From Hydnum rufescens UP504 (lineage: Eukaryota > Basidiomycota > Agaricomycetes > Cantharellales > Hydnaceae): a stretch of 64,000 nt of DNA. The first letter of the stretch is position 1. The number at the start of each line of letters is the position of its first letter. This document shows positions 1 through 64,000 of the stretch, piece after piece. The position numbers and the translations under genes are program-made. Below the pieces are notes generated by a model. It was not told the DNA's origin. It searched no databases and saw nothing but the letters and a program-made list of their open reading frames with translations. The stretch is from positions 230,594 to 294,593 of the forward strand of contig MU128913.1 in the NCBI GenBank assembly GCA_014904985.1. The letters run 5' to 3'.

Positions 1-216
1 ATCATTGTATATAATAATAGTAGTAGTAATAATAATAATAATAAATAAATAAATAATCCATGGCTAGGGGCCCCAGGGGCCCCTGGGCTGCTTGACCAGC
101 CCCCTTGATTGAATTGCAGGGGCCCCTGGGGGCCCCCCAGGTCTGATATCTAGTTAGACCATATAAATGCAACCTTTGAAGTATCTAATTAGATACTGAT
201 AATTGGCTGACCAGGC
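1..216. repeat. Terminus of a giant foldback family (inverted copy at 61,327-61,545)
   Basis: These bases are the near-exact reverse complement of about 61,327-61,545. Both copies run in the same order from a TAA/TAG trinucleotide microsatellite through CCATGG, a GGGGCCCC-rich palindromic block, TATCTAATTAGATA and the boundary CTGATAATTGGCTGACCA. After that boundary the left copy continues into a copia remnant and the right copy into gypsy pol. The 61.3-kb copy leads straight into a hairpin/intron module array, so I infer that this is the right end of another such foldback whose body lies upstream of the window. No gene is visible here. Confidence 0.75.
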
Positions 217-721
217 TGTACTTGGCGATGTAGTCATCCTTCTGCAATAGGTAGTCCCTGAGGACTAATTATAACCACTTTTCCCCCTTTGTGCCTGACC
301 TCTCCACCTGTTGAGTCTATTTTTCCTGTGGACAACAGACAATTTGTTGCATCCAGTGAATAAATGATGTTACATAAGGTGATTGCTGTCGTTTTGCCAT
401 TGAATGGGGTTTCGATGATGACAGTGCCTTGGCCTTTTCCTTTGAGTGCATTTGCTCCCCAACTCCTGAAATGGATTCCGTGCCAGGTATAAATTGAGTG
501 AACATTTCCCGTCATGTGGTGATATGGAAGTGGTTCCTGAATCGATTAACCAATCATTTTTGGAGAATAAGGGTCGAATGATTTCATATTGAATGCGATT
601 TCAGGGTCCATTGAGATGCCCTGCTTTGTCGACTCAGGAGTTGGAGCCTTTCGCCTCCTTTTCCTTCTTTTTCTGTCGTGGCTCCCTGTCCCTCTTTTCC
701 TCCTCCTTTGGCCCAACATTT
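217..721 (-). pseudogene. Ty1/copia polyprotein remnant (protease/pre-integrase region)
   Basis: The minus-strand frame that starts at 515 reads HHMTGNVHSI, then a GKGQGTVIIETPFNG stretch, then LDATNCLLSTGKIDSTGGEV. This is the usual order in copia polyproteins: the segment just after the protease DSGAS-x-HMTG motif, a G-x-G-x-V strand, and the NLLS-like segment before the integrase. A basic RRKRR-type stretch upstream (546-721) fits the gag/nucleocapsid side but is in another frame. The fragment is cut on the left by the repeat ending at 216 and on the right by the foldback at 722. The protease aspartate is not preserved in a readable frame. It is a dead fragment; the copia assignment rests on motif order and spacing. 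Confidence 0.55.
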
Positions 722-1303
722 CACCTTGGTCAGTCATCTAAGCCTACCCAATTAGGTACCACTTCTGGGGCAGATAATGGACCTAACATGGTCCCATCAC
801 TATTTCAGCCAAATTCAGTCATTTAGGTCTTTCCCTTTGAAATCTCTCACTCAAGCTTCTGGCTGAAAATTGGCTGAACATTGGCCAAAATGATGACTTA
901 GAGCTCAAGCCCTTGGAACACTTTAATTAAAGGCCATTATAGATGGCTTCAAGTCCACCTTTAAGGAATCAAACTTAAACTTAGGAATTTTTAGATGTAA
1001 TCAAACAGTTTTTAGAATATAAAAGTACTATATACACAACATATCATAACCATATGGTACTGTTCAACTGCATCTTCAGAAAGAGTTGAGGAGAAGAAGG
1101 GAGGAGGAGCAAAACACTTGAGTGACACCTGAAGTCCTCAAACCCATCCAATCCCCCTGAAGATAATATTGGAAGAGATCCCAAACTGAGGGATTTCTAT
1201 CAAGCCCAGTAGCCCCCCATAGTACACTGCTTCCATCAAACAGTGTGTGAATGACAAGGCAGATGAATGCCTTAAAGCCCCAACACTAGAAATGCTCCTG
1301 CGC

Positions 1304-2367
1304 CTTGAGTTGTTATCAGATCGTCCTGAATGTACTGGCATTGGAATTCCACGATAAAGGCCTTTCTTCCAAGCCCATATATGAGGGGAGGCATGTAGAT
1401 TACATGACGAAGTGAGGGTAGGAATGAAATATCAGCTCCAAAGTGTGTTGGGAGCTCCTGAAGGTGCAATTCACCACGTATCGGCTCGCCAATGGTACCG
1501 TTGGAAAGCCCTAAATCACAGCTTTCGATCAAGCACAATATCGTATGTTTTGGTGGGGATTTGGCGACGAAGAGGCAGGAGGAGTACAGAGGTGATGAGG
1601 AGATCACCACTCATCTCACTCCTGAGCATGTAGTTCACCTCCAATCGTCTCACAAATGGGACCAATGGAAAGCTGTGATTCACAGCTCCATGTCAAGCCT
1701 ATTATGAAGACAATTGGAAATGAACTCATGGAGATAAGGGGAAAAGGTGGGAAACAGGGCCATAGGAAAGATGAAGCCACTGTGCCCCCAATACCCACCA
1801 AAATGCGTGATATAGGGCTTGTTTGAAAGCGTTGATTCAGGGCTTTCCATCAGGCATACGAACGCAACTAATACGACAATTGTGCTACTCCCTGAAACCA
1901 CACAGAGGTGATAATAGGGACATGGCGACAATTAAGGACCCTGGTATGCCACCCTCCAGAAACCTCACAGAGGTGGTTTCTGGGTGTTGCAGTGGTCCAT
2001 CCCCCCCTCTTGTGCTACTCCCTGAAGCCACACAGAGGTGGAAACAACAGGGGAATGGTGACAGCTAAGGACTCTAGTATGCCACCCTCCAGAAACCTCA
2101 CAGAGGTGGTTTCTGGGTGTTGCAGTGGTCCATCCCCCCCCCCTCTCCCCTAAAAATAAAGTTCTAATGCACCTATCACACCAAAACCACGCAGAGGTGG
2201 CTTATGGCAGTGATAGGAATTGACACCCAGAGGGGTGTCCCCAGACCTCTTGTTGATCAGGATGGAATGTGCTCAAGTCACTGTCCACTCAGAGGTGGAC
2301 AGTGACCTTGTGCAACATTTCCTAAGGCAGCAGCTATGGGGATTGATGCCAGATCAGTAAAAATCAA
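1304..2367. repeat. Internal segment M of F1, copy 1
   Basis: This segment, starting at CTTGAGTTGTTATCAGATCG, is repeated in the same orientation at about 3977-5041 with small indels. It holds short hairpins that share the core CAGAGGTGG, described separately. Open frames in both directions are short, overlap and are not conserved between copies, so I treat them as chance. Confidence 0.75.
1870..2350. repeat. Run of short hairpins with a shared CAGAGG loop/stem core
   Basis: At least five short inverted repeats follow one another. Clear ones are CCAGAAACC...GGTTTCTGG (around 1957-1985 and again around 2089-2117), TGTCCACTC...GAGGTGGACA (around 2285-2305) and GACACCC...GGGGTGTC (around 2221-2240). 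Each is centred on an A(C/T)(A/C/G)CAGAGG-like core. The series is repeated at about 4560-4980. Confidence 0.6.
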
Positions 2368-2410
2368 AAGATAGTGCAAAAGAGCTGCACTAGGCAGCTC
2401 TTTTGTTGAA

Positions 2411-3637
2411 AAAACTGGTCAGCAGGTGCCGAATTCATTACATAATACGTATGTACAGTAGTCAAGTACTGATCGGAATCGGCTGCGGACCCAATCCGCT
2501 GACACTCCCACTCGCAGCGATAACGATCGGGCAGGGGTGTACCAAATAGGACAGGGGAAGGGGGGGGGAACAAGATCAAAGGATAGAATAAAAGGGGGGG
2601 GTTGGACACAACTGGTCTAAATTAGGAGGTGAGGAGAAAAGGATATGCTCCCACTGAAGCAGAAATGAGTCGAAGGAATGAAAATGAAATTTGCTCCCAC
2701 TTGAGCAAGAAGACAGAAAAGGCAAGCAGTAACTCCCACTGGAGCAAATGAGTTTGCATGAGCAAGACAAAAAGATGAACAGGTAAAAGGAAAAAGGCAG
2801 CAAGATTAAGAATTATACTCCCACTCAAGTAAAGACTCAAGTACCATAGATTAATAAATCCCCAACAGTAGCGGGTACCACGAGCCGAGCCCAAACACCC
2901 TCGTGCGAACCGGAAGAACGACGGTAGATGTCTTGATGATGTCGTGTGCCGCAAGCCAGATATCCAAATCCCCTGCGCGCACCCCGATCGATGAGCCGGA
3001 TCCATGGCAATCCCCTCGCCCAGGCACCACCTCCATCCCACCCAAAAGACCCTATAGTAGGTCACCCAAGAGTCGCGAGCCAAGTCCGGAGACTTCCTCA
3101 CACACATCTCAAAATAGTGTTCTGGTCCAGGGCCAGAGCCCACCCAAACACCCAACTAAATACTCCACCTCACCAACATGGCACAACGGCAATAGAAAAT
3201 CCCCGAAAAGGACACGGGTATGACGGTCGCGGTAGACATGGGATATGGGTTCACGAGCACGGGTAAGGTTGCCAGTAGAGGTTTCCCCAAAGAACAGGTA
3301 CTCCCAGGTATAGGCAGGGTGCCCCCAGATGGACCACAGAATAGTCGCACAGTTTAGACATGGAAAAGGAATGAACGACGGGTTTTCAGACATGGTATTG
3401 ATGTCGCGGACTATGGCACAGTTCGTCCAGACAGTCACGGGTTCAGTCACGGTAGAAAGGCTCGATTGAGTCACGGAGCCAGTGGACTCGCACAGTTAAC
3501 GGTATAGCCCTTAGGAAATGGATGGGCCCATAACCTGTCAAAAAAAACTGGTCGGCGGGTGCCGAATTCATTACATAATACGTATGTACAGTAGTCAAGT
3601 ACTGATCGGAATCGGCTGCGGACCCAATCCGCTGACA
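2411..3637. mobile_element. TRIM-like unit: two ~93-bp direct repeats around a ~1-kb interior
   Basis: A block starting near CTGGTCRGCRGGTGCCGAAT and ending CCAATCCGCTGACA occurs at about 2411-2504 and, in the same orientation, at 3541-3637. Trimmed to TGGTC...TGACA, the repeats begin TG and end CA as LTRs do. The interior codes for no recognisable retroelement protein. I did not find a convincing primer-binding site, polypurine tract or target duplication, so TRIM is only one reading. An alternative is a segmental duplication inside the foldback F1, in whose loop it sits. Confidence 0.4.
2870..3474 (-). pseudogene. Possible captured gene fragment, not recognised
   Basis: The interior of the TRIM-like unit has higher GC and more CpG than its surroundings. 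On the minus strand it shows open stretches of protein-like composition, such as LNCATILWSIWGHPAYTWEY (3474 frame) and, in another frame, DIWLAAHDIIKTSTVVL. They would have to be joined across a frameshift or intron. I do not recognise a family. A captured and decayed host gene fragment is an inference from composition and position only. Confidence 0.25.
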
Positions 3638-3638
3638 T

Positions 3639-3750
3639 CTTTTGGCACCAATGTATATACTAGGTAGCATATACTTACCTTACTTCCACAGCCCAGGGTG
3701 TGGAAGTAAGGTAAGTATATGCTACCTAGTATATACATTGGTGCCAAAAG
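3639..3750. repeat. Near-perfect 112-bp palindrome
   Basis: CTTTTGGCACCAATGTATAT at 3639 is matched by its exact reverse complement ending at 3750. The arms are about 50 bp and the loop is a few bases around AGCCCAGGG near 3695. It lies at the junction between the TRIM-like unit and the inner right arm of F1, and directly next to an AAAAGAGCTGC...GCAGCTCTTTT hairpin at 3745-3772. A small foldback (MITE-like) insertion is likely. Confidence 0.8.
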
Positions 3751-3976
3751 AGCTGCCTAGTGCAGCTCTTTTGCACTATCTTTTGATTTTTACTGATCTG
3801 GCATCAATCCCCATAGCTGCTGCCTTAGGAAATGTTGCACAAGGTCACTGTCCACCTCTGAGTGGACAGTGACTTGAGCACATTCCATCCTGATCAACAA
3901 GAGGTCTGGGGACACCCCTCTGGGTGTCAATTCCTATCACTGCCATAAGCCACCTCTGCATGGTTTTCTGTGTGGC

Positions 3977-5041
3977 GCTTGAGTTGTTATCAGATCGTCC
4001 TGAATGTACTGGCATTGGAATTCCACGATAAAGGCCTTTCTTCCAGCCCATATATGAGGGGAGGCATGTAGATTACATGACGAAGTGTGAGGGTAGGAAT
4101 GAAATATCAGCTCCAAAGTGTGTTGGAGCTCCTGAAGGTGCAATTCACCACGGATCGGCTCGCCAATGGTACCGGTTGGAAAGCCCTAAATCACAGCTTT
4201 CGATCAAGCACAATATCGTATGTTTTGGTGGGATTTGGCGACGAAGAGGCAGGAGGAGTACAGAGGTGATGAGGAGATCACCACTCATCTCACTCCTGAG
4301 CATGTAGTTCACCTCCAATCGTCTCACAAATGGGACCAATGGAAAGCTGTGATTCACAGCTCCATGTCAAGCCTATTATGAAGACAATTGGAAATGAACT
4401 CATGGAGATAAGGGGGGAAAGGTGGGAAACAGGGCCATAGGAAAGATGAAGCCACTGTGCCCCCAATCCCCACCAAATGCGTGATATAGGGCTTGTTTGA
4501 AAGCGTTGATTCAGGGCTTTCCATCAGGCATACGAACGCAACTAATACGACAATTGTGCTACTCCCTGAAACCACACAGAGGTGATAAATAGGGACATGG
4601 CGACAATTAAGGACCCTGGTATGCCACCCTCCAGAAACCTCACAGAGGTGGTTTCTGGGTGTTGCATGGTCCCATCCCCCCTCTTGTGCTACTCCCTGAA
4701 GCCACACAGAGGTGGAAACAACAGGGGAATGGTGACAGCTAAGGACTCTAGTATGCCACCCTCCAGAAACCTCACAGAGGTGGTTTCTGGGTGTTGCAGT
4801 GGTCCATCCCCCCCCTCTCCCCTAAAAATAAAGTTCTAATGCACCTATCACACCAAAACCACGCAGAGGTGGCTTATGGCAGTGATAGGAATTGACACCC
4901 AGAGGGGTGTCCCCAGACTTCTTTGTTGATCAGGATGGAATGTGCTCCAAGTCACTGTCCACTCAGAGGTGGACAGTGACCTTGTGCAACATTTCCTAAG
5001 GCAGCAGCTATGGGGATTGATGCCAGATCAGTAAAAATCAA
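3977..5041. repeat. Internal segment M of F1, copy 2 (same orientation as copy 1)
   Basis: This is a direct repeat of 1304-2367 lying between inverted arm sequences. At its left edge it joins inner-arm sequence (CCACCTCTGCATGGTTTTCT), and at its right edge (near 5041) it joins the inverted outer arm. The direct orientation implies that one copy was flipped after the foldback formed. Confidence 0.75.
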
Positions 5042-5620
5042 CAGGAGCATTTCTAGTGTTGGGGCTTTAAGGCATTCATCTGCCTTGTCATTCACACACT
5101 GTTTGATGGAAGCAGTGTACTATGGGGGGCTACTGGGCTTGATAGAAATCCCTCAGTTTGGGATCTCTTCCAATATTATCTTCAGGGGGATTGGATGGGT
5201 TTGAGGACTTCAGGTGTCGCTCAAGTGTTTTGCTCCTCCTCCCTTCTTCTCCTCAACTCTTTCTGAAGATGCAGTTGAACAGTACCATATGGTTATGATA
5301 TGTTGTGTATATAGTACTTTTATATTCTAAAAACTGTTTGATTACATCTAAAAATTCCTAAGTTTAAGTTTGATTCCTTAAAGGCGGACTTGAAGCCATC
5401 TATAATGGCCTTTAATTAAAGTGTTCCAAGGGCTTGAGCTCTAAGTCATCATTTTGGCCAATGTTCAGCCAATTTTCAGCCAGAAGCTTGAGTGAGAGAT
5501 TTCAAAGGGAAAGACCTAAATGACTGAATTTGGCTGAAATAGTGATGGGACCATGTTAGGTCCATTATCTGCCCCAGAAGTGGTACCTAATTGGGTAGGC
5601 TTAGATGACTGACCAAGGTG

Positions 5621-6099
5621 GATGACATGCCTCCTCTAACACGTGCACTGCCGCCTCCTCCTGGGCACGTCAAACGCCCATGTCATTCTCGATCCGTCCG
5701 ACGTGCAGATGCCAAGCCGCAAGGGCCAACCCCATCTCAGGCACGAGAGGTGACACCTCAGGCATCTGACCCTGCAGATGCACCTGCCACTTTACCACAA
5801 ATCAACGCAACTCACATAAAACAGAAAAAGTTTTCACTTACCTCCCACTTCACCAACTCAACCTTTGCGGTCGCAACCGCCTCCTCGGTCTGGAGGATTT
5901 CCATCACCGCCTTCATCTTGATCAAAGAGAGAATAGCCTCGTTGGCCATATCAATGATGATGGTATGGAATCAGAAGCAAATGCGACAAACCCGCCCTTT
6001 ATAGTAACCACCACGGCAACCACCAAAACCACCAAAAAACACCCACCTTGTAAAACTTGAGTTACACACTTCAAGGGCTTCACGCTCAAAGGGGGGTAC
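5621..6099 (+). pseudogene. 3' remnant of an LTR retroelement, up to its polypurine tract
   Basis: The segment lies between the right end of F1 and an LTR. An open frame runs from an ATG at 5627 to 6004, with a Pro/Ala/Arg-rich N-terminal part and a hydrophobic C-terminal part. I recognise no domain in it. A purine run with six G (AAAGGGGGGTAC, 6088-6099) directly precedes the LTR, as a polypurine tract does. The upstream part of the retroelement has been lost or separated by F1. Confidence 0.45.
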
Positions 6100-6556
6100 T
6101 GTTATGAGTCATACTCATAACCTCACTTACATATGAATAACCAAGCCAATCGCACCATCACATGACCTTCACCCTTGCCACCATTGTGCCTTCCTCTTTC
6201 AGCAATTCCTATTATATACATCCTTCCTTTATTCAACACCCCTTTATCCATAAAACCCTTTTGATCTCTAATAGTATAAGTAGTTACTTGATGTACACTC
6301 AGCTCTTCAGAAGATCAAGAATATATTGTCAACTGATTGAATTCCACTCTCACAATCTCAGTTATCACTCACAACTCTCATCTTAAAACCTTTGCCTATT
6401 AAGTCTCAAGAAGCCGGTCTTCCTCGTGTGTACTCATCTCTTGTGACTTATGTAATCCCTTCTTCACGACTCCCTCGTCAATTGCCTTAAGGGCATTTCC
6501 TTGTATTCATCTCGATTACATCATCATATCTTTTGCCTCGAGTACAACCCTTAACA
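6100..6556 (+). mobile_element. LTR (457 bp), TGTTATGAG...CCTTAACA
   Basis: The segment starts TGTTA and ends TAACA, an inverted TG...CA terminus, and sits immediately after a polypurine tract. It contains a TATA-like TATAAGTAG near 6280 followed by pyrimidine-rich sequence, a plausible LTR promoter. No second copy is in the window, so this is a 3' LTR of a truncated element. A neighbouring repeat (D1) begins a few bases further on. Confidence 0.6.
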
Positions 6557-6560
6557 GTGT

Positions 6561-7818
6561 GTCAATGTATTTCTTTCTTCTTCTGACTTGACTTTGTTAT
6601 TACTCACCTTTCCTTGGATGTCCAGCAACTCTAACCTTAGGTCCTGCAACTATCCTTGGCTTAGTATTTCACGTAGAGGGCTTCCAGTGACTTAGTCTTA
6701 ACAACTTTGTATATGACTTAGCTCCAGATGGCTTTCAGATCAGTACTTTCTTCAGATGCAAGCAGATTTGTAGACAGTAGTATATTCCAGTAGTGAGAAG
6801 ATGGGGGGATACAGGAAAATCTACCAGCTTTTATACCTTTCTGAAGGTGGCTGTGTTTAAAGAATATGACTCACTCCTAGGGGAGTCATATGTGAGAACA
6901 ATAGGGTTGTCAAGGAGGGTGAGTCATTCATAAGGTGGTTGCATGATAGGTGAGTCATTCATAAAGTGGTTGCAAGGAAGGTGAGTCATTCATAAACAGA
7001 ACAAAAGGGTTGCTAAGAAGGTGTTATCTTTCATAAAGTGGTTGCAAGGAAGGTGAGTCATTCATAAACAGAACAAAAGGGTAGTCAAGGAGGTGTTATC
7101 TTTCTTATCTGTGAGGTTCTAGAAGTTATTTGTGGCAATGGGAGATGAAATCAAAGGATATTTCCGAGTTCTTGGAGATTAATTTGTTTGTAGTCCAGTG
7201 GTTAAGATGTTTTTGTTGCTGGTTGATAATGGGGACAAGTGCATGGGGTGGGATTCGATGCAGAAACAGCAGTTTGCATCCTTAATAGACGCTCTTGGTA
7301 TCATTAGATGCAGATTTTTAACAGCTTTCTGTGCGCAGTGGTTCCAAGCAGATCCGGTGTAAACTGACAGAGAAATTCGTTTTTTACTGATGGGTGTTGA
7401 TTCTGATAGTAATATCATTCTGTAGAGTTCAGTTTTGATCTGTTCTTCGCGCACTAGGTACCATTGGATGCGGATGTTTTATATCTTTCTAGGAGCAGTT
7501 GTTCCAAGGGGATTGGATGTGAACTGAGGGAGAAATTCATTTTTTACTGGAAATCTCAGATTTTGATAGTAAAATTGGCCTGGAGAGTGCAGTTTCAGTC
7601 CATTCGACTTGTGTTTGGTACCATTTGAAAGGTGTGAATCGTAGCTTTCTAAGCATTATATGGGCATACCTCTCCGATCAAAACTGATGGAGCAATCGAA
7701 CGAACTCTGTTTTCATGCATAGCCATAATTAATTTCATAATAGGTCACATGATCATTTCAATGGCTGGGATCAATGGATATTCACATTTTCTGATACTGG
7801 ATGTTTTTATCTTCCACA
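6561..7818. repeat. Dispersed repeat D1, copy a
   Basis: The whole segment is repeated in the same orientation at 35,599-36,754. The first part has tandem GTGAGTCATTCATAAA units; this copy has one to two extra units, which explains its greater length. The second part (about 7,200-7,740) is three diverged sub-repeats of about 160 bp, with landmarks GGTACC, TTTCT.GGCG.GGT and AACTGA.GGAGAAATTCG. Compared with copy b, many CG are TG or CA here, for example ATGCAGATTTT here against ATGCGGATTTT there. I see no open frame of interest. Its class is unknown. Confidence 0.75.
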
Positions 7819-8211
7819 CTGGACCTGTCCTTCGGCCCATCAAACACTCCAACTCCAACAGGGAATCCACTTCTTCAACTACCTCTGGCCCGATTTCTTT
7901 CCCTCCATGCATGATGGTTGGCCAGTAAAATTCAGATGCAAGCCATCTTTCAGCCACTGCTTTGTCAGCATGGCTGTGGATAAAATCACAGAACATGCCC
8001 TCCAAGTATTTATGTTAAAGTTGTGCACCACAATTCCATCTGGCATTCCAACAGGAATGGTTAGCAATTTGATAATAGTCTTGCAGAGAAGCTTGAGATT
8101 GCATATACATTCTCTGTGCTCTTTGTCAAAATCACATGGTGTTGCCATAGATAATGCAGTCCCAGACCCCAAGTAAGAGAAATTTTGGTGGGGGGGACAC
8201 AGAAGCAACAC
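7745..8211 (-). pseudogene. Unrecognised gene fragment
   Basis: Two overlapping minus-strand frames have protein-like composition. One is CKTIIKLLTIPVGMPDGIVV (from 8211). The other is HSHADKAVAERWLASEFYWP continuing to 7745, acidic and without low complexity. They would read through as one protein if joined near 8,000 by a frameshift or small intron. The 3' side overlaps the end of repeat D1, so the fragment may be truncated by it. I recognise no family. Confidence 0.3.
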
Positions 8212-8219
8212 TGTGACTA

Positions 8220-8500
8220 CTCACATCAGTTAAAAATTATATTTTGAGAAATTATGATGTCAAGGACTTGACCCGGCATCTGCCACATCTGGCTCCGAAT
8301 GAATCCAAATGATTGAGAAACCAACTGGTGGACACTACACTGGTATCTACTGGTAGTATTGGACTTCCTTCTGGCAGTTTTGGGGCTACATACAGCCTAT
8401 TATTAACCTATTATAATCGATTACTGAGGTATGACTGGCCAGCTAGTAATTAATAGTAATAGTAACCTATTATAATAGGTTATAATACGGATTTAATACT
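8220..8500. other. AT-rich spacer without visible gene
   Basis: The spacer contains repeated CCTATTATAAT / ATTATAATAGG motifs, partly inverted (8,405-8,490). No open frame or RNA structure of note is visible. It marks the boundary between repeat-derived DNA and the CpG-rich host-like region. Confidence 0.5.
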
Positions 8501-9174
8501 AATACCGAGGAGCCTTAGCTGGAGCGGAAGCTTCGTGCCCGCGCCTTCGGAACTCCCCATCTCACCAGACCCTCAGTTTACTGCGGGTCTGGTCACGAGA
8601 CTATAATGTTTCTGGTCTGGATTCGGCATTTGCCGGCTCACGTGCGACGTATGCGAGATGCCTCAAGTTGGCGAGATACGTGAAACAGGCGCACCCGTTC
8701 ATTTCTCTCAAATAATGTACTTTTTTAAAGTGGGGAATGAGATCAACTCACGGAAGCAAAGGGTCAGCCAGCTCCCTTTTGCCGTAACTTCTTGAGCTTG
8801 CTCGGTTTGGCTACGCGACTAGCTTGCCGTCTCCGTGGAAGTCATCGATCTTCATCGCTTCCATGCTCTTGCCAATCCCACACATAACTACCATGTTATC
8901 TTCTGACATGAAAGAAGATGCTGAGCATAGTTCTATTTCAACTATGTTAGCTACGGTTTGTTGCTTGGGGCTTCGATGCAGACCTCAAAGATTGTTAATC
9001 GCTCTTTATGATTTCAAAATAATTTCCTCATTTTAGGATTCGCTCTGATCCTCCCGCTATAGCCTCATCGCACTTTCTGCTCCGCGATTCAGCTGTTCGT
9101 TCACCTTACGATTGCGTGTATGTTTCCGTGATGGCTAAATTTTTTCTTTATCAATCACACTAAACCAGGTTCAA

Positions 9175-9931
9175 TGTCTGATTTCGCGACGGTCGCCGCA
9201 CCTATTGATGTGATGGTGTATAAATACGCTATAACAGATCCCTTGAAAACAACACTTCGCTGGACTTTTATTCATAGCCTCACCGCCTGCGATCTCCAGC
9301 GGTCTAAGCGCTCTTCATGAGGAATCTGTCCCGGCCACCCTCTGTATCTCGTTCTCGTTTAGCCACCACGTTTTTTGGCCTATCGGCCATCACCCCCAGA
9401 CAGACTTCTTGATGGGAGTCCTGCTACTCTGCGATTGCGGGGTTGAATTCTGGCCACGAAATATACCTTCATGTGTCTATCGGTCTATCTCATGCCCTCG
9501 CCGTCTCTGCAGATGCTTTCGTCTAATTCTATGCTCTCGAACGTCTTGTACTGGTCTTATGTGGCCCACACATTCGTCTTCAAAGGGAATGCCTTCATGA
9601 ATTCCTGGCTGCGGTGTTCCCCCATCGGTTCCGACGCACTCAACCTATCCCTAGAGTATCATAGAGACTTCGTCCCCTTCCCAACGTTACTATGAGACCG
9701 GGAAGCACGGTCTGTGATCTGCTGGAGCGTCAGTTGAACGAATCTCTGGCTCGTGTAAATACCAAGCAACGAAGGCTCTCTCCGGAATGTATCTCGAGAC
9801 CACGGCCTCCAAATACCGGTCATCTGCACGAGTCGCAGTGGGAGCAGTGCATGGTACTGGCGAAGAAGACTTGCGAGGCTCAGGATGATCCGGAGACCAC
9901 AGAACAGATAGACGCACGCAATCTACGTTAG
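9175..9931 (+). CDS. Possible spliced hypothetical gene
   Basis: A tentative model only. An ATG at about 9175 opens MSDFATVAAPIDVM, which ends at a GTGTAT donor-like site. After a TTCATAG acceptor at about 9281 one phase stays open through HHVFWPIGHHPQTDFLMGVL and on to about 9600. Further frames at 9471-9695 and 9692-9931 could be later exons. The sequence has normal codon-like composition and CpG content, but no domain is recognised and exon phases after 9600 are unresolved. It could equally be non-coding. Confidence 0.2.
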
Positions 9932-10189
9932 TTTCTATCCCATCCCAGGCCCCCTACATTGGGTCATCACGCGAAAGAGAGGTCGGTTCCACTCTCCTAT
10001 TCCCTGAATCGCACAATTACTGATTGTTGGAGGATTGGGAAGTTATTTTTGAATAGTTCTATTATGTGGGGGTGGAGTGCTATACCCTTACGCATCTATC
10101 TATTATTCCTGGCATGATCAGGGCTTCGTGAAGAATGGCGCGTCGCCAGTGGTAGCCAAACTTTGATATCTGCTAGTAAATGACGTACC

Positions 10190-10850
10190 CTAACAGCCCG
10201 GTCTTTCGCCACCTTTAATTTAGGCCCAGAACTAGACCCCAGTGGGTCCCCATCGACTCTGGGAACAGTGCAAGGCTAGTATTAGATTCTATGGGTTCCA
10301 CTAAAGGGTAACCCACTGACGGACCTATCCTATTGCAATTGCCTGCAGAAACATCAATTTTGGGAGGATTGAAACATCGCGCTAGTAATTGGGGGGTGCC
10401 GTTTGTGGCCATTCATCTTATTCCACACCATATGACCTCCGGCGGTTTGTTCGCGCACACCTGAAGGCCCTCCTTGCCATGCTCCTACGAGCTCATCCGT
10501 GTCATATCTCATGTGTCCGGACTCTCGCGAATTGCGTGTTTATTCAAGGTTTTGCAGCCAACTTCCAATGCTTCGAAGGATATCAGGGTTTTCTGGGGTG
10601 TCAATCGTGTCCAAACATTGTATCTAGGAGTACACATCTGCAATGGCCTACCCTAGTGGCCCAATCTTTCCCCTCCTTCCCCTTGGGCGCAGAATTCAAC
10701 CCCAGTGACTCGTCAACTGTGAGAGTAGAGGAAAAGGTGTAAGGTTAGTACCAGATTGCATGGGGATTTGCCAAATAATAACCACTGATGGACCTATTGC
10801 AGTGGCCTGGCAATACATGGATTTTGGACCGGCATTTACTTCAACAGGCC
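10190..10850. repeat. Diverged tandem duplication, two copies about 440 bp apart
   Basis: About 10,195-10,390 and 10,645-10,850 share an ordered series of blocks: a C(A/G)(A/G)TCTTTC.CC pyrimidine block, GGGCGCAGAA-like, CCCCAGTG, a GGTTAGTA/GGCTAGTA block, GATTCTATGGG/GATTGCATGGGG, and CACTGA.GGACCTAT. Minus-strand translations keep IGPSV and (T/S)HWGL(V/I)LG in both copies. This could be a repeated domain of a minus-strand protein or a non-coding duplication. Confidence 0.35.
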
Positions 10851-12523
10851 CTTGCGAAATCATTGCATCGCTCGGAACAAATGGTGAATCGCGCATATTT
10901 TCTTCGTAGGACTATCACCATACCTTACATCTGACATCCCGCTTGTTACCTTGCAAGCCGAATCGTATGGTGTGAGTGACAGGTGCCATTCAGCACGCCC
11001 TGCCTACCAATTATCCCATAGGCGCACGTGGCCTCCTGCCTGCTGATGATAAGAATGCGCTCTTCGCACGTCAAGCCCGTCCGATATCTCGCATCCAGGA
11101 AACTCAAAAAGATTAGAAGACGACAATTTAGAGGATGGGGGGAAAGGATTGTTGGGGTGAAGTTGAAGCTGGCGAGATGGAAGCCCGGCCTCTGAGGTCT
11201 CGAATGATCTTCATGCTCTTTCTGGGAATTCTATTTCCCCTTTGGTATCTCTCGTTTGCTCTGTTGCATGGTCTATCGGTCAACTCTACATCTTATCATG
11301 GGAACATCCTATGAGTTCCTACTAATGCCAACATCTACCCTTTTATTGACTGGATTGTCCCCGAATCCGGCGAGAACTCCAGACAAAGAGGACCGCAAGG
11401 ACGTAAATAAAAGGAAGAGACAGTTTTCCTTCCTGGTATTGGCATAGACGGTATTTTTGATACTGAACACATGATACTTTCCCGCCGTAGTCTGTCGCTT
11501 GGATATTCCTTTTCTATCGCATCGCCTGCCGAACTAGGAATCACGTGGTGCCCTCTTCTGCGAATGTAGCTAAATGCAAGAAGCATTCATAATGCTTGCC
11601 GTCACTCGTGAAGCCTCTCGCAGCACGGTTTCCGCGCCCTGTGCTACGCCCTAGGTCCAGCTCTTCTTCATGCCAAGCTTCGGTCTGTCGGCTATTTGAA
11701 GGATGATGTAAAGGGCGGCCCCGGCGCTCTAGAGGGCAGATGAAGCTCTTGCGCCTCGCACTGGGGACTCTTCCCTTAGAATTTCGGACCTGGCCTTTCG
11801 TTAGCTAATTTAACGGTATTCAAGGCCCAGGGATCAGTTAGGCAATGCGTGTTGATATTGATGCACCGACTCAATTCTACCAACTTTCGCTCGATGGTCT
11901 TTCTTCGCCGTTTCCTTATACTACATCCTTGTCATTCGACCCCTTGATAACTGTGCTTCCAACTGCAATGAAGTCCACTGTCTGTCTTCACACTCCAGAA
12001 CTTCAGACTTATAATAGTAATATGATCGATGCCCAAAGAGACGCCACTAATCGCTAAGGACGCAGCTGACGAGCCTGAGGTAGAGGCCGAGGGTTTCAGC
12101 CCTACCATAGATGCAATATTGCATGGTTGTAGAAGGAACAGCCAGCAATTAGACTAGACTCCTCACCTACCGAACCACATTTCCGCTCTACCCGTACGCC
12201 AAAGACGTGTGCTCGTCGAATCGAGTGAGTGTCTATTTATCACCCACAGGTTCTTCTTCAACCGAATTCATGGCCATCACGCTGTCGTGGAACCGGACCA
12301 CTTTGAAGCCGTCACGCATGCCACGGCCCCCAGGGCGCAACATAGTCACGGTACTAGTACTGTATTTTAAATCTCGGGTAAACCATTGAGAATCCCACAA
12401 TAAATTCAGAGCACTAGAATAACTGTATCGTATCTCCAGCGGATTCCTACCCTCTATGATGAAATAATGCGAATGGAGTCACACCTGAGACCCTCCAGCT
12501 GTATAATAAGGGGAGCGATTGGG

Positions 12524-14824
12524 CTAGTACCCCAACATCCAAAGCTGAACCTCGATTCGGGGGTCGCCTGGGTCCGGTTCAGGTCCCGTCCAAAACAGGG
12601 CTCTGAAACCCAGTAAACCGAATCTTCGTACCACCGTTCTGGTGGGGTGAGCCACAATAGAAAGCAGATCGTTGAGCAACATGACAAAGGCGACATTCAA
12701 TGCACATCCACCTCTCTGGAAATATTGATCTGGGCAACCTGGGGTCTCTTTCCCTAGAGATAGGGAGAACTTGCAATTAGTGTCACTTACCCTCCTGAGG
12801 CCAAGATATATGCGTTGAGACGTACATTTTGGGGATCCCCCGGCTTCGGCCGCATCCTCGTTTTAATTGACAGGCTGATTAGTTCAAGGGGGCTTGGTGT
12901 ATCAAGCCTCACCCGGAGCGTCGTTCGCATGTGCAGACTACACATAAAGTCAAATTGTTCGGCAATATAACGAGACATATTATAGGGACGTACTTGGCGA
13001 GCATGGTGACGGAATAGAACCCGCCTAGGGGCTAGAACAGGATCCAGGAATTAGTCTTGCATGGAAATATGCTCATTCTCAAACGAGGAGATTGAAAATT
13101 TGAGTAACTTACCAAGCCGATAGCATGTACACTAAAATGCATCCCGTATTTGGCAAACTGTCCCCATAATTAGTCCAGCACCAGCATTATCATGGGGAAG
13201 AACGAAAGGAAAAATCACCCCAAACGCACCATGGCAAGAACAATACATGAGAGAACACTAGTGACCAAGCCCGTATTAATGGCGTACAATAGCATACGGT
13301 TGATGACCGAATCAGTCCTGTGCCACACAAGAATGCGCGAGATCATTAATCAGACAAATGGGCTCATTTAGGGGGTGAATGTGGTATTGCAGATATTACG
13401 AAGATACGTACTTCTGGAACCCGGTCCGCCGACGTCGCAATAAGAGACACATACAGGTTGCAATCACAATATCGGCGATTGCCTGAAAGCCACCATGTAC
13501 CATGCATCAGCGAGGCCAAGAGTGTGTGTGAGAAACAAGGGCAGATAGATTGTAGCCAAGACGCACCTGCATAGCCAGCCATGATATGGCGACCCACGTC
13601 CACTCTTTGACTTCCACAACAAATTCTAATGCGATGATCCTAGAACAGTGAGACGCGGCCAAATCAGACCGACAGATTGTCAGCTGTGGCGTCACCAAAG
13701 TGAATACAGGGATGCATACGAGGTAACGGAGGTTACTGCAGCACGTCAAATCATTTATTTGAATGGAATACAATCAGTCACAGTCCATCGAGACAGAGGA
13801 AGATGAATACTAACCGGCACCAAATCCTAGTGCGTGGGAGGAATAAGACAGAAGAAGCACATCACAAAGCGATCATAACCAAGCAAGACTCACCGAACTG
13901 AACTAACACCAGGGCTTGCTACAAAGTCATAGTGAATCACTTTCAGGCTGATCTATTAAGACATCAAGGCCACAACATACCACGAGCACTCCCAGATAGA
14001 GATTGGCGCTCACTATAGAAATCAAGGGGAATTATGGGTGCAATACCGCTCCAGTAAGGATGTGGCAAGACCTACGAGAGTAGATACGATGCGCAAAGAA
14101 TGTCTGCACAGTGACTGATGCGCAGGCCTTGAAGGAGATAATGCCAAAGTCAAGATAACGGGATCGACAACAAGAACCGGGCCAGCACTCACCGCACTGA
14201 TTTGAAATGTCGTGAATTCCCTATAAATATGTGATGATCACATGGGTACGGGGGATCGATGAGGAAAGGAGCAGTCAACGGCTGCGATAGACCCCATACG
14301 CACCAGTTTGCGTAACCCACAGCAGAAGGATTGTTGTAATTTGTGACAATCCACCAATATAAGGACTGGGTCACGCATGCACTGTATAACGCACATGTTG
14401 TCGGACAATGGTAAGCTTCCACAGCAATTCCTAGCTACAGTCCAAGATAAAAAAGGGGGATACCAACAGTTGAAAAGCTTCCAAAGTCCTTGAAAATGGG
14501 GGATCAGGGATGTCTCAAAAGATAAGTGTGTGCGACGCTCACCATAAAAAGCCCACCTGAGAAAGGATAGGTAATGGGCGATGAATGCGGATTTCAAAGG
14601 AATATGGAGACGTACAATTAATTTCGACGGCCTTCTGTCATTTGGGAAGGCATTATAATAGCTAAAGGTCTGGATGGTGAGGACACCAAAGCATCTGACA
14701 ATTACGTTCGGTCAGCGGTGTCGTGCCCATCATTAAGGCTGGAGGAAACTGACAAAGCGGTGAGAAGGCTGCCAACGATCGAGCCGCCAACGATGTTGAC
14801 TTGTGTGACGTCCATTATCTCCAT
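12524..14824 (-). CDS. DUF6534-type multi-pass membrane protein, about 18 short exons
   Basis: Joining exons at clear GT...AG sites gives one continuous frame. Exon 1 (14824-14754) has MDVTQVNIVGGSIVG. Exon 2 (14694-14616) has CFGVLTIQTFSYYNAFPND. Later exons give SLYWWIVTNYNNPSAVGYAN, WEFTTFQISA, ACASVTVQTFFAHRIY, LEFVVEVKEWTWVAISWLA, AIADIVIATCMCLLLRRRR, then TDSVINRMLLYAINTGLVTS and GGFYSVTMLANLSIKTRM. This order, ending with the tyrosine-rich helix, I/NTGL and S.LAN(L), is that of basidiomycete DUF6534 proteins, which are predicted seven-helix membrane proteins of unknown function. Exons include one of 12 nt (GATTTGGTGCCG, near 13,820). The start could be ATG 14824, 14815 or 14890; I take 14824. 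The last exon to a TAG at 12526-12524 is less certain. No disabling mutation is seen in the core. This is the only convincing host gene in the window. Confidence 0.75.
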
Positions 14825-14899
14825 GATGAAGGGCACAGATGGTGGATGGGGAAGGAGGTAGAAGCTCAGATGTGCTACAAATCCGCTCAATTGATTAGA

Positions 14900-15760
14900 A
14901 ACAAGCTAAGTGCAGTGTCGGTACAGCGGATCCGATGATTCTTTGCTTGATCTTGGGCGGCTCGACAGATTGCGGTCTTCCCCATGTTACCTTCCGATCC
15001 CAACCCTCGCTTCTCAGCGTTAATCTATTAAGGAGTACCGCCCTACATTATCCACCATAGATGAACAACAGAATTAACGATGAAATATAAGGAGCGGTTA
15101 TTAACTCTTGTGCTTACATAGGAGATGGGGATTTGCTCCGCGCCTATGCCTCTCACGGCCGTGCAGCACCAGCATACGGCACCTGGCACCCGGTTAGACC
15201 TGTTCCCACACCGTTATCACTGATTGGCGAAGCTTGCGGAGACGGAATGTGCAACCTATTATTCAAAAGAGGAGCAACTGCTGAACAAGCATGGCGAATG
15301 TGCCTTCTTTGCCGGATCACGTGCGATGCAGAGCTCCCATGCAACTGTCGCTATAGCTAGGCCTCCCAATGGCTGAGACGTGCCCCTCCGAAAGCAATCG
15401 TAGCGCACTCCCATAATACAATGTGTATCCCGATGCTCCGAGAAAGTTAATTTCAAGATACTTAATCCATTTCCCCATCGCTCGTACTTTTATAACGCAT
15501 TTGGGGATGACCTGATCAAAGTTCTCCCGAGATTCCTCAGGGCCGCCCATAATGGTGTATAGGGAGCACTTCGTGAGCAGATACGCACCGTGGGAGACGG
15601 GCATATTTCAGGCATGTGCCGCGCGGAGAACGAATTCCCAGGGGGATGAAGAAGCTTGGAACGTAGATGGAACACCGCCACGAGAATTCCGTCTAGCCGA
15701 CGACGCTGAGGCACAATCGTGAGGGTGGGGAATAGGGGTGCAATTATTCATCGGTGTATG
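14900..15760. other. Intergenic CpG-rich sequence; no assigned gene
   Basis: Upstream of the DUF6534 gene. A 75-codon plus-strand frame (15133-15360; Cys-rich C-terminus CLLCRITCDAELPCNCRYS) and overlapping minus frames occupy the same bases, so coding is ambiguous. The 200-300 bases upstream of 14824 presumably hold its promoter; I see no convincing TATA box there. Confidence 0.3.
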
Positions 15761-15762
15761 AT

Positions 15763-16263
15763 TCAACTTCTCATTCGCTCGAACAAGTTGCGGGCCCCTG
15801 GCAGTACGGCGAGGTCGTCGTAAAACTGAAGTAGAACCAAGCCTGTGAAAATGGATGCAAAAGCGAAAATGAGATGCAGGAATTTCCTAGCGAGAAAATG
15901 TCGCTTTGATTGGCCGTATTCGTTGCTTCTCGGAGTGGTGTAGCATTGAATTAGTCTCGTAACCAGACCGTCACAGACGGTCTGGAGTAATTGACTTTGG
16001 GGAACATCCGGACGCAAATCCGGAAACTCGGCGGCGGATCCAGATGGTGTTATATACATACGGAAATAGGATTGGTTGTATAGTGTAGTAGTGATGCCGC
16101 GACTCAGCTTCCCTTGACTTAGAGTCAACTTCGGGCGACTCCATGAGATTTCCGAGAGACTAGACTTATCTCTGAAGTCCAACTCCAATTTAGGAATTGA
16201 CTTAGACTCTAAGTGGACTTGAGTCTTTGTATGTACACATATGGGTGTAACCCTATTCTTCAC
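15763..16263 (-). CDS. Hypothetical protein with one C-terminal membrane segment
   Basis: An uninterrupted 166-codon frame. The N-terminal two-thirds is polar and rich in Ser/Thr/Lys. Near the C-terminus FLHLIFAFASIFTGLVLLQF is a likely transmembrane helix, followed by a short tail ending LFERMRS. The DNA is CpG-containing and not repeated in the window. The part at 16,090-16,215 contains repeated GACTT/GAGTC motifs (several inverted), so low complexity could keep the frame open by chance. I know no homologue. Confidence 0.35.
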   Translation of the reverse strand: MKNRVTPICVHTKTQVHLESKSIPKLELDFRDKSSLSEISWSRPKLTLSQGKLSRGITTTLYNQSYFRMYITPSGSAAEFPDLRPDVPQSQLLQTVCDGLVTRLIQCYTTPRSNEYGQSKRHFLARKFLHLIFAFASIFTGLVLLQFYDDLAVLPGARNLFERMRS

Positions 16264-16305
16264 CCAGTGTTTCCAGAATCTGGTCCAACTCCGAACCTTG
16301 AGCCC

Positions 16306-16572
16306 CTAATATATCCTGAAGCACACTTGTGTTGTTGTCCTTGTCATCCTGCGTGTCAGCAATCGGAGTCTCCCAGCTATTTTGTCTAATAAGACCTGCA
16401 AATGATGATTATGTGATGATTTCATAAGCCCAAAACAATCTTCCAGATTTGCCCACCTACCATTTTGGTCCTCAGTTTCCTGCCATGTCACAATGATGTA
16501 CTTGTTGTCCATTTCTGGGTGATCCTGACTCATTCCCATTCTCTGTAAATGCAATGAGATGATTGAAAACAT
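16306..16572 (-). CDS. Short unrecognised ORF at the edge of transposon DNA
   Basis: An 88-codon frame, MFSIISLHLQRMGMSQDHPE and onward, with no recognised domain. It starts where CpG drops sharply, so it probably belongs to the AT-rich repeat block rather than to the host island. A GTAAAT-like donor and internal acceptors could make it part of a longer spliced relic. Weak support. Confidence 0.25.
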   Translation of the reverse strand: MFSIISLHLQRMGMSQDHPEMDNKYIIVTWQETEDQNGRWANLEDCFGLMKSSHNHHLQVLLDKIAGRLRLLTRRMTRTTTQVCFRIY

Positions 16573-16599
16573 GCCATAAGTGCACTTTTGCTGTCAAGG

Positions 16600-16930
16600 A
16601 AGCCAACAGCAAGTGCCCAAAGAAAAATATTCCTGAACCAAGTGGCCAGCCACAATGAGGCCAGAGTCAAGTTTCTTTGGATCAACTGGAAAGCTGCTGG
16701 GGTGTATTCAGAACTGAGCTAGAAGGGGGCTTTCTGATTCTATAGCCTTGGATCACATTGTGGACATCACACAGCTGGACCTAGACTTAGATGGCACCTG
16801 AAAAGATATATCTGATGCCCTGGTATGGGAAATAGACAAGATATGCCAGTGGAGATTTGTATAAGTTTTTTTTTTCCATTACTTGTTACTGATGACAGCT
16901 TAAACTTTTTTGCATTCCAAGATATGACTG
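16600..16930. other. AT-rich sequence, nothing identified
   Basis: CpG-poor DNA between the short ORF and the GGTTTAAACC inverted repeat. No repeats, open frames or RNA-like structures stand out. Confidence 0.4.
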
Positions 16931-17620
16931 ATGACTATGGATGCCTAGGTTTGGTTTTGGTTCAGTTTTTCCCATTTTGGGCAAAACCTAAACCAGACCT
17001 GAACCTGAAATCACCCATCAGGGCAAAACCTGAACCTGACCTGAGGTTCAGTTCCATTCAGGTCAGGTTCTGGTTTAAACCTGGTTTAAACCTGAAACCT
17101 GAGGTATGGGGGCAGCCAACATTTTCAGGGGGTACTACAGAATATCTACACCCTCTCCTCAAGTCTCTGCCTCTGCCACTCCCTTTACATCCTGCTTTAC
17201 ATCCACATCTCCTTCCTACCCCCCTTTCACTTCAATTTATTGCTCACACATCTTCTAGAGATGGTATTTAGTCACTATATTCTGTCATGTGACTTGTGAC
17301 CTGCACCAATTACCTCATTTAATTACTGAGTCATGTGACTTCTGACTCCAGAACTATAGTCACATCTGTAAATTGGCAGATTTGGTACCAGAATCATGGT
17401 CAATTTACATGGAATGGAAGCTACACCCTACCTTTCAGGTTCAGGTTTAAACCTGGTTTGAGACCAGTTTTTGGATTCAGGCAAGGGCAAAACCTGAACC
17501 TGACCTGAAGAAAACCAAATGAAACCTGACCTGAATGGAACCAGACCTGGGTCTGGTTTAGGTTTAAACCCAGGTTCTGTAGGTTTAAACCAGACCAAAG
17601 GTGTCCATACTGATGACACT
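16930..17620. repeat. Foldback rich in GGTTTAAACC and CCTGAACCTGA motifs
   Basis: About 16,950-17,105 and 17,425-17,605 are diverged inverted copies. Both contain many copies of CAAAACCTGAACCTGACCTGA or its complement and GGTTTAAACC, itself a palindrome. The region between (about 17,110-17,420) is unique in the window. Open frames with NLNLKP/LNLNQT-type peptides on both strands are by-products of the repeated motifs. A non-autonomous foldback element is the simplest reading. Confidence 0.55.
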
Positions 17621-17879
17621 CTGGCAATGAATCAGACACATTTGTGTATTATTGTGCCCAGGTGGAGGGTAGTCAGACTGTGAATCTGCTGAATCCTGAT
17701 GAGACCCACTGTCATGATCATTGGTGTATGGCACACTTTGCCTGTAAAGGGCAGCTTTGTATTACAGTAAACTCTACACACCAGCATATTCTCTGAATTG
17801 TATTCCAGCACTGACAAAACCACACTCCCTATACCAATATTTCAATAGCTATGGAAATTAAGGAGCTTATCAAGTGAAG

Positions 17880-20270
17880 GACAAACTCTGTACCATCTGA
17901 GGTAAGGGTTTCAGGGTCCCCATAATCCCATATACTAAGTGCCATTACTTTTGAGATATATTTGGAAAGGGATTCTGCTGTCACATCCAAACCCTGACTT
18001 TACACTATCACAAGTCTATTCCAAATGGGCATGAGTAAATGAAACCATTTGGTGGCTTGATAAGGACCAAGTCACCCCAGCCCAATTACTCTTGAAGGCT
18101 GACAATGGCCAGAATATCGAAATAATCATAATTCGTGAGGAACCAGGAATTCATGTCATTGCATTTGCACTGAAAAACCCCACTCAGTTGTGGGCAACAC
18201 ACACAGTAGAATTGGCATTGGATGGGACATGTAAGTGAACATGAAAAGACATAGCGTATAAATCTGATTCCTGGGGCCACAGTCAATACAAATGCAGCAG
18301 GGTATGAAATGTCAACAATTATGGCTGAGGCCAATGGTCAGGGCATACCCCTTGGATTCTTTATGCATGTATCAACTGACAGTACTGCTGCTAATGGTGC
18401 AAAAGGACAGGTCTTGAATGACTTCCTGGCATACTATGCAAGGAGATGTCCAAATATCAAATTCACACTCTCCAACAAAGAGAGCAGTGAAATCAAAGCC
18501 ATGTGTACCACATTCCCTTGTGCAAAACATGTCTGCTGTTTCTGGCATGCTACCACATATGTCAATGAGAGACTTGCCAAAAATATCCCTCCAGCAGCTT
18601 ATGACCCTCATTCAGCACATCATATTTTTGGTTTCATTGATCCAATGTGGGCACTGGGGATTGTGAGTGCTGGGCATGCTGAATTAGATGCCAACAGTGG
18701 GAGCATAAAACCAAGGCAAGCAGGTGAGGCAGAAATTAGCATTGAAGAGGACAAAGAGGTAAGCATGAGACAGATTACCACAAGAGGTCCATATCTCATG
18801 TGATCCATACAGGTTATCCTTTGTACCAGTAGACCCCCCTGAATCAGCATCATCCATGATGGGAAAAGAATACCAATTTGGCCAAATCCACCCAAAGTCT
18901 CAAAGAGCAAGCTTCCCAAATTCTGTCCTAAGATGTACTGCCAATACATCATGGAGAAATTTCATCAACACTCATGTTGGCACCCATTGATACCATTGAA
19001 TGATCCCAACAATACCTTCTTGACAGCAGTGGAGATATACAAGGGTGCTGTACTTGACATGTACACATACTGCAATTGGAATGACCTGTTGCAGGTGTGG
19101 GCTTACCTATGGAACTCTTGGTACCACCCCAACAAGTGGGTATTATGGGCATGCTCAGCCTCAGAGAGTATATCTGTGTTGAGAACAACCATGGTGGTTG
19201 AAGGTTTTTGGAACCACCTGAAGCATACAACACTTGCATCATTTAATTGACCTTGTATTGACCTTGTTGTTCATCTAATTCTCACACAAATTATTCCCAC
19301 TGTCAATCTCAAACTTTCATACCATATGGATTGTCATCATCTTGGCCACCCCAAATCCCTTGCACCATGGCAACATGATTTCAAAAAGTTATGGGCTGAC
19401 TATTCAAAGCCTGATGATGTCTGCAGAACTGAAAAAGAGAAGGCTATCATTAGTAATATCTGAAAGACCAGGGCATGGTGGCAAGAATGGCTGAACTGGC
19501 TTTGGGAGGAAGAGGAGTGGGCAGCAGGCATGTACAACACCTCCTTACATGATTGGACATGCAGCTGTCCATCATACCTTCATAGCTGCTTCCTTGTTTG
19601 CAAGCACCTTGTCTGACTGGCAAATATGGCTCTGGGGGAAGCAGGGATCAAGTGCAATCTTCAGTTTTTTTACAATCTTTGATGACAATGAACAACTCCC
19701 TTTTATCATCTTCCTGGGGTACATGGAGATGTGTCTGCCCCTGTTCAAGAAGCAATATCAGTGCCTCCTCATGACAAATCTAGTGATTCCAATTCCAATT
19801 CCAAAGAACTTGGTGGTGACAGTATAGATTTACTACAGAATGAGACTGCTGAGTTTGATGGACTTACTCATGTAAGACAGATCTCTGAGTTCACTTTCCC
19901 CCTTACTAATAAGATTCAGATTAGGGCCAGTTCAAAGAGAGCTACCTTCAAGTTCTGAAGGAGAACTTCAAGGAGATTTACACAGAAATCTCCTCCTGAA
20001 ACTTCAAATTCCATCCCAAACACATTGAAGGGATTGTAAAGTGGGTCCACAGCATTATTACCTTAGGGGAGGCAATCTGTCAGGAGAAGCATCAGCGCAC
20101 CATGAAAAAGACCTGGGTAGACTCTCCATCAGACACATTTTATGCCTAGGATTCCATGTCAGCATCCATATCAATATATTTTTCCATTAACAAGGAAGCA
20201 GAATGACTTCACCTTATGATGATGGATGATCCAGATTCCAGCAATTAGCACTCAAATGATTTCAACAATT
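17880..20270 (+). pseudogene. MULE (Mutator-like) transposase relic with SWIM zinc finger
   Basis: Fragments in order on the plus strand match a basidiomycete MULE transposase. About 18,090-18,300: ALKNPTQLWATHTVELALDG, the conserved beta-strand with the first catalytic Asp. 18,309-18,803: MAEANGQGIPLGFFM, then SNKESSEIKAMCTTFP and AKHVCCFWHA (the C..WH motif near the second Asp region). 18,933-19,250: VWAYLWNSWYHPNKWVLWA and RTTMVVEGFWNHLKHT, the third catalytic region. About 19,535-19,610: LHDWTCSCPSYLHSCFLVC followed by KHLV, a SWIM-type C-x-C...C-x-H finger. A variable C-terminal tail (19,731-20,150) follows. Frameshifts and stops, for example after 18,803 and 19,250, inactivate it. Its terminal inverted repeats were not identified. 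Confidence 0.8.
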
Positions 20271-20595
20271 ACCCCAGTCCAGGATGAAAATTGTGCCTAT
20301 GCAATACCAATTATGTGATCTGCATCATTTGTGGGGTTTATTGCTCCAATACTCCCAGCTATCCATAAAGTTCAGCCACTGCTTCTTGAGCATAAACTTA
20401 AGCATTTGTAAGGCTTCCATGAGATCAGGTTTGATGTGGTTGCACCTTTTTGTCATGATCTCAGAGCTTGATGAGAATACTCACTCACATGGGATGGACA
20501 AGGCTTGAATTGGTAAGTAATCCATTGCCATAAGGAACCAGGTTGGATATATATGCTCATGCTCCTATAGGGACATGATCTAATATCAGTATTCA

Positions 20596-22480
20596 TCATC
20601 TGATGTTCAAAAATTGAAACCAAACACAATGGACCTGCCAGAATGTAAGTATGGGCTTTGTAGTGGGGGCATGCTTTGCCAAAATATACACCAGATATTC
20701 ATCATCAATACTTGTGCTTTCATCATCTTCATCATTGCTGTCAACAAGGCCAAGCATAATGTGTGCATTTTCAGAGAGTGCAGTTGTTGAGCTTGTGGGC
20801 AGAGTCATAGTCAGAGTTTTTTCCCTATACTTGCTGAGCTGAATAAATAAATATTTTGAGTCAGAGTCAGTACCAAGAGACACAGGATGACTTGCCTCCT
20901 CTTTGATCCATTCTACTGCTGTCTCCTGTTCTATTGGGTCCCAGCTCTTCATAATGAATGATAACTTGATATTTGGATTGAGAGCTGCATGAATCTCATT
21001 AATATAAGATGAAGCACAATATGAGTGAAAGAAAATATGAATGAAAGACAGCACACCCATTGCAACCACATATGTGCAAGTCTTGCCAGCCCTCTTGTGG
21101 TGTTTGTTCAGCCACTCCATACCCTCAAATATGTACTCTGAAATGTCCTTGTTTGCTATTGCATGGTCCTGCCACTGATTCTGAAGGGACTGGAAAGCTG
21201 GTAATGCACCACTGAGGATTGGTGTGGCCTTGCTGGACATCAACTGCTGGACTGAGTGTGGGTACTACAAGTTTTTCACATCAGTCACTGAAAATGAGAC
21301 AGTTGAAGGCATACTGCTAAGATCTCGCATATTTCCATTTTCCACTCAGCATTTGTTAGGTTCTTGGTTTGGAGATTGTGATATTTGTGTCATTGAAACA
21401 TTGCTGCCAATGCCTAAGATGAAAATCAGTGAGATAGCATATGATGAATCCTCTCCTTGAACTTACTGGTCATGCCAGTATCACTCTATGCAACATCCCA
21501 TATTGCAAATCCCATCTCATATCAATGTCTTGAAGCAATTCAAGTTCAGGCACATGTGGAATAAATTCACCCTCCTCATTGCCTTTTTGATGGTCTCTTG
21601 GAAAGCTATGTGATGGTCATTTGATGTTCTCATGGCATGGACAAGTGTGCACAGATGGCCCAAAATATCACCCTGAGGAGCTTTCTTCAGGTGTGTGAGC
21701 ACATGCTGAATGGAGATATTGATTATATGGGCAAAACATCTGAGAGGAGGATATTTTGCTTGTTAGCACAATAGACAGGTGAAGCAAATAAAATTTACTG
21801 ACTGAATCCTGTTGTCATCAGCTGAGAATTGAATACCCTCCACTTTTAAGATTTTTTCAAACTCCACCATAAACATGTTGTTGTGACTGGCATTGTCAAG
21901 TGTCCACCACCCAATCTAGTTAGTTATTTTAGATGAGTTAAACAGTCTCAAGACCCTGGAAAAGGGACATCTCTCATGGGGAGGAAGTCATGTTCTGCAT
22001 GCACCTTATGTAGGATATTGACATGTTCAAGCATATGCTTTGTAATGTCACAAAGAGATTTTCTGTCATGACTTCTGGGGATATAGTGGAAAGCAATCAG
22101 GTCAGCACAGAGTTTTAGTGTCTGATCTTTGTGGCATTGTATCCAGTGTGCAGTGATGGCCAAGTACAGGCAAAGTTGGCTATCTGACCATATATCTGCT
22201 GTGAATGAAAATTTCCCAAGGGAACCCTAATGTATCAAGCAAGTCTAGTAATGAGCACACTTGAGAACTCATGAATATGACTTACTGAGATCTTTTTTCA
22301 GCCTATTAAATTCTTCAAGCCATTTCTTAAAAATTGCACTTTGGACTGCTGTATGCCTCTGTATGTCATTGTCAGCCAGATCCTCATTCATATAATGTAA
22401 AAGGGTGTGGAACTTGGGACACTTGATCACATCTAGAGACTAGAGGAATGATTTGAACTCATGCCTCATTAGGCAGGTTG
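20596..22480 (-). pseudogene. hAT-family transposase relic (minus strand)
   Basis: Read from 22,480 leftward, the order is that of basidiomycete hAT transposases. KCPKFHTLLHYMNEDLADND comes first (the segment before the catalytic core), then KFSFTADIWSDSQLCLYLAI with the first catalytic Asp and TAHWI (about 22,210-22,130). A LIAFHYIPRSHDRKSL segment follows, then CFAHIINISIQHVLTH and RTSNDHHIAFQETIKK (21,702-21,517), then WDLQYGMLHRV. Last come a long intact frame (21,243-20,596) with CASSYINEIHAALNPNIKLS, the helical region preceding the dimerisation domain, and an acidic linker. Stops and frameshifts break the upstream half. No intact terminal repeats were recognised. It lies directly beside foldback F2. 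Confidence 0.8.
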
Positions 22481-22868
22481 GTCAGTCACATGGGGGACCT
22501 AATTTAGGTACCACTTTTGGGGCAGAAAATGGTACCTAATAGGTCCCCCAAACCTTACAGCTGAAATCAGGCCATTTCAATTCAGTTTTTTGGCCATCTG
22601 TCAGCCAATCCATGGCTGTGCTATATTATATACTTATTTATTATTGTTTGTTTACTATTTATTATTATTATTATTATTATTACTACTATTATTATATACA
22701 TATTATACTATATACATATTACCCCCCCCCCCCTGGGGGCTGGTTCCCTTTGGGCACTCCCTTGAGGGAGTTGGTTTTCACTTGTGGGGGCTCATTTGCA
22801 GATATCATTCATGATGTCTCATTCAGTGGGTTCATAGTTGGGGATTTGGAGGGGTTCTGGTTCAGGAT

Positions 22869-23025
22869 CTAAAGAAACAATTGATGAAACATTAGTAGAA
22901 CAGTAATGCAGTGCAAAAAGAGCTGCTTATGCTGCTCTTTTTGCACCACAAGAATAAGAAATGAAAATAAAAAATAAAAAAATACCTTGTAGTACCCCAC
23001 ACCTGCTGCAGGAGTGTGGGGTACT
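22869..23025 (-). other. Hairpin/intron module ii-1
   Basis: On the minus strand: hairpin B (GTACCCCACAC...GTGTGGGGTAC, 22,993-23,025), then CTACAAG|GTATTT donor-like site at 22,985, hairpin A (GCAAAAAGAGC...GCTCTTTTTGC, about 22,909-22,947), CTACTAATG branch-like and TTTAG acceptor-like at 22,869. Implied intron about 117 nt. Confidence 0.6.
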
Positions 23026-23159
23026 GGGGCTGTGTACTTTGGGTCATACATACAGTGGTTCATACAGGGTCCTCTCTGTGCCCTGTCATTCAGGCATTGA
23101 TAAGTGGGTTGTGGGGGGGGGGGTTCACATCAGTATTTGCTTGCAAGAGAAGTTGAGAC

Positions 23160-23310
23160 CTACAGGATAAGAAATTTAAATCAGTTAATAATTGAACACC
23201 ACACAAAAAGAGCAGCTTTCACTGCTCTTTTGCATGGGTGTAGCTACTGGGTGGGACAGGGACTCACCTTACATAGGACCACACACCTGCTGGGGTGGGT
23301 GTGTGATTCC
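23160..23310 (-). other. Hairpin/intron module ii-2
   Basis: On the minus strand: hairpin B (about 23,276-23,310), TGTAAG|GTGAGT donor at 23,267, hairpin A (AAAAGAGCAG...CTGCTCTTTT, about 23,205-23,234), TTAACTGAT branch-like and CCTGTAG acceptor-like at 23,160. Implied intron about 108 nt. Confidence 0.6.
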
Positions 23311-23571
23311 TGGTGCCCACATTAGGTGGGGGTGTGTCCTCATTCACCATGGTTGCATCCCCATTTGATGCAACCATGTCCTCATTTGGTGTGGCACTGC
23401 ATGTCACATCCTGGGCATGTTGGCATGGCATGTTGCATTGGCATGGCATGTTGCATTGGTGTGTCACGTTGTGTTGGTGTCATGTTGCATTGCATTGCAT
23501 TGGCATGTTGTGTGGGTGTTTGGGCTCTGGCCGTTTTGTGGGTTACCATTGTGTGTTGGATGAGGGCCCAG

Positions 23572-23722
23572 CTAGAATAATTAAAAGCACATTAGTAAAA
23601 AATTTGAAAGCAGCACAAAAAGAGCAGCTTTTGCTGCTCTTTTTGCACTGATGTATCTACTACAATTCATAAAAAAACATACCTTGTATGACCACACACC
23701 CACTGCTGTGGGTGTGTGGTCA
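23572..23722 (-). other. Hairpin/intron module ii-3
   Basis: On the minus strand: perfect hairpin B (GACCACACACCCAC...GTGGGTGTGTGGTC), ATACAAG|GTATGT donor at 23,682, hairpin A (GCAAAAAGAGCAGC...GCTGCTCTTTTTG, about 23,612-23,646), TTTTACTAATG branch-like, and an acceptor in ATTCTAG at 23,572. Implied intron 111 nt. Confidence 0.65.
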
Positions 23723-23781
23723 TCTATGCCTGCCTGTCTAGGTGGTTTCCTGTTCAGTTGATGTATGTGCATTTTAATCAA

Positions 23782-24118
23782 CTCAACACTGGCAATTGCC
23801 AGATCCCCAAAAGTGCTCAAGTGCCATCACCACAAGTACCATCTAAATTAATAGCCAGTATATAGACAAGGAATACATTATTATGTAATATATATTCTCC
23901 CAAACGACAACAAAGACAACCATAGTAGGTCAGAGCTCAATGAGGCATGAAATGCCTCATTGAGCTCTGACCTACTATGGTTGTCTTTGTCATCTTTTGG
24001 GGAAATATATATTACATAATAACATATTCCTTGTCTATATACTGGCTATTAATCTAGATGGTACTTGTGGTGATGGCACTTGAGCACTTTTGGGGATCCA
24101 GCAATTGCTGGTGTTGAG
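23782..24118. repeat. Central palindrome of F2
   Basis: CTCAACACTGGCAATTGCCA at 23,782 is matched by its complement ending at 24,118. The arms are about 165 bp and the centre lies at GAGGCATGAAATGCCTC near 23,950. Modules on the left point left and modules on the right point right. The same arm end (CTCAACACCGGCAATTGCCA) bounds the central palindrome at 63.24 kb, and a degenerate version lies at 41,260. It may be a MITE in its own right or the folding nucleus of the giant element. Confidence 0.75.
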
Positions 24119-24171
24119 TTTTGTCCTCACATGCTGACAGGCAACCACCTACAAAGGAAAGGCAAGCAGAC

Positions 24172-24308
24172 AACCACACCCGCTGCTGCAGGTGTGGTCA
24201 AAAGGTGAGTTTTTTATACTAGTAGATACAACAGTGCAAAAAGATCAGTGAAAGCTGCTCTTTTTGCACTGCTTTGAATTTCTTTACTGACCACATTGAT
24301 ATTCCTAG
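24172..24308 (+). other. Hairpin/intron module ii-4
   Basis: Hairpin B (ACCACACCCGC...GCAGGTGTGGT), CAAAAG|GTGAGT donor at 24,205, hairpin A with one mismatch (AAAAAGATCAG...CTGCTCTTTTT, about 24,233-24,270), TTACTGACC branch-like and TTCCTAG acceptor-like at 24,308. Implied intron 104 nt. Confidence 0.65.
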
Positions 24309-24515
24309 GTCATGGCCTCATCCCAGGCACCAAACAAGGCCCTGCCAAAGGACGAGGCCCAACTGCCCAGGTCCTAAACAGCAACATGCAAACTGAAAAC
24401 AACCTGAAAACAACCCAAATGAAGCCACACCAAATGAAATGGTGCCAAACAAAACACCACCAAGCAAAATGCAACAGGATGCAGAGGTGGCTGCATGCTG
24501 ATGGAGTGGCCACAT

Positions 24516-24648
24516 GAACCACACACCCACTGCAGTGGGTGTGTGGTTCTATATAAGGTAAGTGCACCCCCAATGGTGCAAAAAGAGCAGCAATGCTGCT
24601 CTTTTTGCACCCATTTTAATTTTTTTAACTAATGATTTATTATTCTAG
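24516..24648 (+). other. Hairpin/intron module ii-5 (best preserved)
   Basis: Perfect hairpin B (GAACCACACACCCAC...GTGGGTGTGTGGTTC), ATATAAG|GTAAGT donor at 24,558, hairpin A (GGTGCAAAAAGAGCAGC...GCTGCTCTTTTTGCACC, about 24,575-24,612), TTAACTAATG branch-like and ATTCTAG acceptor-like at 24,648. Implied intron 91 nt. The four signals match fungal intron consensus closely. Confidence 0.7.
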
Positions 24649-24790
24649 GCTAGCAACAAATGAAGACCTGTAGAATGAGCCCCCCTGAATGATAACCCAC
24701 CTGCAAAATGAGATTTGCAAATGATGAGGTGCCAAATGAAGAAATCAAGTGACACCAAACCATAGGAACCCCACACCTGCTATCACAGTG

Positions 24791-26169
24791 TAAGCAGGAT
24801 GGTTATAAACCAATCCAACTACTGTCCACAAGGTTGAGCCAGGGACAAAGGAGGGAATCACAGATCTAATCCAGTTGTTCAGGTTCGAGTGGGGGAAGGT
24901 CTTTTGAACAGGGGAAATTGCAGTGAGCCAACAAAGCCCAAGCAATTAAGTGAGAATGTGTGTTTGAGTCAAATTACCACACCCTAAGAATCTCTTCTTG
25001 AGACCTTAGTCAAAGTGTAGTTAGAATTTGCTTTTTGTAGTGAGAAATCACCCAGGGACCAGCAGCTGTTCAAGGAGCTTCAAACTGGAGGGAGGGGGAG
25101 AACTACTGAATTTGTGTGCTAACTGCACCTAATATACAATCCAGACTTTGACTCAATAAAAAGTGAAAAATTCGGACTTAAGGGACAGACAGAGAAAAAG
25201 AAATCAAGTTAAAATATTCAAAACTGATGGAGATATTCCAATTTCAAGATAAAAGGGGAGATTGACACATTACATGCTATTCCTCCTTCAATTCTGACAA
25301 GTTCCCTTAAGGAAAAGTAGAATAGGTCGCCCTGGGGGTCTTCTCCATTGGACATAAGAGGGCCAGAAGTAATTCACTATTTTGAATGGTGGAGCAAAGG
25401 GGGAGTCATGGGGAGGGAGTTGTCTTGTGAAAAATGGAGTTCGCATCCACTCATTTTGCCCTTGGTACCGTTCGAAGCACATTTTCAACAGCTTTCAGGG
25501 GCGTGGTACTCGTGAATGAATCTGATAATAATTGGCTTTGAAAATCAAGAAATACTCCTTCAGAGTATGAATCATGGCAAGATATTGTTACAGGGACCGC
25601 ATTTTTGATCCGTTCGTTTTGTGTTTGGTACTGTTCGATAGGTACAATTCGTATATTTCTGGGCGCGGTCATTCTGAGTCGATCCGATCAAAACTGATGG
25701 AGAAATTAGAAAAATACTCCTTTAGAGTAGTGCTGCCCCTATCTGGATCATGTGATGGATCCACAAGTCCAGAATTGGAACTAGGCCCGGTCTGCATCGC
25801 TACATAATCACAATTCATCGCCCTTAAGGCAGTAGGATGGATTGGAAGAACAGACAAGCCATACAGTCTTGAGGAAGAATGGCAAGTTGAATTGCCTTGT
25901 CCAAGGAAAATGGACTTGATGTGGGGCATAAACTGCCCCCTTTTGAAGAGGACTGTTGAAGTCTGACAGATAGTCAATAAATTGACTGGTGGACATGGTA
26001 AGGGAATGAGGTGATATTATGAGCTGGAAAGGGGTAGGAATCCAATTGATTTCTTGAATAAACAAATGATGATAAATTTAAATGAGTGTGGTGACATATA
26101 ATTGATTCATTTGAAAGGGAAATAGGCCTCAGATGAGGATTCTATGGTGTAGGGATTTATCCCTCCAAC
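24791..26169. repeat. Dispersed repeat D2, copy a
   Basis: About 1.38 kb, starting TAAGCAGGATGGTTATAAAC and ending TTTATCCCTCCAAC. An inverted copy lies at 46,605-47,982. The middle (25,430-25,760) holds sub-repeats with GGTACCGTTCGA, TTTCTGGGCGCGGT and CCGATCAAAACTGA, which resemble those in repeat D1. It has split a hairpin B: CCCCACACCTGCT lies just left of it and AGTGGGTGTGGG just right, and joining these restores a stem of the usual kind. Class unknown; a solo LTR is possible, but there is no second copy flanking coding sequence. Confidence 0.7.
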
Positions 26170-26292
26170 AGTGGGTGTGGGCTCTATAAAAGGTAAGTAA
26201 TGCACCCCTGAGGATGCAAAAAGAGCAGCAGCCATCGCTGCTCTTTTTGTGTTCATTTAAATTTTTAACTAACAAATTATTTATTATTCTAG
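26170..26292 (+). other. Hairpin/intron module ii-6 (hairpin B split by D2)
   Basis: Half hairpin B (GTGGGTGTGGG), TATAAAAG|GTAAGT donor at 26,193, hairpin A (GCAAAAAGAGCAGC...GCTGCTCTTTTTG, about 26,216-26,250), TTAACTAAC branch-like and ATTCTAG acceptor-like at 26,292. Implied intron 100 nt. Confidence 0.65.
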
Positions 26293-26439
26293 GTTATTGC
26301 CTCAACCACCCACCCTCCCCCAGGAATGACAACAAACCTGCCAAACAAGAGCCACAAACATGACCCACCCCAGAACATCCACCAGATGAAACCCAAGAAT
26401 GGGAATGCATGACACAAGACCACAAGGACCCTAGACAAG

Positions 26440-26574
26440 CCACATGCCCACTTTGGCGGGTGTGTGGTAATTTCAAGGTAAGTATGATCATGCAAAAGGA
26501 GCAGCATAGCTGCTCCTTTTGCATGGCCTCCTTTCCCCTCTCTTTTTTTACTAATCCATTATTTGTTATGCTAG
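26440..26574 (+). other. Hairpin/intron module ii-7
   Basis: Degenerate hairpin B (CACATGCCCAC...GCGGGTGTGTGG), TTCAAG|GTAAGT donor at 26,478, hairpin A (ATGCAAAAGGAGCAGC...GCTGCTCCTTTTGCAT, about 26,491-26,526), TTACTAATCC branch-like and TATGCTAG acceptor-like at 26,574. Both arms of hairpin A carry AAAAGGAGC / GCTCCTTTT where other copies have AAAAAGAGC / GCTCTTTTT, so the stem is kept by a paired change. Confidence 0.65.
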
Positions 26575-26719
26575 CTTTTCATCTGAACCCATGGCCCCGC
26601 CAAACAAACACACGAGAATGGCAGCCCACCTGCCAAACAAACTACCTGCCCAAATGATGAACAGGCCTCATATGCACAACTGAGGCCAAAGACAAATGTG
26701 TGACCACAGTAGAAAACAA

Positions 26720-26857
26720 GTACCACACACCCACTGAAGTGGGTGTGTGGTACTACAAGGCATCTTTTTATTTTATTTCTATATGTACAGCAGCACAAGC
26801 TGCTCCTTTTGCATTGCCACAAATTTTTTTTTTTGCTAATGTACAGTATTATTCTAG
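26720..26857 (+). other. Hairpin/intron module ii-8 (GC donor, half hairpin A)
   Basis: Perfect hairpin B (GTACCACACACCCAC...GTGGGTGTGTGGTAC), CTACAAG|GCATCT where GT is expected (a C in place of T gives a GC donor), only the right half of hairpin A (GCTGCTCCTTTTGCA), TTTGCTAATG branch-like and ATTCTAG acceptor-like at 26,857. A decaying module. Confidence 0.55.
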
Positions 26858-26954
26858 ACTCCAAACCAGAGCTCCCAAAATGATGACCCACTGCAATGGC
26901 GACCTGCAACTTGTCTGAATGACCCACCCAATGGTGAATCACCAAGCCCAGCCC

Positions 26955-27235
26955 CCTGTACCACACACCCACCCTAGTGGGTGTGTGGTGCAACTAAGGA
27001 CCTTTTTTTTTAAATTTCAATGGATGGCACCACACATCTGCCCAAGTGGGTGTGTGGTGCTACCTAGTAGTTTTTTTTTTTGTTGATTTGTATGGATGTA
27101 CCACACCTGCCCTAGCGGGTGTGGTACCTTTTTTTGATTTATATGGATGGTACCACACACCTGCCCTAGCAGGTGTGTGGTGCTACTAAGTACTTTTTTT
27201 TGAGATCTATGGGTGCTACCACACCCACCTAAGGA
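26955..27235. repeat. Ladder of four to five hairpin-B units without introns
   Basis: Hairpins of the form ACCACACACC...GGTGTGTGGT recur at about 26,960, 27,030, 27,097, 27,150 and (half) 27,217, each followed by 20-35 nt with a T run and GATTTRTATGGATG. The spacing is about 60-70 bp. Donor, hairpin A and acceptor are missing. The ladder sits next to the right end of F2. Confidence 0.65.
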
Positions 27236-27509
27236 TGGTTCCTTTTAATTGAATTTTTGAATAAATATAAATGGAACACATTATCCCCGATAAGCCCATA
27301 TGGCCCACTGCAAGTCTCAGATTCTTAAGTCCCAGTTTCAACCAATTTTTGGCCAATTTTCAGCCATTTTAGCCAATTCTGGGCCAGGAGGTGAAATCAT
27401 AAAAATGGCCATTTCAGCTGGAATAGTGATGGGACCTACTTAGGTACCATTATCTGCCCCAGAAGTGGTACCTAACTAGGTAGGCTTAGATAACTGACCA
27501 AGGTGGAGT

Positions 27510-28770
27510 TGACATGTGCCCCATGCATGGGGTCCCAAAATCATTCATTTCTTATCCCACCTTGCTCCTACCATCTCATCATGTTTCTTTCCTCTCTATA
27601 CCTTTCTTTTCATCATTCATATCATGATACCTCCAGTCATTTCATTCCAGTATCATATGTGTATGACCCAACATCATTCCTCATTTTGATCCTTCTGCCT
27701 TTTCACCCCAAGCAAAGCCATGACTGCTCTGGCAATGATCATCCAGTAGATTCCAAGATAACTGGATGCAACCAAGTTGAGCATCAGCACTATGATACAG
27801 GATATTCACTCACTGAAGAGACTTGGTCTTGGGGCATTACTTTGTACTGGGAAGCCCAAAATCCAAGGAACCACATCTGCATGCTACAAGGAGAATCAAA
27901 CCAACATTATAGGATCAAGATGCAAGAGTGTGCTCACATGTGGTCATGTGTAAGGATAGCAAGTGCAGACACACTCAAAAAGCCTTCATGGATAAGGCCA
28001 GTCAAGAAAGAGAACACTTTCATCCCATACAGCCCAAAGTTATTTGGATAGAGGGTCTGGTTGATTGCAGTGGAATTGAGCTCTCTGCATCAGAGATACT
28101 AAAGCAATTTGTATGCCACATCTTGATGGTACAAACCTTTGGGCATAGATCTCTAAGGAATGCATTTGCTTCTGGGGTGTCAAGTTTGTTGCTGGGAGAT
28201 AAGAGACTGGAGTATATGTTAATGGAATTGGGTCCTCACCTGAGGAGGGCTATCTGGGAAGAGTGACAAATTATTTGCACCCAGCAATCTCAGCAGATAG
28301 ATCAAAATCAATGGGGAAGTAGGTGACCCTTAGAGACCGAAATATACAATTGGGGATTGGGTCCTCACCTGAGTGGGGCTGTCCGGAAAGTGACAAACCA
28401 TAGCAATATTTGGTTGATGGAGAAGTAATTGGGCATTGTCTTAGGTGGAATGCATAGATTTATTGACTACCAAGAATGGAGGACTGTTCAGGGTGGGAAT
28501 GTAGTTAGGTGCACAGGCAAAACTCACAGTAATTTGGATGGTAGCATGTGAATAGTAGAAGTGCCAGGTCTGTGACCTCAAAGAGCTATGCACTCAGCAT
28601 TGCTTTAATATACAAGATATAAGATGGCATGCAAAAGAATGGCTCATATCAATTGTGTGCAGAATGTATATTGCTATGGGGCCACAGGGGGTGGGAACCT
28701 ATTGTAGATCAGTTGCAAAAATGGTGGAAATAATAAGATCTGTTCCAATACTTTTCATACTCCCACTAAG
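27510..28770 (+). other. CpG-poor sequence with unrecognised coding relics
   Basis: Two overlapping plus-strand frames (27,503-28,051 and 27,928-28,266) have protein-like stretches such as LVDCSGIELSASEILKQFVC and LRNAFASGVSSLLLGDKRLE, then stops. I cannot place them in a family. The position just upstream of the hAT relic suggests 5' transposon sequence or an older insertion. From 28,270 to 28,770 I see nothing but a repeated GGGTCCTCACCTGAG phrase (28,229 and 28,364). Confidence 0.3.
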
Positions 28771-31700
28771 ATGACCGGTGGTAATGAGAGCCTTCATACC
28801 AACTCTGACCAGCCAGCTCTGGACCAATATGGTAATTTGAAGGATGCCTCACTCTTAGAGCTGGATGTCAGCCCCAACAGTCTTGCTGCCAAGGCCTGGC
28901 TAGCCACTAGTGCCTTCCCTGTCAAAGAAAAACTTCCAAAAGCTCTCACATTCAGCTCTGAGGCTGATGATTCTGATGAACACTTGCCTACACCAACACC
29001 TGTACAACTGAGTTGCATGGGAAACCAAAGAGGATGCTCAGACCTGGTGAATTTCCATTCCAAAACAATGAAAAATAGTGGTGTGCCAAAGAAACCTGCT
29101 CAAACTCTGAAAGCCCCTGCTTCCAAAAAACCTGGGGACATCAGTGCTGCATTTGCTACATTCAGCATCAACCCTTGCAAGCTCAAAAACTTAGGGGGGG
29201 CACCCCTCAAAATAAATGCTGACAGCATGAAGAAACTCCCACAAAAGACCAAGGGATCCAAGGTCCCAGCAACTTCAAGAGATGACCCAATGGCAGCAAA
29301 GAGGAAGGGGCCAATCACTGACAATGATAGTGACAATTCTGAAGCAGGGAAGGCTCTTGCCAAAAAAAGATCACAAGTCATGGTCAGCAGTGACACAGAG
29401 GATACTGATGGAGCATTGCACAGTCAGGATGACAAGGCTCAAAGATTTGCAGCAGCAGATAAGGCTTCCACAGCTCTTGTTTCAGCACAGTGGCCAAAGA
29501 AGACTGATGCTACATGCAACCTTGATGGTGTATTCACGAAGCCTGAGATATGCCACAATACAGATAAAAAAGTTGATGAAGAGATGTGGGGCTGCTTGGT
29601 GTGCATGTGAGTCATATTGGGATTCTAGTGATACTTGCACTTACAACCTAATATGAATCCCCCAGTGACATGAAGGTGGCAGGTGTCAGGAGTGGAAATG
29701 GAAAAATCAAGTGCTATTTTGCTGAGAAGACAGGTGTCTCCACATTAAGGCAACATATTGTCTCACATGGGGGAAGGCACTGGGAGGCATATCAAACCCA
29801 CTGCCAGCAAATCAGAATTCTGACAAATGAGCAGGCCACACCAAATAATGTGAAAGAAATGAGAGAAGCCTCACTACAAGAGTCAGTTATTTCCATCAAT
29901 TATGTTCTTCCCTTGTCATGTGTTTATCCTCTGAATTTTCCAGTGGATCTCAAGCTCAAATCACACAATATGGGACCCCTACCTGATGCCAGGATGAGTG
30001 GACAGCAGAGAAGTCACAAACACTTATTGAAAACTTTATCCTCAAAACCAACCAGGTGTGCAGATGAAGGCCTTTGTTTCAAACCTTCAGCACTGACTGT
30101 AGAATAGGCCCTAAGTATCATGGACTCCATCATTCCATGAGATGATTATGTACCAGACATACTGAAGTGGATTAAAAGCTGGTGACAAGGATATCCCAAA
30201 GCATATGAAAATCATAGCATCAATCATGGATCATGCAGTGAAAATCCAGATTACACTGGAGAAATGATTCAAGGTGCAGTTTTGTGGATACTGACCTACT
30301 TCTTTGCTCATTGTTTGTTCCTAGTCATCCCTCAGCAAAGTCTCACTCACATTTGACAGATGGATGTCCTTGACCATGAAGGCATACATTGCTGTTGCTG
30401 TGCATGTTATTATGGATGAATGGGAACTTGTCTCAGAGCTAATGTCATTCTCAGAACTCTCAGATCACACTCAGGTGCAAACATGGCTGCCCACCTCTTC
30501 AATGTCATGAAACAAATCATCACCCCCAAAAAGGTATGGATTGTTCATCTAACAATATAGCTGCTCTGAGAGCTTACCATTTTATTATTTGAGCTCAGCC
30601 ATATCATGTCTGATAATGTGAGTGTGAACAATGCTGCAATGAATGAATTGGGCCAGCTCCTTATAGGCGACAGTATTAGTGATTGGGATCCTATTGAGAA
30701 TAGAATATGGTGCATGCTCATGCATAGTAGTTCTCCTATGGCCCACACCTCATTCAACATTACCATGGTCCATAGGTGTATGTCACATACAGTGAATCTT
30801 GCCCAAGGTGCCTTTATCAGAGCCCTTTCAATGGTGTTTCTGAACACATTGCCAGATACACATGTGGGCAATCCAGATGAAGATGAAGAGGATATCCTTG
30901 AACTGATCAGTGGTATGGATGAACCTATGGTATCCAATCCCTTTCCCCCTGGGAGTCTACTGTACAAAATCTGTGCTTTCATCATAAAGCTGGGTTTATA
31001 TTCCTGTAGTGTAAACAAGCTGTATGAGCTGAAATTATGATCAGGTCCAGTGCTCACCTCTTGCAAAGAACTATTTCTGACAGTGCTGCCATGATGTTGG
31101 GATCCAAGAACTTGAGCTCATTGCCTATGCAGTGACTCACTGGGGCTCCTGGTTAGGTGTCCTCAAATGAGTGGTGGAACAAAAGAAAGTTGGTGTTTGC
31201 TTCCACAGTTACTTGTACTTTACTTGTCCCAATAATTTGGATTCATAGTGTTGAACAGGCAAGTTCAGGTGGATGGGGTGAGAGCAGGAACTGGGATTGA
31301 TCTCTGGAATCCACAGGATATATACAATGTATTACATAATCAAGGGGAGATTGTCTACCTCCAACACATAGGCCATTATGTGATTTACATGCTATGCTGA
31401 TGATGAGGATGGGATGCTGAAGCCACAGAAGGGGACTCCAATGTACCACCAGTACACACTAGTTGAGAGTGAGTGGAAGCTGATTGAATTGATCATCCAT
31501 GTCCTTGAGGTACAATGACCAATGCACTGATAAATCTGAGTGAGTCTCTTATTGACAAAAAAATATTGTAGGAGGCTGACTTAGTACAGCAACAATTTTC
31601 AAGTGAAAATAATCCAACCATGTAGTGCTTGTTGATCACATTCAAAAATTTCATATCCCAGTGGGAGGCAATGGCTTGCCAACCAGACTACTCTGTGCTC

Positions 31701-32220
31701 ACTGATGCAATCAATGTGGGGACTCAAATTATGACCAAGTATTACAACCTTTCAGATCAGTCACTTGCCACCATAGTGAATTCCAGTAGGCAGATCAATT
31801 TCCTTTGAGTTATGGTTTCAAATGATCTACTTCTAGTCCTTGATCCTTGTGTGAAGGACCTATATATTAAGGAGGAGTGGGATGAAGATTGGGCAGAGAA
31901 TGCACCTCAAAAATTCCAAGAGGAGGTTTGTCCAACACATTTCCTTATGGTGTATTAATGATTGGAGCATAATTGATGAGACTTCAGTTTGACAAGTACA
32001 AATTGAAGTATAATACAAAGAAACAAAATACTGCCACACCACCTCCCATTGTTCAGCCAGAGTCTATGGCTAGCATCAGCTATGGAAATGTGCAACATAT
32101 GAATGCAGTTTTGGCTTGCTGGGCCAAAGAGGCAATGGAGTCGGGTATGTGCAAAGAATGTGATGGATACCTTTCAGATGCACCTCAGGCAATCAACCCA
32201 AGGTACCTAGTTAGCTAAGA
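28771..32220 (+). pseudogene. hAT-family transposase relic with BED-type zinc finger (plus strand)
   Basis: An intact 279-codon frame (28,771-29,610) is a disordered Ser/Lys/Asp-rich N-terminal region ending NLDGVFTKPEICHN and EEMWGCLVC. It continues in another frame as KCYFAEKTGVSTLRQHIVSH plus GGRHWEAYQTHC (about 29,700-29,800), which together look like a BED-type C-x2-C...H-x-H/C finger. Downstream are SLTFDRWMSLTMKAYIAVAV (about 30,340-30,400, first catalytic Asp), SDNVSVNNAAMNELGQLL, MVHRCMSHTVNLAQGAFIRA (30,606-31,040), and near 31,740-31,900 TKYYNLSDQSLATIVNSS and KEEWDEDWAENAPQKFQEEV, the C-terminal hAT region. Many stops and frameshifts. The best terminus candidate is a strong hairpin at 32,205-32,253. 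Confidence 0.8.
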
Positions 32221-32253
32221 TATTCCCTATAGGCATATCTTAGCTAACTAGGT
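32205..32253. repeat. Hairpin with 19-bp stem at the 3' end of the hAT relic
   Basis: ACCTAGTTAGCTAAGATAT pairs exactly with ATATCTTAGCTAACTAGGT across an 11-nt loop. It overlaps the last codons of the hAT frame. Downstream (32,320-32,500) the motifs TAGCC, TTAGC and AGCTT recur in both orientations, as subterminal transposase-binding repeats often do. Confidence 0.6.
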
Positions 32254-33030
32254 CTAATCTATATGAGTTTACCTTGGATCACCATCCTTCCTTGCTTGAA
32301 AAATAGGGCTTGCCAGGCCATATTTTTTAGCCCTGGGTCTGCACGGAAAAAGGTGGGGGCTCAGGGGCAGTAGCCCCCAAGAAGCCTCAGGGTAGCTAGG
32401 TTGGGCCAGCCCAATTTAGCCCTGGGAAGCCACCAATTTTAGCTTGGGTAAGCTGAAATTAGCTTCAGGCAAGCTCCACTAGCCCTTGGATAGCCCACAT
32501 CAGAATCAAATCAGGTCAACACAAACCTTGGCTCACTCTCACCTATGTGCAGATTACCCCCCTAACTTTACCTTCCCTGACCTGTCTGGGTGCTCCTTTG
32601 CAATAAAAGAATCCTACTGTCTGGTTTGCTATACTAATATGGTGTTTATGAATAACTAGCCTCACTATAGGACCACTTGCCCCATGTTTGTCATTTTTTT
32701 GGTTGAGTTCCTGAACCTAGGACACATCTTGCTGATCTTGCTTTACATCTTGCTTGTGAGTCCATCACCTAGGCCCCATTTTGAGGCAATATGAACCATT
32801 AATTTCACTCCAGCTACCATATACTATTATAGAGCCACCTGCTGAACCCCCTCTGTTCGAAATCCATTCAAGTGGATGCAAAATTAGAAATGTCATATGT
32901 TCTTTTTCCTCAACACATCCTTCTGACCATGGGAACTTGGGTACCGAAGCACAATGTCAAATTTATGAACAATGAGCCACTGTGCCATTGTGATGTTCTT
33001 GGCAAGTATCTTATCACAGATTTTCTGAGT
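32254..33030. other. AT-rich spacer, no gene seen
   Basis: The first 250 bases hold repeated TAGCCC/AGCTT motifs; the rest is CpG-poor with no open frame of note. It probably combines the 3' end of the hAT element with older repeat DNA. Confidence 0.4.
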
Positions 33031-33032
33031 CC

Positions 33033-33815
33033 TTGATCCTGATTCAAGCTCATGCAACAGCAAAGTTCTGCTTAATTGCAAAGGGCGAGAATAAGGGAAA
33101 AGGCTTCTATGCCTGTGGTAAAAGTAATCCATGCGGATTCTTATGTACATTGCCACTATTTTTACACCTCTCACATCTGCTAATATTTCATGCGCTCAGT
33201 CTGGGTTTGTGCCATTGCATGACACTCACCATGTTCAATGATTAATCCCCCACCAACTAGGCTCACCAACCATCCAATGATAATCCATCAGAAGCTGGGA
33301 GGTTGGCTACAGGTGATGGCAGTCATGATGGAGCCAGGTGTGATCCAGGACCTTCTACACCCAGTACATATACATTCATCATCATCATTTTGAAGTTTCA
33401 ACTAAACAAGGACCTCTTTATTGCCGTATAGATTCCCCCTTGGGGCGCATGCCCAGGTCCTTTGTGCCATCATTACCATCCCACCCAACCCTGAAGTCAT
33501 CATCCCCCATCAAGTCTGCAGTCAGGTTTACCTCTAGTATGCCATTACCATTGCCTTCCACTATGATGGAAATGGACACAAACATGTCTAAGGTCTGAAT
33601 TTCTTATCATTGATAATTTCTATTGTCATTTTTCACTATTTCTATGATACATAGGTGCTAATGGCACTGGAACAATTAAGACTTGAGCTAACTTCTGTGC
33701 AGTTGAAGTTATCCACACTTTGTCATGAGGTCTCTGGGGTACACCAGGATATATCTGTGTTGTGGAGTGATGTTGGAGAGATCCATGATATCCTCTTGGG
33801 TTCCTATGATGAGTA
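33033..33815 (+). pseudogene. GRF-type zinc-finger protein relic with coiled coil
   Basis: The plus frame at 33,033-33,245 reads FCLIAKGENKGKGFYACGKS followed by NPCGF. This is the centre of a GRF zinc finger: GxNxGRxFYxC...CGFF, with N-x-G-K-G-F-Y-x-C in place of N-x-G-R-x-F-y-x-C. After interrupted sequence, a frame near 33,660-33,815 reads ALEQLRLELTSVQLKLSTL and VSGVHQDISVLWSDVG with heptad-like hydrophobics, a coiled coil. Small GRF-plus-coiled-coil proteins are common in Agaricomycetes. Introns or frameshifts separate the parts and stops intervene, so I call it a relic. Confidence 0.5.
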
Positions 33816-33819
33816 GCAC

Positions 33820-34490
33820 ATTGTTTGGTGAGGGCAAAATCCAGCAGAATCAGTTGTGCAACATTGTGTTCACCTCATTGCCTTGTCAATCATGTCTGCA
33901 TACCATTTTCTTAACTCCTTGGTGCTCTGGCACCTAAATACTGCTCAAATCTCTCTTGCATTCCTCTATGTCTTCTCATGTGTTCCATACCTGCCTCACA
34001 TTCTTGTTTTCATGCAATCTTGTTTTGCCTGCTGCTCATTGATTCACAAGCATCCTTATTACAATGGGTGGTTGTACCCCATTCAGTCCACCTTATTGAG
34101 AGCTGCTGAAAAATGCACTGGCTTTGCTCATAGTTGAGTGCTGTATTGTTGGACTCATGTGCATGAGTATCAGCATCAACCTTAACTATGTCTATGAGCA
34201 GTCATCCACAACGAGGGGGTGGCCAGTGGCATCACATAGGAAGCTCGAACTCCCTCAAATGGGTACCCATCAACAGGAATCTGCACACGCAACATAATGG
34301 GAGCCATAACTGTAGAAGTACAAGCATATCCGGGTCAAAGAAATGCTTTTTAGGCTATTTCAGCTCTAAGTCTTACCAGGCAGCCACACTAGTAAAGCCG
34401 GGTGACCTAGACATGTAATTAGGTAACCTGGTAAGGCTAGCCTTGGGACTTAAGAATCCTTTTGATCCATAAATGGTAGTCAATATTGAG
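33820..34490. other. No recognisable gene
   Basis: A 93-codon frame (33,856-34,137) is rich in Leu, Phe, His and Cys and looks like chance. At 34,350-34,440 AAGTCTTACCAGG and CCTGGTAAGGCTAG form a diverged inverted repeat around GTAACC. Confidence 0.35.
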
Positions 34491-35598
34491 GGAAACATTA
34501 AGGGCCATAGCAACCCTAAATTAGACCTCATAAAGGTGCCATAGCAACACCATTAGGAGATGCTGTGCTCTTCTAGAACATGGACTCCACCTTTCTAGAA
34601 CCATTGCTATGCTACACCCTTCTAGAATGTGTGAGTCATAAGATATTTTTAGGGTAGAACAATAAGTTCATTTAGGAACAATAAGGCATATGAGTCATAG
34701 ATGAGTCATAGATGAGTCATAGGTTATTTTTAGGATAGAACAAAAGGTTCATTTCCCATCCTTCTATAACTAGACAGGGGAATGCTTCGTAATAGGGGCT
34801 CTCTGACAGGCATAAAAGGAGGGGGAATCTTAGGTAGAAAGACAAGAAAAAAGAGGTAGCCCCCAGCAGTCTCTCTATTCTTCACACACCCAGAAGAAAA
34901 AGAGGGGATTCCCCAATATTCACTCTATTCTTCACACATCCAGATCACCTTAGCCACACTAGACTAAGTTCTACAGTAGAAAAGGAGAAATCTGACTTCA
35001 CAAGTATTGGAAGACCAAGCCCTCAATAGCTTAAGCCTAGCATAAATAAGTCTAGCACAGCTTATCACGAGGAAGATCTTCAGTACACTTGGAGAGGATT
35101 TAAGGCCCTTAGTAACCTGTAACAAGTCTTACCTAAGTTCTTGATCGACTTCACACCCTTCTCACACTTTAGCCCTTATTCACCAACCTTTCAACCTTTC
35201 ATCTCTTTCATCCAAACCCTCCACACACTCTCTCTACCCCTATATCCGGCCCTTGATTCTTACGCTATAGAAGAAGGATTGGGAGCTCCGATGACTGTCA
35301 AATCAAACTCTGGTTCAGCCAGTGTGTAGATGGGAGACTGTATTTCTGTTTTTATTCAATGGGCTGGTTCACTCTGATGGTTGATCACTCTCTAACAAGT
35401 TAGGTATGGTATTCAGTGGAGGATAAGATTGTGGTATGGACTAGCTATAGTCAATGATATATCGTGGGATGCTTGTGAAAGGCTTATACATGTTGTATTG
35501 AACTGTTTACTGCTATTTGTGGGTACCTATTTGTGTCCTCCTGGTCAAAATGCAGATTATAAAGAGGACTCTAGACTAGTTTAAGCTTGATTTAGTAT
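34490..35598. repeat. LTR-like, promoter-bearing repeat sequence
   Basis: Not coding. It contains repeated TTCTAGAA(C/T) and GAGTCATAG units (34,600-34,730), a TATA-like GCATAAAAGGAGG at about 34,810, and repeated CTCTATTCTTCACAC (34,880 and 34,925). The AGAACAA(A/T)AGG and GAGTCATA phrases also occur in D1 just downstream, which suggests that this and D1 b are parts of one composite element. I could not define its ends. Confidence 0.4.
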
Positions 35599-36754
35599 GT
35601 CAATGTGTTTCTTTCTTCTTCTGACTTAACTTTGTTTTTACTCACCTTTCCTTGGATGTCCAGCAACTCTAACCTTAGGTCCTGCAACTATCCTTGGCTC
35701 AGTATTTCGTGTAGAGGGCTTCCAGTGACTTAGTCTTAACAACCTTGTATGTGACTTAGCTCCAGATGGCTTTAGATCAGTACTCTCTTAAGATGCAAGC
35801 AGATTTGTAGACAGTAGTATATTCCAGTAGTGAGAAGATGATGGGGGGATACAGGAAAATCTACCAGCTTTTATACCTTTCTGAAGGTGGCTGTGTTTAA
35901 AGAATATGACTCACTCCTAGGTGAGTCATATGTGAGAACAATAGGGTTGTCAAGGAGGGTGAGTCATTCATAAAGTGGTTGCATAATAGGTGAGTCATTC
36001 ATAAACAGAACAAAAGGGTTGCTAAGAAGGTGTTATCTTTCTTATCTGTGAGGTTCTAGAAGTTATTTGTGGCAATGGGAGATGAAATCAAAGGATATTT
36101 CCGAGTTCTTGGAGATTAATTTGTTTGTAGTCCAGTGGTTAAGATGTTTTTGTTGCTGGTTGATAATGGGGACAAGTGCATGGGATGGGATTTGATGCAG
36201 AAACAACAGTTTACATCCGTAATAGACGTTCTTGGTATCATTCGATGCGGATTTTTAACAGATTTCTGGGCGCGGTGGTTCCGAGCAGATCCGGTGTAAA
36301 CTGACAGAGAAATTCGTTTTTTACTGATGGGTGTTGATTCTGACAGTAATATTGTTCTGTAGAGTTCAGTTTTGATCTGTTCTTTGCGTGCTCAGTACCG
36401 TTGGATGCGGATTTTTTATATCTTTCCAGGCGTGGTTGTTCCGAGAGGATTGGATGCGAACTGACGGAGAAATTCGTTTTTTACTGAAAATCCCGGATTT
36501 TGACAGTAATATTGGTCTGGAGAGTGCATTTCTGGTCCGTTCGACTTGTGTTTGGTACCGTTCGAAAGGTGTGAATCGTAGCTTTCTAAGCGTTATATGG
36601 GCGTACCTCTCCGATCAAAACTGACGGAGTTATAGAACGAATTCGATTTCTGCGTGTAGCCATAATTAATTTCGTAATTGGTCATGTGATCGTCCAAAGG
36701 CTGAGAGTGGTGTAATTTCGCGTTTTCTGATACTGGATGTTTTTATCTTCCACA
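35599..36754. repeat. Dispersed repeat D1, copy b
   Basis: A direct repeat of 6,561-7,818, ending at the same phrase (TTTTTATCTTCCACA). It has fewer tandem GTGAGTCATTCATAAA units and keeps more CG than copy a, so it is the better-preserved copy. The three internal sub-repeats lie at about 36,230-36,640. The 78-codon frame at 36,388-36,624 lies within them and is probably incidental. Confidence 0.75.
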
Positions 36755-36849
36755 ATGCCTATCTCAGTAATAAGAACCAGTCCTTTGTCGTTTACTAAAG
36801 ACTAAGTCTAGACTCTGTCGTTCGACTTGCTCTTGTTTTCTTCTGAACA

Positions 36850-37850
36850 TTGGCAGAAAACCCCTACAATAACCTCCCCATCTCAAATTCATCTATGTCC
36901 AAGACACTACCACCTGCTGCTGCTGCCTCATCAAAGCTACAGAAGTCATCTTGTTGGCATAGGGAAATCACCAAGCACCCGCGTGTTCCAGAGGATGGAA
37001 ACCATATCCTTCACATATCAAACCCTTGCACTTTGACAATCCGACCTTCAGCCAGTGGCTTGTCTAATCCACACACCGCCCCCCACTACCAGGAAACTCA
37101 GGCTATCACAGCCTCGCTATCTTGTCCTGCAATGCAGCCTTCATTGTATTGATCTCAAAAGAGAAGGCATGAACTTGGGAGTGCTGGGTCTAATGACCCA
37201 TTGGTTCCTGACTTAGTTCATAATGCATGCCACTCACTGTCTACCAATTATCTGCAAGAGGCCCCTCCATTGACAGACACAGCTCGTTCTTGTCAGAGCC
37301 AAAAACATCCACAATGCTCCAATGGTATCAATGCAAACTTGGAACTCAAACAACTTGGCTTTGGCTCACCATTTTTCGAGACAATGGGCATCCCTATTGA
37401 GTCACCTGATCCTATAATCCCTCCCAATACCATCCCAGCTGATAAAATCTGCATTCCACCTATATTACCTCGAAAACCAAGGCTTCATGAAAGACATGGT
37501 CAACTACAATGGGATGTTAATTTTGGCAAGATGTGGCTATATCAGATCATGGATGCTGCATGTTTATCTCCCCACCTGACTTTGTTGTCAGACCAGGCCA
37601 AGGATCCAGTTTTGGCACCCTTTGATAATGCCAACCCCACTCCCACTGATTCTTCATTTCCCCATGCCAATTCTGCTTCCTGGGACCCTATTATGACATT
37701 TGAAGATGATGGACTAAATCAGCCATTTGTGGCTAATGCTCCAGCACCTGTAAAGCACCCCAAGTCGCATGCATCAACATTGTGTGTGGCCCTAGCTCAG
37801 CAGTGGAATGAACTCATTCCTCATCTTATTGTCCCATTCTTGAGATGAGT
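36850..37850 (+). pseudogene. KDZ transposase, N-terminal part
   Basis: Two plus frames (36,850-37,152 and 37,201-37,848) give a Pro/Ser/Asn-rich N-terminal region with FGKMWLYQIMDAACL and, at the very end, ALAQQWNELIPHLIVPFLR. The last motif matches the (K/Q)W.(E/N)..IP.L..P(Y/F)L segment that precedes the Cys cluster in Agaricomycete KDZ proteins. The continuation of the protein is found only at 42.1 kb, so the gene is split by about 4.2 kb of inserted DNA. I assign the N-terminal part from that end motif and from its position; low complexity limits certainty. Confidence 0.55.
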
Positions 37851-38109
37851 TGCAGCTACAAATCAGCCTGGTCAGCCATATAGAGGGGCCTTAAAAGGAG
37901 GGACACGTTGATGACTTAGGTAGGCCTAAATGGCTGAAATCAAGTTTGATGTCAAGTGATGATCAAAAAGCTGAATTTGACAACTGGCAATTACAATTTG
38001 ACAATATTTTGACATCAAGCAATGTCAAGTGCCTCATTTATGGGCACTTTGCAAAATCTCAGTCAACAAAATTAATAATTAATATATACACCAGATATAC
38101 TGTATAATA

Positions 38110-41100
38110 AAAATGCCTAAATGTGGTAATCAGATAGCCCAATGGGGATGGGTGCATTAGATAATATCCCATTACATTATACAGTATTTCCTATTTTAAA
38201 AAATGCCTAAATGTGGAAATTGGATGAAGTGCATCCAAAAAACATTTAGGCATCCAGCCCAATGGGGGCCCAGGACCAGGGGGAGGTGCCTGGGATAGAT
38301 GGATGGGCCTCTAGGGACCCCAATAGAGTGAAAAAATCAGGCCCAGGGCCAATGATTAGTGCCTGAAACAATGAGACCAGTAAAAACATCACAGGAACCA
38401 CCGGAACTTGCTGAGAAATAAGTGCTGGGCAGATTGCTCTGAAATTTGGCATGTGATTAGAGATTACCTCAACGCAAATTATATAAAAATTTCAGCCGAA
38501 TTCATGCATAGGTTATGGAGATATGAAGGAAACAAGTCTGGACATTAAAAATTCATTTCCTCCCCAAGAAAAATAGCTGGGGACTTGAAAATTTGCACAG
38601 AGCATAAGGACACAATGTACTAATTATGTGCAAAACATGAGCCCAATCTACCTACTTTAAGGGAGTGAACTGGACAATAGGTACCAGAAGCACTGGAAAT
38701 TGCCAAAATGTAAGGAGTGCAAGTATCACTCTGAAATTTGGCATGTGATTAGATACTGTTTAGGAAAAGACCATATAAAAATTTCAGCCATATCTACTCA
38801 GAAGGTACAGAGATATGAGGGAAAGAGGTTTAAACATTGAAAATCAATTTACTCCCCCAACAGACAAGGTATGGACTTGAAATTATACATGGGTTATGAT
38901 CATATAATTAACTAGCCATGTGCCAAAAATCAGCATATTCTGTTTACTTCTAGACATTCAACTCCCTTTTCAGGCAAAAAGAGAACAACAAGCTACTATG
39001 AATGTTAAACACTTTAAATTACACCCAAAATAGGTGTAATAGGCTTATAATATTATAGCCCTGACTGTATCCAAAAATGGAATTAATTGGATGTGTGGAA
39101 GTAGCTTAAATTGAGGGGGAGGGGGAGGAAGATCAAAAGTGAATTACATAAGATGTAGAGCAGGGGTGGCTCTGATATTACACCACTGAGTTAATACATA
39201 TATGGGGAGTGTACATGCCAGATATCAGCCCAACTGGACTCCATTTAGGCAGTGTTCCACAGGCCTCCCCCCTAAACAACAATTTCCTCCCCAGAGCCTT
39301 CTATCCATGTAATTCCCCTGAAAATGCACACTTGGGTCATCCAAACACATCTATAGCATTCCTCAAAATTTCAGATTTATAACTTCAGTGTTAGAGTCTC
39401 CATAATATTTTCAAGTTTCACTGAGATACACCTCCAGTTGGGACACTTCCAGGACTCCAATCACTTTGAATTTTTGTAGGTCACACCTGCTCATTATTTG
39501 AGGCTCAGCCCAAATTTTCAGCCCATTCTGAGCACTTTTGACATGTGTCACATGACCAAGATCTTCCCCTCCCCCTGCTTCACTCAGTGATCCAATTTTG
39601 TGTGGACTTTGTTTCCATCTGTAGTAGTAGTGTGTGACAGTGCATGATTCAAATTTCAGGAGATTCCATGCAATATTGATTGAGTTATTCAAGAAACATT
39701 CTAGATCAATTCAATTTGGGGTCGAAACAGCGGTATTTTAGTGGAAATACTGCTGTTCTGACCCCAAATTGAATTGATCTAGAATGTTTCTTGAATAACT
39801 CAATCAATATTGCATGGAATCTCCTGAAATTTGAATCATGCACTGTCACACACTACTACTACAGATGGAAACAAAGTCCACACAAATTGGATCACTGAGT
39901 GAAGCAGGGGGAGGGAAGATCTTGGTCATGTGACACATGTCAAAAGTGCTCAGAATGGGCTGAAAATTTGGGGCTGAGCCTCAAATAATGAGCAGGTGTG
40001 ACCTACAAAAATTCAAAGTGATTGGAGTCCTGGAAGTGTCCCAACTGGAGGGTGTATCTCAGTGAAACTTGAAAATATTATGGAGACTCTAACACTGAAG
40101 TTATAAATCTGAAATTTTGAGGAATGCTATAGATGTGTTTGGATGACCCAAGTGTGCATTTTCAGGGGAATTACATGGATAGAAGGCTCTGGGGAGGAAA
40201 TTGTTGTTTAGGGGGGAGGCCTGTGGAACACTGCCTAAATGGAGTCCAGTTGGGCTGATATCTGGCATGTACACTCCCCATATATGTATTAACTCAGTGG
40301 TGTAATATCAGAGCCACCCCTGCTCTACATCTTATGTAATTCACTTTTGATCTTCCTCCCCCTCCCCCTCAATTTAAGCTACTTCCACACATCCAATTAA
40401 TTCCATTTTTGGATACAGTCAGGGCTATAATATTATAAGCCTATTCCACCTATTTTGGGTGTAATTTAAAGTGTTTAACATTCATAGTAGCTTGTTGTTC
40501 TCTTTTTGCCTGAAAAGGGAGTTGAATGTCTAGAAGTAAACAGAATATGCTGATTTTTGGCACATGGCTAGTTAATTATATGATCATAACCCATGTATAA
40601 TTTCAAGTCCATACCTTGTCTGTGGGGGAGTAAATTGATTTTCAATGTTTAAACTTCTTTCCCTCATATCTCTGTACCTTCTGAGTAGATATGGCTGAAA
40701 TTTTTATATGGTCTTTTCCTAAACAGTATCTAATCACATGCCAAATTTCAGAGTGATCCTTGCACTCCTTACATTTTGGCAATTTCCAGTGCTTCTGGTA
40801 CCTATTGTCCAGTTCACTCCCTTAAAGTAGGTAGATGGGGCTCATGTTTTGCACATAATTAGTACATTGTGTCCTTATGCTCTGTGCAAATTTTCAAGTC
40901 CCCAGCTATTTTTCTTGGGGAGGAAATGAATTTTTAATGTCCAGACTTGTTTCCTTCATATCTCCATAACCTATGCATGAATTCGGCTGAAATTTTGATA
41001 TAATCTGCGTAGAAGTAGCATCTAATAAAGTACAAAATTTTAGAATGATCTGCTCAGTGGGTATTTGGATGTACCTCATCCAATTTCTGCATTTAGGCTT

Positions 41101-41215
41101 TTTTTTAATAGGAATCATTGTATTATGTAATTGGCTATGATCCAAAGTTATTATGGAGTATCATATAATCCACCCTTTTATATTGGTCTATCTAGTTAGT
41201 GCATTTAGGCTTTTC
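38110..41215. mobile_element. 3.1-kb palindromic foldback
   Basis: ATGCCTAAATG near the left edge (38,113 and 38,204) mirrors CATTTAGGCTTTT at the right (41,090 and 41,205). The arms of about 1.5 kb match closely up to a centre near 39,743 (CAGCGGTATTTT...AAATACTGCTG). Each arm holds two diverged tandem units of about 245 bp with GGCATGTGATTAGA and ATAAAAATTTCAGCC. Open frames are mirror images of each other and not convincing. It resembles large foldback transposons that lack coding sequence. Confidence 0.75.
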
Positions 41216-41352
41216 ATAGCAGCAGGTGGCTTGCCTTTGAAACTGGGCAACTGCCAGTGTTGAGTCCTGGGTTCAATTTACCAGCAATTGCTGGAAATTT
41301 TTTTCTGCTGTGTGACACCATCACCTTGATCTACCAAGAGCCCAGGACAAGC

Positions 41353-41496
41353 CACCACACCCCAGTATAGACTGGGGTGTGGTGTTAAGGTATGTTATTA
41401 TGATCTTAGCTACTCTAGTGCAAAAACGGCAGCCTCTGGCTGCCCTTTTTGCACACTATTGATTTTTTTAACTAACCTGTTGACCCCCCATTATAG
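41353..41496 (+). other. Solitary hairpin/intron module
   Basis: Perfect hairpin B (CACCACACCCCAGT...ACTGGGGTGTGGTG), TTAAG|GTATGT donor at 41,390, hairpin A (GTGCAAAAACGGCAGCC...GGCTGCCCTTTTTGCAC, about 41,418-41,453), TTAACTAACC branch-like and TTATAG acceptor-like at 41,496. Implied intron 107 nt. Hairpin A has partly compensated changes relative to other copies. A degenerate CAATTGCTGG / CAACTGCCAGTGTTGAG end precedes it, as in the two giant foldbacks. Confidence 0.6.
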
Positions 41497-42119
41497 GATC
41501 CCTTAAGTGCTCACCCAGGGGCCCCCATCCCCTCTGGTGGCCCTCTGACCCTGTCCCACCCCTCCAGTTGGTCTGGGGCAGGGGTGCCCCCTCTTTTTTG
41601 CATGACTGGCACATGAGTGCTGGTCATGTGACCTATATTATATAATTAATTAGGTAGTAGTTAGGTAATAATTAATTAGATAATATGTATATTAGGTAAT
41701 ACATATTATATAATATATTACATAATACTATTAATGTGTATGATTATGTCACCACTTTTCAGGTGAATTACATAATTTCCTATTTAGGCTATTATGTAAT
41801 TACATTTCCATATTGGGAATCAACAGGCCCACTGACCCATTCAGGTGTGTCTCTGGGCATTCCAGGACCTATCCTGATACCTCCAACCAAATATATCCAT
41901 ATGCTTCTGCTCACAGTGTTTGATTCTGCTCCAGAAAGATGGCCAGATGTCAATTTGACATCCAAGGATTGTCAATTGACATCAAAGAAAAAATAGGCCT
42001 CTTAGGCTGACTAGATGAGGGATTTGTCCCACCTATTAAGGTCAGCCCAAGTGGCTGACTGAGGTGCTACAAATTGGGATGCTGCTGACACATTTGATGT
42101 CCATTTACCAGTGTGTGAT

Positions 42120-45100
42120 GGCAGCACTCAATGTTCTGCCAGGACACTAAGTATTACTTGCATTCATGTCAAAAGTATGGGTTGACACATAAATTTGTAG
42201 TTCATGCCCTTATCTCATGTCTTTTTTTTGTAGGTATTCATGAGATGACTTTAACCATTTGCAACTGTTGCCCTGCAGCATTCCTTCTACTCAAACTCAG
42301 TCTTTTCCCATCTGCCCCAGTATATCCAACACTCACAGTCAATCTGGATCTTCTTGATTTCACATCAATGGTCTTCCAGGTACAGCAACCAGATATCCAG
42401 GGATGGACAGACTCCTTACAAATATTTTTGTGCAAGTGAGGATATGTCTTGGGTGGTGATGTATGTAGCACATTTTAATTTTCTAAGGTCTACTGCAATT
42501 TACATGCTTTTCTTAGGATACACTACAGTGTCACTTTGGGAAAGCACTGCAATTTTATGAGGTCTTGGTCAGTTCTGCAGAGGAAGTTGTGAATAGTGCA
42601 GTTGTATTGGCCAGAAAGCAGAAGCAAGAGTATGGATCACGATCCCTGGAATGGTCACCACTTGATTCATCGTCACTTGATTCATTGCCACTTGACTTGT
42701 CACTGCTTGATTCATTGCCACTTGATTCATCACCACTTGATTGTGCTGATTTGTTGCCACTTGATTTGTTGCCACTTGATTTGTTGCCACTTGATTTGTT
42801 GCCGCTTGATTTGTTGCCACTTGATTTGTTGCCACTTGATTCATCACTGCTTGATTCATCACTGCCTGATTTGTTGTTGCTTGATTCATCACCGCTTGAT
42901 TCATCATCACTTGATTCCTCCCCACTCTGTTCATCTCTGCTCAAATCATCCCTACTTAAGTCATCATCTCTCAAATCAACAGTGCCCACCTTGGAAAGCC
43001 TTGCAGCAAATCTGTATACTTGTTCATATCACACAAATCCCGAGGACCACAAGCCAACTATGGACAATACCCACCCCAGCATCTACCTCCAATACTGCTG
43101 CCCTGTGTGCTTTGGAGGAATTGAGTATCCAAAGGATGGCCAGTATGTCCTTTTACAATATACATGCCATGAAGTCTCTAATACATAGTTAGGCCCTGTG
43201 CATTTGTTTTGGGTGATGGGTGTGCAACCCAATGGCGACAAGATAGTCATGGTGAGCAAGATTACCCCTTTGGGTCACCAGTCCCACAGGACCTGTTTGT
43301 GTCAATGTCAGAGACATCTGCAATGAGCGACTACTATACTGAGACTAAGGCTGCTGTGAAGTCGGCTGGTAGGAAACCCTCTCCAAATGTTCATGAAAAA
43401 GGAATGGCAGTCACGAATGATGTTATCAATCGATGTGAGGACTCTTACCTCACTGCTAAGGACTACCATATCAGAATATCTAAGGACTATTCAGATAAAG
43501 GGCTCATTGTCATGGTCTGTTGACATGACAATGTAATCTGGTTCATCAATATGGGTCCCAATGGTGAAAAATGGTACTTTATGCTTGCTATGATGCAGAA
43601 GCTCCTTGGAGAGCTTCCAGAGTCATTCACCATGGGGTTTTTTTATGATGTCATCTGCACTATGCATCGTGAAATGGAACATGTATGTTATGGCTATTTT
43701 TCTATTTCCTACACTGACTGGGGATCTGTGGTAGTGGCAGCTTTTGCCAAAATGTCTCCCATGGCTCAAATTTGCAACTCCGGTTTTCCATGCATATGGC
43801 CATCAGTGGCCTTGCCAGCTGTCATACCACCCTTATAAGAATCTGGAATTCAGATGTATGGATGGTGAAGGATGCAAGAGAGAATGGAATCTCCTCAACG
43901 GGATTATTCCGACTTGTTGAATCTCTGGAGTAAGTGTTCATTGCACTCCTCTCACATCCCTGGGATTACCTGTCTTGTACCAGTTTCATTGCCATTTATT
44001 CATAATCAACACCAAACAAGCATATATCAACAAGCAGAATCTTCTCAAACTTGTGAGCTGGCAGAAGTGCCGGTTTGAAGATGCCATGGCCAAACTAGAG
44101 GAAGCAGAAGCAGTGCTTGACCATTTGCAGATCCCCCTTGATGAAATCAAAGAACCATGGGCAGAGCAATTGTCTACTCAGCAAGCTCAGCCACCTTGTG
44201 CATTTCCTGTGCCTATTCAACTTGTATTTACTGGCATGAGTTAATCCAAGTCCCAGAAAAGGATGCTGGGGCAAAAGCAATTGAACAAATACTGAATCTG
44301 GTTCAGACTTGAACATCACTTCAGCAACAGATCACATCAATTACGAATTGCCAAGCTGCTGCCGTTCTACATGATCCCTTGTCTCTACATTGTGGCAAAC
44401 TCCTTGATCACCTCAATCAATTGCAGTCATCATTAGAGAAAGTTGAATTACAGCTTACCAAGCGGGAGGCCAAATTACTACTTCAAGATGGGGTGATGAG
44501 ACATGATTTGGACAAGATCAAGAGTTCCCAATGGTATGATGCACTAATTTGTGCTTGTGCTCACTATCAATGGCTAGTTTCGGCCTTGGTTGGTTGTAAA
44601 TTCACAATTATGCAGCATATTGAGGACTACTGGAGCCATATACCTGGTGAGCATAACTCTTAAAGTGTATGAAACTTGATCTGATTCCTAAATTGCCTCT
44701 AGATCACAAAGCTCGGGTTCATGAGGCACAATTGGACAAGAAGTGACAACCAGCAGTCCTGCACTGCCTTAACAAACTCAATAAGGAAATCCAGCATATG
44801 CTGGATGCTTGGGAGGAAGCACTGCATGGTGCAATTCGACCAGAAAAACTTGACTGCAAGGGGTTGTTCTCATTGGATGTTGATGGTGTAATATGGAAAG
44901 GCTTGCATATTCTTGAGGTGGGACTAGGAGATGATCATCCACCACCCCCGATGGCTGGCAGACAAAAATATGTGTGTAGCCATTATTGCGTATCTGGATT
45001 TGGAAGGATGTCGAGTTGAGCTTGAAATTATCAAGTGTGAAGTGACAAATATGCATGTCTGGTATGCAGAAGAACACCATGCCCTTTGGACTGCAATTCA

Positions 45101-45500
45101 GGATATGAGTACATGCTAAATACATGTTTTTAAGCTTCAACTAATCTCCTTATAGAGACAGACTCAACTCTCCAATTTCATCTTTCCCATAAATTCTCCA
45201 TCTTTAAACAACTCGGAATAACATGGGATTATTCACTGTGTCAACTTCCTTACCCTACTGACCTACAATCTGTTGTCCATTTTGCAATGAGTAGTAGTGT
45301 GCCAGTGGGAGCCATTCCTGTTCATTCTCTATCTACACCAGCACACAAGCTCAATTCAGATAGCGAGGACTGTATGGAGGATTGCAGTGTAACTGTTGCT
45401 GTCTCAGAGGTAGTCAAGAAGATAGATGAGGATGAGGAATGTAGTGAAAGTGGACTGATCTTTGATGACTCTACATATGCCTCTGAGGATGAATAATATA
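42120..45500 (+). pseudogene. KDZ transposase, Cys-cluster to C-terminal part
   Basis: Ordered plus-strand fragments match Agaricomycete KDZ transposases: FCQDTKYYLHSCQK (Cys cluster), HEMTLTICNCCPAAFLLLKL, LFPSAPVYPTLTVNLDLLDF, SIYLQYCCPVCFGG (43,080), NRCEDSYLTAKDYHIRISKD, MGPNGEKWYFMLAMMQKLLG, ESFTMGFFYDVICTMHREME, HAYGHQWPCQL (about 43,785), CMDGEGC.REWN, NLLKLVSWQKCRFEDAMAKL, and C-terminal LFSLDVDGVIW plus PPPRWLADK. These include the D-rich and H...W catalytic-region motifs. Stops and frameshifts occur throughout (for example after 43,190, near 43,915 and 44,740). A Leu-Pro-Leu-Asp repeat expansion (42,650-42,920) sits before the CxxC segment. Confidence 0.85.
42655..42930. repeat. 15-bp tandem repeat inside the KDZ frame
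   Basis: Units of TTGCCACTTGATTTG and variants (ending TCA(C/T)C(A/G)) encode LPLDL / SPLDS on the plus strand and NKSSG / DESSG on the minus strand. Since the plus frame is flanked by KDZ motifs on both sides, the repeat is an expansion within or next to that frame. The minus-strand Ser-rich frame is a shadow. Confidence 0.7.
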
Positions 45501-46115
45501 TTTTGTTCCTTTGTATATCACTGTTGCCATGGCATGGCTCAATTGAATTAAGTCTAGTCATGACTCAGCTTGATTGAATAGTCAAGTCAGTGATTCTTCT
45601 TGCCTACCACAGCAATACTTTTTACTTCACTCTGATACCAAAAAAAATGTAGAAGGCATTAAAATTTTGGTGGTGAGTCAGGTCATAAGATTGCTGTGAA
45701 GAATTTTTTTTGTTTTTTGACTTGGGAGTCGTTGCATCACTAAAGTCTTAGTAGCATTATTATTGCTTTGCTTCTTATACATGATTCATTGTGCCCAATG
45801 CTATGGGTCCTTTGCTGCTCATGTTTTTTCTAAGTAATTCTCATATGGCTCTCCACAACAGCCACTGCTCAGGTGATGTCCTTCTAACATGGGACAGGGA
45901 ACAGTGACACTCACATGTTCATCATGTTTTTGGGTTCTTGGCAGGTGGGCAAACAAAAATCAGCTGTAATTTGGTAGATAATTAAAGTATGTATGGTAAA
46001 ATGCTAAATACAATGGCGCAACGAGGTATCTATAGACAGTGGAAGAAATGGGAAAGTTGATACATGATTTACACATAGTTTTGGTGAGAGTCTACGATTG
46101 AAAGGCCTGTGATGC
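45500..46115. other. AT-rich spacer, nothing identified
   Basis: Downstream of the KDZ C-terminus. Presumably transposon 3' sequence; no inverted termini or open frames were recognised. Confidence 0.4.
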
Positions 46116-46119
46116 GAAG

Positions 46120-46604
46120 ATTTACAAAGATCATGGCTAGGGTGTTCACAAGAATATACGATTGTCATGACCAAGGCATCCATGAGAATTGTGGCTGGGG
46201 TGCTCACATTCACGAGAATTGTCTAGGATGTTTGCTTTCAGTTAGAATGGTCACAGTTGATGTCAGAACATTCATGGGTGCAGTCAAAACATCCATGATC
46301 ATGATCAAGATGTTCCCACTTGCGGTGGTGGTCAGAGTGTTCATGCTCATGGCCAGAGCATTCACACTCATGGTCATGGTTGCGGTTGCAGTCAGAATGT
46401 TTGGGATCACAGCCACGGTCAGGATGTTGTGTTCGTGGTCATGGCTAGAAGGGTGGTGATGATCATGGGTAGAGTGTTCATGATCATGGCCAGAGGGATC
46501 AATGCTCAAAAGCTCATTATACAATGGTCCATATTCACTAGGATTATGAGCATAGCCAGAGCCTGAGGGTTCATGAGAGTGAAGGGAAGATAGCTTGCAG
46601 CAGT
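46120..46604 (-). pseudogene. Tandem-repeat ORF rich in His, Asp, Ser (part 1)
   Basis: The minus strand encodes HEPSGSGYAHNPSEYGPLYN, then GHDHEHSTHDHHHPSSHDHE, then out-of-frame degenerate repeats. The DNA is an imperfect tandem array of about 30-bp units (GGTCA.GG.GTTCA.G.TCAT). The continuation lies at 47,983-48,225 beyond repeat D2, with the same composition (PEKLSGYDQGKPSDHYDGEC). The function of such low-complexity proteins is unknown, and the frame may be a by-product of the repeat. Confidence 0.4.
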
Positions 46605-47982
46605 GTTGGAGGGATAAATCCCTACACCATAGAATCCTCATCCGAGGCCCATTTTCCCTATGGACGAATCAATTATATGTCACCGCACTCATTTAATTAT
46701 ATCGCCATTTGTTTATTCATGAAATCAATCGGATTCCTACCTCTTTCCAACCCATAATATTGCCTCATTCCTTTACCATGTCCACCAGTCAATTTATTGA
46801 CTATCTATCGGACTTCAACAGTCCTTATCAAAAAGGGGCAGTTTATGCCCTACTTCAAGTCCATTTTCTTTGGACAAGGCAATTCAACTTGCCATCTTTC
46901 TTCAAGACTGGGTGACTTGCCTGCTCTTCCAAGTCATCCTACTGCCTTAAGAGCCACAGATTGTGATTATGTAACAATGCGGACTGGGCCTAGTTCCAAT
47001 TCTGAACTTGCAGATTTGTCACATGATCCAGATAGGGGCTGCAATACTCTGAAGGAGTATTTTTCGAATTTCTCCGTCAGTTTTGATCGGATCGACTCAG
47101 AACGACCGCGCCCGGAAGGATACGAATCGTACCTATCGAACGGTACTAAACACGAAACGAACGGATCAAAAATGCGGTCCCTGTAACAATATCTTGCCAT
47201 GATTCATACTCTGAAGGAGTATTTTTCGAATTTCTGTCAGTTTTGATCGGATCGACTCGAAACGACCATTCCCTGAAAGCTGTTGAAAATGCGCATCGAA
47301 CAGTACCAAGGGAAAAACAAGAGGACGCGAACTCCATTTTTCACAAGACAACTCCCTCCCCATGACTCCCCCTTTGCTCCACCATTCAAAATAGCGAATT
47401 ACTTCTGGCCCTCTCATGTCCAATGGAGAAGACCCTCAGGGCGACCTATTCCACTTTTCCTTAAGGGAACTTGTCCAGGTTTGAAGGAGGAATAGCATGT
47501 AATGTGTCAATCTCCCCTTTTATCTTGAAGTTGGAATATATCCATCAGTTTTGAAGGTTTTAACTTGATTTCTTTTTCTCTGTCTGTCCCTTAAGTCCGA
47601 ATTTTTCACTTTCTATTGAGTCGAAGTCTGGATTGTATATTAGGTGCAGCTAGCACACAAATTCAGTAGTTCTCCCCCTCCCTCCAGTTTGAAGCTCCTT
47701 GAACAGCTGCTGGTCCCTGGGTGATTTCTCACTACAAAAATCGAATTCTAGCTACACTTTGACTAAGGTCTCAAGAAGAGATTCTTAGGGTGTGGTAATT
47801 TGACTAAAACACACATTCTCACTTAATTGCTTGGGCTTTGTTGGCTCACTGCAATTTCCCCTGTTCAAAAGACCTTCCCCCACTCGGACCTGAACATCCG
47901 AATTAGATCTGTGATTCCCTCCTTTGTCCCTGGCTCAACCTTGTGGACAGTAGTTGGATTGGTTGATAACAATCCTGCTTAC
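46605..47982. repeat. Dispersed repeat D2, copy b (inverted relative to copy a)
   Basis: The reverse complement of 24,791-26,169. It retains many CG (CGGATCGACTCAGAACGACC), where copy a has TG or CA. Two consecutive sub-repeats start GAAGGAGTATTTTTCGAATT at about 47,052 and 47,213. It is inserted in a His/Asp-rich tandem array; ACTGCTG (in the element's orientation) occurs at both borders and is a candidate target duplication. Confidence 0.75.
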
Positions 47983-48225
47983 AGCAGTCATGGCTAGAGC
48001 ACTCACCATCATAATGGTCAGAAGGCTTGCCCTGATCATAGCCAGACAGTTTCTCAGGACTGTGAAAAGGGACTTTACTGGAATTGCAGGTGCCAGAACC
48101 AGAAGGTGTGTGAGTCCCATGAGAAGGCTCATGAGAACTGTAATGAGGATGAATTGTCTCCTGGTTCTCATGAACTGCCTCTCTTGTGAACTGCCTCCTG
48201 GTTCTTGCAAACTGCCTCCTGGCTC
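47983..48225 (-). pseudogene. Tandem-repeat ORF rich in His, Asp, Ser, Glu (part 2), runs into the gap
   Basis: The minus frame reads HENQETIHPHYSSHEPSHGT and FHSPEKLSGYDQGKPSDHYD. Nearest the gap it has the Arg/Glu repeat (RRQFTREAVHENQETIH) that is also found at 53,990-54,200. It therefore joins the repeat types of 46.2 kb and 54 kb in one array. The gap prevents knowing its true extent. Confidence 0.4.
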
Positions 48226-48762
48226 NNNNNNNNNNNNNNNNNNNNNNNNNNNNNNNNNNNNNNNNNNNNNNNNNNNNNNNNNNNNNNNNNNNNNNNNNNN
48301 NNNNNNNNNNNNNNNNNNNNNNNNNNNNNNNNNNNNNNNNNNNNNNNNNNNNNNNNNNNNNNNNNNNNNNNNNNNNNNNNNNNNNNNNNNNNNNNNNNNN
48401 NNNNNNNNNNNNNNNNNNNNNNNNNNNNNNNNNNNNNNNNNNNNNNNNNNNNNNNNNNNNNNNNNNNNNNNNNNNNNNNNNNNNNNNNNNNNNNNNNNNN
48501 NNNNNNNNNNNNNNNNNNNNNNNNNNNNNNNNNNNNNNNNNNNNNNNNNNNNNNNNNNNNNNNNNNNNNNNNNNNNNNNNNNNNNNNNNNNNNNNNNNNN
48601 NNNNNNNNNNNNNNNNNNNNNNNNNNNNNNNNNNNNNNNNNNNNNNNNNNNNNNNNNNNNNNNNNNNNNNNNNNNNNNNNNNNNNNNNNNNNNNNNNNNN
48701 NNNNNNNNNNNNNNNNNNNNNNNNNNNNNNNNNNNNNNNNNNNNNNNNNNNNNNNNNNNNNN
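48226..48762. other. Assembly gap (537 N)
   Basis: A run of N. The left border is the GAACTGCCTCCTGGCTC tandem repeat, the right border is gypsy pol. The matching position in the right arm (about 60,832) is continuous pol sequence, so the gap hides either the missing pol or a junction between unrelated repeats. Confidence 0.95.
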
Positions 48763-49070
48763 CTCCACCCCCACCACTCCAATCATATGCAGAGGTGAAG
48801 AGGAGTACAAAGTCAAGCAAATCGAAAATTCCAGGTATTCTGCTGAAAACTCCAGTACTAGTGAAATGGAAATGGTACCCGGCTTCCGACAATGAATGGG
48901 TCCCCAAAGCCAACCTGGAGAATGCTCCAGAGGCCATTCAGGAATTCCACCAAACTCACCCGGAGGCCCTGAGACAGATTAATGCCTTGGAGTTTGCATC
49001 CATACCATTTAGGACCACCCAGTTCCTCACGGAATCTCCAACGGACCTCCTGGACTGGTCGACACATTGA
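48763..49070 (+). pseudogene. Ty3/gypsy pol 3' end with chromodomain (left arm)
   Basis: The plus strand encodes GEEEYKVKQIENSRY, then in another frame LVKWKWYPASDNEWVPKANL and ENAPEAIQEFHQTHPEALRQ, a chromodomain of the type that ends chromovirus integrases. The three aromatic-cage-region residues (Y...W-x-W...) are visible. Two single-base deletions relative to the right arm shift the frame between the two halves, so this copy is dead. The frame ends at a TGA at 49,068-49,070. The 5' part is lost in the gap. Downstream lie two opposite-strand ORFs, a polypurine tract and the LTR. Confidence 0.8.
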
Positions 49071-49146
49071 CGGATTCAAGGAACAATGTATTTACAATGA
49101 GGAAAAAACAAACAGGGAGGAGAGGATGATGGAACAACAACTTGGA

Positions 49147-49707
49147 CTACTCATCGTCCTCATCATCATCGTCTTCCTCGTCATCATCGTCGTCATTGCC
49201 AGCTTCACCTTCCGCTCCAATGGAGCGCTCCTCCATGCGCTCCTCCATGTGCTGATGTTTGACCCCATGTCTGGATGATGGACCCCCACCCGAAGCTGGC
49301 TCAACCATTCCAGACCTGATCCCCACCCATTCTGGACTCGAAACTGAAGGGCGAGAAACCACTTGATGAGGGACTAAGTGCTGGGCAATGGTCCGGAGGG
49401 AATCCTGCATCTCCCCCACCGATAACACCATATCTGCCATGGCCTGGGCCTGCTTTTCCAATGCCTCAGCCAACCATTTGTGTGCAAGTGCACTTTGCTC
49501 TGTGGCAACCACCAGTCAGAGCTGGACATCTGCCGCAGGGGCACGAGCATGAGCACAGCCCCGACCCATCAACAGCTCAGCCCCGGATGCCCCTTCGTCA
49601 CCCAACGTGCATCGAACTTTCGCCATGAAGCACGGCTGGCATGCCCATGCTCCCAGCTTGTCCTGCGAGATGCAGGTGATCTGGTGCTGAATACAGCTGA
49701 CACACAC
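49147..49707 (-). pseudogene. Opposite-strand Cys-cluster ORF of the gypsy element (left arm)
   Basis: The minus frame starts MCVSCIQHQITCISQDKLGA and continues WACQPCFMAKVRC, a C-x2-C...C...C-x2-C...C cluster that may bind zinc. It then has an Ala/Glu helical stretch and an acidic DDDDEED tail. One in-frame TGA (near 49,513) replaces CGA of the right-arm copy, a C-to-T change at a CpG. It lies tail-to-tail with pol, between pol and the 3' LTR, as in several basidiomycete gypsy elements that carry an antisense-oriented ORF. Confidence 0.6.
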
Positions 49708-49762
49708 AGTGGACCTGGAGGATATTGTTAAACAGTAAGCAGAACTTCAACAAACCACGGAC

Positions 49763-50011
49763 TCATGGCAGGTTCGCAGAGTCCTCGCAGACCCTTCTAG
49801 CAATGGCCTCCGCAGCAGCCTTGGCCTCCACAGCTGCCTTATGACATGCTGCCTCGGCTGCCTTCCACTTTGCCTCCTCCTTCTTCTGCTCCTCCTCCTG
49901 TGTCTCCTTTAATGCCCATGCAGCCTCTTCACAGCAGAGACGGGCTTCTTTGAACAGAGAATGATTATTGCCTGACATGTTAAGTGGCACGAAACCTCTG
50001 TATATTTCCAC
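49763..50011 (-). CDS. Second opposite-strand ORF, Ala/Glu-rich (left arm)
   Basis: 82 codons: MEIYRGFVPLNMSGNNHSLF, then ARLCCEEAAWALKETQEEEQ and alternating Ala/Glu/Lys heptads, a likely coiled coil. It is followed on the same strand by the Cys-cluster ORF about 55 nt further on, perhaps as exons of one gene. It begins just inside the polypurine tract and LTR. The right-arm copy is identical in length. Function unknown. Confidence 0.45.
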   Translation of the reverse strand: MEIYRGFVPLNMSGNNHSLFKEARLCCEEAAWALKETQEEEQKKEEAKWKAAEAACHKAAVEAKAAAEAIARRVCEDSANLP

Positions 50012-50062
50012 GGATCGATCCTTCCAGCCCGTTTGGGATGACCAGGCTTAAGAGGGGGGTAA

Positions 50063-50674
50063 TGTCAGAGTTTGTCTGTTTCCTGGTTAATTCTGGTTTT
50101 GGTTCCAGTCTTACTTCCGGTCTGTTTCTGATTTGTCCCCACCTCTGTTTCATTTCCCCTTCATCTCCTTTACTTCTGATTCCCACACTTACCCCTGGCC
50201 CTGTTCCTGTTCCCTCCACTTTCCCATCCCCTGCCCACTCCCCCTCTTGTGCCTGCCCCCTGTAACCACCTCCTCATTAAGTGATCAATCCCCCATAGTA
50301 TAGGAACTATGTATAAGTAGTCTGGGGGCAACATCCAGAGACCCAGCTTTGGTCTCTCAGGATTTCCACTTTTACTCTGGACTACAGGTTAGCCTCACTG
50401 TATCTATTCCCTTAATGTTAATCTCAGGATTTCTGCTTTTACTCCGGACTACAGGTCCAAGTACTTTCCAGTTGACTCCATGAGCTTAAGGACCACTGTG
50501 CCCATTTCCGCCTAGTCCCCTCTGGGCCGCTGGATTGCCTCTCCATCCCCTCCTGTCCTCATTATCTCCTTCTTGCCCAGATTCTCCCAGACTTAGCCGG
50601 ACTCACACCGGACTTAGTCAGAGTTATCTGTGTTTATATTTGTTTGGTGCTCTCATTGCAGTGTGGCCCTGACA
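50063..50674 (+). mobile_element. Gypsy 3' LTR (612 bp), left arm
   Basis: It starts TGTCAGAGTTTGTCTG and ends GTGTGGCCCTGACA, an inverted TGTCAG/CTGACA terminus. The polypurine run AAGAGGGGGGTAA (50,050-50,062) precedes it directly. A TATGTATAAGTAG TATA-like box lies near 50,309 and an expected start region (ACATCCAGAGACC) follows about 25-30 bases on. Two near-repeats of CAGGATTTC(C/T)(A/G)CTTTTACTC lie inside. No 5' LTR is present in this arm. Confidence 0.85.
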
Positions 50675-50969
50675 GTAGCATTCTTCATTTCAATAATCAA
50701 GATTACTTTCTTTACCATTGTGCTATCTATAGAACCATATGGTATTGGTACCAAGAAGACCAAAGCAGGCTCTGGGTGGGCATTTCCAGGGAAGCAATTG
50801 GGCCTTAAACTGCATGCAAAGAAATATATGCTAGTGGGCTGGCCTGACGAATTACCCATTCCCATGCCCAACAGGTCAAAGTACTCAAGGTAGGACTTGT
50901 TGCCATTCATCAATAATTGTGCCTTTGGTTCGATGTCCCATATGCACCTTTGCAGATGGGATACTTGTG
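50675..50969 (-). other. Sequence between LTR and foldback; unrecognised ORF
   Basis: A minus-strand frame (from about 51,030 to 50,653) contains PKAQLLMNGNKSYLEYFDLL and FACSLRPNCFPGNAHPEPAL, protein-like and not low complexity. The hAT-like foldback interrupts it on one side and the LTR on the other, so it is probably a fragment of an older gene or transposon in which both inserted. The mirror copy is at 58,643-58,936. No family recognised. Confidence 0.35.
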
Positions 50970-52645
50970 CACCTAATGCACCCTCAAAATAGTACCTCTT
51001 AGGTGGTTTGAGTTTGCATCTGCAAACCACCTAAGAGGTGTTCTGAGTATAGGCATGTCTAAGACACGTGTAAGGGGTATTTTTGGGGAAATTTTTTTCT
51101 AAGTTCACTATATAGACATGTCTAAAATAGCCCACCGCAGGCGCCAGCTGGGAGGGTTTGTTCACTGGCTGGAGAGTGTTACAGGTCTAATTTAGGCATG
51201 TCTAATAAGATATTTTATGGAGCCTTAGAGGTGTCTATCATCCTTACTGTGTGTCTACTGGTGTCTAAATCAACATTTTGAGCCCAAGACCTCTGGTGGC
51301 AGTACTAATAGGTGTCTAATGTTGTCTAGATCCAATAATAATGGTGCTATTGTGGATGCATGTCTACTAGTGTCTAAATTAGAACAAAGGCATCTGCTCA
51401 GGGGGAGATCATTAGACATGTCTAGAGATGTCTAGAGATGTCTAGGCATGTCTAGACATGTCTAGACACATCTAGTCATGTCTAGACATCTAGTCATGTC
51501 TAGACACATCTAGTCATGTCTATAGTCATGTCTAGTCATGTCTATAGTCATGTCTAGACACATCTAGTCATGTCTAGACACATCTAGTCATGTCTAGACA
51601 CATCTAGTCATGTCTAGACACATCTAGTCATGTCTAGACACATCTAGTCATGTCTAGACACATCTAGTCATGTCTAGACACATCTAGTCATGTCTAGACA
51701 CATCTAGTCATGTCTAGACACATCTAGTCATGTCTAGACACATCTAGTCATGTCTAGACACATCTAGTCATGTCTATAGTCATGTCTAGACACATCTAGA
51801 CATGTCTAGACACATCTAGACATGTCTAGACACATCTAGACATGTCTAGACACATCTAGACATGTCTAGACACATCTAGACATGTCTAGACACATCTAGA
51901 CATGTCTAGACACATCTAGACACATCTAGACATGTCTAGACACATCTAGACATGTCTAGACATGTCTAGACATGTCTAGACATGTCTAGACATGTCTAGA
52001 CATGTCTAGATGTGTCTAGACATGTCTAGATGTGTCTAGACATGTCTAGATGTGTCTAGACATGTCTAGATGTGTCTAGACATGACTATAGACATGACTA
52101 GACATGACTATAGACATGACTAGATGTGTCTAGACATGACTAGATGTGTCTAGACATGTCTAGACATGCCTAGACATCTCTAGACATCTCTAGACATGTC
52201 TAATGATCTCCCCCTGAGCAGATGCCTTTGTTCTAATTTAGACACTAGTAGACATGCATCCACAATAGCACCATTATTATTGGATCTAGACAACATTAGA
52301 CACCTATTAGTACTGCCACCAGAGGTCTTGGGCTCAAAATGTTGATTTAGACACCAGTAGACACACAGTAAGGATGATAGACACCTCTAAGGCTCCAGAA
52401 AATATCTTATTAGACATGCCTAAATTAGACCTGTAACACTCTCCAGCCAGTGAACAAACCCTCCCAGCCGGCACCTGCGGTGGGCTATTTTAGACATGTC
52501 TATATAGTGAACTTAGAAAAAAATTTCCCCAAAAATACCCCTTACGCATGTCTTAGACATGCCTATACTCAGAACACCTCTTAGGTGGTTTGCAGATGCA
52601 AACTCAAACCACCTAAGAGGTACTATTTTGAGGGTGCATTAGGTG
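50970..52645. mobile_element. hAT-like foldback with decamer array, copy 1 (1.68 kb)
   Basis: The ends are inverted: CACCTAATGCACCCTCAAAA and TTTTGAGGGTGCATTAGGTG. They are flanked by the 8-bp direct repeat TACTTGTG (50,962-50,969 and 52,646-52,653). An 8-bp target duplication is the hallmark of hAT transposition. The arms match for about 450 bp, and each end also folds on itself (CCTCTTAGGTGGTTT...AAACCACCTAAGAGG). The centre is an array of TCTAGACATG-type units. No coding sequence. Likely a non-autonomous element moved by a hAT transposase. Confidence 0.85.
51415..52203. repeat. TCTAGACATG / TCTAGACACA decamer array, copy 1
   Basis: About 79 consecutive ten-base units. The basic unit joins two palindromes, TCTAGA and CATG. 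Higher-order 20-bp units (TCTAGACACATCTAGTCATG, then TCTAGACACATCTAGACATG) fill the left half. The right half uses the complementary forms, so the whole array is itself an inverted repeat centred near 51,940. Confidence 0.9.
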
Positions 52646-52653
52646 TACTTGTG

Positions 52654-53111
52654 AGTATCTTGAATCCTAGTATGCTGTACATCCATTGACATATAATATA
52701 TTATCAGCTGGGAAACATGTGGGTGACTTCATAGATTACTTGCTGATCAAAAATACTCAAGGCAATATCCTCCTTTGAGTCCGCAATATCCAGAAATGGC
52801 TCCCCAAGAAATCAGGAGCACCCAGACAAGATAATAGGGCAAGCAGTTCAAGCAACAATTCTGATCCCCAATGATCACATTCATACTCAAAATCTCACCA
52901 ATGGGCATGTACACATTCTCGCTCATGCTCTTGGCAGCATGTCCATCATAGCACTGATAGGCATTCTTGTTCTTATTCCCACACCTATTCATATTCTTGA
53001 TCCCACTCTTGACATCAATCTCATAGGCGATCACACTCTTGCTCTCATTCCCAAGGCTCTGGTGTGACCAGAGCTCCTCATCAACAGTCATGACCACAAT
53101 CAAGGGGTGCC
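52654..53111. other. Low-complexity sequence with unrecognised frames
   Basis: A 134-codon minus frame (53,151-52,747; Asn/Ser-rich with a Cys-rich hydrophobic end) and a Ser/His-rich plus frame share these bases. Repeated TCATATTCTTGATCCCACTC-type units keep both open. The mirror copy is at 55,034-55,530. No function can be inferred. Confidence 0.3.
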
Positions 53112-53615
53112 ATGATGAACAGCAGCCTGGTTTCAGGCAGTATGAACCCATCCATTAAATCTTTCATGGTGCCAAGTCAGCAATCAAGTGCCCTATCCAT
53201 CAATGCCAGTAGTACCACAGGAAGCTCTAGGACATGCAGTTGGGACATGAAGTCGACAACAGGTACTGCATCATCAAACTCAGGCCAGTCGCATGCCATG
53301 CCTGGCTCCTCTCATGGTTTATCCTCAATTATTGAGGATGACAAGAGCAACTCATCCCATGCCCTAGATGATCGCATCCCACTGCTCCCACCACAATCTC
53401 AATCACAATATTCATTAAGTCATTCACCACCTGCCCCTTCTCATTCAAAGAGATCTTCCCCATGGCCATCCTTATATTGTTTGCAACATTTGTCTTCAAG
53501 GGCAAGGTATAGTGACAATCACAATTTCCCATCTGAGGGTGATGAGCTGCCCCAGACTGAAGATGAATACCACCATCCAGTGAATTCAGAGGGTAGAGAT
53601 CCATCATATTATTAG
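53112..53615 (+). CDS. Ser-rich hypothetical protein (left arm)
   Basis: 167 codons: MMNSSLVSGSMNPSIKSFMV, SSTTGSSRTCSWDMKSTTGT, GLSSIIEDDKSNSSHALDDR and an acidic C-terminus. Ser is about a quarter of the residues and no domain is recognised. The mirror copy in the right arm is broken: its frame is open only at 54,938-54,603 and several single-base differences alter the C-terminus. It could be a transposon accessory protein or chance in low-complexity DNA. Confidence 0.35.
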   Translation: MMNSSLVSGSMNPSIKSFMVPSQQSSALSINASSTTGSSRTCSWDMKSTTGTASSNSGQSHAMPGSSHGLSSIIEDDKSNSSHALDDRIPLLPPQSQSQYSLSHSPPAPSHSKRSSPWPSLYCLQHLSSRARYSDNHNFPSEGDELPQTEDEYHHPVNSEGRDPSYY

Positions 53616-53675
53616 AAGGATGGTGCCAAAGTTTCTCAGTATGTTGAGGCTGAGGACACAGTCACTCATGGGAGA

Positions 53676-54164
53676 TCAGCCCCCAGCCACCTCATCATAA
53701 CTCTCACGAGCCAACTCATCATAACTCCCATGAGCCAACCTGGCATAACTCCCATGAGCCAACCTGGCATAACTCCCATGAGCCAACTCATCATAACTCC
53801 CATGAGCTAACTCGCCATAACTCCCATGAGCCAACTTGTCATAACTCCCATGAGCCAACTCATCATAACTCTTATGAGCTGTCTCATTTTGGCTCTCACA
53901 GACTGCCTCATTTTGGCTCTCATGAACCACCTCACTCTCACTCTTGCTCACTGTCTCCTGGCTATCACCAACCACCTCCTTCTGGCTCTCGTGAATTGTC
54001 TCCTGGTTCTCATGAACTGCCTCTCTTGTGAACTGCCTCTCTTGTGAACTGCCTCTCTTGTGAACTGCCTCTCTTGTGAACTGCCTCTCTTGTGAACTGC
54101 CTCTCTTGTGAACTGCCTCTCTTGTGAACTGCCTCTCTTGTGAACTGCCTCCTGGTTCTTGCAA
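53676..54164 (-). CDS. Tandem-repeat frame (TREAVHKRGSSQERQF and DELAHGSY units)
   Basis: The minus strand carries repeats of GSSQERQFTREAVHKR (arginine/glutamine-rich), then HESQ/SESEVVHESQNEAV units, then about eight DELAHGSY units. The DNA is a tandem array with periods of about 16, 30 and 24 bp. It crosses the loop of the giant inverted duplication, so its mirror is at 54,124-54,510. The same units occur at 48,130-48,225. The frame is maintained by the repeat periodicity; coding is unproven. Confidence 0.35.
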   Translation of the reverse strand: MQEPGGSSQERQFTREAVHKRGSSQERQFTREAVHKRGSSQERQFTREAVHENQETIHESQKEVVGDSQETVSKSESEVVHESQNEAVCESQNETAHKSYDELAHGSYDKLAHGSYGELAHGSYDELAHGSYARLAHGSYARLAHGSYDELARESYDEVAGG

Positions 54165-54213
54165 ACTGCCTCCTGGCTCTTGCGAACCATCTTGTTTTGT
54201 CTCTCACAAGTCG
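53991..54213. repeat. Loop of the giant inverted duplication: 16-bp tandem units
   Basis: The loop is mostly head-to-tail copies of GAACTGCCTCTCTTGT, ending in CCTGGTTCTTGCAAACTG. Both arms meet here. The same unit borders the assembly gap at 48,225. Confidence 0.8.
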
Positions 54214-54602
54214 GAGAGCCAGAAGGAGGTGGTTGGTGATAGCCAGGAGACAGTGAGCAAGAGTGAGAGTGAGGTGGTTCATGAGAGCCAAAATGAGGCA
54301 GTCTGTGAGAGCCAAAATGAGACAGCTCATAAGAGTTATGATGAGGTGGCTCATGGGAGTTATGACAAGTTGGCTCATGGGAGTTATGGCGAGTTAGCTC
54401 ATGGGAGTTATGATGAGTTGAGTTGGCTCATGGGAGTTATGCCAGGTTGGCTCATGGGAGTTATGATGAGTTGGCTCGTGAGAGTTATGATGAGGTGGCT
54501 GGGGGGCTGATCTCCCATGAGTGACTGTGTCCTCAGCCTCAACATACTGAGAAACTTTGGCACCATCCTTCTAATAATATGATGGATCTCTACCCTCTGA
54601 AT

Positions 54603-54938
54603 TCACTGGATGGTGGTATTCATCTTCAGTCTGGGGCAGCTCATCACCCTCAGATGGGAAATCGGGATTGTCACTATACCTTGCCCTTGAAGACAAATGT
54701 TGCAAACAATATAAGGATGGCCATGGGGAAGATCTCTTGAATGAGAAGGGGCAGGTGGTGAATGACTTAATGAATATTGTGATTGAGATTGTGGTGGGAG
54801 CAGTGGGATGCGATCATCTAGGGCATGGGATGAGTTGCTCTTGTCATCCTCAATAATTGAGGATAAACCATGAGAGGAGCCAGGCATGGCATGCGACTGG
54901 CCTGAGTTTGATGATGCAGTACCTGTTGTCGACTTCAT
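54603..54938 (-). pseudogene. Ser-rich hypothetical protein, mirror copy (right arm)
   Basis: The mirror of the 53,112-53,615 frame. It shares MKSTTGTASSNSGQSHAMPG and GLSSIIEDDKSNSSHALDDR, but a frame change after PAPSHS gives a different C-terminus (RDLPHGHPYIVCNICLQGQG). Upstream, the N-terminal part is out of frame. The indel at the equivalent of 53,447 distinguishes the arms. Confidence 0.35.
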
Positions 54939-55538
54939 GTCCCAACTGCATGTCCTAGAGCTTCCTGTGGTACTACTGGCATTGATGGATAGGGCACTTT
55001 ATTGCTGACTTGGCACCATGAAAGATTTAATGGATGGGTTCATACTGCCTGAAACCAGGCTGCTGTTCATCATGGCACCCCTTGATTGTGGTCATGACTG
55101 TTGATGAGGAGCTCTGGTCACACCAGAGCCTTGGGAATGAGAGCAAGAGTGTGATCGCCTATGAGATTGATGTCAAGAGTGGGATCAAGAATATGAATAG
55201 TGTGGGAATAAGAACAAGAATGCCTATCAGTGCTATGATGGACATGCTGCCAAGAGCATGAGCGAGAATGTGTACATGCCCATTGGTGAGATTTTGAGTA
55301 TGAATGTGATCATTGGGGATCAGAATTGTTGCTTGAACTGCTTGCCCTATTATCTTGTCTGGGTGCTCCTGATTTCTTGGGGAGCCATTTCTGGATATTG
55401 TGGACTCAAAGGAGGATATTGCCTTGAGTATTTTTGATCAGCAAGTAATCTATGAAGTCACCCACATGTTTCCCAGCTGATAATATATTATATGTCAATG
55501 GATGTACAGCATACTAGGATTCAAGATACTCACAAGTA

Positions 55539-58500
55539 CACCTAATGCACCCTCAAAATAGTACCTCTTAGGTGGTTTGAGTTTGCATCTGCAAACCACC
55601 TAAGAGGTGTTCTGAGTATAGGCATGTCTAAGACATGTGTAAGGGGTATTTTTGGGGAAATTTTTTTCTAAGTTCACTATATAGACATGTCTAAAATAGC
55701 CCACCGCAGGCGCCGGCTGGGAGGGTTTGTTCACTGGCTGGAGAGTGTTACAGGTCTAATTTAGGCATGTCTAATAAGATATTTTCTGGAGCCTTAGAGG
55801 TGTCTATCATCCTTACTGTGTGTCTACTGGTGTCTAAATCAACATTTTGAGCCCAAGACCTCTGGTGGCAGTACTAATAGGTGTCTAATGTTGTCTAGAT
55901 CCAATAATAATCCAATAATAATCCAATAATAATGGTGCTATTGTGGATGCATGTCTACTAGTGTCTAAATTAGAACAAAGGCATCTGCTCAGGGGGAGAT
56001 CATTAGACATGTCTAGAGATGTCTAGAGATGTCTAGGCATGTCTAGACATGTCTAGACACATCTAGTCATGTCTATAGTCATGTCTAGACATGTCTAGTC
56101 ATGTCAATAGTTATGTCTAGACATGTCTAGTCATGTCTAGACACATCTAGTCATGTCTATAGTCATGTCTAGACACATCTAGTCATGTCTATAGTCATGT
56201 CTAGACACATCTAGTCATGTCTATAGTCATGTCTAGCCATGTCTAGTCATGTCTAGACACATCTAGTCATGTCTATAGTCATGTCTAGCCATGTCTAGTC
56301 ATGTCTAGACACATCTAGTCATGTCTATAGTCATGTCTAGACACATCTAGTCATGTCTATAGTCATGTCTAGACACATCTAGACATGTCTAGTCATGTCT
56401 AGACACATCTAGACATGTCTAGTCATGTCTAGACATGTCTAGACATCTGTCTAGACACATCTAGACAATACATATCTAGACATCTAGAATCTAGACACAT
56501 CTAGACATCTAGACACATCTAGACACATCTAGACATGTCTAGACACATCTAGACATGTCTAGACACATCTAGACATGTCTAGACACATCTAGACATGTCT
56601 AGACACATCTAGACATGTCTAGACACATCTAGACACATCTAGACACATCTAGACATATCTAGACACATCTAGACATGTCTAGAACATTATCTAAGGACCA
56701 TCTTACTTCTAGACATGTCTAGACCATTCTAGACACATCATAGATTTCTAGACACATCTAGACATGTCTAGACACATCTAGAACATTCTAGACACATCTA
56801 GACATATCTTAGAACCTATGAATGCTAGCTTATGGACACAGTCTAGAACATGTCTAGACATGTCTAGCTCTAGACACATCTAGACCATTTTAGAGACATG
56901 TCTAGACAGTCTAGACACTAGACATCTGACACATCTATGACATGTCTAACATGTCTAGAACACATCTAGACACATCTAGACATGTTCTAGCACTGTCCTA
57001 GACATTTTCGTAGACGATGACTAGACATGTCTTAAGATGTGTCTAGCCATGTCTGACCATGACTAAGACATTGGGGCTAGATGTGTCTAGACTGTCAGTA
57101 GACATGTCTAGACATGTCTAGATGATGTCTAGACATGACTTAGGATGTGTCTAGACATGTCTAGACATTACTAGCACATGGTCTAGACATGACTAGATGT
57201 GTCTAGACATGTCTAGACATGTCTAGATGTGGTCTAGATGTGCTCTAGACATGTCTTAGATGTGTCATAGACATGTCCTAGGACATGTCTAGATGTGTCT
57301 AGACATGTTCTAAGACAGTGTCTAGACATGTCTAGCACATCGGTAGACATGTCTAGACATGTTCTAGACACATCTAACATGGTCTAGACATGTCTGACAC
57401 ATCTTAGACATGTTCTAGGACATGTCTAGACACATCTAGACACATCTAGACATGGTCACACATGTCTAGACACATCTAAGTCAGTGGTTAGACATGTCTA
57501 GTTCATGTCTAGACATGTCTAGACACATCTATCATGTCTAGACACACTAGACAGTGTCTATTACATGTCTAGACATGGTCCTAGACACATCTAGTCATGT
57601 TCTAGTTCACTGGTTTCTGACATGTCTAGACACATCTAGACACTGTGCTAGTCATGTCTAGACATGTCCTAGACATGTCTAGGACACGGTCTAGATGTGT
57701 CTAGGATGTGTCTAGACATGTCTAGACATGTTAGATGGGTTTCTGATGGATGTCTAAAATGTCTAGATGTGTCTAGCATGTCTTGATGACATTGTCTAAG
57801 GATGTTTAGATGCTGTCCGTAGACATTGTCTAGACATGTCTAGTGTGTCTAGATTTATTCTAGACATGTCTAGAATGTGTCTAGATGCCTGTCCTAGATG
57901 TGTCCTAGACATGTCTAGATAGCTTCTAGCACGACATGACTAGACATGGCTAGACATGACTATAGACATGACTAGAGTTCTAGACTGACTAGACATGTCT
58001 AGACATGACTATAGACATTGACTAATGTGTCCTAGACAGTGCACTATCAGACATGTACTAGATGTGTCCCTAGACATGACTAGACATGTCTAGACAGTAA
58101 CTATGACATGACTAGCATGTCTAGACATGACTATGTAGACATGACTAGATGTGTCTAGACATGTCCTAGACATCTCTAGACATCTCTAGACATGTCTAAT
58201 GATCTCCCCCTGAGCAGATGCCTTTGTTCTAATTTAGACACTAGTAGACATGCATCCACAATAGCACCATTATTATTGGATCTAGACAACATTAGACACC
58301 TATTAGTACTGCCACCAGAGGTCTTGGGCTCAAAATGTTGATTTAGACACCAGTAGACACACAGTAAGGATGATAGACACCTCTAAGGCTCCAGTAAAAT
58401 ATCTTATTAGACATGCCTAAATTAGACCTGTAACACTCTCCAGCCAGTGAACAAACCCTCCCAGCTGGCGCCTGCGGTGGGCTATTTTAGACATGTCTAT

Positions 58501-58642
58501 ATAGTGAACTTAGAAAAAAATTTCCCCAAAAATACCCCTTACACGTGTCTTAGACATGCCTATACTCAGAACACCTCTTAGGTGGTTTGCAGATGCAAAC
58601 TCAAACCACCTAAGAGGTACTATTTTGAGGGTGCATTAGGTG
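55539..58642. mobile_element. hAT-like foldback with decamer array, copy 2 (3.1 kb)
   Basis: Same ends as copy 1 and the mirrored 8-bp duplication CACAAGTA at 55,531-55,538 and 58,643-58,650. The outer 450 bp of each end are almost identical to copy 1; one end has an extra CCAATAATAAT unit repeated twice (55,900-55,930). The central array is more than twice as long as in copy 1 and much less regular. Because the target site mirrors that of copy 1, both derive from one insertion before the inverted duplication. Confidence 0.85.
56010..58203. repeat. TCTAGACATG decamer array, copy 2, irregular
   Basis: The left part (56,010-56,700) is regular. From about 56,700 to 58,150 single-base insertions and deletions are scattered in almost every unit (for example TCTAGACAGTAACTATGACA), unlike the clean array in copy 1. 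This pattern resembles uncorrected long-read consensus more than natural divergence. Confidence 0.85.
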
Positions 58643-58936
58643 CACAAGTATCCCATCTGCAAAGGTGCATATGGGACATCGAACCAAAGGCACAATTATT
58701 GATGAATGGCAACAAGTCCTACCTTGAGTACTTTGACCTGTTGGGCATGGGAATGGGTAATTCGTCAGGCCAGCCCACTAGCATATATTTCTTTGCATGC
58801 AGTTTAAGGCCCAATTGCTTCCCTGGAAATGCCCACCCAGAGCCTGCTTTGGTCTTCTTGGTACCAATACCATATGTTCTATAGATAGCACAATGGTAAA
58901 GAAAGTAATCTTGATTATTGAAATGAAGAATGCTAC
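58643..58936 (+). other. Spacer between foldback and LTR (mirror of 50,675-50,969)
   Basis: Contains the plus-strand frame KAQLLMNGNKSYLEYFDLLG and PTSIYFFACSLRPNCFPGNA. It differs from the left arm by a stop near its end (PYVL instead of PYGSI). No family recognised. Confidence 0.35.
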
Positions 58937-59548
58937 TGTCAGGGCCACACTGCAATGAGAGCACCAAACAAATATAAACACAGATAACTCTGACTAAGTC
59001 CGGTGTGAGTCCGGCTAAGTCTGGGAGAATCTGGGCAAGAAGGAGATAATGAGGACAGGAGGGGATGGAGAGGCAATCCAGCGGCCCAGAGGGACTAGGC
59101 GGAAATGGGCACAGTGGTCCTTAAGCTCATGGAGTCAACTGGAAAGTACTTGGACCTGTAGTCCGGAGTAAAAGCAGAAATCCTGAGATTAACATTAAGG
59201 GAATAGATACAGTGAGGCTAACCTGTAGTCCAGAGTAAAAGTGGAAATCCTGAGAGACCAAAGCTGGGTCTCTGGATGTTGCCCCCAGACTACTTATACA
59301 TAGTTCCTATACTATGGGGGATTGATCACTTAATGAGGAGGTGGTTACAGGGGGGCAGGCACAAGAGGGGGAGTGGGCAGGGGATGGGAAAGTGGAGGGA
59401 ACAGGAACAGGGCCAGGGGTAAGTGTGGGAATCAGAAGTAAAGGAGATGAAGGGGAAATGAAACAGAGGTGGGGACAAATCAGAAACAGACCGGAAGTAA
59501 GACTGGAACCAAAACCAGAATTAACCAGGAAACAGACAAACTCTGACA
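58937..59548 (-). mobile_element. Gypsy 3' LTR (612 bp), right arm
   Basis: The exact-length mirror of 50,063-50,674, with TGTCAGGGCC/CTCTGACA ends in plus orientation. The polypurine tract complement (TTACCCCCCTCTT) follows at 59,549-59,561. Confidence 0.85.
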
Positions 59549-59599
59549 TTACCCCCCTCTTAAGCCTGGTCATCCCAAACGGGCTGGAAGGATCGATCC

Positions 59600-59848
59600 G
59601 TGGAAATATACAGAGGTTTCGTGCCACTTAACATGTCAGGCAATAATCATTCTCTGTTCAAAGAAGCCCGTCTCTGCTGTGAAGAGGCTGCATGGGCATT
59701 AAAGGAGACACAGGAGGAGGAGCAGAAGAAGGAGGAGGCAAAGTGGAAGGCAGCCGAGGCAGCATGTCATAAGGCAGCTGTGGAGGCCAAGGCTGCTGCG
59801 GAGGCCATTGCTAGAAGGGTCTGCGAGGACTCTGCGAACCTGCCATGA
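59600..59848 (+). CDS. Ala/Glu-rich ORF of the gypsy element (right arm)
   Basis: Same 82 residues as the left-arm copy, predicted coiled coil (EEAAWALKETQEEEQKKEEA). It reads away from the LTR, opposite to pol. After its stop, 55 nt with a possible donor and acceptor separate it from the Cys-cluster ORF. Confidence 0.45.
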   Translation: MEIYRGFVPLNMSGNNHSLFKEARLCCEEAAWALKETQEEEQKKEEAKWKAAEAACHKAAVEAKAAAEAIARRVCEDSANLP

Positions 59849-59903
59849 GTCCGTGGTTTGTTGAAGTTCTGCTTACTGTTTAACAATATCCTCCAGGTCC
59901 ACT

Positions 59904-60464
59904 GTGTGTGTCTGCTGTATTCAGCACCAGATCACCTGCATCTCGCAGGACAAGCTGGGAGCATGGGCATGCCAGCCGTGCTTCATGGCGAAAGTTCGAT
60001 GCACGTTGGGTGACGAAGGGGCATCCGGGGCTGAGCTGTTGATGGGTCGGGGCTGTGCTCATGCTCATGCCCCTGCGGCAGATGTCCAGCTCCGACTGGT
60101 GGTTGCCACAGAGCAAAGTGCACTTGCACACAAATGGTTGGCTGAGGCATTGGAAAAGCAGGCCCAGGCCATGGCAGATATGGTGTTATCGGTGGGGGAG
60201 ATGCAGGATTCCCTCCGGACCATTGCCCAGCACTTAGTCCCTCATCAAGTGGTTTCTCGCCCTTCAGTTTCGAGTCCAGAATGGGTGGGGATCAGGTCTG
60301 GAATGGTCGAGCCAGCTTCGGGTGGGGGTCCATCATCCAGACATGGGGTCAAACATCAGCACATGGAGGAGCGCATGGAGGAGCCCTCCATTGGAGCGGA
60401 AGGTGAAGCTGGCAATGACGACGATGATGACGAGGAAGACGATGATGATGAGGATGATGAGTAG
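59904..60464 (+). CDS. Intact Cys-cluster ORF on the strand opposite to pol (right arm)
   Basis: 186 codons without interruption. Residues 2-32 contain CVCC...C...WACQPCFMAKVRC, a cluster of at least seven Cys that could bind zinc. About residues 60-105 form an Ala/Glu/Gln helix (EQSALAHKWLAEALEKQAQA), followed by a Pro/Ser linker, HQHMEERMEE and an acidic tail (DDDDDEEDDDDEDDE). It ends about 75 nt from the pol stop, tail to tail. Similar opposite-strand Cys-cluster genes accompany gypsy-like elements in other Agaricomycetes; whether they act as gag, as regulators, or are captured genes is not known to me. The left-arm copy has one stop. Confidence 0.6.
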   Translation: MCVCCIQHQITCISQDKLGAWACQPCFMAKVRCTLGDEGASGAELLMGRGCAHAHAPAADVQLRLVVATEQSALAHKWLAEALEKQAQAMADMVLSVGEMQDSLRTIAQHLVPHQVVSRPSVSSPEWVGIRSGMVEPASGGGPSSRHGVKHQHMEERMEEPSIGAEGEAGNDDDDDEEDDDDEDDE

Positions 60465-60540
60465 TCCAAGTTGTTGTTCCATCATCCTCTCCTCCCTGTT
60501 TGTTTTTTCCTCATTGTAAATACATTGTTCCTTGAATCCG

Positions 60541-61330
60541 TCAATGTGTCAACCAGTCCAGGAGGTCCGTTGGAGATTCCGTGAGGAACTGGGTGGTCCT
60601 AAATGGTATGGATGCAAACTCCAAGGCATTAATCTGTCTCAGGGCCTCCGGGTGAGTTTGGTGGAATTCCTGAATGGCCTCTGGAGCATTCTCCAGGTTG
60701 GCTTTGGGGACCCATTCATTGTCGGAAGCCGGGTACCATTTCCATTTCACTAGGTACTGGAGTTTTCAGCAGAAATACCTGGAATTTTCGATTTGCTTGA
60801 CTTTGTACTCCTCTTCACCTCTGCATAAGATTGGAGGTGGTGGGGGTGAGTTGTGCGCTCTGCAATCGGGTCTGGTTGGAAGGGGCAGAGTTTGGAAACA
60901 TGGAACACTGGGTGGATATGGATGGAGGCGGGGAGTTTGAGACAGATGGCAGAGTGGGAGATGACTTTATCAACCTTATAGGGCCCAAGCCATTTGTCGG
61001 AAAGCTTTTTGGTGGGGCATGTCGGTGGAGATATCACATGCATCCAGCCAAACTTGGTCGCCAATTGTGTATTCCAGAGCATCCGTGTGGTGGGTGTCGT
61101 AGAAGTGCACCATGTCTTCAGCAGCCTTCCGTAAGGCGGCCTGGGCTTCATCTGTAGCCTTCCACATCTGAGTGATGAAGTCTGAGGCAGCCTCAATCAT
61201 CCCAGAATGGACTGGCTCAATGCCAAGGCGAGGGTCCTGTCTGGAGTCTAGCCAGAATGGGGTCTGGCATGTAGAGGAGTGCACACAGTTGTTATATGCG
61301 AATTCCATGATAGGGAGCCATTCCCAGTCT
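60541..61330 (-). pseudogene. Ty3/gypsy pol 3' end: integrase C-terminus and chromodomain (right arm)
   Basis: Read from 61,330 leftward: DWEWLPIMEFAYNNCVHSST, FWLDSRQDPRLGIEPV, then helical QMWKATDEAQAALRKAAEDM, GDQVWLDACDI (frame at 61,308). In a second frame come KKLSDKWLGPYKVDKVISHS and IHPVFHVSKLCPF (GPY/F module), then the chromodomain LVKWKWYPASDNEWVPKANL. Frame changes and one TGA between the chromodomain halves disable it. That TGA stands where other chromodomains have Arg, consistent with CGA-to-TGA decay. The 5' end is cut at 61,330 by the terminus of foldback F3. Reverse transcriptase, RNase H and most of integrase are absent from the window. Confidence 0.85.
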
Positions 61331-61808
61331 GGTCAGCCAATTATCAGTATCTAATTAGATACTTCAAAGGTTGCATTTATATGGTCTAACTAGATATCAG
61401 ACCTGGGGGCCCCCAGGGGCCCCTGCAATTCAATCAAGGGGGCTGGTCAAGCAGCCCAGGGGCCCCTGGGGCCCCTAGCCATGGATTATTTATTTATTTA
61501 TTATTATTATTATTACTACTACTATTATTATATACAATGATAGGCTCGCCCAGTGGGGCTCACCCATGCGCCCAAGAAGAACAGCCAGAGGCTGCTCTTC
61601 TTGTGCGATCACAGCCAAAGAAAAAGCCTCACCTTCATGTGGGGGGGGGGTTTGGCTTGGTTCCCCGGGTTTGGGGTCGTGGGGTTCAGCTCGGCGGGTT
61701 TGGGGTCGTGGGGTGGGTCGCGGGGTTCGGCTCGCCAGATCTTCAGTTCGCCGGGTGTTCGTTTGGCAGGTTTGGGGTCGGGGGTTCATGTGGATTCGAG
61801 TCCAAGAT

Positions 61809-61941
61809 CTAGGGGAAAAAAACAATATGTTAGAAAATAAAGCTTTGCAAGAAGAGCAGCTTATGCTGCTCTTCTTGCACTGCAGGATTAATGAAAAAAG
61901 CTCACCTTGTAGTACCACACCCGCAGCGGCGGGTGTGGTAC
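61809..61941 (-). other. Hairpin/intron module iii-1
   Basis: On the minus strand: hairpin B (GTACCACACCCGC...GCGGGTGTGGTAC), CTACAAG|GTGAGC donor at 61,905, hairpin A (TGCAAGAAGAGCAGC...GCTGCTCTTCTTGCA, about 61,847-61,881), an acceptor in CCCTAG at 61,809. The AAGAAGAGC form here is matched by GCTCTTCTT on the other arm. Confidence 0.65.
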
Positions 61942-62031
61942 TTTATATTCCCTGTGTATGGTCAGCCTGGGTTTCGAGATGTGGGGTCGTGGGGTTCTCG
62001 CATCAGCATTCACTCACGTGAAGGTGAAGAC

Positions 62032-62176
62032 CTAATAGAAAAAAAAAGTCGGTCAGTAAAGAAGTAAAGGCAGCGCAAAAAGAGCAGCTTACGCTGCTCT
62101 TTTTGCAGCCGCTGTATACGTATATGGGGGGGACTCACCTTATATAGAACCACACCTGCCGTAGCGGGTGTGGTTC
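62032..62176 (-). other. Hairpin/intron module iii-2
   Basis: On the minus strand: hairpin B (GAACCACACC...GGTGTGGTTC), TATATAAG|GTGAGT donor at 62,138, hairpin A (GCAAAAAGAGCAGC...GCTGCTCTTTTTGC, about 62,074-62,107), TTTACTGACC branch-like, TATTAG acceptor-like at 62,032. Implied intron 107 nt. Confidence 0.7.
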
Positions 62177-62376
62177 ATGCTGCCGTTCACTGCACGTGTT
62201 GTCGTCTGTTGTGGTCGCGCTGGTCGCATTTTCGTGGTTTTCTTTGTCGGGGGGTGGGTCGTTTGGCATGTCTTCAGGCGGGGTTTTGCTCACTGGGTCT
62301 TCGTTCGGCGGGGTCGCGGTTGTGGGTTTCGCTCAGCAGGTTTGGGTTGGGGTTTGTGTGGGTGCGAGTCCAAAAG

Positions 62377-62507
62377 CTAGAAGAATAAATAAACATTAAA
62401 TATTGCAAGAAGAGCAGCTTATGCTGCTCTTCTTGCACCACAAAAAAATAAAAAATAAAAAAACTTATCTTGTGGTACCACACACCCGCCGCAGCGGGTG
62501 TGTGGTT
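62377..62507 (-). other. Hairpin/intron module iii-3 (donor GT changed to AT)
   Basis: On the minus strand: hairpin B (ACCACACACCCGC...GCGGGTGTGTGGT), CACAAG|ATAAGT where GTAAGT is expected, hairpin A (TTGCAAGAAGAGCAGC...GCTGCTCTTCTTGCA), TTCTTCTAG acceptor-like at 62,377. The donor change should weaken or stop splicing. Confidence 0.6.
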
Positions 62508-62733
62508 CCTGGGGCCACTCATTGGCTTCACGTCGCTTTGTGTCTTTGCTGGTGGGGTGATCCTTCACTCGTGGGGTTTCATTTGGTGTGTGGCTTTTGG
62601 CACGCTTCGTGTCATGGGCTGTCGTTTTGGGGGGTTTGGGGTTCATTTGGCAGGTCCTTGTTTGGCGGGGGTCTGTTCCACTCGTTCTTGTTGGGTGGTT
62701 CTTCATTTCATTGGTTGTAGGGCAGGGGATAAT

Positions 62734-62876
62734 CTAGAAAAATCTTTACATTAGTGAGAAATTAAAACCAGCGCAAAAGGAGCAGCTTTCGCTGCTCTTT
62801 TTGCGCAGCTGGACATATTGGAGGGGGGGACTCATCTTATAGAGAACCACACACCCGCCGTAGCGGGTGTGGGGTT
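62734..62876 (-). other. Hairpin/intron module iii-4 (donor GT changed to AT)
   Basis: On the minus strand: hairpin B (AACCCCACACCCGC...GCGGGTGTGTGGTT, one bulge), CTATAAG|ATGAGT, hairpin A (GCGCAAAAAGAGCAGC...GCTGCTCCTTTTGCGC, about 62,771-62,806), CACTAATG branch-like, TTCTAG acceptor-like at 62,734. Confidence 0.6.
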
Positions 62877-63051
62877 CATGCGGCCATTCACTGGGCACAT
62901 TGTCATCTGTCGTCATCGCGTTTGTCACGTTTGTCGCGTTCGTTGCGTTGTTGCGGTCTTCCTTCTCGTGTTGTTGCCTGGCGTGGTCCTATTTGGGCCC
63001 TGGCAGGTTGGGCCTTCGTCGTTTGGCTGATCCCTAGGACCAGGTCATGAT

Positions 63052-63195
63052 CTATATGAAAGGTGCTGTGTTAGTAAACAAGTTCAAAGCAGCGCAAAGA
63101 GAGCAGCTTTCGCTGCTCTTTTTGCGCTGTTGTATCTACTACTGATAAAAAAACTCACCTTGTGACCACACACCTGCATCGGCGGGTGTGTGGTC
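63052..63195 (-). other. Hairpin/intron module iii-5
   Basis: On the minus strand: hairpin B (GACCACACACC...GGTGTGTGGTC), TCACAAG|GTGAGT donor at 63,158, hairpin A (GCGCAAAAAGAGCAGC...GCTGCTCTCTTTGCGC, about 63,092-63,127), TTTACTAACAC branch-like, CATATAG acceptor-like at 63,052. Implied intron 107 nt. Confidence 0.7.
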
Positions 63196-63242
63196 ATCTT
63201 TCCTTCTTTGGGTGGTTTCCCTGTTAGGTGGTGGTTGTCGAG

Positions 63243-63899
63243 AGAAAGAAACACAACTCAACACCGGCAATTGCCAGCATCCAAAAAGCGCCCAAGTGCG
63301 GCGTCATGACTACAGTATGAATTAGTAGCAAGTGACTAAATGTAGAATAAATACCATATAATTAATATTTGTCGAAAGGAAATAAAGAGGCCATAACAAT
63401 GAGTCAGAGTTCACTAAGGCATGCACATTGCAAAGTGGATTGGGCAATTTCTATGCTTCACAATTGGCTTAAATTTAAATATATTGGTGGAATATATGTA
63501 CCCTACATGGGTGATCAATTATTTCGGGCGCTCCCTCCATTTTTCAATTTTTCATACCTTCAATTCCCTATTTAGGGAATTGAAGGTACGAAAAATTGAA
63601 AAATGGAGGGAGTGCCCGAAATAATTGATCGCCCATGTAGGGTACATATATTCCACCAATATATTTAAATTTAAGCCAATTGTGAAGCATAGAAATTGCC
63701 CAATCCACTTTGCAATGTGCATGCCTTAGTGAACTCTGACTCATTGTTATGGCCTCTTTATTTCCTTTCGACAAATATTAATTATATGGTATTTATTCTA
63801 CATTTAGTCACTTGCTACTAATTCATACTGTAGTCGTGATGCCGCACTTGGGCGCTTTTTGGATGCCGGCAATTGCCGGTGTTGAGTTGTGTTTCTTTC
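63243..63899. repeat. Central palindrome of F3 (657 bp)
   Basis: AAAGAAACACAACTCAACAC at the left pairs with its complement at the right. The arms are about 325 bp and the centre lies at ATTCCCTATTTAGGGAAT near 63,571. Both strands therefore encode the same 67-residue peptide (SKGNKEAITMSQSSLRHAHC...), which is incidental. It shares its arm ends with the 337-bp palindrome of F2, while the inner sequence is unrelated. Only about five bases differ between the arms, consistent with youth. Confidence 0.85.
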
Positions 63900-63951
63900 C
63901 CGCACCTTACGCAACCACCCAACAAGGAAACCACCCAAACAGGAACTAGAT

Positions 63952-64000
63952 GACCACACACCTGCTGTTGCAAGTGTGTGGTCACTAGGTGAGTTTTATT
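63952..64000 (+). other. Hairpin/intron module iii-6, cut by window end
   Basis: Hairpin B (GACCACACACCTGC...GTGTGTGGTC) and CACTAG|GTGAGT donor at 63,989, after which the window stops. It points right, opposite to the five modules left of the palindrome, as expected for a mirrored array. Confidence 0.6.

Follow-up and report, generated by a model that had tools for sequence, protein, structure and literature searches.

Hairpin-bracketed exon-intron modules lie inside a foldback transposon family in Hydnum rufescens UP504

The window analysed here, a 64,000-nucleotide stretch of contig MU128913.1 of Hydnum rufescens UP504, carries three members of an abundant family of foldback elements, which have inverted ends, long inverted arms that fold on themselves, and a palindromic centre. 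The exon-intron modules, in which hairpin B, a splice donor, hairpin A, a branch site and an acceptor follow one another, are an internal part of this transposon family and not free-standing introns. The features are listed below in window coordinates, with a slash marking the donor boundary.

22474-27505, unstranded: foldback element 1, the site of the original prediction; ends CAGGTTGGTCAGTC and the reverse complement of CACCTTGGTCAGTT, by eye
22872-23025, minus: module 1; B 22991-23025, AAG/GTATTT at 22985, A 22911-22946, acceptor about 22872 by eye
23160-23307, minus: module 2; B about 23278-23307, AG/GTGAGT at 23267, A 23206-23231, acceptor about 23160 by eye
23572-23723, minus: module 3; B 23688-23723, AG/GTATGT at 23682, A 23616-23645, acceptor 23572
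23780-24120, unstranded: central palindrome of element 1; 169-nt arms, 93% complementary
24173-24308, plus: module 4; B about 24173-24198, donor 24205 GTGAGT, A 24232-24271, acceptor 24308
24516-24648, plus: module 5; B 24516-24549, donor 24558 GTAAGT, A 24575-24611, acceptor 24648
26165-26292, plus: module 6; B split by an insert, donor 26193 GTAAGT, A 26217-26249, acceptor 26292
26435-26574, plus: module 7; B about 26435-26466, donor 26478 GTAAGT, A 26489-26525, acceptor 26574
26719-26857, plus: module 8; B 26719-26754, GCATCT in place of the donor, half of A deleted, acceptor 26857
26958-27181, plus: four B hairpins without donor or A, with T-runs between them
37864-42066, unstranded: foldback element 2; palindrome 38416-41066, one module found
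41353-41496, plus: sole module of element 2; B 41353-41384, AAG/GTATGT at 41390, A 41418-41454, CTAAC, TAG about 41496 by eye
61325-64000, unstranded: foldback element 3, continuing to about 66025 in C5 (positions 1325-6025 of locus L009)
63244-63899, unstranded: central palindrome of element 3; 327-nt arms

The original prediction described eight modules of the same order at 22869-26857, each with the donor AAG/GTRAGT. All eight are present, but they diverge from the palindrome at 23780-24120, three being read from the minus strand and the other five from the plus, and GTRAGT occurs in five of the eight, the others having GTATTT, GTATGT and, in the last, AG/GCATCT, which is no donor. One B is interrupted by the insert in module 6 (its left half lies near 24769-24788, by eye), and the last module keeps only half of A. 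The acceptor TAG, expected 91-117 nt past the donor, was found at 104, 91, 100, and 97 nt in four plus-strand modules and at 111 nt in one minus-strand module; the remaining minus-strand acceptors of element 1 were assigned by eye. The giant foldback proposed to enclose the modules was recovered as an inverted-end element with a palindromic centre. Intron signals and hairpins in fixed order were correctly seen, whereas the transposon nature of the locus, the 8-bp target duplications, the divergence of the modules in two directions and the survival of hairpins in modules that have lost their donor were missed.

That divergence is a general feature of the family, in which the module arrays run outward in both directions from the central palindrome. 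The palindrome arms are 89-99% identical within 13 elements; between subfamilies identity is about 60-84%, and within one subfamily 93-98%. The motif GCAATTGCYGGTGTTGAG is conserved near the palindrome edge (34 entries, two positions being counted both in the window and in L009), and similar motifs stand at both edges of the palindrome of element 1. The end region of element 1 (TGGTCAGTCA...GGACCTAATTTAGGTACC) recurs in L015 and L017. The existence of an element with a single module suggests tandem duplication as the way in which the arrays grew. An Rfam scan of L009 and L034 returned 24 matches at E up to 1 and none at the gathering score, most of these sub-threshold matches falling on the central palindrome, and the exact hairpin A pattern had no match in viral contigs.

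Target duplications of 8 bp flank four copies: GCCATTCC around element 3 (L009), CCACCATT around L029, GGTTACCA around L013 (these three read by eye), and CTACAAAT around element 2. For element 1 no target duplication was recognised. Element 3 is inserted in what appears by eye to be gypsy-like pol sequence, and at 39 of 40 scored places both of its flanks are joined over one copy of the duplication, with 84-97% identity (29 matches over 70/70 nt and 10 over 1-67); the fortieth place is the right flank of element 3 itself. The target duplications flank the entire element, so what transposes is the complete foldback of 4-5 kb.

Exact CAGCCTGGTCAGCC ends numbered 198, against none for a control in which the end was read backward. 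At no fewer than 10 places a KDZ (Kyakuja-Dileera-Zisupton) transposase gene adjoins this shared 14-bp end, with its domain no more than 4 kb inside the end and transcription toward it, compared with three such genes outside an end; adjacency was judged by eye among the first 100 of the 198 ends and the KDZ matches listed. KDZ profile matches numbered at least 154, with 150 of 584 candidates scored, and the Pfam KDZ and CxC1/CxC2 domains were confirmed in L033 and L034. Since the same end stands beside KDZ genes repeatedly, the foldback elements are probably non-autonomous KDZ elements. The likeness extends furthest in element 2, whose first 100 nt are 94-96% identical to the ends of the KDZ loci L032, L033, and L034; the left end of the array-type elements has in common with the sequenced KDZ loci only the first 14 bp (with one mismatch in L009). 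Judged by frame length, ten arms of five copies contain no KDZ transposase: their longest frames were 105-217 aa with the introns removed and did not exceed 189 aa with them retained. Among the KDZ loci, L032 and L033 contain long runs of N, L034 had no second exact target duplication within the stretch fetched, and L035, chosen as a KDZ element, has a foldback alongside and did not show the 5' end; none of these loci yielded a KDZ element complete at both ends. Matches to the hAT dimerisation domain, viewed by position only, numbered 90. The CAGCCTGGTCAGCC end and 8-bp duplications are common to the KDZ and Hydnum elements, and passages of PMC12730594 give 8-bp target duplications for Zisupton and a Dileera. 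In contrast to KDZ elements, the Hydnum elements have no transposase found inside them and have a long foldback, a palindromic centre, and tandem intron modules.

The original prediction held that intron signals and hairpins coincide too regularly for chance, and this was borne out. GTRAGT lies in the B-A gap of 84 of 143 oriented pairs (fetched loci plus the window below 60 kb), whereas shuffles averaged 2.3 (maximum 7) and the opposite strand gave none. When 142 B-A pairs were grouped at 80% identity into 67 clusters, GTRAGT was present in 41, branch plus YAG in 58, and both in 34, and the combination of GTRNGT, branch, and YAG in 41; on the opposite strand the first three counts were 0, 5, and 0, and shuffles that preserved dinucleotides only approximately gave means of 6.0, 20.4, and 1.9 (maxima 12, 28, and 8). 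As loci were picked around hairpin A or element ends, these figures sample the family and not the genome. Donor, branch, and acceptor follow in the order of a U2 spliceosomal intron, and on these signals the module introns are probably spliced. In an exon-junction query (40 of 479 candidates scored), none of the 100 matches listed spans both exons, and no processed copy was found.

We propose, with a probability of roughly two in three, that these are non-autonomous foldback transposons moved in trans by KDZ transposases, with outward, spliced, non-coding transcripts of the modules and with hairpins kept for mobility or expression. Direct observation supports the ends and target duplications, the empty site of one copy, the palindrome at the centre, the divergence of the modules, and the abundance of the family. 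KDZ-superfamily transposases would most likely act in trans, recognising ends of the form TGGTCAGYC and leaving the 8-bp duplications. A putative promoter near the palindrome edge, at the GCAATTGCYGGTGTTGAG motif, would drive non-coding pol II transcription outward on both sides; each of the two transcripts would consist of exon-intron modules multiplied in tandem, and the ordinary spliceosome would remove their introns. The element would need hairpins A and B for its mobility or expression, either as palindromic DNA or as RNA structure at the splice donor, and active source copies would for that reason keep them palindromic.

A possible, though clearly less probable, explanation is that A and B work at the DNA level, as a series of palindromes bound by transposase or by a host factor, or as sites that form cruciforms, and that the splice signals are little-used relics inherited from an ancestral transcript. 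In favour of the main proposal, compensatory changes occur in both hairpins, in 12 of 20 pairs of A (84 cells) and 10 of 19 pairs of B (34 cells), among representatives selected by hand with near-duplicates, short forms, irregular stems, and some imperfect ones left out (62 distinct A and 66 distinct B, of which 47 and 28 were aligned). None of 500 shuffles was as high on four of five measures of covariation; the fifth, the number of pair types, was reached by 137 and 9 shuffles. The stems came from a hairpin finder requiring at least 9 net pairs, which therefore favoured outer pairs. A recount over 13 core pairs with even-length stems found 98.6% of cells paired and 45 two-sided changes in 11 pairs for A (59 of 62), and 96.3% and 40 changes in 9 pairs for B (62 of 66), 17 of these 40 being at the decaying CpG. 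Stem mismatches did not clearly favour those able to pair in sense RNA, which counts for a DNA-level role: the ratio of G-U to A-C was 24:20 for B and 14:19 for A in all modules, and 21:25 and 13:4 among representatives, with 8 of those 13 at one loop-closing CpG. Also in its favour are the B hairpins that persist without A or donor at 26958-27181, the palindromes that dominate element centres and ends, and the intact hairpins of modules whose donor is lost. In element 3, of a young subfamily, GT is missing from the donor of three of the 11 modules; L012 and L030 lack it in the same three and L029 in two of those, and these modules were nevertheless amplified. Against a DNA-level role stand the branch and acceptor kept on one strand in most clusters and the divergent one-module element, which retains the order of B, donor, A, branch, and acceptor.

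Concerted repair of hairpin B after insertion was considered and rejected. The inner CpGs of B decay independently after insertion, and 22 of 40 unique stems with both CpGs decayed still match, which is what independent decay predicts; the excess among all 118 B stems (64 matching, 43 expected) arises because undecayed stems match.

Rather improbable is the idea that each module has two tandem donors, G/GTGTGT or G/GTGTGG in the 3' arm of B and AG/GTRAGT just after it, with folding of B selecting between them, so that the array would be a repeated self-regulating splice switch in a divergent non-coding gene. Of 33 junctions in the deposited gene models classified by eye, 27 imply a donor inside the 3' arm of B, four the downstream donor, and two another site (34 entries for modules 3-6, from 43 in all, with one dropped as a false match). 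The donor mostly implied by the models is not the AAG/GTRAGT originally named, which speaks against the main proposal.

These models, 12 BS47DRAFT hypothetical proteins that join exons at module acceptors, would make the modules exons of real protein genes, which we consider very unlikely. The longest spliced frame does exceed the 95% shuffle value in four of ten arms (174 versus 149, 170 versus 167, 217 versus 155, and 174 versus 159), which argues somewhat against non-coding exons; one of these four frames runs over Ns. However, one exon is read in all three frames by the models, four near-identical copies of one arm each have their longest frame in a different place, and of 30 exon indels in those copies 27 are not multiples of three and 3 are. 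We rejected protein-coding genes on the mixed frames and frame-breaking indels, and the module exons look non-coding.

That each B-A intron is itself a mobile unit inserting into host genes is highly improbable. Similar introns do occur in very many copies, but target duplications flank the 4-5 kb foldback, and the empty site of element 3 records a whole-element insertion and so disfavours this reading. Scattering of the hairpins independently of GT/AG signals is likewise little in evidence, in a sample biased to family loci: of 212 A hairpins, 211 have a further A or B no more than 1 kb away, and one does not. Chance or low-complexity artefact is a negligible prospect; some parts are T-rich and simple, but shuffle, opposite-strand, and slid-pair controls refute it.

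Foldback/Galileo-type elements and MITEs have long inverted arms and internal tandem repeats, and are non-autonomous and high in copy number. The Hydnum elements resemble them in each of these respects and differ in the nature of the repeat, an exon-intron unit bearing two hairpins that covary, and in its divergent orientation. Introners, as described in PMC9860276, have a DNA-transposon link and repeated spliceosomal-type introns, as here, and are introns in host genes; the predicted difference from them was upheld, the Hydnum introns being internal to the mobile unit. That paper names pezizomycotine and ascomycete fungi, and the words Basidiomycota and Hydnum are absent from its main text. 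Stwintrons (PMC8469720) are, like the module introns, repeated and sequence-similar fungal introns, internally symmetrical according to the title of that paper, but they are nested introns and not a foldback transposon. A literature search confined to papers outside subscription found no description of the hairpin-bracketed intron arrangement.

In practical terms, some deposited gene models treat these elements as protein genes. An array of hairpin-bracketed introns in a high-copy DNA transposon offers many natural variants for studies of splicing with a hairpin at the donor, and a non-coding mobile element with kept introns poses the question of why they are kept. An intron unit that multiplies inside a transposon may also represent a step toward introners.

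In the 63.2-Mb assembly of 539 contigs that we searched (the window is C5:230594-294593), belonging to a fungus described as ectomycorrhizal (PMC7550596), exact copies of GCAAAAAGAGCAGC occurred 2085 times in forward and 2058 times in reverse orientation; the backward-read control gave none. The original prediction of eight exon-intron modules at 22.87-26.86 kb held for their presence; they lay on both strands, three running leftward and five rightward, and the GTRAGT donor ascribed to each was found in five, the other three being without it. The features concerned were:

about 22474-27505: element 1, a foldback with ends TGGTCAGTC, related to those of the window-end copy
23780-24120: central palindrome of element 1, from which its modules run leftward and rightward
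24786 to about 26150 (extent and far end by eye): about 1.4 kb of inserted sequence that interrupts hairpin B of module 6 in element 1's right arm
37864-42066: element 2, a third foldback, with target duplication CTACAAAT and one module found
61325 to window end: element 3, the window-end copy

No target duplication was recognisable in the flanks of element 1. Over 801 nt its insert shared 92% identity with sequence close to a gypsy-like element beside element 3; it is perhaps a solo LTR.

The ends of element 3 (CAGTCTGG.../CAACTCAG...) were plain because it sits within gypsy-like pol sequence, with target duplication GCCATTCC; other copies had duplications CCACCATT (L029) and GGTTACCA (L013). 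When the flanks of element 3 were joined with a single duplication, this empty site was uninterrupted, at 84-97% identity, in 39 of the 40 places scored, the match covering 70/70 nt in 29 of them and 67 nt in 10. The palindrome of element 2 was 97% complementary across 2656 aligned columns. We conclude firmly that the module-bearing elements are a family of foldback DNA transposons. At another locus (L027, 957-6120), a DIRS-like element, whose tyrosine recombinase, RT and gag-like frames were identified by eye, lay between two foldback module sets, in the expected place of the central palindrome. Elsewhere in the window, a 10-nt repeat, TAGACATGTC, ran in long arrays at 51413-52202 and 56004-58198 that formed large palindromes, each flanked on both sides by a 46-nt hairpin (ACCTCTTAGGTGGTTTG...). 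Hairpins GTCACTGTCCAC...GTGGACAGTGAC at 2277-4980, in three copies and accompanied at 2377 by the A-like stem CAAAAGAGCTGC, may perhaps mark a further foldback of similar kind.

Clustering of 142 modules at 80% identity gave 67 clusters, of which 41 carried GTRAGT between hairpins B and A (opposite strand, 0), 58 a branch and YAG downstream of A (opposite strand, 5), and 34 both (opposite strand, 0), with predicted introns of 90-125 nt in these 34. A second donor motif, inside hairpin B, was present in 62 of the 67 (GTGTGT in 53, GTGTGG in 9). With a conceptual spliced frame as query, we recovered 12 deposited hypothetical proteins of Hydnum rufescens UP504, whose models joined exons at the predicted acceptors; a second search, with a query sequence that was partly in error, matched three further short models (P0091-P0093). 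The donors implied at modules 3-6 (33 junctions, by eye) lay inside the 3' arm of hairpin B in 27 cases, downstream in 4 and elsewhere in 2. One exon was read in all three frames across different models, and therefore frame-seeking prediction probably shaped them; P0079-P0093 are probably foldback transposon exons mis-annotated as hypothetical proteins. A search of the genome for an exon-exon junction, in which 40 of 479 candidates were scored, found none among the 100 matches listed. A GCAATTGCYGGTGTTGAG-like motif at palindrome edges (34 rows from 17 sources at up to 3 mismatches, two places being counted twice) might, as a guess, be a promoter. Transcription and splicing of the modules are probable.

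Internal exons were high in A and C and mostly low in T. The longest spliced frames of ten arms measured 105-217 aa. In shuffles the medians were 103-112 and the 95% values 147-175, and four of the ten arms exceeded their 95% value, more than expected:

Longest spliced frames above the 95% shuffle value (L and R, left and right arms of a foldback copy)
L009R: 174 aa v 149
L012R: 170 aa v 167
L012L: 217 aa v 155
L013R: 174 aa v 159 (runs over Ns)

Coding exons were rejected, since the position of the longest frame differed among four near-identical copies of one arm and 27 of the 30 short exon indels among them were not multiples of three; we regard the module exons as non-coding.

Among 47 chosen representatives of hairpin A, 98.6% of cells were paired, 12 of 20 pairs had changed on both sides, and 84 cells had done so versus a shuffled mean of 23; for 28 of B the values were 97.1%, 10 of 19, and 34 versus 11. 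None of 500 shuffles reached the observed values except for the number of pair types, reached by 137 (A) and 9 (B), and in slid control structures the paired share dropped to 27-64%. Almost the full set of representatives, over 13 core pairs, gave 98.6% paired for A (45 cells in 11 pairs changed on both sides) and 96.3% for B (40 cells in 9 pairs). Selection for pairing of the sense RNA should leave more G-U than A-C among stem mismatches. This was not seen over all modules, with G-U to A-C counts of 24:20 (B) and 14:19 (A); for representatives they were 21:25 (B) and 13:4 (A), but 8 of the 13 G-U mismatches in A fell at a CpG site, the pair that closes the loop. The stems thus bear no clear RNA signature. 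Subfamily variants of the A stem were matched on both arms in 118 of 134 tallied, 117 of these in five types, whereas B stems with both inner CpGs decayed matched in 22 of 40, as independent decay predicts, indicating that pairing was kept in source copies and freely lost after insertion. Such a pattern would fit hairpins that serve the element, whether at the RNA or the DNA level.

The left end CAGCCTGGTCAGCC occurred 198 times in the genome. Comparing the first 100 of these ends with the KDZ (Kyakuja-Dileera-Zisupton) matches listed, we found by eye KDZ domains on the inner side of such an end, at distances up to 4 kb and in every case with transcription running toward the end, in at least 10 places (C12, C19 twice, C56, C66, C67, C103, C130, C133 and C142), and at least three outside one (C97, C123, C130). 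The first 100 nt of element 2 were 94-96% common to the KDZ loci L032, L033 and L034, the latter two with KDZ and CxC1/CxC2 confirmed. The 8-bp target duplication of the foldbacks agrees with that described for Zisupton and Dileera and differs from the 7 bp of Kyakuja (PMC12730594). The putative tie of the array-type elements to KDZ is based on their 14 terminal bp, duplication length and common architecture. A first look gave 584 KDZ transposase candidates in 63 Mb, with in-frame stops in many of the matches listed. For one KDZ transposase of this assembly, many of the nearest relatives among proteins came from Hydnum rufescens UP504. We conclude that the foldbacks are likely mobilised by KDZ transposase, a superfamily very largely expanded in the Hydnum rufescens UP504 genome.
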